Origin: Hyphomicrobiales bacterium
GTDB lineage: Bacteria; Pseudomonadota; Alphaproteobacteria; Rhizobiales; Rhizobiaceae
Assembly: GCA_900466575.1 (NCBI GenBank)
Contig: UBMP01000015.1
Span: forward strand, 1-64,000
DNA: 64,000 nucleotides
Reading direction: 5' to 3'
Every line of letters starts with the position of its first letter. Position 1 is the stretch's first letter. This document shows positions 1 through 64,000 of this stretch, piece after piece. The notes below the pieces were generated by a model. The model searched no databases. It saw nothing but the letters and a program-made list of their open reading frames with translations, and was not told where the DNA came from. The position numbers and the translations under genes are program-made.

Positions 1-51
1 ATCGCCCACAAAGACGGTAACCCTCTGGATATCAAGCCAGACAAAGCGTAA
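1..51 (+). CDS. C-terminal tail of an upstream gene (partial)
   Basis: Frame 1 is open from the window edge to a TAA at 49-51 and reads IAHKDGNPLDIKPDKA. The residues look protein-like, but 16 residues are too few to name a family. It would be the chromosomal gene preceding the tRNA. Weakly supported. Confidence 0.3.
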   Translation: MAHKDGNPLDIKPDKA

Positions 52-64
52 AATACGCAACGAA

Positions 65-86
65 ATAACGCGGGGTGGAGCAGCCC
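65..86 (+). repeat. Truncated copy of the tRNA-fMet 5' end
   Basis: Twenty-two bases here match 183-204 exactly, covering four bases of leader and the first 18 bases of tRNA-fMet. The match stops inside the D-arm and the following sequence is unrelated. It is not a functional tRNA. It could be a scar of an earlier duplication or insertion at the tRNA locus. Confidence 0.7.
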
Positions 87-116
87 CCGTCACCCGAAGG
101 GCGAAGCCCGAGGATG

Positions 117-148
117 ACAAAACAAAAAGACCGGGCATATTACCCGGT
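117..148 (-). terminator. Rho-independent terminator, minus strand
   Basis: The inverted repeat ACCGGG (130-135) / CCCGGT (143-148) has a 7-base loop. Read on the minus strand it is followed by CTTTTTGTTTTG. It would stop leftward transcription coming out of the recombinase gene and across the antisense strand of the tRNA. Confidence 0.6.
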
Positions 149-186
149 GCGCACGGCCAAAACGCCAGCGTAACGCTCAAATATAA

Positions 187-2070
<1,884 letters not shown>

Positions 2071-2423
2071 CGCGTGTTCTGCCTTCGATATCGTCCGACC
2101 TACTTAGAGTGTTTGCTGGCGCTTTAAACCCCTCGTGCCAAAAACCACGATGATGGTTAATGCCGAGCGATCGGCGTGGCCCCGGGATCGAAGGCGGAAT
2201 ATGCCGCGGATGACAGGCAAATGGAGCCCCGCGTCGGCCGTTAACAATATCCGCGGGATCCGTTCCTGGTGCGTTCCAGGGCCCCTTGCTGCAGACAGAA
2301 TGACGCGGTAGGGTTGTTGTGTCAGCAGATATTGAACGTCTGCAGTGACTTAGCGGCCCCCGCCAGTGTTTGCACCACTGACGAGGGCCTGACCCGCAAC
2401 CTTGCTGTAGAAGGACTTGGGCT

Positions 2424-2603
2424 ATGAAAAGCCATACCTTTATCTTCCCTATGACGGAAGAAATTTTGTCATCCTCTCCCGTTGATCTTGTGAGTGCCAG
2501 CGCGGCTAACTCGGCCATTGCCTTGCGCTGCGCTGCGACGTTCGTGGCCGATCACCCTGGCGCAAATGGCTTCGCCATCATGACCGCGTCGACCGCTCAC
2601 TAG
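2424..2603 (+). CDS. Possible small protein, 59 aa
   Basis: The ATG at 2424 is preceded by AAGGA (2411-2415), a usable but slightly distant ribosome site. The product has an alanine-rich, mildly hydrophobic middle (VSASAANSAIALRCAATFVA), no cysteine pair and no recognised domain. It lies alone between the integrase and the nuclease. It could equally be a chance frame. Confidence 0.35.
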   Translation: MKSHTFIFPMTEEILSSSPVDLVSASAANSAIALRCAATFVADHPGANGFAIMTASTAH

Positions 2604-2691
2604 TCTCAACCCCGATCGAACGCACGAACCGATTTGCGCCTGGCAGCTCTGGCTCGCCGCGTACACCGTCGCGTGCTCACGCGTCTCTGAG

Positions 2692-2721
2692 CCCGAATGC
2701 GGAAATAATTTCCGCGTCGGG
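2692..2721. repeat. Palindromic repeat, copy A
   Basis: CCCG (2692-2695) pairs with CGGG (2718-2721) and GCGGAAAT pairs with ATTTCCGC inside, making one long hairpin. The core recurs at 8175-8205, 20105-20140 and 28536-28578. It lies just upstream of the nuclease/AAA cassette. Confidence 0.65.
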
Positions 2722-2777
2722 GGATGAGGACCGCGTGGCCGACGCCGGCGTGTTCGATCTCTTCATGGAGAAGAATG

Positions 2778-3758
2778 ATGTCTCATGACCAAATGAGCGC
2801 CGACCGCGCTCGCCACTACGAAACCACCGTTGACTTGAACGTGGTTCAGCCGCGTCTGCTGGCACTGGCCGAACAGTCGGCCACCTCTGCGTTCGCCGTC
2901 TCGCAGATGATTGATGGGCTTGCCAAAGGACTGGAAGAGGCTGCAACGCTGATGCGCGCAGTGCCCATCCAAGAGGGTCGGCTCCTCGAACAGGGCATTG
3001 CGCTGCTTGCGGGATACAATCCTGATCTGCGGGCCCTGACGGAAAATATCCGCTTACCTGTGACGCCGGCAGCCCTTCAGCTCGTCGAGATGAACAACGA
3101 AGCCAATTATCGCCGCCTCACACTCGACGCTGATACCGGCGGACGAAAAGGCTACACGCCGGATTTGCTGATCGTTCATCAGGCGAAAAGATTGGCTTAC
3201 GTCGTCGATATCAAGCGGACACTTGGCTCGTATGAAGCCACCCGCATCGCCGATCTCAAGAATCGGATGCTGGCGTCATCGCTGGTCGTGCCGGATTTGC
3301 TTTACAAAGAGCACCGTCGGATGACAGTTGATGAAGTTCGCGCGGTCATCATCAATGCCGACGGGCAGAAGATTGACATCGATCACGGCGTCTGGCCGCT
3401 CAGTCACGTCGATCATCTGCTCGAAATCGACGGCGCAGGCCTCGCGATCGAATGGTTGCGAACACAGTTCGCCTCTGCCATCGAACGCAACTGGAGGACC
3501 GCCGTCCGGCAGCTCACCGACAGCTATACGCGGAAACGTGAGAATGCGGGCGGCCCCTCAAGGGCTGAAGCCGAGTTCGGTTTGACCGCATCAACGCTCG
3601 ACCGGGGCGGCCATGACGCCTTCAGCGCCGCAATTGATCCGATGAAGCCTGGGCGCTTGGGGGAAGGTACAGACGTTCTCGTGAGACATGGCGAAGCGTC
3701 GCCATCGCCGTTGCGGGTCGGCTTCGCGCGCGCCCCGGATTTGGCAGCAGCGGGATAG
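2778..3758 (+). CDS. Putative PD-(D/E)XK-type nuclease
   Basis: The product is about 326 aa. A nuclease-like core is visible: Pro128-Asp129 in KGYTPDLLIV, then Asp144-Ile145-Lys146 in YVVDIKRT, the PD...DxK pattern of PD-(D/E)XK enzymes. An acidic helix (EEAATLMRAVPIQEGRLLEQ) lies upstream. The family is not otherwise recognised. Two adjacent ATGs at 2775 and 2778 are possible starts. GGAG at 2767-2770 has a better spacing to 2778. An in-frame ATG also exists at 2793. The C-terminal 60 residues are low complexity and may be unstructured. It heads a co-directional set with 3867-4286 and the AAA/M41 pair. Function as a defence nuclease is inference from motif and context. Confidence 0.6.
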   Translation: MSHDQMSADRARHYETTVDLNVVQPRLLALAEQSATSAFAVSQMIDGLAKGLEEAATLMRAVPIQEGRLLEQGIALLAGYNPDLRALTENIRLPVTPAALQLVEMNNEANYRRLTLDADTGGRKGYTPDLLIVHQAKRLAYVVDIKRTLGSYEATRIADLKNRMLASSLVVPDLLYKEHRRMTVDEVRAVIINADGQKIDIDHGVWPLSHVDHLLEIDGAGLAIEWLRTQFASAIERNWRTAVRQLTDSYTRKRENAGGPSRAEAEFGLTASTLDRGGHDAFSAAIDPMKPGRLGEGTDVLVRHGEASPSPLRVGFARAPDLAAAG

Positions 3759-3866
3759 CTCCGCGCTGCACACGTAGGCGGCGACGTCCGCCTCTCCACT
3801 CACCGACTTCTGAACACATCGACGCCGCTTGAGCCAGGCTCGCGGTGACCGTGAAAGGCATGCCTC

Positions 3867-4286
3867 ATGTCAAACCTGCCACCACCTCATTCTGAAAACC
3901 TCTCGAGACTTCCGGCCGCGCCGTCACCCCAACTTACGGCACATGTTGTCTGTGCCGCCGAGACGCCTTCCAAGACGCCCGCCAGAGTGGCCGAGCGGAC
4001 CCGCCAGATTGTCACGATTATGTCGCGCCGCGGGGAAGTTGCAGAGATTGAGAACACGTCGCCAGATCCTGCCGTTGTGATTGCAGCGGCCATTCGGTTT
4101 GCGACCCGACGGGGCCGCCGCCTCACGGCGCTTCCCAGATCGATCCGCATGCAGCTTCATCGCCTCTGCGATGGGGGTGACCCGGCAGCCCTTGTCGTCC
4201 GTGACTGGATCGAATGCAAACTCCCAAAATCGATCGCCGATGCGTTGGCCGAGACGGGTGACGAAGCGACGAAGGGCAGGGTTTGA
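3867..4286 (+). CDS. Hypothetical protein, 139 aa
   Basis: I do not recognise the family. The N-terminal 45 residues are proline- and alanine-rich and probably disordered. The C-terminal part (about 60-135) is basic and helical, with RFATRRGRRLTALPRSIRMQLH and a closing acidic helix. There is no signal peptide and no membrane segment. Its TGA (4284-4286) overlaps the next gene's ATG at 4286, so it is translationally coupled to the AAA+ ATPase and probably belongs to the same complex or pathway. Confidence 0.65.
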   Translation: MSNLPPPHSENLSRLPAAPSPQLTAHVVCAAETPSKTPARVAERTRQIVTIMSRRGEVAEIENTSPDPAVVIAAAIRFATRRGRRLTALPRSIRMQLHRLCDGGDPAALVVRDWIECKLPKSIADALAETGDEATKGRV

Positions 4287-6331
4287 TGATGTCGAGCAAG
4301 ACCGAAATGAATACCGCCGACCGTATCACCCGGTATCTTCTTCGTCGTTTAGAGCGCCGAGCTATCCACGATGTTTATGAGCGCGCCGAAGCGCGCGGTC
4401 TTCTGGAGCGCAGGAGGGTTCCTTCAGCTGCCGGACGGGAAGTCATCGCGTGGCAGATCCCGCAGACGTCGCCCGTCAGGCTGACAGGTCACTTCCGCAC
4501 CGACGGGTTTGCGATCGAGCGCTTGCTCACACGCCCAGTCCCCGCCGACCCGGATCCCATGGCAGACATGAGCATGGACGAGGATCTGACGATCGGCCGT
4601 ACGGTTGACGGCATGCCTGTCCATCTCGCGACCGCCACCTCCTCACCGCGCGAAAGGTCTCCGACAAAAGAAGACCGCGATGCTTCGGAAAGAGGGGCTT
4701 CCGTCCTTGCAGGCGCTGATCTCAAGCGCGACTACGTCTTGCTTCTGATCCGCGCTTGTCGCGCAAGGCCGCATGTCGCCGATGCAGCCGTGGCGCTTCT
4801 GATTGCGAGGGCTGTCGGCGAGACGCTGCCCGATCTGGGAAGCTTTCTCGAAGTGCTGCGACGTCCTGCTCCCGTGATCGTGATGCAAACAATGGTCGCC
4901 GAGTTTGAGCAGCGGGTGGGTAGGATGCTTGAGAGAGGGTTGATCGTACCTTTCGCTCTGAGCCTTGTCGACGCCTTCGGTGATCGGGCGCTCGGCGGTC
5001 GCTATCGGGACCAGGAGAACGACCCGCATCGTGTGATGACGATGTCCGGGAAAGGTCTTCGCGATATGTCGGCGCAAGCGATCCGTGATGCGCTTGCGAA
5101 AGCATCCTTGCACAAGACCCTGCCTCTGTTCATCGCCGACGAAAACGCATCGGCCGAGCTTCCTCCGCGCCTCGCCGCCGCCGCCGACCTGGTTTTACAG
5201 ACTGGCGGCATCGATCGGACGCTGCTGGCCGAGCTTCTTCACGTGTGCCTTTCCATTCCGCCGAAGACATCGCTGACAACAATGGAAACCCGAGACTTCC
5301 AGCCTGGCGCTCTGGGGCTTGATGACCTTGCACTTGCTCTGAGGCCGGGACGCTCTGTCGAGGAAATCCTGACCATCCTCACGGCGCTGACGGCGGCTAC
5401 CGAAGCGGAGAGGCAAGAGGAAGATGAGGGAAGCGGTGATGGCCAAGGTCGGTCGCGCAAGCTGAAGCCGCGGGGTCGTGAAAGGCTCGGACGGCTCACT
5501 CGCTCGAAGGGTGATGGGGCGTCCGAATTGACGATGCCCGAGCCCCAGCCATCCGACGGCGAGCAAAAGCCCTCGACCATGAAATATCTCTCCGTCGAAA
5601 CGCTTTCGGGTTACGGACAGGCAAAGGACTGGGCGCTGGACCTGAAGGCTGATCTCGCTCTATGGCGACAAGGAAACCTCTCATGGAGTGACATGTCGAC
5701 GAAGCTCCTTCTGAGCGGTCCGCCGGGAACGGGCAAGACCACTTTCGCTAGGGCGCTGTGCAATACGCTGCAGGTCCCCATGTTGGCGACGTCGCTGGCA
5801 ACGATGCTGGAGCCCGGCTATCTCGGCGACGTTCTGAAATCGATGACGTCGGCCTTCGAAACCGCTTGCGAACACGCGCCGGCGATCTTGTTCGTCGACG
5901 AGTTCGAAAACATCGGCAAGAGGTCCAGCGGCGGCGATAAAAATACGGAATATTGGAACTCCGTCGTAAACAGGATGCTAGAATTGCTCGACGGCGCGAA
6001 CAGGACTGAGGGCGTCATCGTAGTGGTCGCCACAAACTTCTCCGATCGGATCGATCCGGCGCTTCTACGTTCGGGGCGGCTCGAGACCCGCATCGATATT
6101 CCGCTTCCGGACACGACGGCATTGGCAGGCATTCTCGAGCATCATCTCGGTTCGGATCTTGCCACGGTCATTGGAACGCGGCCCCGGTCAACGCCGCGAA
6201 CGAGAGCAGAAACTGGCAAGCCCGGCCAAACGCATGCATTGGAAAAGTTGTTTAGGCGCAGTGAAAGCGGCCCCTCGTCCGATCTGTCGTTGCATGAGGA
6301 ACGGGTTGAACAGAAAGGAGGCCTGGCATGA
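4286..6331 (+). CDS. AAA+ ATPase, FtsH-like core without the lid
   Basis: This 681-residue protein has a long unrecognised N-terminal half, an acidic/basic linker (about 385-430) and then an AAA+ core. Walker A is GPPGTGKT at 478-485, Walker B has Asp538-Glu539 in LFVDEFE, the sensor is ATNF, and the arginine-finger region is DPALLRSGRLETR. The fold resembles the FtsH/Cdc48 class, but the alpha-helical lid (usually GFSGADLENLV) is missing here and is found at the start of the next gene, with the M41 protease. The two genes overlap by ATGA. I take the two to form one ATP-driven protease. No transmembrane segment is visible, so it should be cytosolic, unlike true FtsH. The start at 4286 is chosen for its TGATG overlap with the upstream stop. 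Confidence 0.8.
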   Translation: MMSSKTEMNTADRITRYLLRRLERRAIHDVYERAEARGLLERRRVPSAAGREVIAWQIPQTSPVRLTGHFRTDGFAIERLLTRPVPADPDPMADMSMDEDLTIGRTVDGMPVHLATATSSPRERSPTKEDRDASERGASVLAGADLKRDYVLLLIRACRARPHVADAAVALLIARAVGETLPDLGSFLEVLRRPAPVIVMQTMVAEFEQRVGRMLERGLIVPFALSLVDAFGDRALGGRYRDQENDPHRVMTMSGKGLRDMSAQAIRDALAKASLHKTLPLFIADENASAELPPRLAAAADLVLQTGGIDRTLLAELLHVCLSIPPKTSLTTMETRDFQPGALGLDDLALALRPGRSVEEILTILTALTAATEAERQEEDEGSGDGQGRSRKLKPRGRERLGRLTRSKGDGASELTMPEPQPSDGEQKPSTMKYLSVETLSGYGQAKDWALDLKADLALWRQGNLSWSDMSTKLLLSGPPGTGKTTFARALCNTLQVPMLATSLATMLEPGYLGDVLKSMTSAFETACEHAPAILFVDEFENIGKRSSGGDKNTEYWNSVVNRMLELLDGANRTEGVIVVVATNFSDRIDPALLRSGRLETRIDIPLPDTTALAGILEHHLGSDLATVIGTRPRSTPRTRAETGKPGQTHALEKLFRRSESGPSSDLSLHEERVEQKGGLA

Positions 6332-7101
6332 GCAGCTCCGTCACAATGAACGAAGCAACAGCTGCGGACACCCAGAGGCCTTTGGCGCTTCTGGCGACGG
6401 GGATGAGCGGAGCAGATATCGAACGGCTTGTCCGGGAAGTTCGTGGCCGTTGCAGACGAAAAGGCGAAACGTTCACGTGGGACATCCTGGAGAAGGCATT
6501 GCGCCGGAACGACGACAGTCTTTCCGACGCCATCCGCCACCGCATCGCAGTCCATGAGATCGGCCATGCCCTTGCCTCCGAACTCACAGGCGTCGGCAAG
6601 GTCGTCTCGGTCCGCATCCATGGACTTAGCGGTAAGACCGAAACGCGAGTAGATCGTGAGCTGGCCCAATTCCCCGAGGGCATGGACGCAAACCTGATCT
6701 GCATCCTCGCCGGCCGTGCTGCTGAAGCAGTCGTCTTCGGCGACAAGGCGCTCGGCTCCGGAGGCGGAGAAGGAAGCGATCTGGCGCTCGCAACCAGGAT
6801 CGCGATCGACCTCGAAACGGCCTTCGGGATCGGCGACGATCACCCACTTCTTTATCGTCCGCCAGGCACCACCGGAGACATCTTGCACTACAATCCGGTA
6901 TTGGCGGAGCGCGTACATGGAAGGTTGGAGCAGGCGGAGCAGCGGGCGGCAGAATTGCTGCGACCCTATGGTGAGCTGATCGAGGCGCTAGCTCGCCAGC
7001 TTGTAGCCGCGCGTGTTCTGGAGGGTGAGACAATCAGGGCAGCGCTGGAGAGCGGTATGGCAGGCGACCACGCCGCGCCTCCTGACGCAGCGTCGTTCTG
7101 A
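6328..7101 (+). CDS. AAA lid plus M41-type zinc metalloprotease
   Basis: This 257-residue protein begins with the lid helix LATGMSGADIERLVREVRG (about 21-40), which in FtsH is fused to the ATPase. The peptidase domain follows: His76-Glu77-x-x-His80 in VHEIGHAL, the LAGRAAEAVVFG helix, and GEGSDLALAT with Asp151 as the probable third zinc ligand. All three ligands are present, so it should be active. The strong site AAAGGAGG lies before the ATG, which overlaps the ATPase stop. It acts with the preceding ATPase as a split FtsH-like unfolding protease. Its substrate is unknown. Confidence 0.82.
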   Translation: MSSSVTMNEATAADTQRPLALLATGMSGADIERLVREVRGRCRRKGETFTWDILEKALRRNDDSLSDAIRHRIAVHEIGHALASELTGVGKVVSVRIHGLSGKTETRVDRELAQFPEGMDANLICILAGRAAEAVVFGDKALGSGGGEGSDLALATRIAIDLETAFGIGDDHPLLYRPPGTTGDILHYNPVLAERVHGRLEQAEQRAAELLRPYGELIEALARQLVAARVLEGETIRAALESGMAGDHAAPPDAASF

Positions 7102-7178
7102 CGAGCCAGCGTGTGGCGATTGGTCTTGAATTACGGTCAGTTGCCTGCACCTCGATATAGGTTACCCCAGGTTCTGGG

Positions 7179-7213
7179 CAACCCATCTCAAATTATGCTT
7201 TTGCGATTCAGAA
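7179..7213 (+). repeat. 35-bp direct repeat, copy 1
   Basis: Starts CAACCCATCTCAA and ends GCGATTCAGAA. It matches 7488-7522 at 29 of 35 positions. Likely a transposon terminal box. Confidence 0.6.
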
Positions 7214-7487
7214 GGCGCGGCGCCCGATTCCAAAACATGGCGCCGCGTTGCAAAACGACGGAAAACCGATTCTTGTGCAAACGCCGTGACGCGGGTGAAA
7301 TTGAAGGGACACAGTATTGAAGGCTGCGCTGAAGGCCTCGACGTAGCCCGTGTTCGCGACGTGCGGACGGCGCAAAAGGGCAGGGGCTTTGGCGGCGGCG
7401 CTTAAGCAGAGGTCCGTAATTGCCATGCTTTGCAGGCAAGTCGATACAGGTCGTGGCAGCTTGTCGCCATCTCCATTCGATTTGAAA

Positions 7488-7522
7488 CAACCCATCTCAA
7501 GTTATGAAAACGCGATTCAGAA
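7488..7522 (+). repeat. 35-bp direct repeat, copy 2
   Basis: The second copy of the repeat at 7179-7213, in the same orientation, 309 bases downstream. It is followed by CGATTCCAG (from about 7532) and CGATTCAGAG (from about 7556), further box-like repeats. Confidence 0.6.
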
Positions 7523-7645
7523 CTCTGCTTCGGCGATTCCAGATCACGGTTTTACGATTCAGAGACAAACGGCGTTTAGAAGAGCGGGGCCGGGATTGTC
7601 CCGCGAAAGCGTTCTTGGCGGGGCAGGCAAGGTGGGAGGATCATG

Positions 7646-8014
7646 ATGGTGCGCAAGTCAAAGAAACAGCGAAACGAGGAGCAACGGGTTCGCCAGGATA
7701 AATTACGGGACAGCAAGAGGGATGAGTGCCGGGCCGAACGAGACGATATGGCCCGCGCACTGCTCTGGATCATGATTCGGGAAACCCTGCGCGAAAAAGA
7801 CCCCCGCAAGGCGCTGGACCTTCTTCGGGACTCGGTCGTCACGGAACTGGAGATACAGGGCTTCCACGTCAAGCACGCGGAGGATGACTTCGAGGCGCTT
7901 GCTGCCAGATACGCTGCTGCGTTCGCCCGTGGTCTTACTCCGTTCCGGCCAAAGCCCCATCTTAAGCCTAAAAAGGCTCCCAGTGGCGATCCCACGTCGG
8001 GTTCCCCATCCTGA
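7646..8014 (+). CDS. Hypothetical basic coiled-coil protein, about 122 aa
   Basis: The first 35 residues are strongly charged (KSKKQRNEEQRVRQDKLRDS) and predicted helical. The middle has an amphipathic segment ending FEALAARYAAAFARG, and the tail is proline/lysine-rich. No known domain is recognised. ATGs lie at 7643 and 7646. GGAGGA at 7635-7640 is better spaced to 7646. It stands alone between decayed mobile DNA and the DUF3102-like gene. Nucleic-acid binding is possible from its charge but is unproven. Confidence 0.55.
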   Translation: MVRKSKKQRNEEQRVRQDKLRDSKRDECRAERDDMARALLWIMIRETLREKDPRKALDLLRDSVVTELEIQGFHVKHAEDDFEALAARYAAAFARGLTPFRPKPHLKPKKAPSGDPTSGSPS

Positions 8015-8174
8015 CGCTTCCGCGTTCGTTTCTATCCGTTTCTGCAAACGGTGTTTATCCATAATCTGGTCTACTCCCCCCATTACTCAATAAAACGCTG
8101 TTTGCAGAAGAATCGCGGAATCAGACCCTTTTGGGCGCTGAATCATGCGCGAGCTCGGTTGTGACCATGAGGAG

Positions 8175-8205
8175 CCCGATATGCGGAAATTATTGCCGCA
8201 TCGGG
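8175..8205. repeat. Palindromic repeat, copy B
   Basis: CCCGAT and ATGCGG (8175-8186) face CCGCATCGGG (8196-8205) around a short AT core, the same design as copy A at 2692-2721. Confidence 0.65.
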
Positions 8206-8314
8206 TGAAAAATCGGCGTCTAAGGGAGAAATCGCGACGGAATTGCCCGGCGACGTCAAGATCGTCGAATTTGGGTGTTCGAAGGGTCGTCTGGAGCCCG
8301 GGCGCATTCTTGAA

Positions 8315-8345
8315 TACAACCATAAGATACGTTGTAAAAATACAA
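8315..8345. promoter_or_regulatory. TACAAC / GTTGTA operator-like cluster
   Basis: TACAAC (8315-8320) is an exact inverted match to GTTGTA (8331-8336), which in turn faces TACAA (8341-8345). Three alternating half-sites suggest a repressor site or hairpin ahead of the gene at 8542. The regulator is unknown. Confidence 0.35.
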
Positions 8346-8541
8346 TGTGATGCCTCCGAAAAATATTTTTGACCTCAATGAAAACAACGGGTTAGCGAGA
8401 CGGACACTCATATATAATACTGATATTTATGGGATTTTAGGAACGCCACACCTTTGCGTTGATTGCCAAGTGCTCCGATCCGGGTGACCATTTTAGTGCG
8501 ATCACATTGGATCGCTGATCACTCAGGAAGGAAACGACAAC

Positions 8542-9519
8542 ATGGTACTACACACGCATAAGACGAAGAAGACGAAGACGAAGGCGCGCCCGCTGACGCC
8601 CGAGGAGCGGGAGCATGCGCCCCTGTTGCGCGACGTCGCGGCGGCGGTCGCCGCGGTCAAGCGCCGGGATGCCGAACAGAGCTACGAGCTCGGTGAGCAT
8701 CTCGCCCGGGCCAAGGATGTGCTGCCGGAGAAGGCGCTTGGAGCTTGGGTCAAGGAGAATTGCGGGTTCACGCCGCGACTGGCTCGCTCCTACATTGCCG
8801 TCCACACGCATCTCCAGGCCTTCCGGTCACGCCTCGTCGCGGCAGCGGTCAAGCCGACGATCCTGCTGACGCTTGCCAACGCGGACATCGACAAGGTCGG
8901 GGAGGTGGTCGAGGCCATCGAGGCGGACGGTCGTCTGTCGGTCGTCCAGGTCAAGCGCATGCTCAAGCCGGCGGGCACCGAGGATGCGGCCGCCCCGGCG
9001 GCTGGCGGACGCCAGGGGCTCATGCGTGCGGCGCACGAGAAGCTGAAGACCCACACGGCGCACTTTGTCCAGGAAGCTGCGGTCGTTCTGAAACAGGTGG
9101 AGGTCGCGGTTACCGCGCTTCAGGCTGGGAAGCACGTCGCGAAATCGGCGTTGTTCGACAAGCTTGGAAGTGCTGCTGGGCGTGCTGGCGACCATCTGTC
9201 TAATGCCGTCGAAACAGAAGCAGATCGGGATTGGAAGGCGGTTAGCGCGACGCTTGGCCGCTTGAGTGATCTGCCGCGCTGGCCGGGACGGTCGGAGTTC
9301 CCGGACTGGCTTATCGGCGAAGTCCTGCCGCGTCTGCGCTTCGCCGTCCTGGGTGCGTCGGAGAGGTCTGCTCGTGATATCTCACCGGAAATTGTCGAGG
9401 TCATCCCGCACGTCGGCTCCGCTGAAGCCGAGATGGAGGACGACGACGTTGTCCTCACCTCGCATCTCCCGGCAATGATCCCTGGCGCAGTCCCGGCGAC
9501 CGTTCCCGCCGTCTCTTGA
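8542..9519 (+). CDS. DUF3102-like protein, 325 aa
   Basis: The N-terminal third contains YELGEHLARAKDVLPEKALGAWVKENCGFTPRLARSYIAVH, in the style of DUF3102 proteins carried by phages and plasmids. In those the segment resembles a helix-turn-helix that senses or binds DNA. The remainder is alanine-rich helix with an acidic end (EAEMEDDD) and no catalytic motif. AGGAAGGAAA lies upstream of the ATG. It is the last gene before a strong hairpin (9538-9565). A regulatory role in the island is possible but not shown. Confidence 0.6.
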   Translation: MVLHTHKTKKTKTKARPLTPEEREHAPLLRDVAAAVAAVKRRDAEQSYELGEHLARAKDVLPEKALGAWVKENCGFTPRLARSYIAVHTHLQAFRSRLVAAAVKPTILLTLANADIDKVGEVVEAIEADGRLSVVQVKRMLKPAGTEDAAAPAAGGRQGLMRAAHEKLKTHTAHFVQEAAVVLKQVEVAVTALQAGKHVAKSALFDKLGSAAGRAGDHLSNAVETEADRDWKAVSATLGRLSDLPRWPGRSEFPDWLIGEVLPRLRFAVLGASERSARDISPEIVEVIPHVGSAEAEMEDDDVVLTSHLPAMIPGAVPATVPAVS

Positions 9520-10050
9520 CCAGAACTACATCATCCTCGGGCTGCCGGCATCTGTCGGCAGCCCGTACCGCATAAACGCCATGCCGAGGCGGCGGATGAT
9601 GAAAATATATGGCTAATAGCAATTTCAAGCCGGGTGCACGGGAATAACTGCCGCATTGCAATCTTTGCTGGGTCCAACTGCCCACAGCTAATCTGGTTCG
9701 TTCTGGAGGTAGGGAAGCGCAAAATGGTGTGGAACAGAGCAAGATTTTGTTCGTGATGCCTAACCCGAGCCGGCACGCGACGACCTGGATGTCGCGGCGG
9801 AAATCGCCGCAGTGTCTTCCAGGCTTTCGAGCGCCGCGTTTCAATCTGCGCTTAATGCTCGCTCAATTTCGTTCTCCCAAGTTCAAGCCGACCATAGCAA
9901 TCTTTTCCGTATTGCCGATAGCAGTTCTGCGTCGTTGCCCCACCCCGTTAATGCTATCCACTAAAAGTTGCGGCGATCTAATCCTTGATGCTTGGAATCG
10001 GATGCAAAGCGGCTTTAAACTGCCAAGCAAAAGCGGGGGGGAGAATCAAA
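9520..10050. other. Leader region of the seven-gene operon
   Basis: Apart from the hairpin at 9538-9565 I see no gene here. Reading frames in 9729-9965 lack a sensible start or are broken. The operon promoter should lie in this stretch, but I cannot place it with confidence. Confidence 0.4.
9538..9565 (+). terminator. Strong hairpin after the DUF3102-like gene
   Basis: CGGGCTGCCG (9538-9547) pairs perfectly with CGGCAGCCCG (9556-9565) around an 8-base loop. No T-run follows, so it may be a weak or Rho-assisted terminator. Confidence 0.5.
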
Positions 10051-11070
10051 TTGGTCAAGGCAGGCACGCACCAAAATGTTGCGGTCGAGGAGATTGAGCT
10101 CGACCGGTCCAACCCTCGCATCCGCAAGTTTCTCGAAATGTACGGGGATAATCCATCTCCCGAGGCGATCTATCTTGCACTTGGAGCTGGCAACGAAGAG
10201 GAGCCTGGCAGTTCAAGCAGCACCACTTTCGAGAAGCTCAAGCAATCGATCCTGACGAATGGTGGCATCATACAGCCCGTGATCCTCAATCGCCGAGGCG
10301 ACGGAACGCTCGTCTGCGTCGAGGGCAACACTCGGGTCGCGCTCTATAAGAGCTTCCTTGAGGAGGGGGTCAAAGGCGACTGGGGCCATATTCCCTCACT
10401 CGTGCATGATGAGATTGACGACGCTTCGGTTCATGCGATCCGGCTTCAGATCCATCTCGTCGGCACCCGACCCTGGGATCCCTATTCGAAGGCGAAGTAT
10501 CTCTACGAGCTGAGGACCCAGGAGCATCTGCCGTTTGCCACGATCGTCGACTATTGCGGCGGTCGACAATCCGAGGTGCTCGAGAGCATCAACGCCTACG
10601 CCGATATCGAGAGATATTACCGTCCGGTGGTCGGTGAGGATGGCGAGTTCGATACGACGCGCTTCAGCGGCTTTGTCGAGCTGCAGAAGGCAGGGATAAA
10701 GCAGGCGATCAACGCGGCCGGTTTTGACTGTTTCGACTTCGCCCGCTGGATCCACGACGGCAAGCTGCATCCGCTGCAAAAAGTGCGCGTGCTGCCTCGG
10801 GTCTTACGCAATGAAAAGGCGCGTGAGATTTTCCTCAAGCAGGGCATCAAAAAGGCTGAAGCCGTACTTGAGAAGCCTGATCTGACAAAAACACTGCAGG
10901 AGGCCGAAATCGGTCAGCTCGCCCGCGCCCTCGTGACGCATATCGGTGCGCTCCAATATGATGAGCAGCAACGCATCAAGGCCGACCCCGGCGGTGATAC
11001 CGCACAGGCGCTGATTGACGCGCAAGGGGAATTGGCAAAGCTGCTCGATTGGCTGAAGCTGAGTTCGTGA
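10051..11070 (+). CDS. ParB/Srx-like protein, first gene of the seven-gene operon
   Basis: The N-terminal half carries a ParB-type nuclease/CTPase fold: VEEIELDRSNPRIRKF, then GGIIQPVILNRRGDGTLVCVEGNTRVALYK, where the GNTR motif replaces the usual GxxR(R) box. A long helical C-terminal region follows, with no helix-turn-helix I can name. I place the start at TTG 10051, because GGGGGGGAGA precedes it by a normal spacing and the protein then begins close to the ParB domain. An upstream ATG at 9985 lacks a clear site. There is no partner ParA, so plasmid partition is unlikely. One base separates it from the nuclease gene. ParB-like folds in defence loci can bind or cut DNA or hydrolyse nucleotides. 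Confidence 0.8.
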   Translation: MVKAGTHQNVAVEEIELDRSNPRIRKFLEMYGDNPSPEAIYLALGAGNEEEPGSSSSTTFEKLKQSILTNGGIIQPVILNRRGDGTLVCVEGNTRVALYKSFLEEGVKGDWGHIPSLVHDEIDDASVHAIRLQIHLVGTRPWDPYSKAKYLYELRTQEHLPFATIVDYCGGRQSEVLESINAYADIERYYRPVVGEDGEFDTTRFSGFVELQKAGIKQAINAAGFDCFDFARWIHDGKLHPLQKVRVLPRVLRNEKAREIFLKQGIKKAEAVLEKPDLTKTLQEAEIGQLARALVTHIGALQYDEQQRIKADPGGDTAQALIDAQGELAKLLDWLKLSS

Positions 11071-11071
11071 T

Positions 11072-11491
11072 ATGGGCGAGACTGCGGTTCACGCCGGACT
11101 GGTCGAAGTATTGGTGGCCTATGCCGAGACTGAGCTCGGCTTGGCTGCTAATCTTTCCATTCGGCACGATGCAGTGCGACCGATCAGAGGCGAACGCCCG
11201 CCGCGCATCAATGGTTATGTTCCCGATCTATATGCCACGGATGTCCCGACGACAGTGACCTTGATCGGTGAGGCCAAGACCAGGGCCGACCTTGAGACCG
11301 AGCATACGCGTTCACAAGTTCATGCCTTTCTCGACTATCTGTCGCAAACCCCGAATGGTATTTTTGTCCTCAGTGTGCCGATGAGTGCGGCGGTGACGGC
11401 CCTCCGGCTGCTTTCACAACTTAAGGCACCGTTCCAGGAAGCAGAGACCCGCACCGTTGTCATCGACGGTATCAGGGTGAAGGATTGCTGA
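11072..11491 (+). CDS. Small PD-(D/E)XK-type nuclease
   Basis: This 139-residue protein is close to the minimum size of the fold. A Pro51-Asp52 pair (NGYVPDLYATD) is followed by Glu67-Ala68-Lys69 (LIGEAKT), then a helix with Gln82 (RSQVHAFLDYL). This is the expected PD...ExK...Q order of restriction-endonuclease-like enzymes, including archaeal Holliday-junction-resolvase and VRR-type relatives. The catalytic set appears complete. It lies one base after the ParB-like gene and seven bases before the SNF2 helicase, so it is probably the DNA-cutting component of this operon. Substrate and specificity are unknown. Confidence 0.75.
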   Translation: MGETAVHAGLVEVLVAYAETELGLAANLSIRHDAVRPIRGERPPRINGYVPDLYATDVPTTVTLIGEAKTRADLETEHTRSQVHAFLDYLSQTPNGIFVLSVPMSAAVTALRLLSQLKAPFQEAETRTVVIDGIRVKDC

Positions 11492-11498
11492 GGTCGCC

Positions 11499-12980
11499 AT
11501 GCTGAAGATACAGAAAGCTGCGAGCCTCGACGCCAAACGTTCTGCCTTTCCACATCAGCTTGAGGCGTTTGCCGCGGTCAAGGACCTTCCCTATGCCGCC
11601 GTGTTTCATGAGCAGGGTCTGGGCAAGACAAAGATTGGTCTCGACGTTGCTCTTTTTTGGCTCGCCAATGATGTCGCGGACTCGGTGCTGATCGTCACCA
11701 AGAAAAGCCTGATCGAAAACTGGCGCAATGAGATTGCCGACCACAGCCATCTGCGTCCGCGTGTCCTTGGCCAAGACCGGAACGCAAACTTCTACGCGCT
11801 CAATAGTCCCGCCCGCCTCTACCTGACCCATTACGAGGCTATCGTTTCCGAGAGGAAGCGGCTCGAGCTGTTTTTGAAGACGCGCAAGGTGGCGGTGCTG
11901 CTCGATGAAGCGCACAAGATCAAGAATCCGGAAGCGGAAATCAGCCAGGCTTTGCATGCGCTTGCTGCAGGATTCGTGCGCCGGGTCATCATGACCGGAA
12001 CACCAGTCGCAAACCGCCCTTTCGACCTGTGGTCGCAGATCAGGTTCCTCGATCTCGGAAAAAGCCTTGGTGATGAATTTGCCGCCTTCAAACGAGACCT
12101 CGACCTGAGCAACGAGCTGCGCAAGGACGAAGGACGAGCGCAGGCATTTGCCGACGAACTTGAAGCGGTCTTTGAGAAGATCCGGCCGTTTTCGGTCCGG
12201 GAGACGAAGAAAACCGCTGGGCTGAAATTGCCTGACAAGACGATACGCAATCTGGAATGCGAACTTGAGCCGCGACAAGCGGAAATCTATGCACAATTCC
12301 GTGACGAATTGGCCGCAATCGTTGTGCGAGAGGGTCGGCCGGTTCTCGATGACGCCGAGGAAATTCTCAAACGCTTGCTGCGACTGGTCCAGGTTGCCTC
12401 CAATCCGGCGATGGTCGATCAAGCCTATAAGTCCGTGCCGGGAAAGATGCGTGTTCTAGATGAGCTCGTGACAGACGCCATCGATGCTGGTGAGAAAATC
12501 GTCGTTTGGACGAATTTCACGAAGAACGCCGAGGCGTTGCGCCGCCATCTCGATGAATTTGGCGCAGTTCTGGTGCATGGCGGAATAGAGATTGCCAAGC
12601 GCGAGGAAGCCCTGAGCGCTTTCAAGATGGATCCGCAAATCCAGGTACTTGTGGCGACACCTGGTGCAGCGAAGGAGGGGCTGACGCTCACCGTCGCCAA
12701 TCACGCCGTCTTCTATGACCGCACCTTCAGTCTCGACGACTACCTGCAGGCGCAGGACCGGATTCATCGGATTTCGCAGGACAAGCCCTGCTTCGTCACC
12801 AACCTTATCGGTGCCGGCACGGTCGATGCCTGGGTCGATGCGCTTTTGTCCGCCAAGCATCTCGCCGCACAATTGGGGCAGGGTGACATTGGCCGCGAGG
12901 AATACGATAAACGAGCCGATTATGCCTTTGCAGATATGATCCGCGAGGTGCTGAGGCTCGACAGTCAGGAGGAAGAATGA
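11499..12980 (+). CDS. SNF2-family helicase/translocase
   Basis: This 493-residue protein has both RecA-like lobes. Walker A is GLGKT at 40-44 inside HEQGLGKTKIG, the DEAH box is at 136-139, and TGTP is at 166-169. The second lobe ends with the SNF2 motif QAQDRIHRISQ. There is no extra nuclease or bromo-type domain. SNF2 proteins move along double-stranded DNA and are common in DISARM, Dnd and other phage-defence loci. Here the gene lies between the PD-ExK nuclease and a second ParB-like gene, with an ATGA overlap to the latter. It probably moves on DNA to displace proteins or feed the nuclease. Confidence 0.92.
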   Translation: MLKIQKAASLDAKRSAFPHQLEAFAAVKDLPYAAVFHEQGLGKTKIGLDVALFWLANDVADSVLIVTKKSLIENWRNEIADHSHLRPRVLGQDRNANFYALNSPARLYLTHYEAIVSERKRLELFLKTRKVAVLLDEAHKIKNPEAEISQALHALAAGFVRRVIMTGTPVANRPFDLWSQIRFLDLGKSLGDEFAAFKRDLDLSNELRKDEGRAQAFADELEAVFEKIRPFSVRETKKTAGLKLPDKTIRNLECELEPRQAEIYAQFRDELAAIVVREGRPVLDDAEEILKRLLRLVQVASNPAMVDQAYKSVPGKMRVLDELVTDAIDAGEKIVVWTNFTKNAEALRRHLDEFGAVLVHGGIEIAKREEALSAFKMDPQIQVLVATPGAAKEGLTLTVANHAVFYDRTFSLDDYLQAQDRIHRISQDKPCFVTNLIGAGTVDAWVDALLSAKHLAAQLGQGDIGREEYDKRADYAFADMIREVLRLDSQEEE

Positions 12981-13990
12981 ACACGATAGAAAAGAACCCG
13001 CTGAAGGCTGGCGAAACGATCCTTATTCGCGGGGTCGACGTGCCTGTCGAAACCGGGTCTTTGCCGCAGAAAGATTTGCTGTTCTTCGTGGAAAATCCCC
13101 GGGTTTATTCGATCTTGCGCACCGACGGCGAAGAGCCGAGCCAGGCCGACATCGAGCGGAAGCTCCTCGACATGGACCATGTGAAAGCGTTGATCCAGGA
13201 TATCAAGCGTGATGGAGGGTTGACGGATCCGGTCGTAGTCAGGGCGGGCACGCTGGAAGTGTTGGAAGGCAATAGCCGGCTGGCAGCTTATCGGGCGCTC
13301 GCAAAAAACGACCCTGTCAAATGGGGGTATATGAAGGTGCGGCTGCTGCCGCAAGACATCGACGAGGCTCTCATTTTCGCCCTCTTGGGGCAATATCATA
13401 TCAAAGGTAAGAAGGATTGGGCGCCATTCGAACAGGCCGGCTTTCTTTATCGGCGGCATAAAACTCACGAAGTTGATACTGGCAAGCTGGCAGTTGAAAT
13501 TGGTCTGTCGAAACGAAAGGTAGAGCATCTGATAGCCGTTTATCAGTTCATGCTCGACCACGGTGAGGCCGATACCGCCAAGTGGAGCTATTACGACGAA
13601 TATCTGAAGTCTTCGAAGATCCGGAAGGCTCGCCTCGCCAACGCGACTTTCGACGACCTCGTAGTCGCAAAGATCAAGAGTGATGAAATTGCCAAGGCTG
13701 TTGATGTCCGTGACCGCTTGCCGATTATCTGTTCGGCGCCGAAGGCACTCCAGAAGTTCGTCAACGGTACCGAAGGGTTTGAGGACGCTTTCGACCATGC
13801 CGTTGAAACTGGCGCCGATAATACGCCCCTGAAGAAGATTACCAAATTTCGCAACTGGCTTGCCCTACCGGAAACGGAAGCTGCGCTCGGCCATGCCCAG
13901 GACGAGACGCGCAAGAAGATCCTGTTTGAACTCGGCAAGCTCTCCGGTCGCGTTGACGCGTTAATGCACAAACTCAATCCAAAAAAATAA
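12977..13990 (+). CDS. Second ParB/Srx-like protein
   Basis: The 337-residue product has a ParB-type N-terminal domain: LLFFVENPRVYSIL, then DIKRDGGLTDPVVVRAGTLEVLEGNSRLAAY, where GNSR is the nucleotide/phosphate-binding box. The middle (GLSKRKVEHLIAVYQF) looks like the helix-turn-helix region of ParB proteins. It differs clearly from the first ParB-like protein of the operon, so the two are not a recent duplication. It overlaps the helicase stop by ATGA. About 100 untranslated bases separate it from the next gene. The two proteins may act as a pair or have different DNA or nucleotide targets. Confidence 0.8.
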   Translation: MNTIEKNPLKAGETILIRGVDVPVETGSLPQKDLLFFVENPRVYSILRTDGEEPSQADIERKLLDMDHVKALIQDIKRDGGLTDPVVVRAGTLEVLEGNSRLAAYRALAKNDPVKWGYMKVRLLPQDIDEALIFALLGQYHIKGKKDWAPFEQAGFLYRRHKTHEVDTGKLAVEIGLSKRKVEHLIAVYQFMLDHGEADTAKWSYYDEYLKSSKIRKARLANATFDDLVVAKIKSDEIAKAVDVRDRLPIICSAPKALQKFVNGTEGFEDAFDHAVETGADNTPLKKITKFRNWLALPETEAALGHAQDETRKKILFELGKLSGRVDALMHKLNPKK

Positions 13991-14091
13991 CTGCTCATCG
14001 CGCCAATTTGGCTCAACCCATTGCTTGACTTGTGCCCTCCAACTGCAGAAACTGCACCCAGCGAATGCAAATTCGGAAGCAGGGGGGGGCT

Positions 14092-15117
14092 ATGGCTGAA
14101 TCAATCTGGATCAATTGCTCGACCGGCGTATCGGTCGACAGGCCGGTCCTGTTGGGATTTGCGTCGGCAAAGCTCTTGTATCGATATAGCTTTGCAGACG
14201 TGTTGAACGAGGACACGGGACTTGGATACCAGCGACGCTTCAACTCGCAACACAGCCAGGATTTCCGCCGCTACATCCGACAGACCGGCGCATCGACCAT
14301 CCCGCTCACGTTGAATCTTCGGCCAGACGAACAGGGCTGGCAATTGCAGAACATCGGCGCGGGGCAGGCTCGGTTGGAAATCGAGCCCGCGGCCGGCAAG
14401 ATCATGGCCCAGGTCGATTGCCAGCATCGGCTCGGATGCCTGGAGGATCTCGACATCCAGCTGCCGTTCATGTGCTATGTGGGGCTTAGCCTGAAAGAGG
14501 AGATGGAAGTCTTCAGCACCATCAACAGCAAGGCCAAGGGCCTTAGCGCCAGTCTCCTTGACTTTCATGATGCGCATCTTGCCGGCGACCTCGCCAAAGA
14601 CCGTCCCGAAATCTTCATCGCGCTTCATTTGAATAATGACCCGGAATCGCCCTGGTGTCGGCAGCTCGACCTCGGTGGGGAAAGTACGTCCGGTATGGCG
14701 CGGCGCGCCTCTTTGCGAACGATGCAGAAAGCGATCAAGCGCTTTATCAGCGCCACCCGGTTGCTCAAGACACGTTCGCCCGAAAAGGTTGCGCAGATCG
14801 TCTTGTCGTTCTGGCGCGCAGTGGCGGAAGTGCTGCCTGCGCAGTGGAGCACGCCGCGCAAGCACATCCTGACCAAGGGTGTTGGCGTCTATTCGCTGAT
14901 GGACATCGCGGCCGACATCTACAACGAGGCCGATGCCTCCGCGAAACTTGACCGTGGCTATTTCGTCAATCGGCTCGCTGACTTTGCGCATGATGTTGAT
15001 TGGACGACAAATGGTCGGCTGAAGGGTCTCGGCGGCGAAGGCGGCGTCAACGAAGCAGTCGAATATATCCGCGAAATGCGCAAGCGCTCTCATCTGAAAG
15101 TCGTCAGCAATGGCTAA
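14092..15117 (+). CDS. DGQHR-domain (DndB-like) protein
   Basis: This 341-residue protein carries QVDCQHRLGCLED at about 107-119, the signature of the DGQHR family with Cys110 in place of the usual glycine. It is followed by EEMEVFSTINSKAKGLS, the conserved FxxIN segment of DndB-type proteins. DndB is the transcriptional/regulatory member of the DNA phosphorothioation locus, and related proteins occur in many modification loci. No dndC, dndD or dndE is nearby, so this is not a normal Dnd operon. ATG 14092 is preceded by a run of G (AGGGGGGGG), the same kind of site used by the first gene. It overlaps the radical SAM gene by eight bases. Confidence 0.75.
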   Translation: MAESIWINCSTGVSVDRPVLLGFASAKLLYRYSFADVLNEDTGLGYQRRFNSQHSQDFRRYIRQTGASTIPLTLNLRPDEQGWQLQNIGAGQARLEIEPAAGKIMAQVDCQHRLGCLEDLDIQLPFMCYVGLSLKEEMEVFSTINSKAKGLSASLLDFHDAHLAGDLAKDRPEIFIALHLNNDPESPWCRQLDLGGESTSGMARRASLRTMQKAIKRFISATRLLKTRSPEKVAQIVLSFWRAVAEVLPAQWSTPRKHILTKGVGVYSLMDIAADIYNEADASAKLDRGYFVNRLADFAHDVDWTTNGRLKGLGGEGGVNEAVEYIREMRKRSHLKVVSNG

Positions 15118-16744
15118 CAAGAAAATCCTGCTCATCGAGCCAGGCTACAAGAACAAGTACCCGCCGCTAGGCCTGATGAAGATCGCCCAATATCACGGGC
15201 CGCGCGGCAAGCGCGACGATGTGCGTTTCATCAAAGGCGAGGATCGTTCTGTTATGAACGAGGCCTGGGATCGCATCTACGTAACCACGCTGTTTTCCTT
15301 CGAATATCCGAAGATTTCCCAATCGATCGACTTTGCGCTGGAAGTAGCGAACGGCCAGGCCGACAAGGTCTTTGTCGGCGGGATTGCCGCTTCGCTGATG
15401 CATGAGCGGTTTCTGGATGAACGTCGCTGGCACGGAATTCGCTTCATCAAGGGGCTTTTGTCCGAAGCGCCGGCCGTCTCGTTGCAACTGGATGAATTTG
15501 CTGAGGAGCTCTATTCCAGCGATACGGCGGGTCGGCCAATCGAGGATCTGGTGCCCGATTACGACATCCTGTCCCAGATCGACTACAAATACCCAGTAAG
15601 GGATGCCTATTTCGCTTACACCTCGCGAGGCTGCATCCGCAAATGCCATTTCTGTGGCGTGCCGAAGCTAGAGGGCATGCAGCGCGACACAGAGTCCCTA
15701 ACAGATCTCGTGCGAGCCATCGATGAGCACTATGGTCCAAAGAAGGACCTGATTCTGATGGACAACAACGTCGTCGCTTCGCCGAGATTCAAGGAGATCA
15801 TCGCCGAGATCCGCGACCTTGGCTTCGTACCCGGCGCCAAGCTATTGCGGCCGGGTGCGAAGGTACCGGTCCAGCGTCGCGTCGACTTCAATCAAGGCGT
15901 GGACGCGCGTATTCTTTGCAAAGATCCGATGTATCTGCGCGAACTGGCAACAATCTGCCTGAAGCCGTTACGTATCGCTTTCGATCATCTCGGTGTCAAA
16001 AAGCCCTATGAGCAGGCTGTGCGCTACGCCGCTGAGTATGGGTTGACCGAGCTCTCCAACTACATGCTCTACAATTTCCATGACGGGCCGGAGGACCTTT
16101 TCGAGCGGATGCGTCTGAACGTCACCCTGAATGAGGAGCTCGGTATCCGCATCTGGTCGTTTCCGATGCGCTACCAGCCGACAAATCGGCCGGACCGGGG
16201 TCATATCGGCGAAAAATGGTCGCGCTATCAACTGCGTTCGATGCAAATCATCCTGCAGGCGACGCACGGCATTGTCTCCGGTGCGCCCGAATTCTTCAAA
16301 AGGGCATTCGGCGATACGTTTGACGACTATGCTCGCATCCTTCTGATGCCGCATGACTTTATTTTCAACAGGAACTGGTACGAGCATTACGACCCGGAGC
16401 AGAAGCTTCACGAGTATCAAAAAGAATTCGCCTATCTCGACAGTTACGAGCAGGCTGAACTCCTCGAGCTGCTCTCCTCCTGCGATCCGCGGGAGTTTGT
16501 GACGTTGAGCGATCGGGCGGCCAATTACAAGGTTCGTCGGATCCTGCGTTTTTATATCCCGGTATCGAAAGACGAGCTGACCGCAATCTGGTCGAGGCAG
16601 AAGGAACTCGTGCGCATCGAGTCGATCTCCGACCTTGGGCTGGCCGAAGATGAGCGTGTCGAAGACGCTGGACTCGACTATGAAGAGTATGCTCAGCAAC
16701 CCATCGGCATCGAGCAAGGCATAAAGCAGAGGGCCGTCGCATGA
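15110..16744 (+). CDS. Radical SAM enzyme with a B12-binding-like N-terminus
   Basis: This 544-residue protein starts KKILLIEPGYKNKYPPLGLMKIA, the opening of cobalamin-binding radical SAM enzymes, but no DxHxxG cobalamin motif is evident. The cluster motif is Cys175-x3-Cys179-x2-Cys182 in GCIRKCHFCG, which binds the 4Fe-4S cluster that cleaves S-adenosylmethionine. A TIM-barrel-like region follows, with DLILMDNNVVAS. The long C-terminal part (about 330-540) is not recognised and may bind the substrate. The usual relatives methylate or rearrange small molecules or modify RNA. In this operon I infer action on a nucleotide or DNA base, which the sequence alone does not prove. It overlaps both neighbours by 4-8 bases. 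Confidence 0.85.
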   Translation: MANKKILLIEPGYKNKYPPLGLMKIAQYHGPRGKRDDVRFIKGEDRSVMNEAWDRIYVTTLFSFEYPKISQSIDFALEVANGQADKVFVGGIAASLMHERFLDERRWHGIRFIKGLLSEAPAVSLQLDEFAEELYSSDTAGRPIEDLVPDYDILSQIDYKYPVRDAYFAYTSRGCIRKCHFCGVPKLEGMQRDTESLTDLVRAIDEHYGPKKDLILMDNNVVASPRFKEIIAEIRDLGFVPGAKLLRPGAKVPVQRRVDFNQGVDARILCKDPMYLRELATICLKPLRIAFDHLGVKKPYEQAVRYAAEYGLTELSNYMLYNFHDGPEDLFERMRLNVTLNEELGIRIWSFPMRYQPTNRPDRGHIGEKWSRYQLRSMQIILQATHGIVSGAPEFFKRAFGDTFDDYARILLMPHDFIFNRNWYEHYDPEQKLHEYQKEFAYLDSYEQAELLELLSSCDPREFVTLSDRAANYKVRRILRFYIPVSKDELTAIWSRQKELVRIESISDLGLAEDERVEDAGLDYEEYAQQPIGIEQGIKQRAVA

Positions 16745-18309
16745 CCCTGGAACCATTGGCCCGACCAAGCCGGGCGGCCATTATCGCGGCTCGTAATGCA
16801 GGCGAGTCCGAAGCCATCGAAGATATTGTCATTGGCCGCGACGTCCTCGAGTTGGTGTCGAGTGCGATGTACATCGATCCGATGACGATCTACCGAGAGT
16901 ATGTTCAGAATGCCGCTGATGCGATCGATGAAGCACGAGCCTCCGGTCTGCTTGGGCCAGGGGAGCGCGGTCAAGTTCTGATCAGCATTGATCAGGCCTC
17001 TCGGTCGATTACGATCCGAGACAACGGCATTGGGATCTCCAATGCCGACTTTGCACGCAAAATGGTCGCGCTTGGTGCGAGCGGGAAGCGTGGGACGACC
17101 GCACGAGGCTTCCGTGGGGTAGGGCGCTTAGCCGGCCTTGGCTATGCGCAGGAGCTAATTTTCCGCTCGAAAACAGCCTCGGATCCATTGGTTGCTGAAT
17201 TGGTCTGGGATTGCCGCAAGCTAAAAGCTGCCTTGCGTCAGTCGGAGGGTACGATTGAGGATCTGATCCGCTCGGTCGCAACGCTCAAGAAGAAGTCGGC
17301 CGGCGAGTACCCGGAGCGCTTTTTTGAGGTCGAACTGCGCAATGTGGTGAGACTCCGCAGCGACCGCTTGATGAGCCCGGCTGCCGTCGACGAATATCTG
17401 GGGCAAGTCGCTCCGGTTCCCTTTTCCCCTGAGTTCCGGTTTGGTCCCGAAATCCGCGAAGCTCTGGTTGCATACGTCGGGCTTGGCGAGCTCTATATTC
17501 GCATTGACGGCTTCGGCGATCAGATATATCGACCGCATCGTGATGTGATGTTGGACGAGGGCGGCAAGGGCGTCGAGTTCAACGCACTGTCTGTCACTGA
17601 GATCCCCGGCATTGACGGTGACACAGCTGCCATAGCTTGGATTCTGCACCATCAATATGAAGGTGCTTTGCCAAACGTCGCCGGCGTCAAAGGGTTGAGG
17701 CTTCGCTGCGGCAACGTCCAGATTGGCGAACACGGATTACTGGAAGAGCTGTTTCCTGAAACGCGCTTCAACTCGTGGTCCGTTGGCGAGATTCATGTCG
17801 TCGACAAGAAGATCATTCCGAATGGGCGTCGGGATCATTTCGAACAGAATTCCCACTACCACAACCTTACCAATCAGCTCGCGCCTTTGGCGCGCGACAT
17901 AGCGAAGCGGTGCAGGACCAGTTCCGTTCGGCGCAAGTGGGAACGCGATTACGATATCGCCATTCAGGCAGTGTCTGAGGCGGTCGAAATTATCGCTCAA
18001 GGCAGTCTCAAGGCCGAGGCCAGGCTGGCTGTTGCTGCCTCGGCCGGGCATTCCCTGATGAAGGCGAGGAAGATTGCCGGGTTGGAGCCGCTCGGAGACG
18101 GCTTCGCCCGACGCCAGTCAGAGGTCGATGCACTTCAGGCGCGGCTTGCATCTCTCGAAGGCGAGGTAAGCGCCGGATCTGCGTTCGAAAGATTGCCGGC
18201 GGAGGAACGCGAGCGCTATCAGACTGTGTTCGAGCTGATCTACGAATGCTCGGCCAACCGGGCGGTCGCCAAGTCGCTGATCGACAAGATTATGCTGCGG
18301 CTCGCCTAA
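16741..18309 (+). CDS. GHKL (Hsp90-like) ATPase
   Basis: This 522-residue protein has the Bergerat ATP fold: N-box with Glu53 and Asn57 in YREYVQNAADAID, G1 box Asp94-x-Gly96-x-Gly98 in RDNGIGIS, and G2 box GFRGVGRLAG (123-132). The remainder resembles the middle domain of Hsp90/MORC-type proteins, with a C-terminal helical region. Such ATPases close like a clamp on DNA or on a client protein and recur in anti-phage operons. It is the last gene of the operon and overlaps the radical SAM stop by ATGA. Confidence 0.85.
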   Translation: MTLEPLARPSRAAIIAARNAGESEAIEDIVIGRDVLELVSSAMYIDPMTIYREYVQNAADAIDEARASGLLGPGERGQVLISIDQASRSITIRDNGIGISNADFARKMVALGASGKRGTTARGFRGVGRLAGLGYAQELIFRSKTASDPLVAELVWDCRKLKAALRQSEGTIEDLIRSVATLKKKSAGEYPERFFEVELRNVVRLRSDRLMSPAAVDEYLGQVAPVPFSPEFRFGPEIREALVAYVGLGELYIRIDGFGDQIYRPHRDVMLDEGGKGVEFNALSVTEIPGIDGDTAAIAWILHHQYEGALPNVAGVKGLRLRCGNVQIGEHGLLEELFPETRFNSWSVGEIHVVDKKIIPNGRRDHFEQNSHYHNLTNQLAPLARDIAKRCRTSSVRRKWERDYDIAIQAVSEAVEIIAQGSLKAEARLAVAASAGHSLMKARKIAGLEPLGDGFARRQSEVDALQARLASLEGEVSAGSAFERLPAEERERYQTVFELIYECSANRAVAKSLIDKIMLRLA

Positions 18310-18848
18310 GCGGAGCTCCAGCGGGACCGCTCTGAGTGGAGGCTTTCTAAGTTTTACGCGGTGGGATGTCGCGCTTCATTTTCTGGGTGGGGGCATGTGC
18401 GGCTCGATCCATTTATCAGGAAATACGAGAGGTTTGTCTCCGATCTGACGGAGGTGTCAACGGCGGAGTAAAAACCGGCCACGCGACGGCGTTCTACCTT
18501 GACACGGCCGCGCTGAAGGGGGCTATCAACCCTGGCCACGACGCCCGCCGTCAGTTCCTCGCCTAGCGGCGGTCTAAGCCCTCCGGCAGCTTGCTGGTTA
18601 AAGCCAAGCGCGTAAGATGATAGGGAAGTTGCTGGACGAAGACGAACGTCTGACACGTCTGAAGGCGCGGCTCATGGATAAACCTCCAGGAAGTGCTCGA
18701 TGTTGTGAACGTTTTTGTGGGCCCAAGAACGTATCAGAAAATCCGACGTCGCCTCAAGGCACCTGGGTCCTAACGTCATGCGCGTCGGCGACCGTAATAG
18801 TCTTTTCGTTCTTCTCGTCAACTCATTGCCAGTCCTCTCGACGGGTAC
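18310..18848. other. Gap between the seven-gene operon and the membrane protein
   Basis: No gene is supported. Sequence near 18440-18560 (GTCAACGGCGGAGTAAAAAC and onward) has the look of rhizobial transposon-adjacent DNA, but I could not match it to a family. Possible short frames here lack ribosome sites. Confidence 0.35.
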
Positions 18849-19724
18849 TTAAGTCTTGCAGAAGGTCGCCATTCGGGGCAAATCCCAGAGTCGCGTCGCG
18901 ATGACGAGAATGACTGTTAGTCCGATTAGGACAAGACCACACGTCCATGCTTTTCGCCGCGCCCCGGCCTGCCGCAGGCGCGGCAACGGCCAGCGTAGCT
19001 CGCTCGAGGAATCCACCGGGTACAGAATTGGCCAGCCGCGGGTGAAGTCGAGATAGTCTCTGAACAGGATCAAGGCACCCATTAGGCCAACGAAGTAGAC
19101 GCCTGCTGTGTGGTAATTCGTTGGGCAGGCCGCAGAGGTCACGTTGCGCCATATGAAGTAAGCGAACACTGAGACGCACAGCATCAAGCTGTTCATCACG
19201 AACCAGAACGCCTTGAGCGCCATTATCGCCTCGGAAACGACTGGTTTTGTCTTGAAGATGATCACCTCGCGGACAAGTAGCAGCGCTAGTCCTTGCCCGA
19301 TCAGGTATACGTAAGCTATGAAATACCACGTAAATCCGACCGCATCGGTGTAGCCCCTTCCGAGCGCTTGCGCCATCAGGTAGAACGGGATCATCGTGAA
19401 AACGTTGACAAAGTAGTCCGCACCGAAATGGCTTGCCTTGGTTGGCGCAAGCGGGTGCTTGGCATACACAGTGTCTAAGAACCGGTCCCCCTGGTAATAG
19501 AACAGTCCCGCAGTGAAGATGAAGGATATCGTTATCTCGATGTGCAGAAACAGGGGGCCAAGAGCATAGGCCGCAGGATCTGCAAAGACGCTGATTTTTT
19601 TCATGCTTTCGACCGCAACGATCCCAAAGCTTAGCGAGAAGAGCACGGCGTAGAGCCTCTTGAGGTTGTCGATAGTGCGCTCGCTTTGTCGGATTCGGTC
19701 GCGCTCATCTTCTGTAATAGACAT
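18849..19724 (-). CDS. Multi-pass membrane protein, about 291 aa
   Basis: About six hydrophobic spans are visible, including LYAVLFSLSFGIVAVE, LHIEITISFIFTAGLFYY, VFTMIPFYLMAQALG, YFIAYVYLIGQGLALLLV, FWFVMNSLMLCVSVFAYFIW, VYFVGLMGALILF and CGLVLIGLTVILVIA. The N-terminus is charged and cytosolic (MSITEDERDRIRQSERTIDNLKRL). No enzyme motif is present. The start at 19724 follows GGAGAG with an 8-base gap. It stands alone, convergent with the seven-gene operon and with its own direction shared by the Bil-type genes. Small membrane proteins are often toxic effectors in defence islands, but that is only a possibility. Confidence 0.65.
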   Translation of the reverse strand: MSITEDERDRIRQSERTIDNLKRLYAVLFSLSFGIVAVESMKKISVFADPAAYALGPLFLHIEITISFIFTAGLFYYQGDRFLDTVYAKHPLAPTKASHFGADYFVNVFTMIPFYLMAQALGRGYTDAVGFTWYFIAYVYLIGQGLALLLVREVIIFKTKPVVSEAIMALKAFWFVMNSLMLCVSVFAYFIWRNVTSAACPTNYHTAGVYFVGLMGALILFRDYLDFTRGWPILYPVDSSSELRWPLPRLRQAGARRKAWTCGLVLIGLTVILVIATRLWDLPRMATFCKT

Positions 19725-19823
19725 CTGAATAACTCTCCAAAAAGCATTCACTGGATTGGGGTCAGCGTTGTTTATAGCAAACCTTCTGAAGGAAGAATAA
19801 CTGCAGCTCCGCTCCGTTTTTCT

Positions 19824-20015
19824 ATGGTAAGCTATGATTTTGCCAATGGCAGGCTCGTTCGGTGTCGAGAAATCGAGGCGTTGGAGACTGTGCTGTGGGC
19901 GCTCTATCCATTAAGTGGCCTGCTGAGCGCGCCCGTGTCTGCGTACCTCGAATATCTCAAACAGACGTTTCCTTTGGGGACTGCCGACGAACTGGCAGCC
20001 TATTTGGAGGAATAG
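19824..20015 (+). CDS. Possible small protein, 63 aa
   Basis: An open frame from ATG 19824 gives a protein-like sequence with a helical middle (EALETVLWALYPLSGLLSAP) and an acidic end (TADELAAYLEE). There is no clear ribosome site and no known domain. It is divergent from the membrane protein gene. Doubtful. Confidence 0.3.
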   Translation: MVSYDFANGRLVRCREIEALETVLWALYPLSGLLSAPVSAYLEYLKQTFPLGTADELAAYLEE

Positions 20016-20104
20016 CCCACAAGGCATGTGCGCTTCGTAGGCGCGTCATGCCATCATAATTGTTCGACACCGCCCAAGCTTAGCACCTGGGATGGTTCGA
20101 TGAA

Positions 20105-20140
20105 GAAATAATTTCCGCTTTGGGGCCGGGAGTTGACTGG
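20105..20140. repeat. Palindromic repeat, copy C
   Basis: This copy contains GAAATAATTTCCGCTTTGG and a conserved right flank that it shares with copy D (28536-28578). The left arm is eroded. It lies downstream of the E1-like gene, at the end of the Bil-type operon. Confidence 0.6.
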
Positions 20141-20281
20141 CGGCTTTTTTGCAATGAGACCAGCAAAGCAGACTTCTGTTTGCGGGGAGACGCCACGGCC
20201 AGCCTCACCGAATGTGGCCGGCTGTGTTCGCTTTGACAATCGAGTGGCCGCGATGTTGCCGGTGTCTTTTGCCTAATCCCA

Positions 20282-21646
20282 TCAGCGCAGGGTCGTATAG
20301 CCGGGGTTAAAACGCTTGAGCACTTGCCCCTTAACACCTTGCATAGCGCTGAGGTCTCGAAGAGTAAGATCAAGCACGCCTAAACCTGGCCCTCGGTTGA
20401 GGCGGCGAACGATCTCCATGAGCGCGAGGGTCGCGGCGATCACCCCGACAAAGGGGACGCCAACGGTCCTCGATGCGATTTCCAGCAAACCACAATCATC
20501 TAGGCCGCGCTCGGCCAGATCCTGGTAGGCGGTCGCCCTCGTGACTGCCCTAGCGTCAGCAGTGCGCGCACTTGAGACGTTGCCCCATCGCGCGCGAGCC
20601 GTGACTGGGCCCGGAAATGTATGCAGCCGCATGGCTAAATATTCACGCGGACCTGCGCCCAAACCTGCATCGACCACTAAATCGAAGCGAGGAGCCTCGA
20701 GAATTGCCCGCGCCTCAGCGTTGTCGACACCGCAGAACATGACACGTGGGTCGTCCTCGGCCAGGGTGATACCGGCTGCAAAGCGCCGCTCGACGAGCCG
20801 AGTCCGGAACCCCCGTGCCTCCGCCCATGCCGACATTTCGCGGGTCTTGAGGCGACCGACCATATCAGCGTTGGTCAACATGGATGTACTGTCGTTCGCT
20901 ACGGCCAAACGGTCGAAATCCTGAAGTGTCAATTCGACGTCGCCTGGACGCTCGAACGGGAGCAGGCCCAGTGTCCACAGGAAGGCTTGGCCCAAGTGCC
21001 CAAGGCCGAGGATCCAAAGCTTGCTCGGTGCCACCCAGCCTGCAGGACCCGCGCCGCTGCGCCATGGTGCTCGCGGATCCCATAGTGACAGACCCACATC
21101 TCGATCGCCTGCCATCGGGTTGCCTCGCAAACGTTGGAACACCTCGGCGACGGCCAGGGCACCAGCCAAGACTGCAGCGGGAACGTCATTCGCGCCTTCG
21201 GCCAACCGCTCGCCTTCACCAGAGACAAACACGCCTCCGCGCCAGTCGCCAAAGGTGACCTGCAGCGCAGCGGCGGGTGCCCCATCGCCCAACCAGGTGA
21301 TCGGTGTTTGTGGCGAGGGCTCGGTCCGTGGCATCCCACCTAGTGTCACAACTGCATCTCCCAGGGTTTTGCCCAGACCGGGGAGATCGACCAGCAATGG
21401 GACACGAAGATCGCCAACGACTTCCACTCCACCCAACAAAGCTCGCCGCCCACAGTTGACCATGGTCAGCAAGGCAGCTTGGGCGGCGAGTGACTGGCCG
21501 GCAGCTGCGCCCAGGCCTATCGCCATGCTATAACTCGCGAACAGGGCATAAGCAGCTTCGACGCTATCGGCCTCACCCGTGTCCAAGGCCATCTTGACTC
21601 CCCGATGGAGGGTGTCAGAACGCATTTCGGATATCATCTTGTTCAT
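20282..21646 (-). CDS. E1-like ubiquitin-activating protein (Bil-type, BilD-like)
   Basis: This 454-residue protein has an unrecognised N-terminal domain (about 1-200) and a ThiF/E1 adenylation domain with GLGHLGQ at 214-220, LQDFD around 242-246 and CGVDNAEAR at 305-313. A candidate catalytic Cys385 lies in LDDCGLLE. E1 enzymes adenylate the C-terminus of a ubiquitin-like protein and pass it to E2. I place the start at ATG 21646 because it overlaps the JAMM gene stop (TGATG). The frame is open further upstream. It is the last of four coupled genes, Ubl-E2-JAMM-E1, the order of bacterial ISG15-like (Bil) anti-phage operons. The product should load the Ubl encoded at 22610-23098. Confidence 0.85.
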   Translation of the reverse strand: MNKMISEMRSDTLHRGVKMALDTGEADSVEAAYALFASYSMAIGLGAAAGQSLAAQAALLTMVNCGRRALLGGVEVVGDLRVPLLVDLPGLGKTLGDAVVTLGGMPRTEPSPQTPITWLGDGAPAAALQVTFGDWRGGVFVSGEGERLAEGANDVPAAVLAGALAVAEVFQRLRGNPMAGDRDVGLSLWDPRAPWRSGAGPAGWVAPSKLWILGLGHLGQAFLWTLGLLPFERPGDVELTLQDFDRLAVANDSTSMLTNADMVGRLKTREMSAWAEARGFRTRLVERRFAAGITLAEDDPRVMFCGVDNAEARAILEAPRFDLVVDAGLGAGPREYLAMRLHTFPGPVTARARWGNVSSARTADARAVTRATAYQDLAERGLDDCGLLEIASRTVGVPFVGVIAATLALMEIVRRLNRGPGLGVLDLTLRDLSAMQGVKGQVLKRFNPGYTTLR

Positions 21647-22125
21647 CACATAAATGTTCCCGTCTTGAGAATGCGGCGGCTGCGCCATCCGCTCAAATTC
21701 GTCCAGGTGTGCGAACCCTCGTAGCGATAGAGGCCCATCCGGTGTCGCCAAACGGGGTTGCTTGCAAAGCGTTCGACAATGAGCGCAAGGTGACCTGGCC
21801 GTGCGATCATTGGATTGCGACGATCAGCTTCGCTTTGGATCGCAGCGCCGCTGTGGGTGTGGACGTCGGCCAGCACCTGTAAGCCCGAAGACCGGCAGAT
21901 ACCCCAAAGGCTCTCGAAGGCGTCGGCGTAGAGGACACATACACCTGTGCTGTAGGCGTTCGGGTCGAGATCGTCGTAAAATACGCACCTCTCAAACGAG
22001 CGTCGATCACCTTGGCACTTGCCTAGCAGGAAGGCACCGCTTTCGGTTTTGCCGCCGCCGCGGCTTCGCAGCTCGGCCATTAGGACGAGCCATTGGTTCC
22101 GTTGAATGAAGAGTTTGTCAGCCAC
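21646..22125 (-). CDS. JAMM/MPN deubiquitinase-like protease (BilC-like)
   Basis: This protein of about 159 aa has the JAMM zinc-protease set: Glu28 in TESGAFLLG, His89-x-His91 in ADVHTHSG, Ser98 and Asp101 in QSEAD. The spacing from the second His to Ser is six residues, one shorter than the textbook motif. A GTG start at 22125 is preferred because AAGGGGG precedes it. An ATG at 22146 would lie well inside the E2 gene. Such proteases trim Ubl precursors or remove Ubl from targets, and in Bil loci this role belongs to BilC. It overlaps E2 upstream and E1 downstream. Confidence 0.85.
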
Positions 22126-22606
22126 CGCGCACCCCCTTGTAGTCAACGCTATTCAGCAGTTCGTGCAGGAACTCCAGGTACTGTTGGAGGCCCTTTTCGG
22201 GTTTCCAGATGTACGCTGCGTACTCCTGAGGCCAGTTCGTATGTCCGATGATGCTCATGCGGTCGCACGGCGCGTACAGGCAGGTCCCGCTGTGCCAATC
22301 TGGACGAAACACAGCCGAAACCCGGCGAGCGCCGGTAGGCCATTGGCCGAAGGGCAACGGTGAGGAATTGGCGGAGAGCCAAGGTCGCGCCGTCGGCGGG
22401 TCTTGGGGATAGCCTGTGCAGTCGAAGCGAAATCCGTAAGCGTCGGGAGCGCCTTTCCTGGGCGCGGCAGCAATCTCGATTTCGGCAATTGGCCAGTTAA
22501 TACAGACGACGCGCCACCGGCCGAGGTGAACGGCGAGCTGAAAGGAGCCCTCCGCTACCTCGTCCAGGAAAGCCTGCTCGTCCGGGCGGGGAAGCACCAC
22601 GGTCAT
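22118..22606 (-). CDS. E2-like conjugating enzyme (BilB-like)
   Basis: This 162-residue protein has an E2 fold pattern: [18 protein letters not shown] (the PxxPP-type segment) and [13 protein letters not shown], where Cys109 is the likely thioester cysteine. E2 accepts the ubiquitin-like protein from E1 and transfers it to a target without a visible E3 here. The last residues are GVRGG, which resembles a ubiquitin tail and may be coincidence. It lies three bases downstream of the Ubl gene and overlaps the JAMM gene. Confidence 0.82.
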
Positions 22607-22609
22607 ATG

Positions 22610-23098
22610 TCAGCCCTCGACACGCTTGACGGGCACCAAGCTGAACGCCAGCTCGCAGCAACCGGACACCAGTGCACCAATCTGCACGTCCGGGTCCGGC
22701 CGATCGGTGGTCCCCGTGATTTGTAGGACATGTTCGCTGGCATCGACCGGCGGCATCTTGAGTTCGTGCACATACCAGCGCTTGACGTGGTTCACCGTCG
22801 CCGTGGGCGGGAAGTCATGGCGCACTTCAGGCGTGTCAGCGTAGTGCAGGACGACGTTGATCTTCTTGCAGCTATGCACATGGACCCGGTGCTTATCCTT
22901 CACGCCTTGGTGATGTAGCGGCTTGTCGACGTGCAGCGGGTGCTCGTCTTCTCCCGCGAAGACCATGGCCTCTTCGATGGCCATTCCCAGGGCTGCTGCG
23001 GCTGCGAGAACCGCCTCAGGTCCTGCGTCTTCGGCGACCTCAATCAGCTCGATGGAGCGGTGGCCCTCGATCTGCATGAACAGTTTCAGAATAGACAT
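22610..23098 (-). CDS. Ubiquitin-like modifier with two beta-grasp domains (BilA-like)
   Basis: The 162-residue product appears to hold two ubiquitin-like folds. The first is about residues 1-78 (ILKLFMQIEGHRSIELIEV ... KDKHRVHVHS) and the second about 79-157 (INVVLHYADTPEVRHDFPP ... LAFSLVPV), ending KRVEG with a terminal glycine, suitable for conjugation without processing. Two tandem domains are the hallmark of ISG15 and of bacterial ISG15-like BilA. Known Bil systems attach BilA to phage tail proteins and lower virion infectivity. The gene opens the four-gene set. Its ribosome site AGAGG lies in one arm of a 9-bp inverted repeat (23107-23148). Confidence 0.82.
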   Translation of the reverse strand: MSILKLFMQIEGHRSIELIEVAEDAGPEAVLAAAAALGMAIEEAMVFAGEDEHPLHVDKPLHHQGVKDKHRVHVHSCKKINVVLHYADTPEVRHDFPPTATVNHVKRWYVHELKMPPVDASEHVLQITGTTDRPDPDVQIGALVSGCCELAFSLVPVKRVEG

Positions 23099-23106
23099 TT
23101 GGGGGT

Positions 23107-23148
23107 ACCTCTTACTTGGTTGTGGCAGCTTTTACCGCCGTAAGAGGT
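23107..23148 (-). promoter_or_regulatory. Hairpin that can mask the Ubl ribosome site
   Basis: ACCTCTTAC (23107-23115) and GTAAGAGGT (23140-23148) are perfect 9-base inverted copies. On the minus-strand transcript the second arm carries AAGAGG, the ribosome site of the Ubl gene, nine bases before its ATG at 23098. Folding would hide it. Confidence 0.5.
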
Positions 23149-23196
23149 TCAAGAGCGCTCGGAATGAAATCGGAAATCGGTCGATCGAATTTTCTG

Positions 23197-26100
23197 CTAA
23201 GGAAGCAGCCCGTCGGTTGGGCAGATGAAAAAGAAGGGGCAAGTCGGGCATGTACGGCTGTTGCGCTTAGGATCAAACTGACCAGCGGCAATGGCGCTTA
23301 AAGCCTCTGCCGCTTCGTCGACAGCCTCGACCAATTTGCCCGCGGCGGCCGTGGCATCTTTTCGGCTGCCATCAAGAAGCGAGATATGCAAAAAGCTTGC
23401 GTGCACCCCTTCATCCCGCTTCACCATGGCCTGTAGGAGCGCATAGCGAGCCTTCGGCGTTTCTCCACTCTTGGCGAGTCGCCCGGCTTTCATCCGCTGG
23501 ATGACGATGCCATCGCCAGCCATTTGGATGTGGTCGGCTCGGGCAGTGATCGTTACCCCTTCGATAGTCAGACAACGTTCGGGTTTCAAAGCCTGGCCGC
23601 TCATAGCCGCGCCTGCATTGACCAGCATTCGCTGCGCGACGCCTCTGTAATGCGTTGCCGCTGGATGGTCCGTGGGGCCACGCTCCGACCAGTTGGCGTC
23701 GAGGTGAACAGCGACGTCGGCGGCGGAGTGGGCCGACTGTCCCCGAAGCCAATCAAGGCCTGAGCGGATGACGCTGTGGAATCGTAGGTATGGTGTGTCC
23801 GCCAACCGTCGAGATAACCCCAAAGCCTCGCCGTAATAGTAGCGCCGAGGACAGCCAAGATAGTCTTCAAGGGCGGTGACCGCCAATTCCGGCGACAAAC
23901 CGCCAGGGGCTTTTTGCGGCACAGGGCTGGGGTCTGCTGCGCCGATGGCGGTCCATTGCGGATTGGGTTCTCCTCCGGGTGCCAGAATGGGAGACAACGG
24001 CTTTAGTAACTTCGATGGGTTAGGCCTCGAGGCTCCACCATAACGGTTGGCCCTAGACACGGTTAGGCGATCCTTTGCGCGAGACAAGGCCACGAACATC
24101 AGGCTCTCTTCTTCGGCATCAGTTGTCATCAACGCGTCGTCCGCCCCAATACCGGGCGGCAATGGGCAGAGATCCGGTCGAGCGTTTGGGGGGAACCAAG
24201 ACGGACTAACCGACGGAATATAGACATGGGGGAACTCGAGGCCTTTGGCAGCGTGCACGGTTATAAGTTGGACCGCATCAATACCTGATGCCGCAGCGGG
24301 AAGGCGACGGAGCTCCTTCTCCTCGTCCAGAATCTCAAGGCGGCGAATGTGCTCGAGGAAGCCACGTTTCGGATCGTGGTTCCCCGGCGGTCGGTGGCTA
24401 AACGCCAGTGTAAGAAGCTGATATAAGGCAAGCTGGCGTTGCTGGGCCGCCACGTCGTCCCCAGCGAAGGGCGCTCTGTAGACCGCGCCAGGGCTACCAA
24501 ACAGGAACGTAGATAGAAGCGTATGCGGTGAGGTCTTGAAGTCAACGCCGAGAAGGTCATCGGCTAGCCGCTGCAGTCCAGTGCGCCCTTCAAAGGATAG
24601 TGTGAGCTCACTGATACGTTTTAGCGCTGCTAGCATGGTGATATCCGCTTCTTGCCTGAAGCGAAATACCTCCAGTATATCCTGAACCGGCGTGGCGTAG
24701 CGCGGAAACTGAGCGACGCGGAGCAAACCAACGCCGTCACGCTCCCCGGCAACAGAGACCAAAGATAACAGATCGCGCACTTCCGGCCGTTCGAAGAAAT
24801 CGCCGAAATACAACGCAGGTACACCCGCGCGCTGAAAGTGCGCCGCCAAGGTGCTGAGGACTCCGTGAGTCCGCGCCAAGACCGCGTGCTGGCTGAACCC
24901 ACCTTGTTGTGTCCGACGCGTTAGGATCTCCTGAGCTAGCCCCTCAGCTTCGGATTCACGTTCGCTAGCAACGCGATACACGACCTCGCCGGTATCGTTG
25001 CCGCGTTTCGGTGACAACCTTTTCTTCGAGGCAAAGGCGGCGGCGGCCATCGTTTGCCCGTAGCTCTCAAACAGGCCGACAATTTTCCCGCCAGAGCGAT
25101 AGTTCACCTCCAGATCTCTAAAGTCAGCGCCCGGGAAGGCCTCGGCGAACCGGCTCATATTGAGTGGAGAGGCACCGCGAAACCGATAGATCGATTGCCG
25201 GACATCACCAACGACCCAGGGACCAGCGACAGGGTCGGCTAACTGCTTGAGCAATGTGGCACTTGCCATGTTCATGTCCTGGTATTCGTCAACCAGGATG
25301 TGCCGGTAGGTCTGGCGGACTTCGGCAGAGATGTCTGCGTGGTTCTTCAGCAACTCGACGCTACGCGCGATCAGATCGCCGAAGTCTACCCAACCCCGGG
25401 TTTCCAAAGCATTTTGATAAACAGCATATATGTGGGCAGCTTCCAGGGCTTTATCCTTAGCCTCGCCCTCTGGCATGGCCTGCGCCCGTACATGGTAAGT
25501 CAGTGGGTCGCACAACTCATCCTTGGCCCGCGATATGGCATTCAACACCGACTTCAAGCCGCGCAAAGGCTCTTGAAGGTCAAAATAATAGTCAAGCTTG
25601 AGTTGCTGGAGCTCGGACTCCAAAAGGAAAAGCGAGTCCGCACGGTCCAGGAGCTTCGGTGAGCTCGGCAGGCCCAACCGATCTCCGTAGCGGCGGAGCA
25701 GCTCCTGACCGAAAGCGTGGAAAGTGCTGCACCAAACCGCGGTCGCGGCGACCCCAAGTTCGAGCCGTAGTCGACGTGAAAGATCATCGGCAGACGCGTT
25801 GGAATAGGTTAAGGCAAGAATGGACGCTGGGTCGGCCTGTTTCTCTGAGATGAGCCACGCTGTCCGAGCTACCAGAGTACGCGTTTTGCCGGTACCGGGG
25901 CCAGCTCGCACCTGCACAGGACCTGGCTCAGCTTCTGCAGCAAGTCGTTGGCTGTCGTCCAATGGCGGACGTTCTACGCCGGGTTCCGGCGGTTGATCAT
26001 CAGGGAGCAACAGTGCGTCGGCCATCTGTTGCTGAACCAGGTTCAACGGTAACCCCAGTTCGCTGGCGATAGTGTTCGCCGAGAGGCAGTGCTCAATGCA

Positions 26101-26544
26101 GGTTGCCCTGAGACGCCGACGAGGCAGCAAGAATTCCCGCGCGTAGACATTTGCCTGTGCTTCCCGGCGCTGCTTCGGGCTGTAGGTGTCTCCCTCGCCC
26201 ACAGCTGAGCTTTCAGGTTCGGCTGCCGCATATGGATCGACGTCATCATCGTGGCAATTGCCCTTCGGGTGATGCAGCCGGTGGTGCCCGAATTCGTGGG
26301 CGACGTGGAAGGCGCGGTCCTCGGGGCTGAGCGCGGCCGAAACCAGAATTCTCGGACCGTCCGGATCATACGAGGCCTCGGTGTTGTCCAGCAGCACATC
26401 ACCTTTGGGCAGCACCATAATCTTGACGCCACTAGCCTGTTCGGCCGCAGCGAGTAGTTCCACGGCCGGAAGTAGGCCGGACCGAGGGTTCAGCTCATCG
26501 TGCCAAGCTTCAGCTTGGGTGCGCAATTCGAACCATGCGCTCAT
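23197..26544 (-). CDS. ImmA/IrrE peptidase - UvrD helicase - AddB-like nuclease fusion
   Basis: The predicted product is 1115 aa. Residues 1-180 form an ImmA/IrrE-type metalloprotease: His83-Glu84-x-x-His87 in VAHEFGHH, with Glu128 in EAQANVYAREFLLP as third ligand. From about 195 a UvrD/Rep superfamily 1 helicase follows, with Walker A GPGTGKT (215-221), ILVDEYQD, VVGDVRQSIYRFRGA, and TVHAAKGLEFPHVY. The C-terminal 200 residues resemble AddB/Cas4-type nucleases: one cysteine in GCPRRYYYGE and the terminal Cys-x2-Cys-x5-Cys of TCPTCPFFFICP are the expected iron-sulfur ligands. The DxK motif reads IQRMKAG, so the usual acid is replaced by Arg and catalysis is doubtful. ATG 26544 overlaps the HTH gene by ATGA. 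The Ubl gene follows after 98 bases. Confidence 0.85.
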   Translation of the reverse strand: MSAWFELRTQAEAWHDELNPRSGLLPAVELLAAAEQASGVKIMVLPKGDVLLDNTEASYDPDGPRILVSAALSPEDRAFHVAHEFGHHRLHHPKGNCHDDDVDPYAAAEPESSAVGEGDTYSPKQRREAQANVYAREFLLPRRRLRATCIEHCLSANTIASELGLPLNLVQQQMADALLLPDDQPPEPGVERPPLDDSQRLAAEAEPGPVQVRAGPGTGKTRTLVARTAWLISEKQADPASILALTYSNASADDLSRRLRLELGVAATAVWCSTFHAFGQELLRRYGDRLGLPSSPKLLDRADSLFLLESELQQLKLDYYFDLQEPLRGLKSVLNAISRAKDELCDPLTYHVRAQAMPEGEAKDKALEAAHIYAVYQNALETRGWVDFGDLIARSVELLKNHADISAEVRQTYRHILVDEYQDMNMASATLLKQLADPVAGPWVVGDVRQSIYRFRGASPLNMSRFAEAFPGADFRDLEVNYRSGGKIVGLFESYGQTMAAAAFASKKRLSPKRGNDTGEVVYRVASERESEAEGLAQEILTRRTQQGGFSQHAVLARTHGVLSTLAAHFQRAGVPALYFGDFFERPEVRDLLSLVSVAGERDGVGLLRVAQFPRYATPVQDILEVFRFRQEADITMLAALKRISELTLSFEGRTGLQRLADDLLGVDFKTSPHTLLSTFLFGSPGAVYRAPFAGDDVAAQQRQLALYQLLTLAFSHRPPGNHDPKRGFLEHIRRLEILDEEKELRRLPAAASGIDAVQLITVHAAKGLEFPHVYIPSVSPSWFPPNARPDLCPLPPGIGADDALMTTDAEEESLMFVALSRAKDRLTVSRANRYGGASRPNPSKLLKPLSPILAPGGEPNPQWTAIGAADPSPVPQKAPGGLSPELAVTALEDYLGCPRRYYYGEALGLSRRLADTPYLRFHSVIRSGLDWLRGQSAHSAADVAVHLDANWSERGPTDHPAATHYRGVAQRMLVNAGAAMSGQALKPERCLTIEGVTITARADHIQMAGDGIVIQRMKAGRLAKSGETPKARYALLQAMVKRDEGVHASFLHISLLDGSRKDATAAAGKLVEAVDEAAEALSAIAAGQFDPKRNSRTCPTCPFFFICPTDGLLP

Positions 26545-27212
26545 ACCGTTGACTCGTCCGTATCCGCTAATTGCTGCAACCAAAAGGCCTTGAGATAGTC
26601 TGACAGCGTCGAGGCATTGATGGCTGCGTCAAACGTCTCGGTGTCGATTTTGATTGGCCCTTTCGCTTTGCGCAGATTGCCCCTGGAAGAGGCGATCGGC
26701 GCACCAGTTACCGAAGCGATTACATGCGCGGGCTGAACGTGTAACTCATCGGAGATTCTACGAAACATTTCCATAGGTCGCCGTCCAACGATGCGTCGAC
26801 GGTCCAATTTCATCACCAACCCTAAATCCAGACCAACACGGGCGGCGACTTGGTCTTCCGTTAAGCCGCTCTCACGGATCAACTGCGACAGACGCGGTGG
26901 CATTGATTTGGTCTCCAACTCTTCACTCTTATCATCCACGCCCGTGGAGGCTTGCTCTGGTGCATCGTGACGGTGGGCCAAGACCCGGCTCACGCCAATG
27001 TTCGCAAATTGTTTCACACCACAGCCAAAGGGCGTCGACTCCTCATTCAAAGCTGTTTGAACGGCGAGATTAGCGAAGAACGTCGTCAGTGCATCACGAT
27101 GCTGGGGATAGGTGGCAATCGCCACCATGAGATTCTCATGCGTCGGCTCGACGCCGTCGACGAGGAGATCGAGGATGACGTCATCCGCCGTTGGCTGATC
27201 CATACGGTTCAT
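26541..27212 (-). CDS. HTH (XRE-like) regulatory protein, 223 aa
   Basis: The central part (LSQLIRESGLTEDQVAARVGLDLGLVMKLDRRRI) reads as an XRE-type helix-turn-helix. The N-terminal 90 residues are helical with HENLMVAIATYPQHRDALTTFF. Proteins of this sort are commonly the target of a neighbouring ImmA-type peptidase, as in ImmR/ImmA. Here the peptidase is the N-terminal domain of the next gene. ATG 27212 overlaps the upstream stop (ATGA), and the stop overlaps the next ATG. Regulation of the set by cleavage of this protein is inference. Confidence 0.65.
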   Translation of the reverse strand: MNRMDQPTADDVILDLLVDGVEPTHENLMVAIATYPQHRDALTTFFANLAVQTALNEESTPFGCGVKQFANIGVSRVLAHRHDAPEQASTGVDDKSEELETKSMPPRLSQLIRESGLTEDQVAARVGLDLGLVMKLDRRRIVGRRPMEMFRRISDELHVQPAHVIASVTGAPIASSRGNLRKAKGPIKIDTETFDAAINASTLSDYLKAFWLQQLADTDESTV

Positions 27213-28006
27213 GACTCTTCTCCATGCGCTGCGCGCATCTGCTGAATTGCTGTGTTTATCCAATTTCGAATTTGACGATCGCTCACTGGCTTGAACCTTT
27301 CGCACAGCGTCGGCGTGCCGTCCGGGCCATCCTTAAGTGGCCAATTGTAAATATGCCGGAGGATGAAGGCTTCCCGGTGCCGTGGATCCGTCACCGCGTT
27401 AAGATACCTTAGCGCGCCGCCAGCTTCGTCCTCTGCCTTCGCGAGCAATTGCTCTACAGGGTTGGGTGCTTCTGACGCGAGACGGTCGACAGTCTGCATG
27501 TACCGCCCGCCTTCATCGCGATCAGCCGAGTGAAATTCCCGCGCTTTAGGACGATCAGACCCGATTGCGCGGAGCGTCGCCTGTTTAACTACGGTCGCCG
27601 CGTCGACCTCAAGATATTCGGCCGTACGTGACGGTGGAGATTTGCAGAGCAGATCGCCGAGTTCGTTGGCGACTGCGATTTGGATCTCCTCGCTGTCGGC
27701 CGTGCCGTAACCCCGTGACCAACGGTCGACGATGGGCTTCACCCGTTCGAGGAATTGATAAGTGAGCATGCCTAAAACTTGCGGATCGTTGTCACATCTA
27801 CGAAGACGGATGAGATGAACAAGGGTCTCTGTACGCCATGATTGGTTGCACCAGGCAGTATGCGGCATGCTAAGGGCGCGCGCGATCTCATCCTCCACAG
27901 CCTGATGGCGAGTGTAAGGCTCGCCTGCCTTCCGGAAACACGTCAGAGGTGCCGCCCGCATTTGGGTGGTCTTCTGATACTCTTGATCGCGCGACGATTG
28001 ACTCAT
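27209..28006 (-). CDS. Sigma-70-like protein, 265 aa
   Basis: The C-terminal end (DPRHREAFILRHIYNWPL ... SDRQIRNWINTAIQQMRAA) resembles sigma region 4, and the middle (EEIQIAVANELGDLLCK) resembles a region-2-like helix, as in small ECF-style or phage-borne sigma factors. The match is partial and the family is not certain. ATG 28006 has GAGG five bases before it. It is the first gene of a run of three that overlap by ATGA. It may drive expression of its own operon and the downstream Bil-type genes. Confidence 0.5.
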   Translation of the reverse strand: MSQSSRDQEYQKTTQMRAAPLTCFRKAGEPYTRHQAVEDEIARALSMPHTAWCNQSWRTETLVHLIRLRRCDNDPQVLGMLTYQFLERVKPIVDRWSRGYGTADSEEIQIAVANELGDLLCKSPPSRTAEYLEVDAATVVKQATLRAIGSDRPKAREFHSADRDEGGRYMQTVDRLASEAPNPVEQLLAKAEDEAGGALRYLNAVTDPRHREAFILRHIYNWPLKDGPDGTPTLCERFKPVSDRQIRNWINTAIQQMRAAHGEES

Positions 28007-28762
28007 ATGGGCCTCAAGAGTCTTTTTGTTGCAACCGGAAATCCGGGTGCGATTTTTTTTCGCTATTTTCCCGCCCATCAGCAGCCTTCTCGCCGGCTGT
28101 CGGGAATAGATGCTGTTCTACTATGGGATCACCATATCTCACCGCCAAGGCGATCAGCGCCCCTTCCTCAGAATCGAGGCTTACTTTGCGGGACAGAGGA
28201 TCGCCAAAGTTGTTATGTATGTCATTTTTATACAAGTATTAGTAATCATCTTTCAAGTAGTAATTCTCTGCCGTTCTCTCACTCCAGAGATGCGAAGCCA
28301 ATTGGGATACTCGGCCCCATCGCCGCCTTCTCAATCGGTCTCGCCTGCCATTGCCAAAGGCATTGTTGGTTCCCCCTAATGAACAATATACACTTTAAGT
28401 TGTACCGATCAGGTCACCGTTAGATTGCTGTTGGCTCTCAATTGCTTCGGTTCGCAACGGGAGCGCTAACTCAACGCTCTCGATGGCAGCTTCCAAGAAT
28501 GGTCCTCATCGGAACGAACGTCTGAAAAGGGCAACAAAGCGGGAATAATTTCCGCTTTGGGGCCGAGAGGAGACTGACCGGTCTGGAAAGCCGGGAAGCA
28601 ATAGCTGCCAAAGGACGCTTGCGATCTCAGTGACAGCTTGCCACCCCATTTCGGCTGTTCAGATTCGACGGGAAACACCGAGTCCAGACCTACGCTACGG
28701 GCGCTAAAACCGAAACCGCACGAACACAGACCCTGCCCTGACGCCAATCGATCCAGCGCGCC
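28007..28762. other. Leader region with palindromic repeat
   Basis: No gene is supported. The stretch near 28200-28270 is AT-rich and could hold the leftward promoter of the sigma-like gene. A palindromic repeat lies at 28536-28578. Confidence 0.45.
28536..28578. repeat. Palindromic repeat, copy D
   Basis: AAAGCGG (28536-28542) pairs with CCGCTTT (28552-28558) around GAATAATTT. The right flank GGGGCCGAGAGGAGACTGAC is shared, with a few changes, with copy C at 20105-20140. Confidence 0.65.
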
Positions 28763-31321
28763 TTAGAGAAGACCGTGGATATCTAGGCTGCCAGTGAAGT
28801 AGGGATGTGAAAACATCCCATCATCGGGCGCGCTGCTCAAGCGAAGAAGAGCTTTGTTCAAATTATCCTGATCAAGGTGCGCCTCCAGGATTTTAACCGC
28901 CGATGCTTTTGGCAGCTTGCGCAACTGCGCGATGGCACTCGCTACGGCCGCCGATGGCTCCATTCCGCGCCTAAGGCCTTCGCCGATCAGACTGGCGAAC
29001 ATGAAGCTAGAGGTGTCGCTAATCTTCCACGATCCAGCAACAGCCACAGCCCTTCGATTCAACAGAAACAAGTTCGGGATGGCGACCGCGTCGCTCGTAC
29101 GGAAACTGCGCTGATAATTTCTAGCTGAGGTGGAGCCCGAATAACAGGTGTTTAGCACGGCCAGCCGGAGCTTGAGGTCAGGCGCGGACTCCTGCAATGA
29201 TTCTACCCGAATGGGGTGAGGCCGGCCAGGGCTTCCCAATCGGGCAAAGTAGGCGTCAGTAAAGAATTGAAGCGAATGCCCATGCGTGGAGACGATCAGG
29301 ATGTCGTGGCCAGCAAGCAACTCTCCCAGGTTGCCCTCGTTGTCAACCGTCACCACGACCGGTGGGGGTAGTCGTGCGGAAGCGGTCAGCGCGGCACTCT
29401 CAAATGGTGCGAGATTGAGGTCCTCTTCCGGATCGACGATCGCCGCTACCGACATTGATTTGATAGATTTAGACTGCAGTGGTTGATGCATAGCGGGAAC
29501 GAGTCTGACCTCAAATTGACCCGCCTCCATGCGTTTGGAAAGCTCGTTATTTCGGAGCGCTAGCATTGTAAGTGGCAACCCGGATGCAAAATCCTGGATG
29601 AAACGAACCGACTGACAACCCGCAACAGCAACCTCCTCAAAGATTGGATCTACGATCTGCCCCAGCGAACGGGTTAACTGGTCGATTGCTGAAATGAAAT
29701 CGCTTCGACTTGCCTCTCCCGCAGCGTAGCGAAACTGGGCGGCATCCCAAGCTGCCAAGACATCAAAACTGATAGGTCTACGCTTGTAGTGACCGCCGAT
29801 AAAATACCATAGCAGCGCAGTATCACCGCCGTACGTCATCATCATCAGGCAGTGGTTTTCTTTCAAGCGTAAGGAACAGAGCGCTGCCTGATGGCAGCTC
29901 GACGCCCCCTCAACTGCCCTTGGCATCCCGATATCAAGGAGCGTTCGTCCGATATGAGATAGCGCATCCCAAGGACTCTGGGAGTGTCCGGGCTCCCATG
30001 GATCGTCGTATTTCTCGCGAAACCCGAAGAGATGCGGTACTCCGAGATTGCGCAGCGAGTTCAACGTGGCAGTAAGCTGTTGTGTAAGAGTAGGTGGAAC
30101 GGCAGGGTCATGGATAATCAGATCGGCCCAAGCGAGTATCGCCAACCAATCGCCAGACGCGCTGCCTCTGGAGGTTACCAACGGCAACAGTGCATCATCG
30201 GCATTACCTTCGTCTGGAAGAGACTGGAGTAGCGCTTCAATTCGTCGAATGTATCGCTCGCGAATGCCGCGGCGATGATGGAGCCGCAGCACCTCGACCA
30301 AAATGGCATCCACGCCTTGCGTGATTTCTCTCAGATGCTGGGAGAGTCCCGACGCGTCGCTCTGTGCTTCGGCGAGCTTCGCCTTTCCAAACGCTAGTTC
30401 AACTGCACTATCGGGCCATGCCTTACCAATCGCCTCGGCCTTTGCGCTCGCCAATTCGGCCGCAGCTCCGTCGAAGTCGCCAATGCGACGCAAACATGCT
30501 GCGAGATTTACTTTCACCGCTGAGCGCATCGCTTCAGCTTCGGGCATCTGCCGTAGCGCTGCTTTGAAATTGACGATTGCTGGTTCGAACTGATTAAGGT
30601 TCATTTGCGCAACCGCGAGGTTGTTCAGAAGGTCGACTGGTGGCTCAGTTTTTGCGAGCCGATAAGCTTTCATCGCTTTTCGTGCGGCCCCTATCGACCA
30701 GCCGAAGTCTGCTTCGTCGGCCGCAACCGCGGCGGCCGTTTTGTAGGTACGCGCAAACAACGGCAGCGAACGGATCTCCCGGGCTATCGACTCAGCGTCA
30801 TTCACACTGCGATAGGCAGCCTGGGTTGCATTGTGACGCGAATATAGCATGGCGGCTTCTAGGTAAACGTCGCCCAGTTCCTCGAATTGACTGTAGCGAT
30901 GCAGGACCGAGGTTACCCCTGCCAGGATTCGAGGTCGCTGGTCTAAGCTGCTACCATACTGATCGATGCCGTTCTTGACGGCGCGCGCCAGCTCTAATGC
31001 AACGTCTCTCGCACCATCTGGATCAAGGTCAATCATAGACCTTAGTGTCGCGAAACCCTGATTGGCGTCCAGGTCGATGAAATGGCAACGCGCACTCAGC
31101 TCTAGGAAAAGAAGCGCTTCGCGCTTGAGCCGCCGTTTCTTGAACAATTGACTAATCGAACTTGCAACCGCCGCCACGCGGTTCGGCTCATCAGTCGCCC
31201 GAACCGCCAGCTCATTATAGAGCACTATGAGTTCACTGTACCGCAAAGGCTTAGCGAGTCGCCGACGCAACTTTCTGTCAAACGCAGCGGGTGACAGCCC
31301 GATCCAAGCAGTCCAATCCAT
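28763..31321 (-). CDS. TPR-CHAT caspase-like protease, 852 aa
   Basis: The first 600 residues are helical repeats of TPR type, e.g. DLLNNLAVAQMNLNQFEPAI and MRSAVKVNLAACLRRIGDFD. The C-terminal CHAT domain has the catalytic pair His680 (STHGHSLQFF) and Cys726 (LNTCYSGSTS), spaced as in active enzymes, with the GSWKISDTSSFMFA loop after it. CHAT proteases are caspase relatives. In bacteria TPR-CHAT proteins act with CRISPR Cas7-11 (Craspase), gasdermins and other cell-death pathways, cutting an effector after sensing infection. No CRISPR locus or gasdermin is recognisable in this window, so its trigger and substrate are unknown. It stands alone as the rightmost island gene. Confidence 0.85.
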   Translation of the reverse strand: MDWTAWIGLSPAAFDRKLRRRLAKPLRYSELIVLYNELAVRATDEPNRVAAVASSISQLFKKRRLKREALLFLELSARCHFIDLDANQGFATLRSMIDLDPDGARDVALELARAVKNGIDQYGSSLDQRPRILAGVTSVLHRYSQFEELGDVYLEAAMLYSRHNATQAAYRSVNDAESIAREIRSLPLFARTYKTAAAVAADEADFGWSIGAARKAMKAYRLAKTEPPVDLLNNLAVAQMNLNQFEPAIVNFKAALRQMPEAEAMRSAVKVNLAACLRRIGDFDGAAAELASAKAEAIGKAWPDSAVELAFGKAKLAEAQSDASGLSQHLREITQGVDAILVEVLRLHHRRGIRERYIRRIEALLQSLPDEGNADDALLPLVTSRGSASGDWLAILAWADLIIHDPAVPPTLTQQLTATLNSLRNLGVPHLFGFREKYDDPWEPGHSQSPWDALSHIGRTLLDIGMPRAVEGASSCHQAALCSLRLKENHCLMMMTYGGDTALLWYFIGGHYKRRPISFDVLAAWDAAQFRYAAGEASRSDFISAIDQLTRSLGQIVDPIFEEVAVAGCQSVRFIQDFASGLPLTMLALRNNELSKRMEAGQFEVRLVPAMHQPLQSKSIKSMSVAAIVDPEEDLNLAPFESAALTASARLPPPVVVTVDNEGNLGELLAGHDILIVSTHGHSLQFFTDAYFARLGSPGRPHPIRVESLQESAPDLKLRLAVLNTCYSGSTSARNYQRSFRTSDAVAIPNLFLLNRRAVAVAGSWKISDTSSFMFASLIGEGLRRGMEPSAAVASAIAQLRKLPKASAVKILEAHLDQDNLNKALLRLSSAPDDGMFSHPYFTGSLDIHGLL

Positions 31322-31935
31322 CCATTACAGCCTAAATTTTAGATGCTTAATTGTAGGAATATATCGGCAAATACATAGTACTATTCGAGGCGAATATATC
31401 CGAAAGGCTACAGCTACGCGCCACAGGTCACAATGATGGCCGCACATTGGCTCTGTCGGCTGCTACAGGCGGACGGAGGGATCTCGTCGACGCACATGAA
31501 TTCAGTGCCCCAAATTCCTCCTGAGATTTGCCGTGGGCCGTTGGGCATCGTGCCGTTGTTGAGGCCGCGCGGTCGCTTGGCCCGTGTAGCCTTTCCGGTA
31601 AAGGACAAATAGCAGTTTCGAGAACCGGCCGTCCCCCTGAATGCCTAAGATAGGAACGAGACGTAGTCGAGGGACGTCGGTAGGGTGAATGTCCGCTATC
31701 CCATTCCGCCGTCATAGCGGTCGGGTATGAATCCATTACATATCGGCTTCGCGACGGCCTGAGCGGAGTCACCTTTTCGGAGACAGAAAAGCCGGCCCGG
31801 AACGACCGTATTGAAGGCGCTTTCCCGCCATTCATGTTGGATCATAACGGCGGCCGCTTTGGCGGACACAAATACTGCGAAACGCTTTTCAAACCCGCCA
31901 AAACAGGCCGAATAGACAAGTCTCTGTGCGATCAG
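31322..31935. other. Right end of the island, no gene seen
   Basis: About 600 bases lie between the CHAT gene and the right junction. Frames here are short and lack ribosome sites. I see no RNA gene. It is AT-rich next to the CHAT start and otherwise featureless. Confidence 0.45.
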
Positions 31936-31948
31936 GCCCCCGCAACCA
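31936..31948. other. attR core of the genomic island
   Basis: GCCCCCGCAACCA repeats the last 13 bases of tRNA-fMet (251-263). The first bases outside it lead directly into a terminator hairpin. Confidence 0.75.
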
Positions 31949-31963
31949 AATTCTCGACATTCA

Positions 31964-31996
31964 AAAAGCCCGCTCGGTGAAAACCGGCGGGCTTTT
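31964..31996 (+). terminator. Probable original terminator of tRNA-fMet
   Basis: AAAAGCCCGC (31964-31973) pairs with GCGGGCTTTT (31987-31996), with CGG/CCG closing the inner loop and a T-run in the second arm. It begins 15 bases after the attR core, the usual place for a tRNA terminator, and there is no gene on this strand just before it. I infer that it was separated from the tRNA by island insertion. Confidence 0.75.
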
Positions 31997-32042
31997 GCGC
32001 GTTTGGCGGAGAGCTCCAAATAGATCGCTTGGCGTTCTTAGT

Positions 32043-32138
32043 CCCATCGCCGCGCGGAGAAATAGTGGCCGTCTATTGTTCGGAAATCCGGACGACAATC
32101 TTTGCGTTCTCAGGGTCGATGGCGCGATGGTCGGGATC
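32043..32138 (-). pseudogene. Decayed fragment of a second serine recombinase
   Basis: On the minus strand one frame reads DPDHRAIDPENAKIVVRISEQ, then a stop, then TATISPRGDG. This aligns with RDIDEDKANTVRWIFEQ and YAAGVSPRDIA of the island integrase (codons near 1460-1590). About 30 codons are recognisable, with an internal stop. It lies outside the attR core and looks like the trace of an older element at the same locus. The edges of the remnant are unclear. Confidence 0.55.
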
Positions 32139-32320
32139 TTATCCGAAACAACCGAGACGCCGGGTTCCCTCAAAGAGGTCGATCCGGCTGACACAGATTG
32201 GTGTCGAGCCCGCGGCTCTCGATTAGCTAGGTCTCTTCGCTTTAGACCGTTCGGTAACGCGCCATTGCCAGTTTCCTTCACCATGGACCTCTGCGGTTCG
32301 GCGTCCCAAGCGATCGGCTT

Positions 32321-33499
32321 TCAGCCTCGTTCGAGGCAGATGGCGACACCCATGCCGCCGCCGATGCAGAGGGTGGCTAGGCCGCGTCTGGCGTTTCGGC
32401 GCAGCATTTCATGCACCAGCGAGACGACGATCCGGTTTCCCGAAGCTGCGAGCGGATGACCGAGCGCGATCGCGCCGCCATTCGGATTGGCGCGTTCGGG
32501 GTCCCAGCCCATTTCCCGATGCACGGCGATCGATTGTGCGGCGAAGGCCTCGTTGACCTCCATGACGTCCAGATCGTCGACGTTCCAGCCGGCACGGGCG
32601 AGCGCCGCGCGTGCCGCGCCGACCGGTGCAAGACCCATATCCATCGGTGCCGTGCCGTAACTGGCATAGGCGGCCACCCGCGCAAGCGGCGTCAGGCCGA
32701 GTTCGTTCATCCTTTTTTCCGAGGCGACAAGAACGGCGGAAGCGCCGTCGTTGAGACCCGAGGCGTTGCCGGCGGTGATCGTTCCGTCCTCTTCAAACGC
32801 CGGACTCATCGCGGCCAGACGCTCGAGCGTCGTTGCGCGGGGATGCTCGTCCGCGTCGAAAACCTGTGGTCCATTGCGGGACGGCACGGAGACGGGAGCA
32901 ATTTCGGCGGCAAAACGTCCTGCCTCCTGCGCGGCGATTGCCTTTTGTTGTGAGGCGAGGGCGAATGTGTCCTGCTCTGCGCGGGTGATCTGGAAGCGCC
33001 GCGCGATCTGCTCGACCGTCACGCCCATGTGAACATCGTGGAAGGCGTCCCACAAACCGTCGAGCACCATCATATCGCGCATGGCGATGTCGCCCATCTT
33101 CTGGCCGAAACGGGCCTTTTCGACCACGTAGGGCGCGCGGCTCATCGAATCCTGACCGCCGGCAAGAATGAGGTCCGCATCGCCCGCCTTGATCGCCTGG
33201 GCCGCCATGTGGATGGATTTCTGCCCCGCGCCGCACACCATGTTGAGGGTGGAGGCGGGCACACTGGCCGGCAGACCGCCGCGTAGGGAGGCTTGGCGGG
33301 CAGGGTTCTGCCCCGCGCCGCCGGAAAGCACCTGGCCGATGATCACCTCATCGATGGCGGCTGGGTCGATGTCGGCTTCCTTCACGAGATGCGCGATCAC
33401 CTGCGCGCCGATTTCTGCCGCAGACAGTTCCGACAGCGCACCACCGAGTCGCCCGATGGCCGAACGCTTCGCAGCCACGATAAACACATCCGATGCCAT
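32321..33499 (-). CDS. Acetyl-CoA acetyltransferase (beta-ketothiolase)
   Basis: The 392-residue length is normal for the thiolase family. The nucleophile Cys89 lies in NMVCGAGQKS, His348 in ALGHPLAASG and Cys378 in LCIGGGMGVA, so all catalytic residues are present. It cleaves acetoacetyl-CoA to two acetyl-CoA or makes it in reverse. The gene diverges from acetoacetyl-CoA synthetase with 121 bases between, holding a promoter and a GntR-like box. Together they convert acetoacetate to acetyl-CoA. Confidence 0.93.
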   Translation of the reverse strand: MASDVFIVAAKRSAIGRLGGALSELSAAEIGAQVIAHLVKEADIDPAAIDEVIIGQVLSGGAGQNPARQASLRGGLPASVPASTLNMVCGAGQKSIHMAAQAIKAGDADLILAGGQDSMSRAPYVVEKARFGQKMGDIAMRDMMVLDGLWDAFHDVHMGVTVEQIARRFQITRAEQDTFALASQQKAIAAQEAGRFAAEIAPVSVPSRNGPQVFDADEHPRATTLERLAAMSPAFEEDGTITAGNASGLNDGASAVLVASEKRMNELGLTPLARVAAYASYGTAPMDMGLAPVGAARAALARAGWNVDDLDVMEVNEAFAAQSIAVHREMGWDPERANPNGGAIALGHPLAASGNRIVVSLVHEMLRRNARRGLATLCIGGGMGVAICLERG

Positions 33500-33532
33500 G
33501 CCCGCCTCCTAATTCTTGTCATGATCAGAATA

Positions 33533-33562
33533 TTGACATTCTGGTTATACTCAAAATATAGT
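33533..33562 (+). promoter_or_regulatory. Promoter with embedded GntR-like box
   Basis: TTGACA (33533-33538) and TATAGT (33557-33562) are 18 bases apart and face the acetoacetyl-CoA synthetase gene. CTGGTTATACTCA (33541-33553) lies between them, similar to boxes at 39784-39824 and 52423-52435, so a bound repressor would block transcription. Confidence 0.6.
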
Positions 33563-33620
33563 CCGGCGTGAAGCAGGGGGAGCGGGAAATTTCCGGCCAC
33601 CCGGAGGAGGATTATAGGAC

Positions 33621-35564
33621 ATGGCGGAGACGCTCTGGAGCCCGCCCGAAACCATGGCGCATGGTTCGGGAATGGCGCGGTTTGCACGGATGGCGGGGAT
33701 AGATCCCAAGGATTACGACAGCCTTCATCGCTGGTCGATTGCCGAGCCCGGCGCATTCTGGCGCGCTGTCTGGGACTTTGCAGGCCTTGCCGGCGAGCCG
33801 GGGGAACGCGATTTCCTGCCTTCGACGAAGGCCTGGATGACGGGTGCCACCTTCTTTCCCGATGCGAAGCTCAATCTGGCGGAAAACCTGCTCCGCGGGG
33901 CCGGCGACGCCGTCTGCGTCGTGGAAACCGACGAGGCGGGCGGACGCCGCGAGGTCACGCGCGACTGGTTGCGTGCCGAGGTCGCCCGCATTGCGTCCGG
34001 TCTGCAACAGGCCGGCGTCGGTCAGGGCGACCGGGTCGCGACCATTCTGCCGAACCGGATCGAAAATCTCGTCACGCTGTTGGCGACTGCCTCCATTGGT
34101 GCGGTCTGGACCTCCTGCTCGCCGGATTTCGGCGCGGCAGCCATTCTCGACCGCATCGGCCAGGTGCGCCCCAAGGTGGTCTTCGTGCAGGCGCAGTTCG
34201 GTTATGGCGGCAAGGCGCATGATATTGCGGAGCGGCTGGGCAGCATCATCGCCGGTCTCGAAGGGCTGGTAGAGGTCGTTCACGTCGGCCCGGCCGGCTT
34301 TTCCTGCGCGGCGCCGCTCGCCGATTATGCGGAATACGGCGCCCATGGTGCTGCGCTCGGCTTCGCGCGCGTCGGCTTCAACGAGCCCGTCTACATTCTC
34401 TATACGTCCGGCACGACCGGCAAGCCGAAGGCGATCGTGCATCGCACCGGCGGCGTGCTGCTCCAGCAGGTGAAGGAACATCTGCTGCACGGTGACGTGC
34501 GGCCGGGAGACCGGGTGCTCTGGTACTCGAACACGGCCTGGATGATGTATCACTGGATTGTCTCCGCGCTCGCCTGCGATGCTGTTCTCGTGCTCTACGA
34601 CGGCGCGCCGATCCTGAAGACCGAGACGGGCCTCGATTGCACGCCGCTCTGGCGGATCGTGGCGGCCGAGCGTCTCACGCATCTCGGCATCTCGCCGAAA
34701 TATCTCGCGACGCTGGCGGACAATAGCTTCGAGCCAGGCAAGGCTTTCGACCTCGGCTCCTTGCGCTGGCTGATGTCGGCCGGAAGTCCGGTCGCGCCGC
34801 ATCAGTTCGACTGGATTTACAGCGCCATCAAGAAAGACATGGGCTTTGCCTCCATTTCCGGCGGCACCGAGATCATGGGCTGCTTCCTGCTCGGCTCGCC
34901 GCTGCATCCTGTTCGACGCGGCATGCTGACGGTCAAGGCGCTGGGCATGGCGGTGAATGTGCTCGACGAGCGCGGCGCGCCGGTTGTCGGGCGCGCTGGC
35001 GAACTCGTCTGTACCGAACCCTTCCCCTCCATGCCGCTCACGTTCTGGGGGCCGGATGGCGACCAGCGCTATCGCAAGACCTATTTCGCCGAGCGGGCCG
35101 AAATCTGGACCCATGGCGACCGCGCGACGATGAACGCCGATGGCAGCGCCGTCATCCATGGCCGCTCGGATTTCACCCTCAACCCTGGCGGCGTGCGCAT
35201 CGGCACAGCCGATATTTATAATGTCTGCGAGCGCTTCGCTGAAATCGAGGACTGCATCGTCTTCGGCCGGCCGATCGACAATGACGAGGAAATCGTCCTC
35301 TGCCTGAAGATGGCGGAGGGACGTAGCGCGAATGCCGAACTGGCCAAGGCGATCCGGAGCAGTTTGCGTGCCGAGTGTTCGCCGCGCCATGTGCCCGCCG
35401 CCATCTATGCGGTGGCCGACATTCCCTACACCTTGAACGGCAAGCGCGTTGAAGGCGCGGCGAAGGCGGTCGTGTCCGGGCTCGAGGTCAAGAACAAGGA
35501 TTCGCTTGCCAATCCGGCGAGCCTGTCCGCCTTTGCGGCCCTCCAGCCGGAGGCGGCGCTGTGA
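33621..35564 (+). CDS. acsA: Acetoacetyl-CoA synthetase (acetoacetate--CoA ligase)
   Basis: This 647-residue adenylate-forming enzyme makes acetoacetyl-CoA from acetoacetate, ATP and CoA. The AMP-binding signature YTSGTTGKPKAIVH is present. SISGGTEIMG forms the second core motif, and YRKTYFAERAEIWTHGDRAT leads to the C-terminal lid with KRVEGAAKAV. Length and motifs fit the acetoacetate branch of the acyl-CoA synthetases rather than acetyl-CoA synthetase. GGAGGA precedes the ATG. The next gene starts on GTG within its stop codon, so 33621-37595 reads as one transcription unit. The symbol is the rhizobial usage and is not certain here. Confidence 0.88.
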   Translation: MAETLWSPPETMAHGSGMARFARMAGIDPKDYDSLHRWSIAEPGAFWRAVWDFAGLAGEPGERDFLPSTKAWMTGATFFPDAKLNLAENLLRGAGDAVCVVETDEAGGRREVTRDWLRAEVARIASGLQQAGVGQGDRVATILPNRIENLVTLLATASIGAVWTSCSPDFGAAAILDRIGQVRPKVVFVQAQFGYGGKAHDIAERLGSIIAGLEGLVEVVHVGPAGFSCAAPLADYAEYGAHGAALGFARVGFNEPVYILYTSGTTGKPKAIVHRTGGVLLQQVKEHLLHGDVRPGDRVLWYSNTAWMMYHWIVSALACDAVLVLYDGAPILKTETGLDCTPLWRIVAAERLTHLGISPKYLATLADNSFEPGKAFDLGSLRWLMSAGSPVAPHQFDWIYSAIKKDMGFASISGGTEIMGCFLLGSPLHPVRRGMLTVKALGMAVNVLDERGAPVVGRAGELVCTEPFPSMPLTFWGPDGDQRYRKTYFAERAEIWTHGDRATMNADGSAVIHGRSDFTLNPGGVRIGTADIYNVCERFAEIEDCIVFGRPIDNDEEIVLCLKMAEGRSANAELAKAIRSSLRAECSPRHVPAAIYAVADIPYTLNGKRVEGAAKAVVSGLEVKNKDSLANPASLSAFAALQPEAAL

Positions 35565-36715
35565 CCCGATCGAAGGCAGCATTGATCGGCGTGGGCTCTC
35601 TGAAGCCCGTTCGCCGTACGGAGGGCGAAACCACCTTGGGCATGCTGGCGCGCGTGTCGGCGCTGGCGCTTGCCGATGCGGGGCTGGAGAAGGACGCAAT
35701 CGACGGCCTTCTGGTCGGTCCGCAGGTGGGCGAGACGCCGCAGCATGTGCCGGCCACAGTGTCGGAATATCTGGGATTGCAGCCGACCATGTCCAATGTG
35801 GTCGATCTCGGCGGGGCCTCCGGTCCCGGCATGATCTGGCGCGCGGCCGCGGCGATCGAGGCCGGCATGTGCGAGACGGTGTTGTGCGTCATCGGCAATC
35901 ATCGCAATCCGGAAGCGCCGCGCAGCCCGAACCGCAATCCGATCCGCGAATTCGATGTGCCCTTCGGCGCGTCGGGGGCCAATATTTCCTATGCGCTGCT
36001 GAAGCAGGCGCATATGGCGCGCTACGGCTCGACGGATGAAGATTTTGCCCTGATCGCGCATTGGGCACGCGCCAATGCACAGCGCAATCCCGATGCCATT
36101 TTCCATGGCCAGCCGGCCAGCGTCGAGGATGTGCTCGCATCCCCCCTCGTTGCATCGCCGCTTCGGTTGTTCGAGATCGTCATGCCGGTGGCAGGGGCCG
36201 AAGCGGTCATCTTGACGTCCGCGGCGCGTGCCAAGTCGCTCTGTGCACGGGCGGTGCATCTGCTGGGGGCCGGCGAAAAGATCACCCATCGCGCCGTTAG
36301 CCAGGCCCCGGACCTCACGTCGGGACCGCTCAAGCCTTCCATGGCGCGGGCCTTCGCGCAGTCTGGCCTGACGGTGCGCGACATGAGCCTTTTGTCGCTC
36401 TACGACTGCTACACGATCATGGTGGCGACTACGCTGGAGGATTCCGGCATCTGCCCGCCCGGCGGCTTTGGGGCCTTCATGCGGGCGCATGATTTCGGGC
36501 CGGAGGGCGACTGGCCGCTCAACACCCATGGCGGACAGCTCGGCTACGGACAACCGGATCTGGCCGGCGGGATGACACATGTGACCGAGGCCGTGCGCCA
36601 GCTCCGCGGGACGGCGCAGGGCCGCCAGATCAGGGATCCGCGCTTTGCCCTCGTAACCGGCAATGGCGCCACGATGAGCGAGGCGGTCGCGCTCGTTCTG
36701 GGAGCAGACGCATGA
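35561..36715 (+). CDS. Thiolase-like acyl-CoA/lipid-transfer protein
   Basis: This 384-residue protein is of the SCP2-type thiolase class, often annotated as acetyl-CoA acetyltransferase. Typical segments are KAALIGVGSLKPV, NVVDLGGASGPGMIWRAAAAIEAG and a C-terminal NTHGGQLGYGQPDLAGGMTH. The canonical nucleophilic cysteine of true thiolases is not present at the usual place (GGASGPG). It is followed with an ATGA overlap by a zinc-ribbon/OB-fold protein, which is the usual partner of this class. The start is GTG overlapping the upstream TGA. The pair probably carries out a thiolytic or aldol step on an acyl-CoA intermediate. Confidence 0.82.
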   Translation: MTRSKAALIGVGSLKPVRRTEGETTLGMLARVSALALADAGLEKDAIDGLLVGPQVGETPQHVPATVSEYLGLQPTMSNVVDLGGASGPGMIWRAAAAIEAGMCETVLCVIGNHRNPEAPRSPNRNPIREFDVPFGASGANISYALLKQAHMARYGSTDEDFALIAHWARANAQRNPDAIFHGQPASVEDVLASPLVASPLRLFEIVMPVAGAEAVILTSAARAKSLCARAVHLLGAGEKITHRAVSQAPDLTSGPLKPSMARAFAQSGLTVRDMSLLSLYDCYTIMVATTLEDSGICPPGGFGAFMRAHDFGPEGDWPLNTHGGQLGYGQPDLAGGMTHVTEAVRQLRGTAQGRQIRDPRFALVTGNGATMSEAVALVLGADA

Positions 36716-37149
36716 TCGATCTTGCCACACTGAGCGTGCCCGGCCCGACGGAAACTGAGCTGACAAAGCCCTTCTGGGCCGCCGCCGCCGAGGGCCGGCT
36801 TCTGATCCAGCGCTGCGAGGATTGCGGCCGTGCGGTCTTCTATCCGCGCGAAATTTGCCCGCATTGCTGGAGCTCCAGACTTGTCTGGGCGGACGCTTCC
36901 GGACGGGGACGGCTGAAGTCGTTTTCGACCATCCATAAGCCCGGGCATCCGGGCTGGCAGCCGGCGGCACCCTATACGGTCGGACTGGTCGAACTGGAAG
37001 AGGGGCCGACCATGCTCTCTTTCATTCTGACCGGCCCTGACGCGCCGCGTGTCGGCCAGGCGCTCGTCATGCAGCCGACCGATATCGGCGGTCGAGTGCT
37101 GCCGGCCTTCAAGATCGACAACGACAATCAAAAGGGAGATCAGTCATGA
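36712..37149 (+). CDS. Zn-ribbon OB-fold (DUF35) acyl-CoA partner protein
   Basis: The 145-residue product has a rubredoxin-like zinc ribbon, CEDCGRAVFYPREICPHCW, with two Cys-x2-Cys pairs, then an OB-fold with KSFSTIHKPGHPGWQPAAPYTVGLVELEEG. DUF35 proteins form complexes with the SCP2-type thiolase encoded just upstream and often bind acyl-CoA. It overlaps both the thiolase gene and the MaoC gene by ATGA, so the three are translated together. Confidence 0.88.
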   Translation: MIDLATLSVPGPTETELTKPFWAAAAEGRLLIQRCEDCGRAVFYPREICPHCWSSRLVWADASGRGRLKSFSTIHKPGHPGWQPAAPYTVGLVELEEGPTMLSFILTGPDAPRVGQALVMQPTDIGGRVLPAFKIDNDNQKGDQS

Positions 37150-37595
37150 GCGAGACCAAAAGCGGTTGGGACGGTGTCATCAAGGGCATGCCGAAAGAAG
37201 GCGCGATTGCCGAGCGTAGCCGCATGACACGTCTGGAGGACATCGCCGCCTTCACCGACATGACCGGTGATCGTAATCCCGTTCACTATGACGAGGCGCT
37301 GGCGAAGAAGACTTCGTTCGGAAAGCTGATCGTCCAGGGCGGCGTCACCACCGGCATTCTGAACGCCTGCGTGGCCGAGGACCTGCCCGGACCCGGCACG
37401 GTATTTCTCAACACGAACCTCAATTTCAAAAAGGCGGTTGGCGTCGGCGAGACGATTACAGGGCGCGTCGAGGTCGTTTCGGTGCGGCCGGACAAGCCGA
37501 TCTGCCAGCTGAAGGTTTCGGTCTATGACAGCGCCGGCGATATCTGCGTCGAAGGGACGGCCGTCACCTATACGATGCCGCTGAAAGGACTTTGA
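37146..37595 (+). CDS. MaoC-like hot-dog hydratase
   Basis: The 149-residue protein has a hot-dog fold with the hydratase-2 motif. Asp and His lie in FTDMTGDRNPVHYDE, which are the catalytic pair of R-specific enoyl-CoA hydratases, followed by GKLIVQGGVTTGIL. It hydrates trans-2-enoyl-CoA to 3-hydroxyacyl-CoA or works with the neighbouring thiolase-like protein. It overlaps the upstream gene by ATGA and is followed after one base by the MFS gene. Confidence 0.88.
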   Translation: MSETKSGWDGVIKGMPKEGAIAERSRMTRLEDIAAFTDMTGDRNPVHYDEALAKKTSFGKLIVQGGVTTGILNACVAEDLPGPGTVFLNTNLNFKKAVGVGETITGRVEVVSVRPDKPICQLKVSVYDSAGDICVEGTAVTYTMPLKGL

Positions 37596-37596
37596 C

Positions 37597-38820
37597 ATGA
37601 CGGTCGATGCGCATGACGGACGCCGCTGGCAGGCGCTTTCCTTGATCTGCCTCGGCGTGGTCGGCGCATTGACGACCTGGTTTTCGGCGACCGCCATCCT
37701 TCCGGACCTCATCCGGCAAAATGGCCTCACGCCCACCGAGGCGGCTTGGTTCACCAATGCCGTGCAGGTCGGTTTCGTGGTCGGCGCGTTGCTGACCTCG
37801 CTGGTTAACCTGCCCGATCTCGTGCGGATGAACCGGCTGATTGCGGTGTCCGCCCTTCTCGCCGCGCTCGCCAATGCCTGCCTGCTCCTCGATCCGCCGC
37901 CGCTGCTGGCGATCCTCGCGCGCTTCGGCACGGGGCTTTCGCTTGCGGGCGTCTATCCGCCGGCGCTGAAACTGATGGCGACGTGGTTCGTAAAGGGTAG
38001 AGGGCTGGCGCTCGGCTTCCTCATCGGCGCGCTGACGCTCGGCTCTTCCATGCCGCACCTGTTCCGGGCGCTGATGGGCGGCGCGGACTGGCGCACGGTG
38101 GTTCTTCTATCGTCTGGCGCCTGCCTGCTGGCCGCCGTGCTTTTCGGCCTGGCGATTTCGGAAGGCCCGTATCCGTTCGGCAAGGCGACCTTCAATCCGG
38201 CGCAGATCGTCAAGGTTCTGGGCTCGAAGCCGGTGTTTCTCGCCAATCTCGGATATTTCGGCCACATGTGGGAGCTTTACGCCATGTGGGCGTGGATCCT
38301 TGCCTTTTTGAACGCTGCAGCCAAGGGGCTGACAACCGTTCCCTTCGGCTCGGTCTCCATGTTCAGCTTCGTCATCGTCGCCTCCGGATTTATCGGCTGC
38401 CTGATCGGCGGCCTGCTGTCGGACCGGATCGGCCGCTGCTTCACTACGGCGGGCATGATGGCCGTGTCCGGGCTCTGCGCCGTCGCGATCGGCTTCGTCT
38501 GTACCGGGCCGGCCTGGCTTCTCGCCCTGATCGCCATCGTCTGGGGCATGGCCATCATCGGCGACAGCGCACAGTTTTCTGCCGCCGTCACCGAACTTTC
38601 CGACCAGCGTCTCGTCGGCACTGCGCTTGCCATGCAGATGGCAATCGGCTTTGCGCTGACGGTTGTTGCCATCTGGCTGACACCGCTATTTGCCGGTGCA
38701 ATCGGCGGGTGGCAGTGGGCATTCCTGTTGCTGGTTCCCGGACCGCTCATCGGTATCGTCGCGATGCTGGCTCTTCGACGCATGCCCGAAGCAGGCAGGC
38801 TCGCGCATGGCGCGCGTTAA
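37597..38820 (+). CDS. MFS transporter, 407 aa
   Basis: About twelve hydrophobic spans are visible. WFTNAVQVGFVVGALLTSLVNLPDLV is the typical early loop, and GCLIGGLLSDRIGRCF is the GxLsDRxGR motif of the major facilitator superfamily, here between helices 8 and 9. Length and spacing are normal. It probably imports the organic acid handled by the four genes upstream, with which it is co-transcribed (one-base gap). The substrate is not identified from sequence. Confidence 0.88.
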   Translation: MTVDAHDGRRWQALSLICLGVVGALTTWFSATAILPDLIRQNGLTPTEAAWFTNAVQVGFVVGALLTSLVNLPDLVRMNRLIAVSALLAALANACLLLDPPPLLAILARFGTGLSLAGVYPPALKLMATWFVKGRGLALGFLIGALTLGSSMPHLFRALMGGADWRTVVLLSSGACLLAAVLFGLAISEGPYPFGKATFNPAQIVKVLGSKPVFLANLGYFGHMWELYAMWAWILAFLNAAAKGLTTVPFGSVSMFSFVIVASGFIGCLIGGLLSDRIGRCFTTAGMMAVSGLCAVAIGFVCTGPAWLLALIAIVWGMAIIGDSAQFSAAVTELSDQRLVGTALAMQMAIGFALTVVAIWLTPLFAGAIGGWQWAFLLLVPGPLIGIVAMLALRRMPEAGRLAHGAR

Positions 38821-38927
38821 GCTGCCGCGCCCTACAGCTTGAAGTCTTTGTCGGTTCGCTTTAATTCAATTCTCTTGACCTGCATCGTTCCAGTGCTTCG
38901 ATCCAGGTGTATCTGCGGGGAAAAGAC

Positions 38928-39767
38928 ATGGCGACAGAAGTTCTTGAAAAGCGCGGCCGCGGCAGGCCTCGTAATGTCGAGGAGGACAGTCGCAACGCGG
39001 AGATTCTGGCAGAGATCAGTGCGGCTGGCCTCATCGACCGGACAAGCTCCACGCCGCTCTGGGTCCAGCTGAAAAATGCGCTCGCCGACCGGATTGGCCA
39101 CAAGCTCTTCATGCTGGACGATCCTTTGCCCTCCGAACAGACGATGTGCGAGCTTTTCAATGTCTCCCGACCCGTGGTGCGGGCGGCGCTCGCCGGCCTT
39201 TCGGACGAAGGGCTGGTCACGAAGGTTCCGCGCCGGGGCATTTTTGTCTCGCGTCCGCGGATGGAGACGAACTTCCTCACCTCGAACGTCTCCGTTCATT
39301 CGGACCTCGAGGCCCGTGGCCACAAGGTGACGTCGCAGACATTCGAATTCCGCCGTGCCGAGCCCGACGAGGAGGAGAAGCGTGTCTTCGATCTGCCGCC
39401 GAACGGAAGCGTCATCCGCGTCGGGCGCATCTACCGGTCGGACGGTCGTCCGATCACCCACACGCTGATCTCGCTGCCGGGCCACAAGGTCCCGGAAATG
39501 GAGAATGTCGATATCTCCGACCAGTCCATCTTCCAGATCCTGAAAGATCGGTATGGCCTCGTTTCGCAGCGCGCCGAACGCTGGTTCACTGCGGCCATGC
39601 CGGACGAGGATGTGGCGCGGCGCCTGGAGATCGCTCCCGGTCAGCCCGTGATCTCGATCGAGTCGATTGCCTATGACAAAAACGACGCTCCGCTGGAGTT
39701 CTATCGCGCCTTCTACAATTCCGCAGTCGCGCGCATTCACGTCTCGACCGGCACCTTCAAGAACTGA
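38928..39767 (+). CDS. GntR-family (HutC/UTRA) transcription factor
   Basis: This 279-residue protein has an AT-hook-like tail (EKRGRGRPRN). A winged helix (about 45-105) follows with LPSEQTMCELFNVSRPVVRAALAGLSDEGLVTKVPRRGIFV, then a UTRA effector domain (about 130-275). It lies just upstream of a sugar/polyol operon with two TGGTAATA-type boxes in between. Similar boxes at 33541-33553 and 52423-52435 suggest that it also controls the acetoacetate genes and the cupin/racemase region. ATG 38928 with GGGGAAAAG before it is preferred over 38907. The inducer is unknown. Confidence 0.88.
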   Translation: MATEVLEKRGRGRPRNVEEDSRNAEILAEISAAGLIDRTSSTPLWVQLKNALADRIGHKLFMLDDPLPSEQTMCELFNVSRPVVRAALAGLSDEGLVTKVPRRGIFVSRPRMETNFLTSNVSVHSDLEARGHKVTSQTFEFRRAEPDEEEKRVFDLPPNGSVIRVGRIYRSDGRPITHTLISLPGHKVPEMENVDISDQSIFQILKDRYGLVSQRAERWFTAAMPDEDVARRLEIAPGQPVISIESIAYDKNDAPLEFYRAFYNSAVARIHVSTGTFKN

Positions 39768-39783
39768 TCTCACCCTCTTATTC

Positions 39784-39824
39784 TGGTAATACCCAAAAAA
39801 TTTCCAATTTATGGTAATAACCAG
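39784..39824. promoter_or_regulatory. Paired GntR-type operators before the SDR operon
   Basis: TGGTAATACCCA (39784-39795) and ATGGTAATAACCAG (39811-39824) share the TGGTAATA core and lie 27 bases apart. A TTGACA (39826-39831) follows. The layout fits repression by the GntR protein encoded directly upstream. Confidence 0.6.
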
Positions 39825-39951
39825 ATTGACATTGGTCGGGCGCCGCTGCATCGTATGATCAGGGAGGGAGGAAACAACTCCCATACACATCATAAGCAAG
39901 AATTTGGAGCTTCGGACGGCCGATGGGTCCTTGTCCGAAGGGGAGGACGCT

Positions 39952-40725
39952 TTGCGCTATTCAACTGCTTTCGACCTGTCCGGTCAGGTTGCCGTCGTCA
40001 CGGGTGGCGCAAGCGGCATCGGGCTTGAATCAGCGCGGGCGCTTGGCCAGTGCGGTGCCGCGATCGAGCTTGTCGATTTCAATCCTGCGACCTTGGCCGC
40101 AGCTGCCGACACGCTGCGCCAGGAGGGCGTCAATGTCGCAACCAGCGTGGTCGATGTGACGGATCCGAAGCAGGTGAATGCCGCAGCCGAGCAGATTTTC
40201 AAACGGGCCGGGCGTGTCGACACGCTGCTCAATTCCGCGGGCATTGCCCAGCTTCATACGGCCGTCGATATCAGCGACGAGGACTGGCGGCGGGTGATGG
40301 ACGTCAATGTCAACGGCACCTTCTGGTGCTGCCGCGCCTTTGGGGCGCGCATGATCGAGGCCGGTGGCGGCTCCATCGTCAACATGGGATCGATGTCGGG
40401 GACGATCATCAACCGCCCGCAGTTTGCCTCCAGCTACATGGCCTCCAAGGGCGCAATCCACCAGCTGACCAAGGCGCTGGCAGTGGAATGGGCGCAGTCC
40501 GGCGTCCGGGTCAATGCGCTGGCGCCGGGTTATGTCGCGACCGAAATGACCCTTGCGATGAGGGCAAGGCCGGAACTCTTCAACACCTGGCTCGACATGA
40601 CGCCCATGGGGCGGCTCGCCGAGCCTCAGGAAATCGCGTCGCTGGTGGTTTTTCTGGCCTCGGCAGCATCGTCTTACATGACCGGTTCGATCGTCGCCGT
40701 CGATGGCGGCTACACAAGCATATGA
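39952..40725 (+). CDS. Short-chain dehydrogenase/reductase
   Basis: A TTG start at 39952 (GGGAGG five bases before) gives 257 aa, the usual SDR size. An upstream TTG at 39904 lacks a site. The cofactor motif TGGASGIG is at about 17-24, NSAGIAQ follows, and the active-site Ser...Tyr-x3-Lys is seen in SMSGTIINRP ... SSYMASKGA. The C-terminal SYMTGSIVAVDGGYTSI is typical. It probably oxidises a sugar or polyol alcohol. It starts an operon with aldolase, ABC transporter and PfkB kinase genes. Confidence 0.87.
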   Translation: MRYSTAFDLSGQVAVVTGGASGIGLESARALGQCGAAIELVDFNPATLAAAADTLRQEGVNVATSVVDVTDPKQVNAAAEQIFKRAGRVDTLLNSAGIAQLHTAVDISDEDWRRVMDVNVNGTFWCCRAFGARMIEAGGGSIVNMGSMSGTIINRPQFASSYMASKGAIHQLTKALAVEWAQSGVRVNALAPGYVATEMTLAMRARPELFNTWLDMTPMGRLAEPQEIASLVVFLASAASSYMTGSIVAVDGGYTSI

Positions 40726-40736
40726 ATGAGGCAGGC

Positions 40737-41393
40737 ATGAGCAATCTCTCCACCGGTTCGGAACGTGACATCCGTCAGTCGATCATCGACGCCTGCCTCG
40801 AGATGAATCGGGTGGGGATCAATCAGGGCACATCCGGCAATATTTCGGTGCGCTGGAACGACGGCATGCTGATCACGCCGACATCGATGCCCTACAAGCA
40901 GATGAAGGCGCAGGACATTGTCTGGATGGGCTTCGACGGTTCCGTTGCCGGAAATCGGACGCCGTCTTCCGAATGGCGCTTCCACCTCGACATCATGCGT
41001 ACCAAAAGCGATGTCGGTGCGATTGTACATGCCCATCCCCATGCCTGCACGACATTGTCGATCATGGGCAAGGGCATCCCGCCACTGCATTACATGGTTG
41101 CCATTGCCGGCGGGCATGACGTGCGCTGCGCGCCCTATGCGACATTCGGTACGGAAGAATTGTCCCGCAATGCGCTGGCGGCTCTAGCCGACCGCGCGGC
41201 CTGCCTGCTCGGTCACCACGGAATGATTGCGACGGGGAACACGCTCGATCGAGCCATGTGGATGGCGGTCGAGATCGAAACGCTGGCGAAGCAGTATCTC
41301 GCCTGCCTGCCCTTCGGTGAGCCACCGCTGCTCAGTGTTGAAGAAATTAAGAATGTCATCAGCCGCATGAACGGATACGGTCACGCCGGCTGA
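40737..41393 (+). CDS. Class II aldolase (fuculose-phosphate-type)
   Basis: The 218-residue product has NQGTSGNISVRW, the substrate phosphate loop. His-x-His in IVHAHPHACTTLS and His-His in LLGHHGMIATG supply the zinc site. Length matches FucA/AraD-like aldolases or epimerases, which cleave sugar phosphates or related ketoses. ATG 40737 has GAGG five bases before it. It lies eleven bases after the SDR gene. The exact substrate cannot be told, but a pentose- or deoxyhexose-type compound imported by the next genes is likely. Confidence 0.87.
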   Translation: MSNLSTGSERDIRQSIIDACLEMNRVGINQGTSGNISVRWNDGMLITPTSMPYKQMKAQDIVWMGFDGSVAGNRTPSSEWRFHLDIMRTKSDVGAIVHAHPHACTTLSIMGKGIPPLHYMVAIAGGHDVRCAPYATFGTEELSRNALAALADRAACLLGHHGMIATGNTLDRAMWMAVEIETLAKQYLACLPFGEPPLLSVEEIKNVISRMNGYGHAG

Positions 41394-41464
41394 CGACGAG
41401 TGAACCAATTGGCGTCGAAAGGGAGTTCGCCGCCATTGAATTGATGCAAACAGGAGGAGTTCAA

Positions 41465-42460
41465 ATGCGTCATTCCATGAACATGAGCCGTCGCATGACG
41501 GTGAAAATGGCTGCCCTTGCCGCCGCAATTGCCGTTGTGCCGATGGCGGCGCATGCGGATGGCGACGAAGGCCTGTCGCTGAAGGGCAAGACGATCGGCA
41601 TTTCGGCCGTCGGCACCGACCACAACTGGGACCTCAAGGCCTATCAGGGCCAGATGGACGAACTGAAGCGCCTCGGCGCCGAAGTCATCGCGCTGGATGC
41701 AGGCCGCAACGACCAGACTCAGGTCAGCCAGCTTCAGACGCTGATTTCGCAGAAGCCCGATGCCATTCTCGAGCAGCTCGGCAACCTGGATGTCCTCAAT
41801 CCCTGGCTGAAGAAGATCAAGGAAGCCGGTATTCCGCTGTTCACCGTCGATACCGCGACGCCGTTTGCCATCAACAACACCACGTCCAACAACTACAATA
41901 TCGGTGCGGAACTCGCGCTTCAGATCGTTCAGGACATGGGCGGCAAGGGCAAGATTGCGGTCTTCAACGGCTTCTACTCGGTGCCGGTCTGCAAGATCCG
42001 TTACGATCAGCTGATGTATGTGCTGAAGTCCTTCCCGGATATCGAAGTCATCAAGCCGGAACTGCGCGATGTCATCCCGAACACGGTACAGCAGGCCTAT
42101 TCGGACACGACCGACGTGTTGACCAAGAACGGCAAGGACAGCGGGCTTAAGGCGATCTGGGCGTGCTGGGACGTGCCGATGGTCGGCGCGACACAGGCTG
42201 TCCAGGCCGCTGGACGCACCGACGTGAAGACCTATGGCGTCGACGGCAGCCCGGACTATGTCGAAATGGTTGCCGATCCGAAGTCGCCGGCAGGCGCCGT
42301 CGCTGCCCAGCAGCCCTACAAGATCGGCGTCCAGGCTGCGCGCAACGTGGCTGCCTATCTGAACGGCAAGACGGTCCCGCCCTTCACCTTCGTATCGTCG
42401 GTCCTGATCAACAAGGAAAACGCCGCGACCGTCGGTAAGGACTTCCTCCCCAAGAAGTAA
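41465..42460 (+). CDS. Periplasmic sugar-binding protein of an ABC importer
   Basis: The N-terminus (MTVKMAALAAAIAVVPMAAHADG) is a signal peptide, probably cut after AHA. The mature protein is of the ribose/galactose-binding (RbsB) type, with KGKTIGISAVGTDHNWDLKAYQGQMDELKRLG and YGVDGSPDYVEMVADP. ATG 41465 follows AGGAGG. It is the binding subunit for the ATPase and two permeases downstream. A stem-loop lies just after its stop. Confidence 0.9.
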   Translation: MRHSMNMSRRMTVKMAALAAAIAVVPMAAHADGDEGLSLKGKTIGISAVGTDHNWDLKAYQGQMDELKRLGAEVIALDAGRNDQTQVSQLQTLISQKPDAILEQLGNLDVLNPWLKKIKEAGIPLFTVDTATPFAINNTTSNNYNIGAELALQIVQDMGGKGKIAVFNGFYSVPVCKIRYDQLMYVLKSFPDIEVIKPELRDVIPNTVQQAYSDTTDVLTKNGKDSGLKAIWACWDVPMVGATQAVQAAGRTDVKTYGVDGSPDYVEMVADPKSPAGAVAAQQPYKIGVQAARNVAAYLNGKTVPPFTFVSSVLINKENAATVGKDFLPKK

Positions 42461-42470
42461 GCCGCAAGCT

Positions 42471-42501
42471 GCGCACCGCCTTCATGTGTGGGGCGGTGCG
42501 C
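42471..42501 (+). other. Stem-loop after the binding-protein gene
   Basis: GCGCACCGCC (42471-42480) pairs perfectly with GGCGGTGCGC (42492-42501). There is no T-run. Such stem-loops after a binding-protein gene often protect that transcript and lower expression of the membrane components downstream. Confidence 0.6.
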
Positions 42502-42533
42502 ATCCTTTTGACATGCGGAAAGTGGAGTTTGGC

Positions 42534-44048
42534 ATGAGTGAGATCGCCATTGACATGCAAGCGATCAACAAGGCTTTCGGTCCCGTCAAAGCCCTGGACA
42601 GCGCGAACCTGAAGGTTGCTTCAGGAACGATACACGGTCTTGTGGGCCAGAACGGTGCCGGCAAATCGACGATCATCAAGGTTCTCGCCGGCATCTACGG
42701 CCGCGACAGTGGCTCCGTTTCCGTTTTCGGCAAACCGTTGAACGGGATATCGCCTGCCAGCATTGAGGCAGAGGGCGTCCATTTCATTCACCAGGACCGG
42801 CTTCTTGTGCCCACTGCGACCATTGCGGAAGCCATCTTCCTGCGAAACGAGCCGCGCATTGGGCCTTTCATCAACTATGGTGCGATGAACCGCCGTGCCG
42901 CGGAATTGCTGAAGCGCTATTTCGCGTTGACCATCGATCCCAAGACCCTGATTTCCGAGCTCTCGACCGCTCAGCAGAAGATCGTGCAGATCACGCGGGC
43001 GCTGGCCCACAATGCGAAGGTGCTGGTGCTGGACGAGCCCACCGCAGCGCTTGTGAAGAAGGAGGTCGACAGCCTCTTTGCCGTGCTGCGCAGGCTGAAG
43101 GCGGAAGGCCTGGCCATCGTTTTCATCTCGCACTACATGTCGGAAATCGAGGAAATCTGTGATACTGTCACGGTGCTGCGCAATGGCACCGATGTCGGTG
43201 TTGTCGATCCTCGCGCCGTCGGCATCCAGACCATCGTGGACATGATGACGAACCGCGACACCTCGGAAATGTATCCGAGGCGTAGCGTCGACATCGGCGG
43301 ACCTGTCCTCGAGGTGAATGGTCTGACGCTGAATGGTCACTTTCAGAATGTGAGCTTTGCGGTTCGCGCCGGCGAAGTCGTCGGCCTGACAGGGCTGCTC
43401 GGTTCCGGCGACAAGGAATTGCTGCAGTGCCTCTTCGGCCAGAAGCAGCCGAATTCGGGCTCGATCAAGGTTGACGGCCGTGAGGTCAAGTTCCGTGCGC
43501 CGGTCGATGCCGTTGGCAAGGGTATCGCGATGATCCCGGAGGACCGCCGTGCGCATGGTGTGGCGGTCGGTCTCTCGGTCGGCGAGAACATCTCGCTGGC
43601 CTCCCTGGGCGACGTTTCAAGCAAGGGCTTCATCAGCAAGAGCAAGGAAGCCAATGCCATCGACAGCCTGATCCAGGAACTCGGCATCAAGACGCCGAAC
43701 CGGCACACGCTCGTCCGCAATCTTTCGGGTGGCAACCAGCAGAAGGTGGTCGTGGCCAAATGGCTGTCCTGCAACAGCCGCGTCTATCTGCTCGATGAGC
43801 CCACGGTCGCGGTCGATGTCGGGGCCAAGATCGAAATCTACGGGCTCATCAACCGCCTGGCCTCGGAGGGCAAGGCGCTCATCTTCGTCTCGTCCGATCT
43901 CGAGGAAATTGCCGAGATGTGTGACCGCGTCCTCGTCATCTATCGCGGCCGGATCATCGATGAGTACCAGCGCGGGGAGATCGACGCCGACAGGTTGCTG
44001 GCCGCGGCATCGGGCGCCTCGCAGAACGAAATGAGGAAAGCGCAATGA
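42534..44048 (+). CDS. Sugar ABC transporter ATP-binding protein
   Basis: This 504-residue protein holds two ATPase domains in tandem, as in RbsA/MglA. The first has GQNGAGKSTIIKVLAG (Walker A) and KVLVLDEPTAA. The second has a degenerate P-loop (GLLGSGDKELLQCLFG), LSGGNQQKVV and VYLLDEPTVAVDVG. It powers import of the sugar bound by the preceding gene product. The start at 42534 is chosen for GGAG six bases before it. It overlaps the first permease gene by ATGA. Confidence 0.92.
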   Translation: MSEIAIDMQAINKAFGPVKALDSANLKVASGTIHGLVGQNGAGKSTIIKVLAGIYGRDSGSVSVFGKPLNGISPASIEAEGVHFIHQDRLLVPTATIAEAIFLRNEPRIGPFINYGAMNRRAAELLKRYFALTIDPKTLISELSTAQQKIVQITRALAHNAKVLVLDEPTAALVKKEVDSLFAVLRRLKAEGLAIVFISHYMSEIEEICDTVTVLRNGTDVGVVDPRAVGIQTIVDMMTNRDTSEMYPRRSVDIGGPVLEVNGLTLNGHFQNVSFAVRAGEVVGLTGLLGSGDKELLQCLFGQKQPNSGSIKVDGREVKFRAPVDAVGKGIAMIPEDRRAHGVAVGLSVGENISLASLGDVSSKGFISKSKEANAIDSLIQELGIKTPNRHTLVRNLSGGNQQKVVVAKWLSCNSRVYLLDEPTVAVDVGAKIEIYGLINRLASEGKALIFVSSDLEEIAEMCDRVLVIYRGRIIDEYQRGEIDADRLLAAASGASQNEMRKAQ

Positions 44049-45046
44049 CCATGGTTGCCGAACAAGCTCCTGTTGTGGCCGAGAGTCGCATGAATTCCCG
44101 CTTCCTGATCAAGCTTCTGATCCGTCTCGGCGCGTTTCTGGCCTTTGGCGGGATCATGGTCTATTTCGCCATGACGGCGCGCGGGTTTACCAGCCCGTTC
44201 AACATCCTCAATGTCATCGAGCAGTCGGCCATCCTTTGCTTCCTGGCCTATGCGATGACGATCGTCTTCATCGGCACCGGCACGGATGTCCAGCGCGGCG
44301 GGATCGATCTTTCGGTTGCGGCCAATGCGGGGCTTTCTGCCGCGATCTATGTGGTTCTTCTCAACCAGGGCTATGGCGATGTGCTGGCGCTTATTGCTGC
44401 CATCGGCACCGGCCTCGCCGTCGGGTTCCTCAACGGTGTCGCTATCGTGTCGCTGAGAATCATGCCGCTGCTGGGCACGCTTGCGGTCATGAACATCGCC
44501 GGCGGCCTTGAGCTGACGATCACGCAGAACACGGTGATTTCTTCGACCTCGCCGCTGCTCGATGTGCTCAGTTCCGGGCGCTTTCTCGGCGTAAGCTCGC
44601 TCGTCTGGTGCCTTCTCATCGCATCCGCGCTGCTGATCTGGGTCGTCCATTTCAGCGCGCTGGGCCTGCGGCTTTATGCAGTGGGTGGGCATATCGAGGC
44701 GGCGCGTGCCGCAGGCATCGCGACGGGTCGCTACATCTATGGCAGCTATATCTTCTCCGGCCTGATGGGGAGCCTCGCGGCGATCCTGATCGTGACGCGC
44801 CTGTCTTCCTCGACGCCCGGCACGGGACTGATGCTTCTGCCGGCTCTGGCGGCCGCGTTGCTCGGCACGGTTTTCTCGCGTCGCTTCATCCCGACCATTG
44901 GCGGCACCTTGCTGGCGGCACTCTTCATCGGCTTCCTGGCCAACGGTTTCCAGCTCCTGGGTGTCTCTTCCTACTGGGTCAGCGGCGTTCAGGGCGTGCT
45001 GATCCTGCTGGTGGTCGCCGTCACGTCCTTCGCGAAAAAGTCCTGA
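44045..45046 (+). CDS. Sugar ABC transporter permease (first)
   Basis: This 333-residue integral membrane protein has about ten spans, including AFLAFGGIMVYFAMTARGF and CLLIASALLIWVVHFSALG. GIDLSVAANAGLSAA and ALAAALLGTVFSRRFIPTIGGTLLAAL are typical of RbsC-type permeases. It pairs with a second, different permease in the next gene, so the channel is probably a heterodimer. Confidence 0.9.
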   Translation: MTMVAEQAPVVAESRMNSRFLIKLLIRLGAFLAFGGIMVYFAMTARGFTSPFNILNVIEQSAILCFLAYAMTIVFIGTGTDVQRGGIDLSVAANAGLSAAIYVVLLNQGYGDVLALIAAIGTGLAVGFLNGVAIVSLRIMPLLGTLAVMNIAGGLELTITQNTVISSTSPLLDVLSSGRFLGVSSLVWCLLIASALLIWVVHFSALGLRLYAVGGHIEAARAAGIATGRYIYGSYIFSGLMGSLAAILIVTRLSSSTPGTGLMLLPALAAALLGTVFSRRFIPTIGGTLLAALFIGFLANGFQLLGVSSYWVSGVQGVLILLVVAVTSFAKKS

Positions 45047-45054
45047 GGCCTGTC

Positions 45055-46026
45055 ATGACAAGCAGAAACGCAACCTTCTCCGTCGAAGCCTTTTCCAACT
45101 ATGCCGTTATCGTGGCCTTCGTCGCGGTGATCATTTTCTTCTCGATTTTCGCGGACGGCTTCCTGTCGGCGGACAATCTGTTCAACCTGATCTCCAACCG
45201 CGTCGTGCTGCTGGCCATCGTGGCGCTCGGCATGACGATCGTCATTGCCGCGGGGGGCATCGACCTGTCGGTCGGCGTCGCCATCGACCTGTCTTCCATG
45301 GTCTTCATCATGATGATCGCGGCCGGCTATATGGGGCTCTGGGCCGTCTGTGGCGGCCTCGCTGCCGCCTTCTGCGTCGGGCTTCTCAACGCGTTCCTGA
45401 TCAACCGGCTCAAGATCGATGCCTTTCTGGCGACGCTTGGCGTGCTCTTTATCGGCAAGTCCGTGCAGCAGCTTGCCACGCAGGGGGGCAACCCGATCTA
45501 CCTGACGCGGGCGGAATTTGCAGCACCCTTCAATGCGATCACCCGCACCAGCCTGTTCGGCATTCCGACGCCGATGATCGTCCTCGTCGTCTGCGCGATC
45601 GTCGTCTATCTCGCGGTCCATCGCTCGGTTTTCGGCCGCTACATTGCGGCACTGGGCGCACAGCCGGGAGTGGCGTGGTATTCGGGTGTGCGGGTGCCGT
45701 TCTATCTGTCCGCAGCCTTCATCGCATGCTCGCTCCTGTCCGCTGTCACCGGCATCCTCTTGTCTTCGACGGTACGTTCCTATGTCCCGTTCTCAGGCGA
45801 CGCCTTCCTGCTCGACGCGATCGGCGCGACTTTCATCGGCACGGCCGTGAGCTCGGAACGCCGGCCGTCTGTTCTGGGGACCCTGCTCGGCGTCCTGTTG
45901 CTCGCCGTGATGCGGAACGGCCTGCTCCTGATCGGCTGGAACTTCTTCTGGCAGCAGGTGGGCATCGGCGTGCTCGTCTTCCTGGTGCTCGGCCTTTCCT
46001 TCGGCCTTCGCAAGCGTTTCGAATAG
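45055..46026 (+). CDS. Sugar ABC transporter permease (second)
   Basis: This 323-residue permease is of the same family. GGIDLSVGVAIDLSSMVFIMM is the conserved loop. DAFLLDAIGATFIGTAVSSERRPSVLGTLLGVLLLAV and WQQVGIGVLVFLVLGLSFGL end the protein. The start is ATG 45055, eight bases after the first permease. The PfkB kinase gene follows after nine bases. Confidence 0.9.
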   Translation: MTSRNATFSVEAFSNYAVIVAFVAVIIFFSIFADGFLSADNLFNLISNRVVLLAIVALGMTIVIAAGGIDLSVGVAIDLSSMVFIMMIAAGYMGLWAVCGGLAAAFCVGLLNAFLINRLKIDAFLATLGVLFIGKSVQQLATQGGNPIYLTRAEFAAPFNAITRTSLFGIPTPMIVLVVCAIVVYLAVHRSVFGRYIAALGAQPGVAWYSGVRVPFYLSAAFIACSLLSAVTGILLSSTVRSYVPFSGDAFLLDAIGATFIGTAVSSERRPSVLGTLLGVLLLAVMRNGLLLIGWNFFWQQVGIGVLVFLVLGLSFGLRKRFE

Positions 46027-46035
46027 GAAATCAAC

Positions 46036-46983
46036 ATGACACGATTTGATGTAAGCGCGGTTGGCTTCGCGGTTCTGGATATATTGGGCCGCCCCGTGAC
46101 GCGGATCCCCGAAGGCGGACGCGCGGATTTCATCGAGGAAATCCGTATGACGGTCGCAGGCACAGCCGCCGCCACCGCGATGGACTGCGCGATCCTCGGC
46201 CTGAAAACCCGCATGGTGACGACCGTCGGCGATGATGACATGGGCGATTTCCTGATCGCCAAGATGCAGCGCTATGGCATGGATACCGATCTCGTGCGGC
46301 GCGACACAACCGTGCAGACCTCATCCACCATCCTGCCGGTGCGCCCGAACGGCGAGCGCCCGGCGCTTCATGTGCCGGGCTCGGCGACGACCTTCAAGGT
46401 GCATGACGAGGATCTGGAGGCCGCCCTCGACGCTCCGATCATCCATGTCGGCGGCACCGGACTCTTGAAATCCTTCGACGGCGACCCGTCGATCGCCTTC
46501 ATGCGCAAGGCCAAGGAGATGGGCCGCACGACCACGTTCGACCTCATCCAGGCGAACCCGCATACGGTCGAGCTGGTGAAGCCGCTTCTGCCCTATATCG
46601 ACTATTTCGTGCCATCCATCGAAGAGGCGGCCGAAATGGCGGGGACCGAAAAGCCGGCGGACGTCGCCCGCTTCTTCAAGGAGCGCGGCGTCAAGAATGC
46701 GGTTCTGACGCTAGGTGGCGCGGGCGTCTATGTCTCGCCGGAACAGGGCGATGCCTTCACGCTGCCGGCGCATGACATTCAGGTGGTCGACACGACGGGC
46801 TGCGGCGACAGTTTCACCGCGGGCATCATTGTCGGCCTTTCCAAGGGCTGGGATCTGCGCACCAGCGCGCGCTTTGCCACGGCAGTCGCCGCCAAGGTCG
46901 CCATGGGCCTCGGCTCGGACGGCAGGCTTCAATCTTTCGACGACACATATGCGGCCATGAACACGCTGCCGCTCAAGGGCTGA
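46036..46983 (+). CDS. PfkB-family sugar kinase
   Basis: The 315-residue protein has the ribokinase fold. The second PfkB signature is VVDTTGCGDSFTAGIIVGLS, whose Asp is the catalytic base, and AVLTLGGAGVYVSPEQGD is the ATP region. The N-terminus (VSAVGFAVLDILGRPVTRIPEGG) is the usual sugar-binding entrance. It should phosphorylate the imported sugar or its oxidation product, which the aldolase earlier in the operon can then split. It is followed after ten bases by an SDR gene. Confidence 0.9.
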   Translation: MTRFDVSAVGFAVLDILGRPVTRIPEGGRADFIEEIRMTVAGTAAATAMDCAILGLKTRMVTTVGDDDMGDFLIAKMQRYGMDTDLVRRDTTVQTSSTILPVRPNGERPALHVPGSATTFKVHDEDLEAALDAPIIHVGGTGLLKSFDGDPSIAFMRKAKEMGRTTTFDLIQANPHTVELVKPLLPYIDYFVPSIEEAAEMAGTEKPADVARFFKERGVKNAVLTLGGAGVYVSPEQGDAFTLPAHDIQVVDTTGCGDSFTAGIIVGLSKGWDLRTSARFATAVAAKVAMGLGSDGRLQSFDDTYAAMNTLPLKG

Positions 46984-46993
46984 GGAGATCACG

Positions 46994-47752
46994 ATGGGAC
47001 AACTCGACAACAAGGTCGCTCTGATAACGGGCGCTAGCCGCGGCATTGGCGCAGCGCTTGCCGTGGGGCTCGCAAAACACGGCGCCGATATCGCGATCTG
47101 CGATCTCGCGCGTCAGGCCGATGCGCTGGCAGACGTCAAGAAACAGGTGGAAGCGGAAGGCCGCCGCTGCTTTGCCCATCATGTCGACGTATCGAACATG
47201 GCTGAGGTGGAAAGTGCGGTCGCCGACATCACTGCGGAGACCGGTGGCATCGACATCCTCGTCAACAATGCCGGCATCCTGAAGCCCTCGCTTCTGGAGG
47301 AACTGCCGGAAGCCGACTGGGACGCGCATTTCAACGTTAATGCCAAGGGCGTCTACCTCATGACCAATGCCGTCCTGCCGCAGATGCGGGCGCGCAAGAA
47401 TGGCCGCATCATCAACATTGCCTCCATCGCCGGCCGGCAGGGCGTCGCCACGCAAGGGCACTATGCCGCGACCAAGGCGACGGCCATCACGCTGACGCGG
47501 GTCTATGCACAGGAAGTCGGCATGGACGGGATCACCGTGAACGCCATCTGCCCCGGCATCATTCTCACCGAGATGGGCAAGAACAATCTGGGCTCGGACG
47601 AGGCGATCCGTCACTGGCAGGATGTGGCCGCCTTGAAGCGGCTCGGCTATCCCGACGACATTGTCGGCCCGGCCGTATTCTTCGCGTCCGACCTGTCCGC
47701 CTTCGTCACGGGGCAGGCGCTGAATGTCTGCGGCGGGATTTATTTCCACTAG
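46994..47752 (+). CDS. Short-chain dehydrogenase/reductase
   Basis: The 252-residue protein has TGASRGIG near residue 14-21, NNAGIL, and YAATKATA for the active Tyr and Lys. The end GQALNVCGGIYFH contains the usual VxGG-like tail. It is distinct from the SDR at 39952. It likely oxidises a sugar alcohol or lactol in the same pathway. It is the last tightly packed gene of the operon. Two strong hairpins separate it from the aldehyde dehydrogenase. Confidence 0.87.
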   Translation: MGQLDNKVALITGASRGIGAALAVGLAKHGADIAICDLARQADALADVKKQVEAEGRRCFAHHVDVSNMAEVESAVADITAETGGIDILVNNAGILKPSLLEELPEADWDAHFNVNAKGVYLMTNAVLPQMRARKNGRIINIASIAGRQGVATQGHYAATKATAITLTRVYAQEVGMDGITVNAICPGIILTEMGKNNLGSDEAIRHWQDVAALKRLGYPDDIVGPAVFFASDLSAFVTGQALNVCGGIYFH

Positions 47753-47770
47753 GCCGGACTGAGCTGAGAC

Positions 47771-47880
47771 CCTCAACGGCGCCCGCATGTGCCGTTGAGG
47801 ACCACAAACACCTTCGGAATGGATCTTGAACCAGGCTGCCCCAGAGGCGGGACCGGGCCGTCTTGTCGCGGCCCGGTCCC
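47771..47880 (+). other. Two strong stem-loops between SDR and ALDH genes
   Basis: CCTCAACGGC (47771-47780) pairs with GCCGTTGAGG (47791-47800), and GGGACCGGGCC (47849-47859) with GGCCCGGTCCC (47870-47880). Neither has a T-run. They may slow transcription or protect RNA ends. Confidence 0.5.
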
Positions 47881-47990
47881 GGACTTTGCCGAAGCCTTCG
47901 CCGGGCCTGAGGCGCCTGCAGCAACTGTGCGCAAAGACTGCCCCACAGGGGCACCACATTTTTCCGAACAATCGAAACCGGGAGGTTCGA

Positions 47991-49412
47991 ATGCAAAAGC
48001 TCGACCAATTCTTCATCGATGGCCGCTGGGTCAAGGCGCAGGGGGAGGGACGTCATCCCGTCATCGATCCGGCGACAGAGGAGGTTATCGGTCATATCGC
48101 AATGGCCAATGCCGCTGATGTAAACGCGGCTGTCGCTGCCGCGCGCGAAGCCTTCGATGACTGGCAGATGACGCCGAAGGCCGAGCGGCTGTCGCTGTTG
48201 CGCCGCTTGCTTGAACTCTACAATGCACATTACGAAGAAGTCGCGGAACTGATGACGCGCGAGATGGGCACGCCGCTGCACTTCTCCCGCTCCGCTCAGG
48301 CCTGGGTCGGAACGGCGCATCTCGAGGCGGCCATCGATGCACTCGACAAGCTGGAAACCGAAGAGCTGCGTGGCAACACGCTGATTTCGCGCGAACCGAT
48401 CGGCGTCTGCGCGCTCATCACGCCGTGGAACTGGCCGATGAACCAGCTGGTCGTCAAGGCTGCTCCCGCGCTGGCCACCGGCTGCACCGTCATTGCCAAG
48501 CCCTCCGAGTTCTCGCCGCTCTCGTCCATTCTCTTTGCCGAACTTATCGAGGAGGCCGGCTTCCCGGCCGGCGTTTATAATCACCTCACCGGCTTCGGTC
48601 CGGAGGCGGGGGAATTGCTGGCTCGCCATCCGGATGTCGACATGGTGTCGATCACCGGTTCGACCCGCGCCGGCATCGCCGTCGCGCGCGCCGCTGCCGA
48701 TACGGTCAAGCGCGTTACGCAGGAACTCGGCGGCAAATCCGCCAATATCATCCTGCGCGATGCCGATCTGGAAAAGTCGGTCAAGGCAGGCGTCGAGGCC
48801 TGCTATGTCAATTGCGGACAGGCTTGCCGGGCTCCCGCCCGCATGCTGGTGCCGGCCGAGCGGATGGAAGAGGCCAAGGCTTACGCCCGTAAAGCGGCAG
48901 AGACACATAGCGTCGGCAATCCGATGGGTAATTTTTCGCTCGGGCCTGTGGTCAACAAGGCGCAGTTCGACCGAATCCAGATGCTTATTCAAGCGGGCAT
49001 CGACGAAGGGGCGACACTCGTGACTGGCGGTGTGGGACGTCCCGACGGGCTGTCTCATGGCTATTATATCAAGCCGACCGTGTTTGCCGATGTGAGGCCG
49101 GGGATGACCATCGAACGCGAGGAAATCTTCGGGCCCGTGATCGCGCTGATCGGTTACGAAACCGAAGACGAGGCCGTCGCAATCGCCAATGACACGGTTT
49201 ACGGGCTCTCGGGCTACATCCAGACCGCCGATATCGAAAAGGCCCGCAAGATTGCCCGCCGCCTGCGCGTGGGTTCGATCTGGATCAACGGCGCCGATTG
49301 GGATGCCCGCATGCCGTTCGGTGGCTACAAGCAGTCCGGCAACGGCCGCGAACATGGCGAATGGGGTCTGCACGATTATCTGGAAATCAAATCGACGGCC
49401 GGGTGGGCATAA
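47991..49412 (+). CDS. NAD(P)-dependent aldehyde dehydrogenase
   Basis: This 473-residue protein has the family core. ITPWNWPMNQLVVKAAPALATG marks the coenzyme site and GSTRAGIAVARAAAD the Rossmann loop. QELGGKSANIIL supplies the general-base Glu, and CGQACRAPARML has the catalytic Cys in the usual place. It oxidises an aldehyde to the acid. ATG 47991 with GGGAGG upstream is preferred. Together with the SDR genes it forms an oxidation route from alcohol to acid. A bidirectional terminator follows. Confidence 0.92.
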   Translation: MQKLDQFFIDGRWVKAQGEGRHPVIDPATEEVIGHIAMANAADVNAAVAAAREAFDDWQMTPKAERLSLLRRLLELYNAHYEEVAELMTREMGTPLHFSRSAQAWVGTAHLEAAIDALDKLETEELRGNTLISREPIGVCALITPWNWPMNQLVVKAAPALATGCTVIAKPSEFSPLSSILFAELIEEAGFPAGVYNHLTGFGPEAGELLARHPDVDMVSITGSTRAGIAVARAAADTVKRVTQELGGKSANIILRDADLEKSVKAGVEACYVNCGQACRAPARMLVPAERMEEAKAYARKAAETHSVGNPMGNFSLGPVVNKAQFDRIQMLIQAGIDEGATLVTGGVGRPDGLSHGYYIKPTVFADVRPGMTIEREEIFGPVIALIGYETEDEAVAIANDTVYGLSGYIQTADIEKARKIARRLRVGSIWINGADWDARMPFGGYKQSGNGREHGEWGLHDYLEIKSTAGWA

Positions 49413-49442
49413 GCCCCGGCCAACGCAGCGCTCACATGAAAG

Positions 49443-49470
49443 AACCCGCCATGCTCAGCATGGCGGGTTT
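49443..49470. terminator. Bidirectional terminator between convergent genes
   Basis: AACCCGCCATGC (49443-49454) pairs with GCATGGCGGGTT (49458-49469) around TCA. T-rich DNA follows on the plus strand (TTTCTCTTTG) and, on the minus strand, TTCTTTCATG. It serves the aldehyde dehydrogenase and the convergent GMC gene. Confidence 0.8.
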
Positions 49471-49493
49471 CTCTTTGTCTACTGAGGTTCGAC

Positions 49494-51203
49494 TCAGGCT
49501 GCCAGAGAGGGGCTGCCGGCTTTGGCGCGCGCCTTGATCAGATCAGCGGCCTTTTCGGCCACCGCGACCGTCGGGGCAAAGGTGTTGCCGGAGATGACCG
49601 CCGGCATGACGGAGGCGTCGACGATCGCCAGATTCTCGAGCCCATGCACGAGAAGCGTTGCCGGGGATACGACGGCCATGGGGTCTGTCCCCATCTTGCA
49701 GGTGCTGGTCGGGTGATACATCGTCATGCAGTTCTGCCGGATATAGGCGGCGATATCGTCGTCGCTCTGAACATGCCGGCCGGGTGCGACCTCCTCGCCC
49801 CGATGTCCGTCGAACGCCTTCTGGTCGGCGATCTTGCGCATGATCTTCATGCCGCGCACCAGGATTTCCATGTCATACGGATCGTCGAAGAAGTTCGGCG
49901 CAATCAGCGGCGCGTCATAGGCACTGGCGCTTTTCAACCCGACATGCCCGATGCTCTTCGGCCGCAGCAGGCATGCATGCATTGCCCAGCCATGGCCCCA
50001 GAAACTGTCGGAGGCCTGCGCCGAAGCCATGGTCGTGCAGAAGAAGAGTTGCAGATCCGGCCGGTCGACATCCGACCCGGATTTGACGAAGCCGCCGGCC
50101 TCGCCTGTATTCGACGTGAACATGCCACGGCGGGAGGAAAACCATTTCAGCACATGCATCGCGTTCGTATGCATCGTGCCCCAGGAAATGCCGTAGGTCT
50201 TGTTGGTCAGCGCGCGCTGCTTCGTCCAGGTGTCGATGTGATCCTGCAGGTTGCGACCGACGCCGGCGAGTTCATGCCTGACCTCGATGCCCTGTGCCTT
50301 CAGTTCGCGCGGCGATCCGATGCCTGAAAGCATGAGAAGCTGCGGTGAAATGAATGCGCCGGTGGCCAGCACCACTTCGCGGCGTGCGCGGATCTGCTTC
50401 GTCTCGCCATGGACGTCGTAGGACACGCCCACGGCGCGTTTGCCTTCCATGACGATGCCGAGTGCACGCGCCTCGGTGATGATCTTGAGATTGGGCCGCG
50501 ATTTGGCGGGTCCTGCGTAGCTGCTTTCCGCACCCCAGCGCTCACCGTCCTTCTGCGTCAGCCAATGGTAACCGATGCCTTCCTGATCCTCGCCGTTGAA
50601 ATCGGCGTTGAGCTTGTAGCCTGCCTGCACGGCGGCATCGAAATAGGTCTGGCACATGCTGTTCGGCGAGCGGGGCGGCGAGACGCTGACCGGACCGCCG
50701 CGCCCGTGATAGCGCATGTCGATCTGGTCGCGAACGGGCTTGCCGCCGAGCGTAAAGTTCCGCGTGGCGTCAGGGTTTTCAGCCAGGACGAAATTCTCGG
50801 ATTTCTTGAAATAGGGCAGCAGATCGTCATAGCCCCAGCCGGGATTGCCGAGATCGCGCCAGTCGTCATAGTCCTGCTTCTGGCCGCGGATGTAGATCAT
50901 GCCGTTGACCATGGAACTGCCACCGAGCGCCTTGCCGCGCGGGAGGATCATCCTGGTGTTTCCGAGCCCGCGCGACGGTTCGGCTTCGAAGAGATACATC
51001 ATCTTCGTGCCGCCGAGGAAGGCGAGGTTCGGCATCATGAAGGTGACCATGCCAAGCGGCATGCGGACGATCTGCCGCTTGTTGTTGCCGGCCGTGCCGA
51101 ATTCCAGCAGTGCGACCTTCACATTCGGGTCTTCCGTCAGCCGGTTTGCCACGACGCAGCCCGCGACCCCGCCCCCGACGATGACATAATCGAACTCATC
51201 CAT
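49494..51203 (-). CDS. GMC-family FAD oxidoreductase (choline-dehydrogenase-like)
   Basis: The 569-residue protein opens with DYVIVGGGVAGCVVANRL, the FAD dinucleotide fold. ILPRGKALGGSSMVNGMIYIRGQ is the first GMC signature, ATGAFISPQLLMLSGIG the second, and YHPTSTCKMGTDP carries the conserved active-site histidine near the C-terminus. It removes two electrons from an alcohol. It lies 24 bases after the enolase-superfamily gene on the same strand. The substrate may be a sugar, polyol or aromatic alcohol. Confidence 0.9.
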   Translation of the reverse strand: MDEFDYVIVGGGVAGCVVANRLTEDPNVKVALLEFGTAGNNKRQIVRMPLGMVTFMMPNLAFLGGTKMMYLFEAEPSRGLGNTRMILPRGKALGGSSMVNGMIYIRGQKQDYDDWRDLGNPGWGYDDLLPYFKKSENFVLAENPDATRNFTLGGKPVRDQIDMRYHGRGGPVSVSPPRSPNSMCQTYFDAAVQAGYKLNADFNGEDQEGIGYHWLTQKDGERWGAESSYAGPAKSRPNLKIITEARALGIVMEGKRAVGVSYDVHGETKQIRARREVVLATGAFISPQLLMLSGIGSPRELKAQGIEVRHELAGVGRNLQDHIDTWTKQRALTNKTYGISWGTMHTNAMHVLKWFSSRRGMFTSNTGEAGGFVKSGSDVDRPDLQLFFCTTMASAQASDSFWGHGWAMHACLLRPKSIGHVGLKSASAYDAPLIAPNFFDDPYDMEILVRGMKIMRKIADQKAFDGHRGEEVAPGRHVQSDDDIAAYIRQNCMTMYHPTSTCKMGTDPMAVVSPATLLVHGLENLAIVDASVMPAVISGNTFAPTVAVAEKAADLIKARAKAGSPSLAA

Positions 51204-51227
51204 GATTCTTGCTCCTCCCTGCGTATC

Positions 51228-52346
51228 CTATAGCCTGATCGTTGCCGACTGAATGGCGGACATGTTCAGTTCAATTCCCAGTCCCGGCCCATCGGGCACG
51301 CGCACGACACCGTTCGCCACCTCGAAGTGAACCTTCAGGACATCGCCGCGAAGCGGCACGGGCGCTTCGTCGCGCAGCATGATGGAAAAGTTCGGCTTGC
51401 TCGCTGCCAGATGGAGCGCTGCGGCAAAGCCGACATCCGATCCGTAATGATGGGGCGAGAAGGGCACGCCGCGTTCCGCTGCTGCCTCGCACATGCGCGC
51501 TGCCGCGGTCATGCCGCCGGAGCGGCAGGGGTCGGGCATGACATATTGCGCGGCGTCTTTTGTCGTGAAGTCCCGGTAATCGGAAAGACGAAAGGCGTTT
51601 TCGCCCCAGGCGAGCGGGATCGTCGGAAATTCCCGGCGAAGCGCGAGATAACCTTCGATATCATCGGAAAGCAGCGGCTCCTCGAGCCAGAACAGGTCCA
51701 ATGCTTCCAAGTCCCGCATGACGCGTCGCGCCCGTGGCAGATCGAAGGCCTGGTTGGCATCGATCATCATGCCGAAATCGGGGCCGACGGCCTCGCGCAT
51801 CGCATGAGCCTTGCGAACATCTACGGCATCGTCGAAGCCAATCCGCATCTTGGCATGCGTGTAGCCTCTTGCTTTCATATCCAGCGCGCCCGCGGCCGGA
51901 TCGGCCGCATTGAAGCCCACCGCATAGCAGACAATCTCTTCGCGGTAGCGCCCGCCGAGCAGTTGCCAGATCGGCACGCCGTAAGACTTGCCGGCGATGT
52001 CCCAGAGCGCAATGTCGATGCCCGAAATCGCCTGGGCGATGGCGCCCTCGGCCCACATGCGGGTAAAGGCGCGCGTCGCGTTGACCATCTTGTCGTGAAG
52101 GCGGCCGACATCCAGCGGATTTTCGCCGATCAGCAGCGTGGCCAGTCCATCTTCTATCGTCGCGCGCCGCTCATGAACGCACCATGGCGGGAAATTGACG
52201 GAGGTTTCGCCGACCCCGGTGACGCCTGCGTCCGTCTCGATGAAGACCAGCCCGAAATTGCGATGTGTCAGGCTTCCGCAGGAGAGCGGAATAGGAGTCG
52301 GCAGCGCGTAGCCGCAAAGAACGAAGCGGATTTGCGTAATCTTCAA
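51228..52346 (-). CDS. Mandelate racemase/muconate-lactonizing-type enzyme
   Basis: The product is 372 aa from TTG 52346, which has GGGAGG seven bases before it. An ATG at 52364 lacks a site. The enolase-superfamily barrel has YTHAKMRIGF at the base position, then MIDANQAFD, FWLEEPL and WGEN for the metal-binding acids, and PFSPHHYGSDVGF near the C-terminal barrel end. Such enzymes dehydrate or epimerise sugar acids or cycloisomerise lactones. It is co-transcribed with the GMC oxidoreductase and diverges from the cupin gene over a shared regulatory region with a GntR-like box. Confidence 0.87.
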   Translation of the reverse strand: MKITQIRFVLCGYALPTPIPLSCGSLTHRNFGLVFIETDAGVTGVGETSVNFPPWCVHERRATIEDGLATLLIGENPLDVGRLHDKMVNATRAFTRMWAEGAIAQAISGIDIALWDIAGKSYGVPIWQLLGGRYREEIVCYAVGFNAADPAAGALDMKARGYTHAKMRIGFDDAVDVRKAHAMREAVGPDFGMMIDANQAFDLPRARRVMRDLEALDLFWLEEPLLSDDIEGYLALRREFPTIPLAWGENAFRLSDYRDFTTKDAAQYVMPDPCRSGGMTAAARMCEAAAERGVPFSPHHYGSDVGFAAALHLAASKPNFSIMLRDEAPVPLRGDVLKVHFEVANGVVRVPDGPGLGIELNMSAIQSATIRL

Positions 52347-52392
52347 CGAATTTCCTCCCATCACCTGGCGAATGTTCGGCCGCGAGACCGTG

Positions 52393-52435
52393 TTGACAAG
52401 TGAACAGATATATACCTATCTTATGGTCATACCAG
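52393..52435. promoter_or_regulatory. Promoter and GntR-like box before the cupin gene
   Basis: TTGACA (52393-52398) and TATCTT (52417-52422) are 18 bases apart on the plus strand, and ATGGTCATACCAG (52423-52435) follows directly. The box matches the TGGTNATA sites found at 33541 and 39784-39824. Confidence 0.55.
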
Positions 52436-52520
52436 TTGTCCAGATGGTGCGGCGCGATTTTTGAAAGGCGCTTTACTGCGGATGCCGGAAACCAAAGCGT
52501 CAATCAGGAGGAGATCATCA

Positions 52521-52967
52521 ATGAACGATATGTCGAGCGCGAAGACCGTCACGATCGGGCCGCAGGAAATTCTGGACGGCGCGCCGATGCAGCAGGAGCA
52601 TGGCGGTGTGCGCGACCTCAAGCTCGTCTACCCGGAAACCGGGCTCGATGCCCGCACGCTCTGCATGGGGCTGGTCGAGATCGATCCCGGCCATAGCTCG
52701 CCGATGCACCGTCATAACTGCGAGGAAGTCTATTACGTGCTTCAGGGCCAGGGTGAGCTGGAGCTGGAAGGCAAGCGATATCCGCTGGTCGCTGGCGGCT
52801 GCTCACTGCAGCGTCCCAATGACATTCACCGCGTTCACAATACTGGCCAGGAAACCCTTCGGCTTCTGGTGATTGCCGGCATCATGCTCGTCCCGCTCTG
52901 GCCCAAGTGGCCGACCGAAACGCCTTACGAGGTCTTCGAAGGCTCGACGAAAAACGCGGCTGCTTGA
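52521..52967 (+). CDS. Cupin-domain protein, 148 aa
   Basis: A single cupin barrel is seen, with SSPMHRHNCEEVYYVLQGQGELELEG (metal His, His, Glu) and NDIHRVHNTGQETLRLLVI for the second metal motif. Length is right for a small monocupin. It may be a sugar-acid isomerase, dioxygenase or sensor of the pathway. ATG 52521 has AGGAGGAG upstream, and an earlier in-frame ATG at 52461 lacks a site. It lies ahead of the molybdoenzyme gene and shares a promoter region with the enolase-superfamily gene. Confidence 0.85.
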   Translation: MNDMSSAKTVTIGPQEILDGAPMQQEHGGVRDLKLVYPETGLDARTLCMGLVEIDPGHSSPMHRHNCEEVYYVLQGQGELELEGKRYPLVAGGCSLQRPNDIHRVHNTGQETLRLLVIAGIMLVPLWPKWPTETPYEVFEGSTKNAAA

Positions 52968-52991
52968 AGCCCTGAAAAGCGGGAGGCTTTC

Positions 52992-55331
52992 ATGTCGGGA
53001 CTGTCGGCAACCCATTGGGGGTTTGCGGACGTGGAGGTGCGCGCGGGCAAGATTGTCCGCGCCGAGCCTTTTCATCGTGACGAAAACCCGTCGCCCTTGC
53101 TCAAAGGGCTGCCCGATGCCATTCACGCGCCCACGCGCGTTCTCTCTCCCGCCATTCGCGAAGGCTGGCTTGCAGGAGATCGGCAGCGCCGGGGGCGCGA
53201 TCGCTTTGTCGAGGTGGACTGGCCGACGGCCTATGATCACATCGAACGGGAGTTGCGCAGGACGCTGGACGAGACCGGCAACGAGGGCATTTTCGCAGGA
53301 TCCTACGGTTGGGGCTCGGCCGGCCGCTTCCATCATGCCGCCACGCATCTGAAGCGTTTTCTGAATACCATTGGCGGTTTCGTCGATCAGAAGCAGACCT
53401 ATTCCTTCGCCGCGGGGCAGATCATCTGCCCGCATGTCGTCGGCGATAACCGCATTCTTTTCGGCGGCGAGACGACGACATGGCCGGCCATTCTCGACAA
53501 TGCGCGGATCATTGTCTTCTTCGGCGGCATCAATATTTCAAACGCGCAAATCGCCGCCGGCGGGCTGGGAAACCATGCGACCCTCGGCTGGCTGAACAAG
53601 GCGGCAGAGCGGGGCATCGAGATCGTCTGTATCAGCCCTCGGCGCGATGACGATCCGCGACTGCCGCCTCATCGCTGGTTACCGATCAGACCTGGGAGCG
53701 ATACTGCGCTCATGTTGGCGCTGGCCCACGAAGTGGTCCGCACGGGCCGGGTCGATCGTGGATTTCTCGCCTCGCACACGACGGGTTACGACCGGTTCGA
53801 ACCTTACCTGCTCGGCGCGGACGACGGGCGTCCGAAGAATGCGGCCTGGGCCGCCGACCTGACCGGTATCCCGGAAGATACGATCCTCGAGCTTGCCAGG
53901 AAGCTCGCCGACCTGCCGAGCTTTCTGACTGCGGCCTGGGCCTTGCAGCGGCAGGAAAACGGCGAGCAGCCGCTCTGGATGCTGATCGTGCTTTCCGCCA
54001 TGCTGGGTGAGTTTGGTAAGCCGGGCAGGGGGGTCTCCTTCGGCTATGGCTCCATCGGCAATCGGGGCGATCCGCGGCCGATTGTGTCCTCACCGGGATT
54101 TTCAGCCGGACGCAACCCGCTTGGCCGGTTCATTCCGGTCGCCCGCGTCGCCGACATGCTGCTCGGGCCGGGAGAGAGTGTTCTCTTCGACGGGCAGGAA
54201 ATTGTCTACCCGAAGGTCGACGTCGTCTGGTGGGCAGGCGGCAATCCCTTTCATCACCATCAGGACCTGAACAGGCTCGTCGCCGCGTTCCAGCAGCCGA
54301 GAACGGTGATCGTTAACGAGATCTGGTGGACGGCGACAGCCCGTCACGCCGATATCGTCTTGCCGGCCACATCTGCCTTGGAACGAAACGACCTGTCCGG
54401 ATCGCCGACGGATCGGTTTACTGCCGCGATGCGAAAGCAGATCGAGCCTCTGGGTTTGGCGCGCAGCGAATTCGAAATCTTCTCTGGCCTTGCCGAACGT
54501 TTCGGGACGCTTTCAGCTTACGCAGAAGGTCTCGACGAGATGGGCTGGCTCAGACGTATTTACGAAGAGTTCCGGGGCCGTGCAGCCGATGTCGGCGCGG
54601 AATTACCGGATTTCGACGCCTTCTGGGAGGAGGGTTATACCGAGCTGCCGCTGCCGAATGAAGCTTACACATTGTTTGAGGAGTTTCATCGCGACCCGGT
54701 CGCGCATCCGCTGAAGACGCCGTCCGGCAAGATCGAGATCTGGTCACGCTTCATTGCGGCGTCGCGTCACAAGGATATCGCTCCGCACCCGTTCTGGTCG
54801 CCGCCTGTCGAGTGGCTGGGAAGCGCGCAAGAAACCGAACTCCATTTGATTTCGCCGCAGCCGGCAACGCGGCTTCATTCCCAGCTCGATGGTGTCGGCG
54901 TCAGCCTGGAAAGCAAGATGGACGGCCGTGAGCCGATCTTCATCAACCCCCGTGACGCCGAGGCTAGGGGCATTGCCGAGGGCAACGCGGTGCGGGTCTG
55001 GAATGACCGCGGGCAATGTCTGGCGGGCGCGCGGCTGACGGAAGCGCTCATGCCGGGCGTGGTTGCCCTGGCGACAGGTGCGTGGTTTTCCCCTGCCCGG
55101 GATGCCGACCGGCAAAGTCTGGACCAAAACGGAAACCCCAACGTGCTCACCGGAAACCGTCCGTCGAGTTCGCTATCGCAGGCGCCGGCTCAGCAATCGG
55201 TGCTCGTCCGCATCGAGAAATACGCCGATGCAGGTCCCGCTCAGAATCGCGCAACATTGCCACAGGAGGTGCAAAGCAGTATTCATTCAGCCACGTCGAG
55301 GGGACGTCAGCATTATCTGGAATCAGAATGA
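52992..55331 (+). CDS. Molybdopterin oxidoreductase, BisC/TorA-like
   Basis: This 779-residue protein of the DMSO-reductase family opens with SATHWGFADVEV, as in biotin-sulfoxide and TMAO reductases. GSYGWGSAGRFHHAATHLKRF contains the Ser that ligates molybdenum. VVWWAGGNPFHHHQDLNRL and WTATARHADIVLPATSALERND bind the guanine dinucleotide cofactor. There is no N-terminal iron-sulfur Cys motif, and no twin-arginine signal is seen, so it should be a cytosolic BisC-like enzyme. It probably reduces an S- or N-oxide. The last bases overlap the FadR-type gene by ATGA. Confidence 0.9.
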   Translation: MSGLSATHWGFADVEVRAGKIVRAEPFHRDENPSPLLKGLPDAIHAPTRVLSPAIREGWLAGDRQRRGRDRFVEVDWPTAYDHIERELRRTLDETGNEGIFAGSYGWGSAGRFHHAATHLKRFLNTIGGFVDQKQTYSFAAGQIICPHVVGDNRILFGGETTTWPAILDNARIIVFFGGINISNAQIAAGGLGNHATLGWLNKAAERGIEIVCISPRRDDDPRLPPHRWLPIRPGSDTALMLALAHEVVRTGRVDRGFLASHTTGYDRFEPYLLGADDGRPKNAAWAADLTGIPEDTILELARKLADLPSFLTAAWALQRQENGEQPLWMLIVLSAMLGEFGKPGRGVSFGYGSIGNRGDPRPIVSSPGFSAGRNPLGRFIPVARVADMLLGPGESVLFDGQEIVYPKVDVVWWAGGNPFHHHQDLNRLVAAFQQPRTVIVNEIWWTATARHADIVLPATSALERNDLSGSPTDRFTAAMRKQIEPLGLARSEFEIFSGLAERFGTLSAYAEGLDEMGWLRRIYEEFRGRAADVGAELPDFDAFWEEGYTELPLPNEAYTLFEEFHRDPVAHPLKTPSGKIEIWSRFIAASRHKDIAPHPFWSPPVEWLGSAQETELHLISPQPATRLHSQLDGVGVSLESKMDGREPIFINPRDAEARGIAEGNAVRVWNDRGQCLAGARLTEALMPGVVALATGAWFSPARDADRQSLDQNGNPNVLTGNRPSSSLSQAPAQQSVLVRIEKYADAGPAQNRATLPQEVQSSIHSATSRGRQHYLESE

Positions 55332-56020
55332 CCGAACTTTTTGCGGCCATAGAACGAAGGTCCATCTGGCAGGATGTCGCCAGCCAGGTCCGCAAGATGA
55401 TCGAGGATGGCACGATCGCTCCTGGGCAGAAGCTGCCGAGCGAGCGGGACATGTGCCAGCAGTTCGGCGTGAGCCGCATCAGCCTGCGCGAGGCGCTCCG
55501 GGCACTGGAGCGCGAAGGTTTCATCGAGGTCCAGGCCGGCCGCGGCGCCTTTGTCCGCGCGCATTTCGACCGTGAGCGGCATGTGCTTGAAACGCTGATC
55601 GGCTTCAGCCGCGAAAGCGCCGAAAAGGTGTTCGAGCTTAGGATGCTGTTCGAACCCAACCTTGCCGGGTTGGCGGCCCGCAGCATTTCCCTCGAAAATC
55701 TTGAACGCTTGCGTGAGACGGTCGAACGCATGCGCGACCATGTTGAAAATCCGGAAGCGGCCATCCAGGCGGACTCGGATTTTCATCGCGTGCTGAGTGA
55801 AAGCACGGGCAATCCGCTCGTGGAAAGCCTCGTTCGCTTCGTCATGACCGCGACGGGCTCGGAAAGGCTCGTCACACTCAACAGCCGAGAAGGCGTGGAG
55901 CGCGCGCTCGTCGGTCATGAGCGCGTTCTGGCGGCTGTGGCAGCCGGAGACGAAGAGGGAGCCGCCAAGGCCATGAAGGAGCATCTGCAGGACGCCGTCG
56001 CCTTTGCAAGGTGTTTCTAG
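55328..56020 (+). CDS. FadR-type GntR transcription factor
   Basis: The 230-residue protein has an N-terminal winged helix, LPSERDMCQQFGVSRISLREALRALEREGFIEVQAGRGAFV, then an all-helical FCD effector domain with VFELRMLFEPNLAGLAARS and DSDFHRVLSESTGNPLVESL, whose His and Asp residues usually hold a metal. It differs from the HutC-type regulator at 38928. ATG 55328 overlaps the molybdoenzyme stop, so it is expressed with it and likely represses this short operon. The effector is unknown. Confidence 0.88.
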   Translation: MTELFAAIERRSIWQDVASQVRKMIEDGTIAPGQKLPSERDMCQQFGVSRISLREALRALEREGFIEVQAGRGAFVRAHFDRERHVLETLIGFSRESAEKVFELRMLFEPNLAGLAARSISLENLERLRETVERMRDHVENPEAAIQADSDFHRVLSESTGNPLVESLVRFVMTATGSERLVTLNSREGVERALVGHERVLAAVAAGDEEGAAKAMKEHLQDAVAFARCF

Positions 56021-56160
56021 CGGCGATTTCTGTTCCGAACACTGCCTTCGGCAGACGTCAGCTTCCTACGCGCAATCCTCCTGCTCCTTCAATATTGCCC
56101 TTGCCGTATTGTTCCGCCCGTCTGCCAAGAACTGAAGGCGACAATCCGAAGGAGTAAAGA

Positions 56161-57327
56161 GTGCAGACAGACAATCTCCAGATCACGACCCCGATTGCAG
56201 CTTCTCTGCTAAGGGGCGCGATCGAACTTGAGCAGACGGCGTTTGGAATCCTGCCCCATCGTCTGCCGGCCTGGACGCGAGCACAGTTCCCGGACTCCCA
56301 ACTGGCTCTGATCGAGACTGAACCGTCGGGCGTGCGGCTCAAGTTCCGCACGGCGGCCACTGTGATCGAACTCGATGTCCTGCCGACCCGACGGGCGATT
56401 GTGGGCATCCCGCCTCGTCCAAAGGGCATCTATGATCTCTGCGTGAATGGAAAACTGGAACGTCAATGCTCGGCAGAAAATGCCGCACTCTTGCGAACCG
56501 ACATGTCCACCGGGACAATCATTCACGAACCGGGAACGGTCCAGACGCTGCGCTTCGAAGGCCTCGAGGGCGACGACAAGCTTGTCGAGATCTGGCTGCC
56601 CCATAACGAAATCGTAGAGCTTGGAGTGCTGCGCTCGAATTCTCCCCTTCGGGCAGTTGCCAGTGAGAAGAGACCCATTTGGGTTCATCATGGCAGTTCG
56701 ATCAGCCAGGGGTCCAATGCGACCTCGCCGACGGGAACATGGCCAGCCATCGCTTCTCGAACGGCGGAGGTCGACCTCGTCAATCTGGGCTTCGGTGGCA
56801 ATGCCTTGCTAGATCCCTTTGTTTCAAGAACAATCCGGGATACGCCTGCCGATATTATCAGCGTCAAGATCGGGATAAATCTGGTCAATGCGGACCTGAT
56901 GAGGCTACGGGCGTTCGGCCCGGCAGTGAATGGCTTTCTTGATACGATCCGGGAAGGTCATCCCGATAAGCCGCTACTCGTCATGTCCCCGATCTATTGC
57001 CCGATCCACGAAGATACCCCTGGACCTGGAATGTTTGATCTCGACGCGCTCGCGCGCGGAGAGATGAAGTTTTTGGCCACGGGTCGTCCGGAAGATGCAA
57101 AGTCGGGTCGGCTCACGCTCACGGTCATTCGCGAGCAGTTGTGCAGGATCGTCGAACAGCGCGCGAAGCATGACACGAATATTCACTATCTCGACGGGCG
57201 GACGCTGTACGGCGAGGCTGACCACGCCGGTCTTCCGCTCCCAGACCGGCTACACCCGGATGCGGAAAGTCACCGTCTCATGGGTCGCCGGTTTGCTCCC
57301 CGCTTGCGGAGCTTGCTGGGCTCGTGA
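56161..57327 (+). CDS. SGNH/GDSL-type hydrolase
   Basis: This 388-residue protein has a beta-rich N-terminal domain (about 1-165), then an SGNH hydrolase. The nucleophile Ser lies in HHGSSISQGS, Gly in LGFGGNALL, Asn in KIGINLVNAD, and Asp/His in DRLHPDAESHRLMG. All four blocks are present. It should cleave an ester, e.g. an acetyl group on a sugar. There is no signal peptide, so it is cytosolic. The start is GTG 56161 with AAGGAG upstream. It stands alone between the FadR-type gene and the SorC-type regulator. Confidence 0.85.
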   Translation: MQTDNLQITTPIAASLLRGAIELEQTAFGILPHRLPAWTRAQFPDSQLALIETEPSGVRLKFRTAATVIELDVLPTRRAIVGIPPRPKGIYDLCVNGKLERQCSAENAALLRTDMSTGTIIHEPGTVQTLRFEGLEGDDKLVEIWLPHNEIVELGVLRSNSPLRAVASEKRPIWVHHGSSISQGSNATSPTGTWPAIASRTAEVDLVNLGFGGNALLDPFVSRTIRDTPADIISVKIGINLVNADLMRLRAFGPAVNGFLDTIREGHPDKPLLVMSPIYCPIHEDTPGPGMFDLDALARGEMKFLATGRPEDAKSGRLTLTVIREQLCRIVEQRAKHDTNIHYLDGRTLYGEADHAGLPLPDRLHPDAESHRLMGRRFAPRLRSLLGS

Positions 57328-57536
57328 TCTCACACGTGGTCGGAATACGGTGTCTCCTTCAATGCCTGCCGAACGATGGAATGGAAGGCGCGAGGCGGAC
57401 CATGGTGTCCGCCGCAGAGCGGCAAGTTGGAGGCGGCGCGACCCGGGTTCTCGCCGCTCAATATCCGATAGCCTTGCAGGTCAGAGACCGCCCGGCCCGT
57501 GGTGCGGACGTTCGCGTGTTGCCTTGACCTTCCTCT

Positions 57537-58517
57537 TCACCCCTTGAAGCTTTTTCTGATCCCCATCGCCGTTGCCTCATCTGTCACCAGGATGTTGGCA
57601 AGCCTTGCCCGGAGCAGTGCGGAAATGGCGTCGACCTTGTCCGTCCCGCCGCCAACGCAGATGCGTTCCGGGACGTTCATGAGATCTTCGAGCGGCATGG
57701 TAATGTGGCGTGCATCGAATTCGCTGATGATGATCTTTCCGTCGACATCGAAAAAGAAGCCCGAGGCGAAGCCCACGGCTCCGGCATCTTCATACATCCT
57801 GACTTCGTCGCGGCTCATGAAGCCGCCCTGCACCAGAAGGGTCTCTCCGTTGAGCTGAGTAGCACCGAAAAGTGATTTCGAGCTTTGCCGCAGCAGCGCG
57901 AAGTGATCGCGTACTGCCGGTTCGTTCATGAGGATTTCCTTGACGGCGGGTGATGACACGATGCCGGGCGCATGCAGGTTGACGGCGCGGGCGCTGAGCC
58001 GCTCGGCGATGTTCGATGTGCAGAAGACGGGGGAAAAATCGAAAGTCGCGGCAGAGCTGCCGGTCGTTTGCGCAACGGTGACGTCGGGAAACGGAATGCG
58101 CGAGAGCGCTTTCGACAAGGCCAGAACCGTTCTTCCCCAGGCGACACCGACAGTTTCGTGTCCGACGAGCTTGCGCTCCAGGACGCGGGCGCCCAGTGTC
58201 CCCAGTTGTTCGAAGAGCGAGCTCTCCGGTCCGGCGCGCAAGACATAGCACTCGGCAAGCCCCGTCAATTCGCTGACCTCCAAGGCCAGGTCGATCCGCG
58301 ACATCCGCGTGGGGTCGAGAGCAATTCTGACCACCCCATCTTCACGCGCCTTTTGCAGCAGATTGAAAACGCTGGCGCGCGACACACCCAGCCTGTCTGC
58401 CACTTCGTCCTGCTTCAGACCTTGTTCGTAATAGAGCCATGCGGCCCACAGAACCTCGTCCATCCCGAACTGGGAGGGCACTTCCTTGCGCCCCCCACTT
58501 CCCCTCGATGTCGTCAT
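57537..58517 (-). CDS. SorC/DeoR-type sugar-responsive regulator
   Basis: The 326-residue protein has an N-terminal helix-turn-helix, YYEQGLKQDEVADRLGVSRASVFNLLQKAREDGVV. It is followed by a sugar-phosphate-binding domain with VGVAWGRTVLALSKALS, a loop around FGATQLNGETLLVQGGF, and ERICVGGGTDKVDAISALLRA at the end. The gene diverges from the dehydrogenase/HAD/GlpD/kinase operon, across a region with two TTGxCATATxTCA boxes. In rhizobial erythritol operons EryD is of this same family. A phosphorylated polyol is the likely inducer. Confidence 0.9.
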   Translation of the reverse strand: MTTSRGSGGRKEVPSQFGMDEVLWAAWLYYEQGLKQDEVADRLGVSRASVFNLLQKAREDGVVRIALDPTRMSRIDLALEVSELTGLAECYVLRAGPESSLFEQLGTLGARVLERKLVGHETVGVAWGRTVLALSKALSRIPFPDVTVAQTTGSSAATFDFSPVFCTSNIAERLSARAVNLHAPGIVSSPAVKEILMNEPAVRDHFALLRQSSKSLFGATQLNGETLLVQGGFMSRDEVRMYEDAGAVGFASGFFFDVDGKIIISEFDARHITMPLEDLMNVPERICVGGGTDKVDAISALLRARLANILVTDEATAMGIRKSFKG

Positions 58518-58641
58518 TGCCGGCTGCTTGCTCCCGGTTTCTCATCCTCACCCTGTCTCATCATCTACCTGATCTCTCGGGAAGAAAACAGGGGCTCCTG
58601 CGATGAGCAAGGCAAATGCCAGACAATTTTGAAAAACGCCA

Positions 58642-58674
58642 TTGACATATGTCACGCACTATTGGCATATTTCA
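58642..58674. promoter_or_regulatory. Tandem boxes, probable SorC-type operator
   Basis: TTGACATATGTCA (58642-58654) and TTGGCATATTTCA (58662-58674) differ at two positions and start 20 bases apart, about two helix turns. The first box is an exact palindrome around its central T when the outer T-A pair is ignored. The TTGACA may also act as a -35 element. Confidence 0.55.
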
Positions 58675-58705
58675 AACATCGAAGGTTTGCCCTTGGGAGG
58701 AGCGC

Positions 58706-60046
58706 GTGAACTTGCCGAAGATGACACCCATTGCGCCTGCAACGGATTGGAATTCGTTGATCAATGACGTGGCCGACGGGCGGTGGCGCGACCCGGATAC
58801 GGGCCGGTCAGTCGATGTGCCTTTTCATCACATTCGCCTGGGCGATGGGCTTGCCGACATTGCCGCAGACCTGCTTCATGAGGTCATGCCGGCCAGCAGC
58901 TACGCAGTCGTTTGCGACGCCGATACGGCTGACGCGATGGGCACAGCCATCGTCCGCCGGTTGGATGGGAAGGCACGGGTGGTCGTTCTTGATCATCCTC
59001 ATGCCGACGAGGCCCAGGTCGAAGCCTTGCAGCGCGAGACGAAGGGGGCCGAAGCCCTTGTCGCGGTCGGATCGGGAACGATCAATGACCTGTGCAAATA
59101 CGCGACCTTTCTCGACGGTCGCCCCTACAGCGTCTTCGGAACGGCGCCGTCGATGAACGGCTACACGTCCTCAACCGCATCGATCACCCTTCGCTCCGGT
59201 CTGAAGACCACGCGCAAGGCCCATGCGGCCAAAGGCGTCTTCATCGATATCGACGTTTCGGCGGCCGCTCCGCAATATCTGATCGGCGCAGGCCTCGGTG
59301 ACAGCCTCTGCCGGCCCACGGCGCAGATCGACTGGTATTTCTCGCATGTCATGTTCGGTACCCGGTACGCGACGTCGCCCTATGTTCTTCAGGCCGACGA
59401 CGAGCGCGCAACGCTGGAGCGCTCCGCAGGTCTCGGGACGGGCGACCATGACGCCATCGGATATCTGCAGCGGCTTCTGACGCTGGCGGGTCTCGGTATT
59501 GCCGTGGTCGGTCTCAGCCATCCGGGGTCCATGGGCGAGCATCAGATTTCGCATTGGATCGACAGCTTTGCCGGCGATCGTCACCCCGGGACCGTCCATG
59601 GTCAGCAGGTCGGGGTAGCCTCGATCACTATGGCACGTCTGCAGAAACATATCCTCTCCATGGAGAATGCGCCGCGCATCCGGCCTTATATCCCGGACGA
59701 GATGGCCATTCGGGCGCGCTACCCCGCAGCGGCCGTCGATGATTGTCTGGCGGCGTCTCGCGCCAAGGCCGTGAGTGCTGAGGCCGCCGAGCAGTTCAAT
59801 ACCAGGCTTGCGGCCCTCTGGCCCGATCTGCGCAAGACGCTGAGCGCCATGGCGATCGACCCCGACGAAATGGCGGCGCATCTTCGCGCCGCCGGAGGCG
59901 GGGCGACCTATGCCGAGATCGGAATGGACCGGGAGCTTTATGTCGAGGCGCTTCGGCGCTGCCCCGAAATGCGGGATCGCTATTCGATGCTCGATCTGGC
60001 GATCGGCATGGGCATTCTCGACGAATTCATTGAGGAGCATGTCTGA
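58706..60046 (+). CDS. Glycerol-1-phosphate-dehydrogenase-like enzyme (AraM type)
   Basis: This 446-residue iron/zinc-type dehydrogenase has VAVGSGTINDLCKYA for NAD and APSMNGYTSSTASI for substrate. Metal His residues lie in LSHPGSMGEHQISHWID and HPGTVHGQQVG. Archaea use G1P dehydrogenase for lipid synthesis. Bacterial AraM-like enzymes occur in sugar and polyol operons. The C-terminal extension beyond 350 is longer than in the archaeal form. GTG 58706 with GGGAGG five bases before it is preferred over ATG 58649. Here it probably oxidises a polyol phosphate. Confidence 0.85.
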   Translation: MNLPKMTPIAPATDWNSLINDVADGRWRDPDTGRSVDVPFHHIRLGDGLADIAADLLHEVMPASSYAVVCDADTADAMGTAIVRRLDGKARVVVLDHPHADEAQVEALQRETKGAEALVAVGSGTINDLCKYATFLDGRPYSVFGTAPSMNGYTSSTASITLRSGLKTTRKAHAAKGVFIDIDVSAAAPQYLIGAGLGDSLCRPTAQIDWYFSHVMFGTRYATSPYVLQADDERATLERSAGLGTGDHDAIGYLQRLLTLAGLGIAVVGLSHPGSMGEHQISHWIDSFAGDRHPGTVHGQQVGVASITMARLQKHILSMENAPRIRPYIPDEMAIRARYPAAAVDDCLAASRAKAVSAEAAEQFNTRLAALWPDLRKTLSAMAIDPDEMAAHLRAAGGGATYAEIGMDRELYVEALRRCPEMRDRYSMLDLAIGMGILDEFIEEHV

Positions 60047-60873
60047 TGCGTGCGTTGCAGGAACTTGATCTTGACACGCTGTCGCGCTGCGTCGCTGTTT
60101 TCACCGACATTGACGACACATTGACCACCGACGGTCAGTTGCCGGCCGCGGCCTATGCCGCGCTGGAACGGCTGGCTGAAGCCAGGCTTCAGGTGGTTCC
60201 CATCACCGGCCGCCCGGCCGGCTGGTGCGACATGATCGCCCGCCTCTGGCCTGTGGCCGGGATCGTGGGCGAAAATGGCGCATTCTACTTCTCCTATGAC
60301 CGGCAGGCGCGGGTCATGCGCCAGCGCTTCTTTGCGACGAATGAAGAGCGACGGGTCAATCGGGAGCGCTTGAATGCGCTGCGCGAACAGATCCTTCGCG
60401 AAGTGCCGGGAGCGGGCATCGCATCCGATCAGCTTTACCGCGAGGCCGATCTCGCCATCGATTTCTGCGAAGACGTGAAGCCGCTCCCGCCATCGGATGT
60501 TGACCGAATTCTCGCCCTTTTCGCCGAAGCCGGCGCGATTGCAAAAGTCTCGTCCATTCATGTGAACGGCTGGTTCGGCGACTATGACAAGCTGTCGATG
60601 ACCCGGATTTTCGCGCGTGACATTCTGGGGATCGACATCGACGCCATGCGCGACCGCGTGATCTTCGTCGGCGACAGCCCGAATGACGGGCCCATGTTCG
60701 GCTTCTTCCCGAATTCCTGCGGCGTGGCCAATGTCCGGGCCTTCCCCGCAGGCAGTTTCAATCCGCCGGCTTTCGTCGCCGATGCGGAGGGCGGCGAAGG
60801 CTTTGTGGAGGTTGCCGAGCGCATTCTGCAGGCGCACTCCGGTTCAAAGCGTCGGAAGGTGGCCCATGGCTGA
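60046..60873 (+). CDS. HAD-superfamily phosphatase (Cof/sugar-phosphatase type)
   Basis: The 275-residue protein has the nucleophile Asp21-x-Asp23 in FTDIDDTLTTDG, a second motif in PITGRPAGWC, and the metal motif GDSPNDGPMFGFF. This is the class IIB layout of sugar-phosphate phosphatases. It should remove phosphate from a sugar or polyol phosphate in the same pathway as its neighbours. Its ATG overlaps the preceding stop (ATGA), and its 3' end overlaps the GlpD-like gene. Confidence 0.88.
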   Translation: MRALQELDLDTLSRCVAVFTDIDDTLTTDGQLPAAAYAALERLAEARLQVVPITGRPAGWCDMIARLWPVAGIVGENGAFYFSYDRQARVMRQRFFATNEERRVNRERLNALREQILREVPGAGIASDQLYREADLAIDFCEDVKPLPPSDVDRILALFAEAGAIAKVSSIHVNGWFGDYDKLSMTRIFARDILGIDIDAMRDRVIFVGDSPNDGPMFGFFPNSCGVANVRAFPAGSFNPPAFVADAEGGEGFVEVAERILQAHSGSKRRKVAHG

Positions 60874-62401
60874 GGCGGTTTATGATCTGGCCATCATCGG
60901 TGGCGGCATCAACGGCTGCGGGATCGCGCGTGATGCCGTCGGACGCGGCTATTCGGTCTATCTCTGCGAGAAGGGAGACCTGGGCGGCGCCACGTCCTCG
61001 GCGTCGACGAAGTTGCTGCACGGCGGGCTGCGCTATCTCGAGCATTATGAGTTCAGGCTCGTCAAGGAGGCCCTGATCGAGCGCGAAACACTGTGGGGCA
61101 TTGCCCCGCATATCGTGCGGCCGCTGCGCTTCATCCTGCCCTACAGCAAGGGCCTTCGCCCCGCCTGGATGCTGCGCCTCGGCCTCTTCATCTACGACCA
61201 TCTCGGCGGCCGCAAGCTGCTTCCGGGTACGCTCAGGGTCAAACTCGACCAGGGGATTTATGCGCAGGGACTGCGCAAGGGTCTGGCGCTGGGATTTGAG
61301 TATTCCGACTGCTGGGTCGAGGACAACCGCCTCGTCATCCTCAACGCGATCGACGCGCAGGAACGTGGTGCGGTCATCGCCGCACGGACGAAATGCGTTT
61401 CCGCCAAGCCGCATGGCGAGGGCGGCTGGACGGTCACGACCGAGGAAGTCGGAACCGGAATCCGGCGCACGATCCGCGCGCGCATGGTCATCAATGCCGG
61501 CGGCCCGTGGGCGAGCAGTATTGTTCGCGACATTGCCGGTCGGGCACCACGCGGGCGTGTTCGCCAGGTGCAGGGTTCCCACATTGTCGTGCCGAAGCTT
61601 TATGACCACGACCGCTGCTTCATTTTCCAGAACGCGGACGGCCGCATTGTCTTCACCATCCCTTACGAGGGGCAATATACGCTGATCGGGACGACCGACC
61701 GCGACTATCCCGGCGATCCGGCGGGCGTGAAGGCTTCACCGGAAGAGATCGAATATCTCTGCGCGCTGGCGAGCAGCTATTTCGACAGGACCGTCAACCC
61801 GGCAGACGTGGTCTGGACCTATAGCGGTGTGCGCCCGCTCTATGACGACGGGGCTTCCGCCGCGCAAAGCGCGACCCGTGACTATGTGCTCGAACTGGAT
61901 GAGCAGTCGAATGCGCCGATCCTCTCGATTTTCGGCGGCAAGATCACGACCTATCGCCGGCTGGCCGAATCTGCACTTGAACGGATCGAGCAGACGCTCG
62001 GCATGCCCGCCCGCCGGACTGCCCTCGAAAAAGGATGGACGGGGCGCGCGAGCCTGCCGGGCGGGGACTTCAAACCGGGAGAGTTCGGCATGCAGGTTGC
62101 GCGCCTGAAGCGCGACTATCCCTTTCTCTCTAACGAGTTGGCGACGCGCCTGATCCGCCAATACGGCACGCGCGCCTGGCTGCTTTTGTCTGGCGCGCGC
62201 GAAAGCAGCGATCTCGGTGAGGTTTTCGGCGCAGATCTGACACAAACCGAAGTCGACTTCCAGTGCCGACACGAATGGGCACAGACCGCCGATGATATCG
62301 TCTTCCGCCGCAGCAAGCTCGGCCTTCGCATGAGCAAGGCCGAAATCGGTCGCCTCGAAAACTATCTTCGGGGTGCCGCAGGAGAACTGAAGAGTGCGTG
62401 A
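60866..62401 (+). CDS. glpD: FAD-dependent glycerol-3-phosphate dehydrogenase family
   Basis: This 511-residue protein begins YDLAIIGGGINGCGIARDA (FAD fold) and has TSSASTKLLHGGLRYLEHYEFRLV, GTTDRDYPGD, and the C-terminal KTRE-like tail region with FQCRHEWAQTADDIVFRRSKLGL. These are standard GlpD features. ATG 60866 overlaps the HAD gene. In this operon the true substrate may be another polyol phosphate, since EryB of the rhizobial erythritol pathway belongs to the same family. Electrons would pass to the quinone pool. Confidence 0.9.
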   Translation: MAEAVYDLAIIGGGINGCGIARDAVGRGYSVYLCEKGDLGGATSSASTKLLHGGLRYLEHYEFRLVKEALIERETLWGIAPHIVRPLRFILPYSKGLRPAWMLRLGLFIYDHLGGRKLLPGTLRVKLDQGIYAQGLRKGLALGFEYSDCWVEDNRLVILNAIDAQERGAVIAARTKCVSAKPHGEGGWTVTTEEVGTGIRRTIRARMVINAGGPWASSIVRDIAGRAPRGRVRQVQGSHIVVPKLYDHDRCFIFQNADGRIVFTIPYEGQYTLIGTTDRDYPGDPAGVKASPEEIEYLCALASSYFDRTVNPADVVWTYSGVRPLYDDGASAAQSATRDYVLELDEQSNAPILSIFGGKITTYRRLAESALERIEQTLGMPARRTALEKGWTGRASLPGGDFKPGEFGMQVARLKRDYPFLSNELATRLIRQYGTRAWLLLSGARESSDLGEVFGADLTQTEVDFQCRHEWAQTADDIVFRRSKLGLRMSKAEIGRLENYLRGAAGELKSA

Positions 62402-62484
62402 CATGAATTGACGGTCGGCTGTCGAGAGGAAGAGGAGCCTTGAGGCAGCAGCAAGACCGGTAGGGAGCAATTGGGAGGAGAATG

Positions 62485-63930
62485 ATGTATCTGGGAATCG
62501 ATCTCGGCACGTCCGGTGTCAAGTCCGTGTTGATTGACGACAGCCAGCGGCTGATCGGAGAAGCATCGTCGCGGCCGCTGGACGTTGAGCGCGCCAAGCC
62601 CGGATGGTCCGAGCAGAATCCCGCACTCTGGTGGGAGGCCGTTTGCGAAACACTGGATCGTTTGCACAGGGACTATCCGAGCGAGCTTTCGGCGGTCGAG
62701 GGGATCGGGCTTTCCGGCCAGATGTACGGCGCGACCGTCCTCGACAGTAACGATCGCCCCATCCGGTCGGCTATTCTCTGGAATGACACGAGAAGTTCAG
62801 CAGAGTGCGCCGACCTCGAGAGCAGGGTGCCCAACCTGCGCGATATTGTCGGGCGGAAGCCTACGCCGGGGGTCACGGCCACCAAGCTCATCTGGCTCAG
62901 GAAGAACGAGCCCGAGACCTTTTCGAAGGTGCGCAAGGTGCTTCTCCCGAAGGACTATGTGCGGATGCTGCTTTCCGGCGAGAAGGTTTCTGATCTCGCC
63001 GATGCCAGCGGCACGATGTGGGTTGATCTGGCGGGACGGCGCTGGTCCGAGCCGATGCTCTCTGCCACGGAACTCAGCGAGGACCACATGCCCGCGCTCT
63101 GTGAGGGCACGAGCGTTTCAGGGCGGCTGCGCCCGGAACTGGCGCAGCGCTGGGGCATGGGCCGCCGACCGGTCATTGCCGGCGGTGGTGGCGACAATGC
63201 CTGCGGCGCCTGTGGAACCGGCGTCATCGAAGATGGAGACGGAACGGTCTCGCTCGGCACCTCCGGCGTGTTGTTCGTGGCCAACAATACGCCGCGCCCG
63301 GCCGGTGAGATGGCCATCGAGACCCTTTGCCACGCCGTTCCCGACCGCTGGCACCAGATGTCGGTGGTTCTTTCGGCGACATCCTGCCTGACCTGGCTGT
63401 CGAGACGGCTGAAGCGGAGCCCAGAAGAACTGATCCGCGGCCTGGGAGAGAGCCCGCGGCCAGCAACCGATCTGGTCTTTGCGCCCTTCCTCGACGGCTC
63501 GTGGTCGCCGCGCAATGACGCGAATATCCGGGGCGGTTTTCACCGCCTCGCACACCAGCACGATGATGAGGCGATGACGCAGGCCGTGCTGCAGGGTGTG
63601 GCTTTTGCCATCGCCGAATGCGCCGACGCCTTCCGCAGCAGCGGGACCGAGTTGCGCCACCTGATGGCGATCGGGGGCGGGTCGCGGTCGAAGCTTTGGC
63701 TCTCCATCCTTGCCACCGCGCTCGATGTCGAATTGCAAGTTCCCGATGCCAGCGCGCTTGGCGCGGCTTTTGGTGCCGCGCGGCTGGCCATGCTGGCCGC
63801 AAGCGGAGCGGCACCCGCCGATGTGCTTCGCAAGCCCGTCATTCTGGATGTCGTGCGGCCCGCCGAGGCCTTTGCCGGCAGCTATGCCGAGAGTTTTCAG
63901 TCCTGGAAGGCGTTTGCCCAGGCCTGCTGA
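62485..63930 (+). CDS. xylB: FGGY-family carbohydrate kinase, xylulokinase-like
   Basis: This 481-residue protein starts YLGIDLGTSGVKSVLID, and GLSGQMYGATVLD is the sugar site. GGGGDNACGACGTGVIEDGDGTVSLGTSGVLF and the C-terminal GGGSRSKLWLSILATALDVELQVPDASALGAAFGAA complete the actin-like ATPase fold. The motif set is of xylulokinase type, but in this neighbourhood the substrate may be a polyol or a ketose other than xylulose. ATG 62485 is better spaced from GGGAGG than ATG 62482. It is the last complete gene of the SorC-associated operon. Confidence 0.88.
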   Translation: MYLGIDLGTSGVKSVLIDDSQRLIGEASSRPLDVERAKPGWSEQNPALWWEAVCETLDRLHRDYPSELSAVEGIGLSGQMYGATVLDSNDRPIRSAILWNDTRSSAECADLESRVPNLRDIVGRKPTPGVTATKLIWLRKNEPETFSKVRKVLLPKDYVRMLLSGEKVSDLADASGTMWVDLAGRRWSEPMLSATELSEDHMPALCEGTSVSGRLRPELAQRWGMGRRPVIAGGGGDNACGACGTGVIEDGDGTVSLGTSGVLFVANNTPRPAGEMAIETLCHAVPDRWHQMSVVLSATSCLTWLSRRLKRSPEELIRGLGESPRPATDLVFAPFLDGSWSPRNDANIRGGFHRLAHQHDDEAMTQAVLQGVAFAIAECADAFRSSGTELRHLMAIGGGSRSKLWLSILATALDVELQVPDASALGAAFGAARLAMLAASGAAPADVLRKPVILDVVRPAEAFAGSYAESFQSWKAFAQAC

Positions 63931-64000
63931 TGACATTCGCCGGCCGCCACCCGGCCGGCGCGTCGCAACCGCCCCGTCGGGGAAGGTCAACTGAGGAGGA
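63931..64000 (+). other. End of window: intergenic hairpin and ribosome site
   Basis: GCCGGCCGCCACCCGGCCGGC (about 63940-63960) can fold back on itself. GAGGAGGA at 63993-64000 is a strong ribosome site for a gene that starts beyond the window, so the operon probably continues. Confidence 0.5.

Follow-up and report, generated by a model that had tools for sequence, protein, structure and literature searches.

A widely spread radical SAM–GHKL core coupled to exchangeable cassettes resembles an undescribed kind of bacterial defence against invading DNA

The window analysed here, a stretch of 64,000 nucleotides from a Hyphomicrobiales bacterium (GCA_900466575.1, contig UBMP01000015.1, positions 1 to 64,000), carries seven open reading frames on the forward strand at positions 10051–18309, all intact and with no internal stops. 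Their intergene spacings (+1, +7, −4, +101, −8 and −4 bases) and layout are identical to those given in a preliminary description of this DNA. A scan of positions 9500–18900 yielded 2 sigma-70-like promoter-type sites, compared with 3.6 in shuffled sequences, and 8 terminator-like sites, compared with 9.6; neither number is above chance, so that one transcript for all seven genes is plausible. The operon is composed of two separately evolving cassettes, co-oriented here: M1 (ParB1–PD-ExK–SNF2–ParB2) and the core (DGQHR–radical SAM–GHKL).

M1 begins with a TTG-started gene (10051..11070) for ParB1, a ParB/Srx-fold protein of 339 aa, whose ParB label is supported by an EGNxR motif (EGNTR) and by a profile match to the ParB-type protein Noc among solved structures (E 0.003). 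PADLOC matches it to PDC-M38A (E 5e-6), and Pfam ParB is reached at E 0.05 only, without a call. ParB2, the second ParB/Srx-like protein (337 aa, 12977..13990, motif EGNSR), is likewise matched by PDC-M38A (E 1.5e-8) and, under the cut-off, by NCBIfam parB_part (E 9e-4), with no ParB match in Pfam and no solved structure retrieved by its profile from the PDB at E 0.1. Between the two genes lies that of an SNF2-type SF2 translocase (493 aa, 11499..12980) with GLGKT and DEAH motifs and matches to Pfam SNF2-rel_dom (E 3e-29) and Helicase_C (E 4e-17), preceded by the gene of a small protein of 139 aa (11072..11491) with the residues P51 D52 ... E67 A68 K69, D73 and Q82, the PD...EAK motif being present in 37 of 39 homologues. 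The AlphaFold model of the small protein (pLDDT 90.4; element order H-E-E-E-(short H)-H-E-H-E) places this motif on the alpha-beta-beta-beta-alpha-beta core of the PD-(D/E)XK class, to which sequence and model together assign it as a putative nuclease with weak backing from Foldseek, whose matches, including CdiA-CT, PspGI, MunI, PaqCI and Can2 and with several PD-(D/E)XK enzymes among them, all lie above E 0.001. Pfam makes no PD-ExK call, and profile matches in the PDB are at chance level only.

The core opens with a DGQHR/DpdB-like protein (341 aa, 14092..15117), which scores above the cut-off for NCBIfam TIGR03187 (E 4e-41), passes the Pfam DndB domain family (30.8 vs 29.1 bits) and resembles DpdB in PADLOC (E 1.5e-17); its profile retrieved nothing from the PDB at E 0.1. 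The variant motif D-C-Q-H-R is found in 45 of the 46 copies adjacent to a radical SAM gene, and the paralogues carry DGQHR. According to the available part of PMC12839542, DpdB serves as ATPase in the modification of DNA with 7-deazaguanines, and the variant motif can be compared with the GCHR signature of sulfiredoxins (PMC4619093). A GHKL ATPase of the Hsp90/MutL-like kind (522 aa, 16741..18309; HATPase_c_3, E 4e-10) ends the operon, its nearest solved structure by profile being HtpG (E 1e-11).

The radical SAM enzyme (rSAM; 544 aa, 15110..16744) comprises an N-terminal Rossmann/B12-like domain without DxHxxG, a barrel and a helical C-terminal domain. It scores just under the Pfam radical SAM cut-off (25.8 vs 29.5 bits), and the CxxxCxxC motif, conserved in 88 of 88 homologues and set in a TIM-like barrel in the AlphaFold model (pLDDT 87.7), assigns it to the radical SAM superfamily on sequence and predicted fold. 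Foldseek matched the model to MiaB (best, E 5e-10), MgmA, OxsB, CysS and RimO, with TM-scores of only 0.4–0.6. A cobalamin-dependent enzyme was rejected on motif grounds, DxHxxG being found in 0 of 88 homologues within the first 160 residues; the protein may bind B12 without that histidine. No invariant Cys outside CxxxCxxC occurs in the alignment of 74 rows, and a second FeS cluster as in MiaB and RimO is therefore not indicated. Viperin was also considered and provisionally rejected, rSAM giving no match at E 1 in PADLOC, which includes pVip models. A docking-like motif in the tail, E..EDA.L, is kept in 80 of 88 homologues. Among the family labels of the preliminary description, those of SNF2, DGQHR and GHKL are solid and that of radical SAM stands by CxxxCxxC, whereas ParB and PD-ExK are not called by Pfam and draw on motif, profile and model, ParB2 having no solved-structure match.

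Related loci were surveyed in a set of 88 found by rSAM, including 80 genome loci, the top-ranked of 144 candidates, and plasmid loci from 7 of 12 records; rSAM is present in 88/88 because the loci were picked by it. GHKL adjoins rSAM in 87 of the 88; in the exception (L076) the contig stops at the end of the rSAM gene. The small DGQHR gene is missing beside rSAM in 42 loci and is hence not essential to the core. Evolutionary distances correlate at 0.95 for SNF2 with ParB1, 0.95 for PIN with the second GHKL described below and 0.85 for rSAM with GHKL, compared with only 0.39 for rSAM with SNF2, which indicates that the cassettes evolve as units. As judged from these sequence comparisons, the survey shows that rSAM and GHKL co-evolve and remain adjacent, joined by the DCQHR protein in part of the family. 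Since this pair is the invariant unit, the earlier proposal that the GHKL protein simply belongs to a ParB/SNF2 sensor is unlikely to hold.

The seven genes occur in the order of the window in 16 of the 88 loci, and their co-occurrence in other genomes withstands the refutation that the preliminary description had set for itself. The same description treated them as one system, a claim that gives way to two separately evolving cassettes: among 28 loci in which an M1-type SNF2 accompanies both DGQHR and the core, order or strand differs from the window in 12, and a fixed seven-gene operon was rejected, modules being shuffled among the 88 loci. For cassette counts we used 69 well-covered loci, leaving out 19 of the 88 for short flank and keeping near-identical relatives (e.g., L025, L026 and L028). 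M1 is present in 37 and M2 in 15 of the 69, and both together in none (Fisher p 1e-6, uncorrected). M2, which is poorly typed, consists of a single large DGQHR protein; of 17 such proteins all have a DndB domain, 5 a HEPN match and 1 a match to an endonuclease profile, the N-terminus being tentatively nuclease-like. On the rSAM tree the M1/M2 slot changed at least 22 times; when corrected for descent, the exclusion is not significant, the median p over 11 independent pairs being 0.125, though in no case in the same direction. A third cassette, common in the family and absent from the window, pairs a second GHKL with either a PIN nuclease or a HerA-type ATPase. At least one of M1, M2 and the second GHKL is found in 67 of the 69 loci, and the remaining 2 carry AIPR/AbiU or an extra DpdB-like gene. 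The survey thereby shows, at the level of gene content, a core coupled to exchangeable cassettes: M1, M2 and/or the second GHKL with PIN or a HerA-type ATPase. That the window holds two unrelated systems side by side by chance would agree with the independent evolution of the cassettes and with the one case of M1 without the core (L124), but M1 accompanies the core in 37/69 loci, in 7/7 plasmid records with ParB1 and in 7/8 viral contigs recovered through a ParB1 bait, which makes such a coincidence highly improbable.

The operon lies within a 31.7-kb island inserted in a tRNA-Met gene (187..263, forward strand), the 3' 13 bases of which (251–263) form the left copy of a direct repeat. The right copy of this 13-bp repeat lies at 31936..31948 on the same strand, and the sequence downstream of it matches that following an uninterrupted tRNA-Met of the same genome (L102). 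Two other genomes of the genus (L100 and L101) have no tRNA in the stretch covered beside the thiolase gene, and the uninterrupted-site comparison consequently rests on this second tRNA-Met. The left end of the island encodes a large serine recombinase (226..2070, reverse strand; Pfam Recombinase E 6.5e-24, Resolvase E 3e-23). Near-full-length rSAM, GHKL and DGQHR are held by the same 12 of 72,556 PLSDB records, in which three strains appear twice; ParB1 is present in 7 of these records and M2 in the other 5. With ParB1 as bait, 8 viral contigs were recovered, 7 of them with rSAM and GHKL. Occurrence is patchy: within the genus 1 of 6 genomes carries the cluster, and within the class 1 of 385. 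The cluster is rare yet widely spread among bacteria.

The presence of the cluster on plasmids, some of them typed conjugative, and of the window copy on an integrated island would suit a role in competition or addiction among plasmids and islands, in which the cluster stabilises its own element or destroys competing replicons; ParB/Srx enzymes are linked to conjugative-plasmid conflict in a title cited in the accessible part of PMC10853773. However, the ParB-like genes sit with a nuclease and a translocase, no ParA being noted among the seven, and the sampled neighbours are rich in phage-defence families, so that we consider this role improbable. That sample is a random draw of 125 from the 336 genes beside the 80 genome loci; after removal of 9 judged to be parts of the system, the remaining 116 match 128 PADLOC models, compared with 16 for 116 of 197 control genes, in a comparison that counts models rather than proteins and is not species-matched.

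We consider the best explanation, at a probability of about 0.45, to be a modular modification-type anti-invader defence on mobile DNA whose nuclease effectors can be swapped; both the chemistry and the defensive role are putative. The core would be the modification arm, in which rSAM would mark DNA or one of its precursors, a GHKL dimer would open and close on ATP and the DCQHR protein would act as an NTP-driven or cysteine-based partner. M1 would be the restriction arm, in which the ParB pair may serve as a nucleotide-switched DNA clamp or sensor, SNF2 would translocate and the PD-ExK subunit would cut DNA without the mark; PIN and HEPN parts would be back-up effectors cutting RNA. By analogy, the likeness of the DGQHR protein to DpdB speaks for this modification logic. 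The co-occurrence, exchange and unit-wise evolution of the cassettes, the effector cassette found in nearly every locus, the defence-type neighbours and the patchy, mobile distribution also favour this explanation; the absence of the small DGQHR gene beside rSAM in 42 of 88 loci, the exclusion that loses significance on correction for descent and the stand-alone M1 of L124 weigh against it. The enzymes with the nearest folds to the rSAM model act on tRNA (MiaB), proteins (RimO and MgmA) or small molecules (OxsB and CysS), and to our knowledge none of them acts on DNA, which would count against a DNA mark as far as the model goes. Neither M1 nor M2 is present in 17 of the 69 loci, 15 of which have the second GHKL (8 with PIN, 7 without); no DNase was identified in these second-GHKL loci, a poor fit to restriction. 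A more specific version, a defence founded on radical chemistry in which rSAM, driven by a dedicated Hsp90-like ATPase, marks DNA or its precursors in a way not known before, a ParB/Srx partner works through the D-C-Q-H-R cysteine and several effector classes are fitted to one core, appears doubtful at present.

Unlikely, though a serious contender, is a sensor or abortive-infection system, in which the rSAM–GHKL core senses infection (alternatively, produces a signal or a modified peptide or protein) and frees the nucleases, with no mark on host DNA. PIN (PIN_8 matches at E 6e-19 and 4e-21) and HEPN, matched in 5 of 17 M2 proteins, are typical suicide RNases, the Hsp90-like GHKL suggests a conformational switch, the conserved rSAM tail could serve docking, and, according to the available part of PMC7159879, the radical SAM domain of FtsH 'ternary' conflict systems was proposed to modify a peptide effector. 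Against such a sensor, the DpdB-like partner, where present, points to nucleic-acid modification, and no peptide gene was found near rSAM–GHKL among genes of at least 90 aa, the range covered; a smaller one may exist. Protection at the RNA level, with rSAM modifying tRNA or other RNA and PIN or HEPN cutting unmodified RNA, would fit MiaB, a tRNA-modifying enzyme, as top Foldseek match, PIN in 29 of 69 loci and a HEPN match in 5 of 17 M2 proteins. This reading is also of low probability: the C-terminus of the rSAM model is helical, lacking the TRAM-like beta-barrel of MiaB, no second FeS cluster is indicated, and the window contains no RNase cassette, the absence of a PIN match from its whole genome being weak evidence.

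We know of few chemistries by which bacteria mark nucleic acids as self versus invader. If the preferred modification reading is true, a radical SAM core with plug-in nucleases would add one and could lead to a modified base not seen before. Because the cassettes are interchangeable, they offer a ready test of which part discriminates self from non-self, and the Gly-to-Cys substitution fixed within DGQHR gives a one-residue handle on the poorly understood DndB/DpdB family.

Among known systems, Dpd shares with the window set a DpdB-like DGQHR protein and a helicase of the SNF2 type akin to DpdE (E 5e-37); the window set differs in having rSAM and GHKL, and DCQHR instead of DGQHR. With the roles of DpdA–C taken from the available part of PMC12839542, neither DpdC nor the TGT-like base-exchange enzyme DpdA was among the PADLOC and NCBIfam matches listed for the seven proteins (for SNF2, the best 25 of 32 PADLOC rows), and the DpdB equivalog score (60.9 bits vs a cut-off of 300) marks the window protein as a relative, not a member. 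Dnd likewise combines core chemistry with interchangeable adjoining nucleases (HEPN, PIN, REase) and a ParB-superfamily DndB, according to the accessible part of PMC10853773. However, its constant ATPase is the ABC ATPase DndD rather than GHKL, and DndC, as described there, is not a radical SAM enzyme, unlike the window protein. DndA, DndC, DndD and DndE were not among the PADLOC and NCBIfam matches listed for the seven proteins, and TIGR04172 (DndB) gave 44.9 bits vs 450. A Dnd or Dpd variant was rejected, none of the defining genes being among these listed matches. Zorya and DISARM fare similarly, SNF2 reaching 89 bits where ZorD requires 1500 and 57 where DrmD requires 950, with no partner matches in the other six proteins.

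MORC/paraMORC restriction systems (PMC2292703) also join a GHKL ATPase to RE-fold nucleases and an SFII helicase, which in one type is SWI2/SNF2; the available text of that paper does not contain 'radical' or 'ParB', and the window GHKL is nearest to HtpG among solved structures. Saro_3948 of Novosphingobium aromaticivorans, a ParB–HEPN protein of the 2013 HEPN survey (PMC3710099), has the domain pair of M2 and is probably the same gene as the M2 protein (L009) carried by plasmid pNL1 of this organism; the available text of the survey lists the fusion and no rSAM–GHKL system, the term 'radical SAM' being absent. No published system of this composition was found in the literature searched, in line with the preliminary description, and none of the named systems compared gave matches that would place the set in it.

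The radical SAM and GHKL genes of the operon at 10051-18309 (+) form a core that is combined with different cassettes in other genomes, on plasmids and on viral contigs. The seven-gene layout proposed in the preliminary description stands: all frames are intact, the genes lie on a single strand, and the reported spacings hold, with the fifth gene starting at 14092 after a gap of 101 bases. Scans with Pfam, NCBIfam, PADLOC and PHROGs backed the SNF2, DGQHR and GHKL labels outright and the radical SAM label weakly, and for the ParB and PD-ExK labels profiles beyond these family scans were required. ParB1 matches ParB-type Noc structures by profile (E 0.003), and ParB2 is assigned on NCBIfam parB_part (E 9e-4, under the cut-off of that model) together with an EGNxR motif common with ParB1 (41/47 ParB1 and 48/50 ParB2 rows). 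In the small nuclease, PD...EAK is present in 37 of 39 homologues; its structure model is confident (pLDDT 90.4), and Foldseek gives it weak matches (best E 0.0046), several of them to enzymes of the PD-(D/E)XK fold: PspGI, MunI, PaqCI, Can2, XPF and Mus81.

For locus typing, with HMMs built from window and plasmid proteins and flank-aware counts, we compiled 88 loci: the best 80 of 144 candidates from the GTDB genome collection (searched with the radical SAM protein as alignment A1), 7 of 12 plasmid records and the window. GHKL adjoins the radical SAM gene in 87 of the 88. A small DGQHR gene lies upstream of it in 46, and its presence changes only 7 times on the radical SAM tree, indicating that it belongs to certain clades. 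DGQHR, the core and an M1-type SNF2 (M1 being the cassette ParB1-PD-ExK-SNF2-ParB2) occur together in 28 of the 88 loci, and all seven HMMs match in 27; the window's order and strand recur in 16 of the 88 and differ in 12 of those 28. Some loci, including L008, L034 and L040, have an M1 variant with three ParB-like genes.

Among the 69 loci with enough flank, 37 carry M1, 15 carry M2, a single large DGQHR protein in its place, and none carries both (Fisher p 1e-6). The third cassette, absent from the window operon, is marked by a second GHKL, a paralogue of the core one (32% identity, E 7.5e-45), found in 38 of the 69; PIN is present in 29, always with the second GHKL. Of the 17 well-flanked loci lacking M1 and M2, 15 have the second GHKL, 8 of these with PIN. 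M1, M2 and second GHKL are all absent only from L037, which has an extra DpdB-like gene, and L081, which has AIPR/AbiU. At L041, a HerA/DndH-like ATPase adjoins the second GHKL (DndH E 3e-40), and BLAST places the same family in L050, L073, L075, L077 and L086; it lies near the core in all six, and in five it stands beside the second GHKL, replacing PIN. All 17 M2 proteins examined have a DndB/DGQHR domain; 5 of the 17 match a Swt1-type HEPN (best E 8e-6) and 1 of the 17 matches a Card1-like endonuclease (E 0.002). The M2 N-terminus, with conserved D...EC residues, is tentatively a nuclease. The list in PMC3710099 includes a ParB-HEPN fusion, Saro_3948, which is perhaps the M2 protein of pNL1.

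The cassettes are units in evolution. Pairwise distances correlate at 0.95 for both SNF2-ParB1 and PIN-second GHKL and at 0.85 for radical SAM-GHKL, and at 0.39 for radical SAM-SNF2. An exception is radical SAM-M2, at 0.88 (136 pairs), and M2 may therefore move together with the core more than M1. On a quick radical SAM tree, the slot filled by M1, M2 or neither changes at least 22 times. An underpowered descent-aware test of M1 against M2 gave 11 independent pairs and a median p of 0.125, with M2 opposite to M1 in 4.1 pairs on average and parallel to it in 0. When M1 was set against 'M2 or second GHKL', the median p was 0.03 (range 0.008-0.375).

Searches with other baits show how closely the parts keep together. 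The 12 PLSDB records with at least 80% of the radical SAM query, about nine distinct plasmids given that three strains appear twice, are also the 12 with at least 80% of GHKL and the 12 with DGQHR above 50% identity; ParB1 is present in 7 and a near-full-length M2 in the remaining 5. Outside them, a Leptospira weilii plasmid encodes a DGQHR protein of 26% identity. The radical SAM bait found 14 loci in IMG/VR, of which the best 8 all have an adjoining GHKL and 6 of these M1; among the 6 weaker loci, four are short radical SAM genes of about 30% identity with no partners, L111 has no GHKL within the stretch covered, and in L112 the radical SAM gene comes after a gene of second-GHKL type. ParB1 found 8 viral contigs, 7 with radical SAM and GHKL; the eighth (L124, 8998-14045) has no radical SAM match, and its M1 is followed by a 391-aa protein whose end appears by eye to be LexA/S24 peptidase-like, so that the nuclease cassette may answer to a different trigger there. 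GHKL found 13 loci on 12 contigs; one, L132, has no radical SAM gene within the stretch covered. A faecal phage-labelled scaffold, L117, also has a 34%-identical radical SAM gene with adjoining GHKL, in reversed order. Thus, M1 and GHKL are tied to radical SAM strongly, not absolutely. Phage contigs L113-L116 and L012 carry short radical SAM genes (~30% identity) that belong to the wider family of the core enzyme, and in Marinitoga camini virus 1 such a short gene adjoins a HerA gene.

The system is rare. The radical SAM query had a full-length match only in the window's own genome among 151 genomes, and that genome was also the only one found among 385 of its class and, with ParB1, among 398 of its phylum; phage records gave 10 hits, with identity never above 60%. 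The 88 loci span Pseudomonadota (54), Acidobacteriota (16), Verrucomicrobiota (3), Gemmatimonadota (2) and, with a single locus apiece, Binatota, Nitrospirota, Latescibacterota and Chloroflexota; many are metagenome bins, so lone phylum labels may err. A further 9 lack a phylum label, a number consistent with the window plus the plasmid records plus a single isolate.

In the window, the operon is part of a 31.7-kb island (251-31935) whose insertion site is the 3' end of a tRNA-Met gene. A large serine recombinase lies on the left of the island, and 13 bp from the tRNA 3' end stand as a direct repeat at 251 and 31936. Past the right repeat comes a sequence that, at another place in this genome, lies after an uninterrupted tRNA-Met (L102). 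At tRNA genes, large serine recombinases are less usual than tyrosine ones. G+C is 0.55-0.58 at 8-20 kb versus 0.59-0.65 beyond 32 kb, and is not lower in the island's first 8 kb or at 20-24 kb. The island also holds two genes that overlap by 4 bases, one for an AAA+ ATPase and one for an M41 peptidase, like FtsH split in two (4283-7101, +), and, directly past the operon on the opposite strand, a protein without family match that looks membrane-like by eye (18849-19751, -). Four short genes at 20285-23098 (-) resemble by eye E1 (ThiF), JAB peptidase, E2 and a beta-grasp ubiquitin-like protein, perhaps another defence system; the E2-like gene matches Pfam DUF7665 (E 1.6e-56), and the E1- and JAB-like genes have no Pfam match at 0.001. 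Adjoining them is a 1127-aa IrrE-type peptidase/UvrD helicase/PD-(D/E)XK nuclease fusion (23200-26583, -). Around the 80 genome loci, 116 sampled neighbour genes match 128 PADLOC models at 1e-10, against 16 models (six of them GajB/UvrD helicase models) for 116 control genes taken from other genomes (17 stretches), a comparison that counts models rather than proteins, one of which may match many, and whose control is not species-matched. Among the neighbour matches listed are PD-T7-1 (3 genes), DrmD, AbiEi, UzuA, PtuA, a reverse-transcriptase defence protein and a type IIG enzyme.

The radical SAM protein has CxxxCxxC in 88/88 sequences and DxHxxG in 0/88 within the first 160 residues. Its model (pLDDT 87.7) comprises a Rossmann-like N-domain, a radical SAM barrel and a helical C-terminus, with a conserved tail, E..EDA.L (80/88), in a low-confidence stretch; it matches MiaB, MgmA, OxsB, CysS and RimO (E 5e-10 to 2e-6, TM-scores 0.4-0.6). 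The nearest solved structure to GHKL is HtpG/Hsp90 (E 1e-11). D-C-Q-H-R occurs in 45 of 46 small DGQHR copies beside radical SAM, the reading frame of the other (L044) being off across that part; six weakly matching DGQHR proteins of the same loci all have DGQHR, and M2 has IDGQHR in 18/19. The cysteine, confined to copies beside radical SAM, is the most telling single residue found. According to PMC4619093, the ParB/Srx fold is predicted for DGQHR domains; among proteins of this fold, sulfiredoxins have the signature GCHR.

Our observations concern composition, conservation and exchange. A DpdB-like partner, and an effector beside the core in 67 of 69 well-covered loci, suggest that the core may modify DNA. 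Two rivals, in which it would be a sensor or would act on RNA, are alive: some loci have PIN or HerA-type cassettes only, DGQHR is absent in 42 of 88, and the radical SAM fold is MiaB-like. Searches of the PMC literature aimed at this gene set found no description of a radical SAM-GHKL(-DGQHR) system. The nuclease cassettes, the defence-rich neighbours, the patchy mobile distribution and the kinship of parts of the cluster to the Dpd, Dnd, Zorya and MORC-type systems argue for a role in defence.
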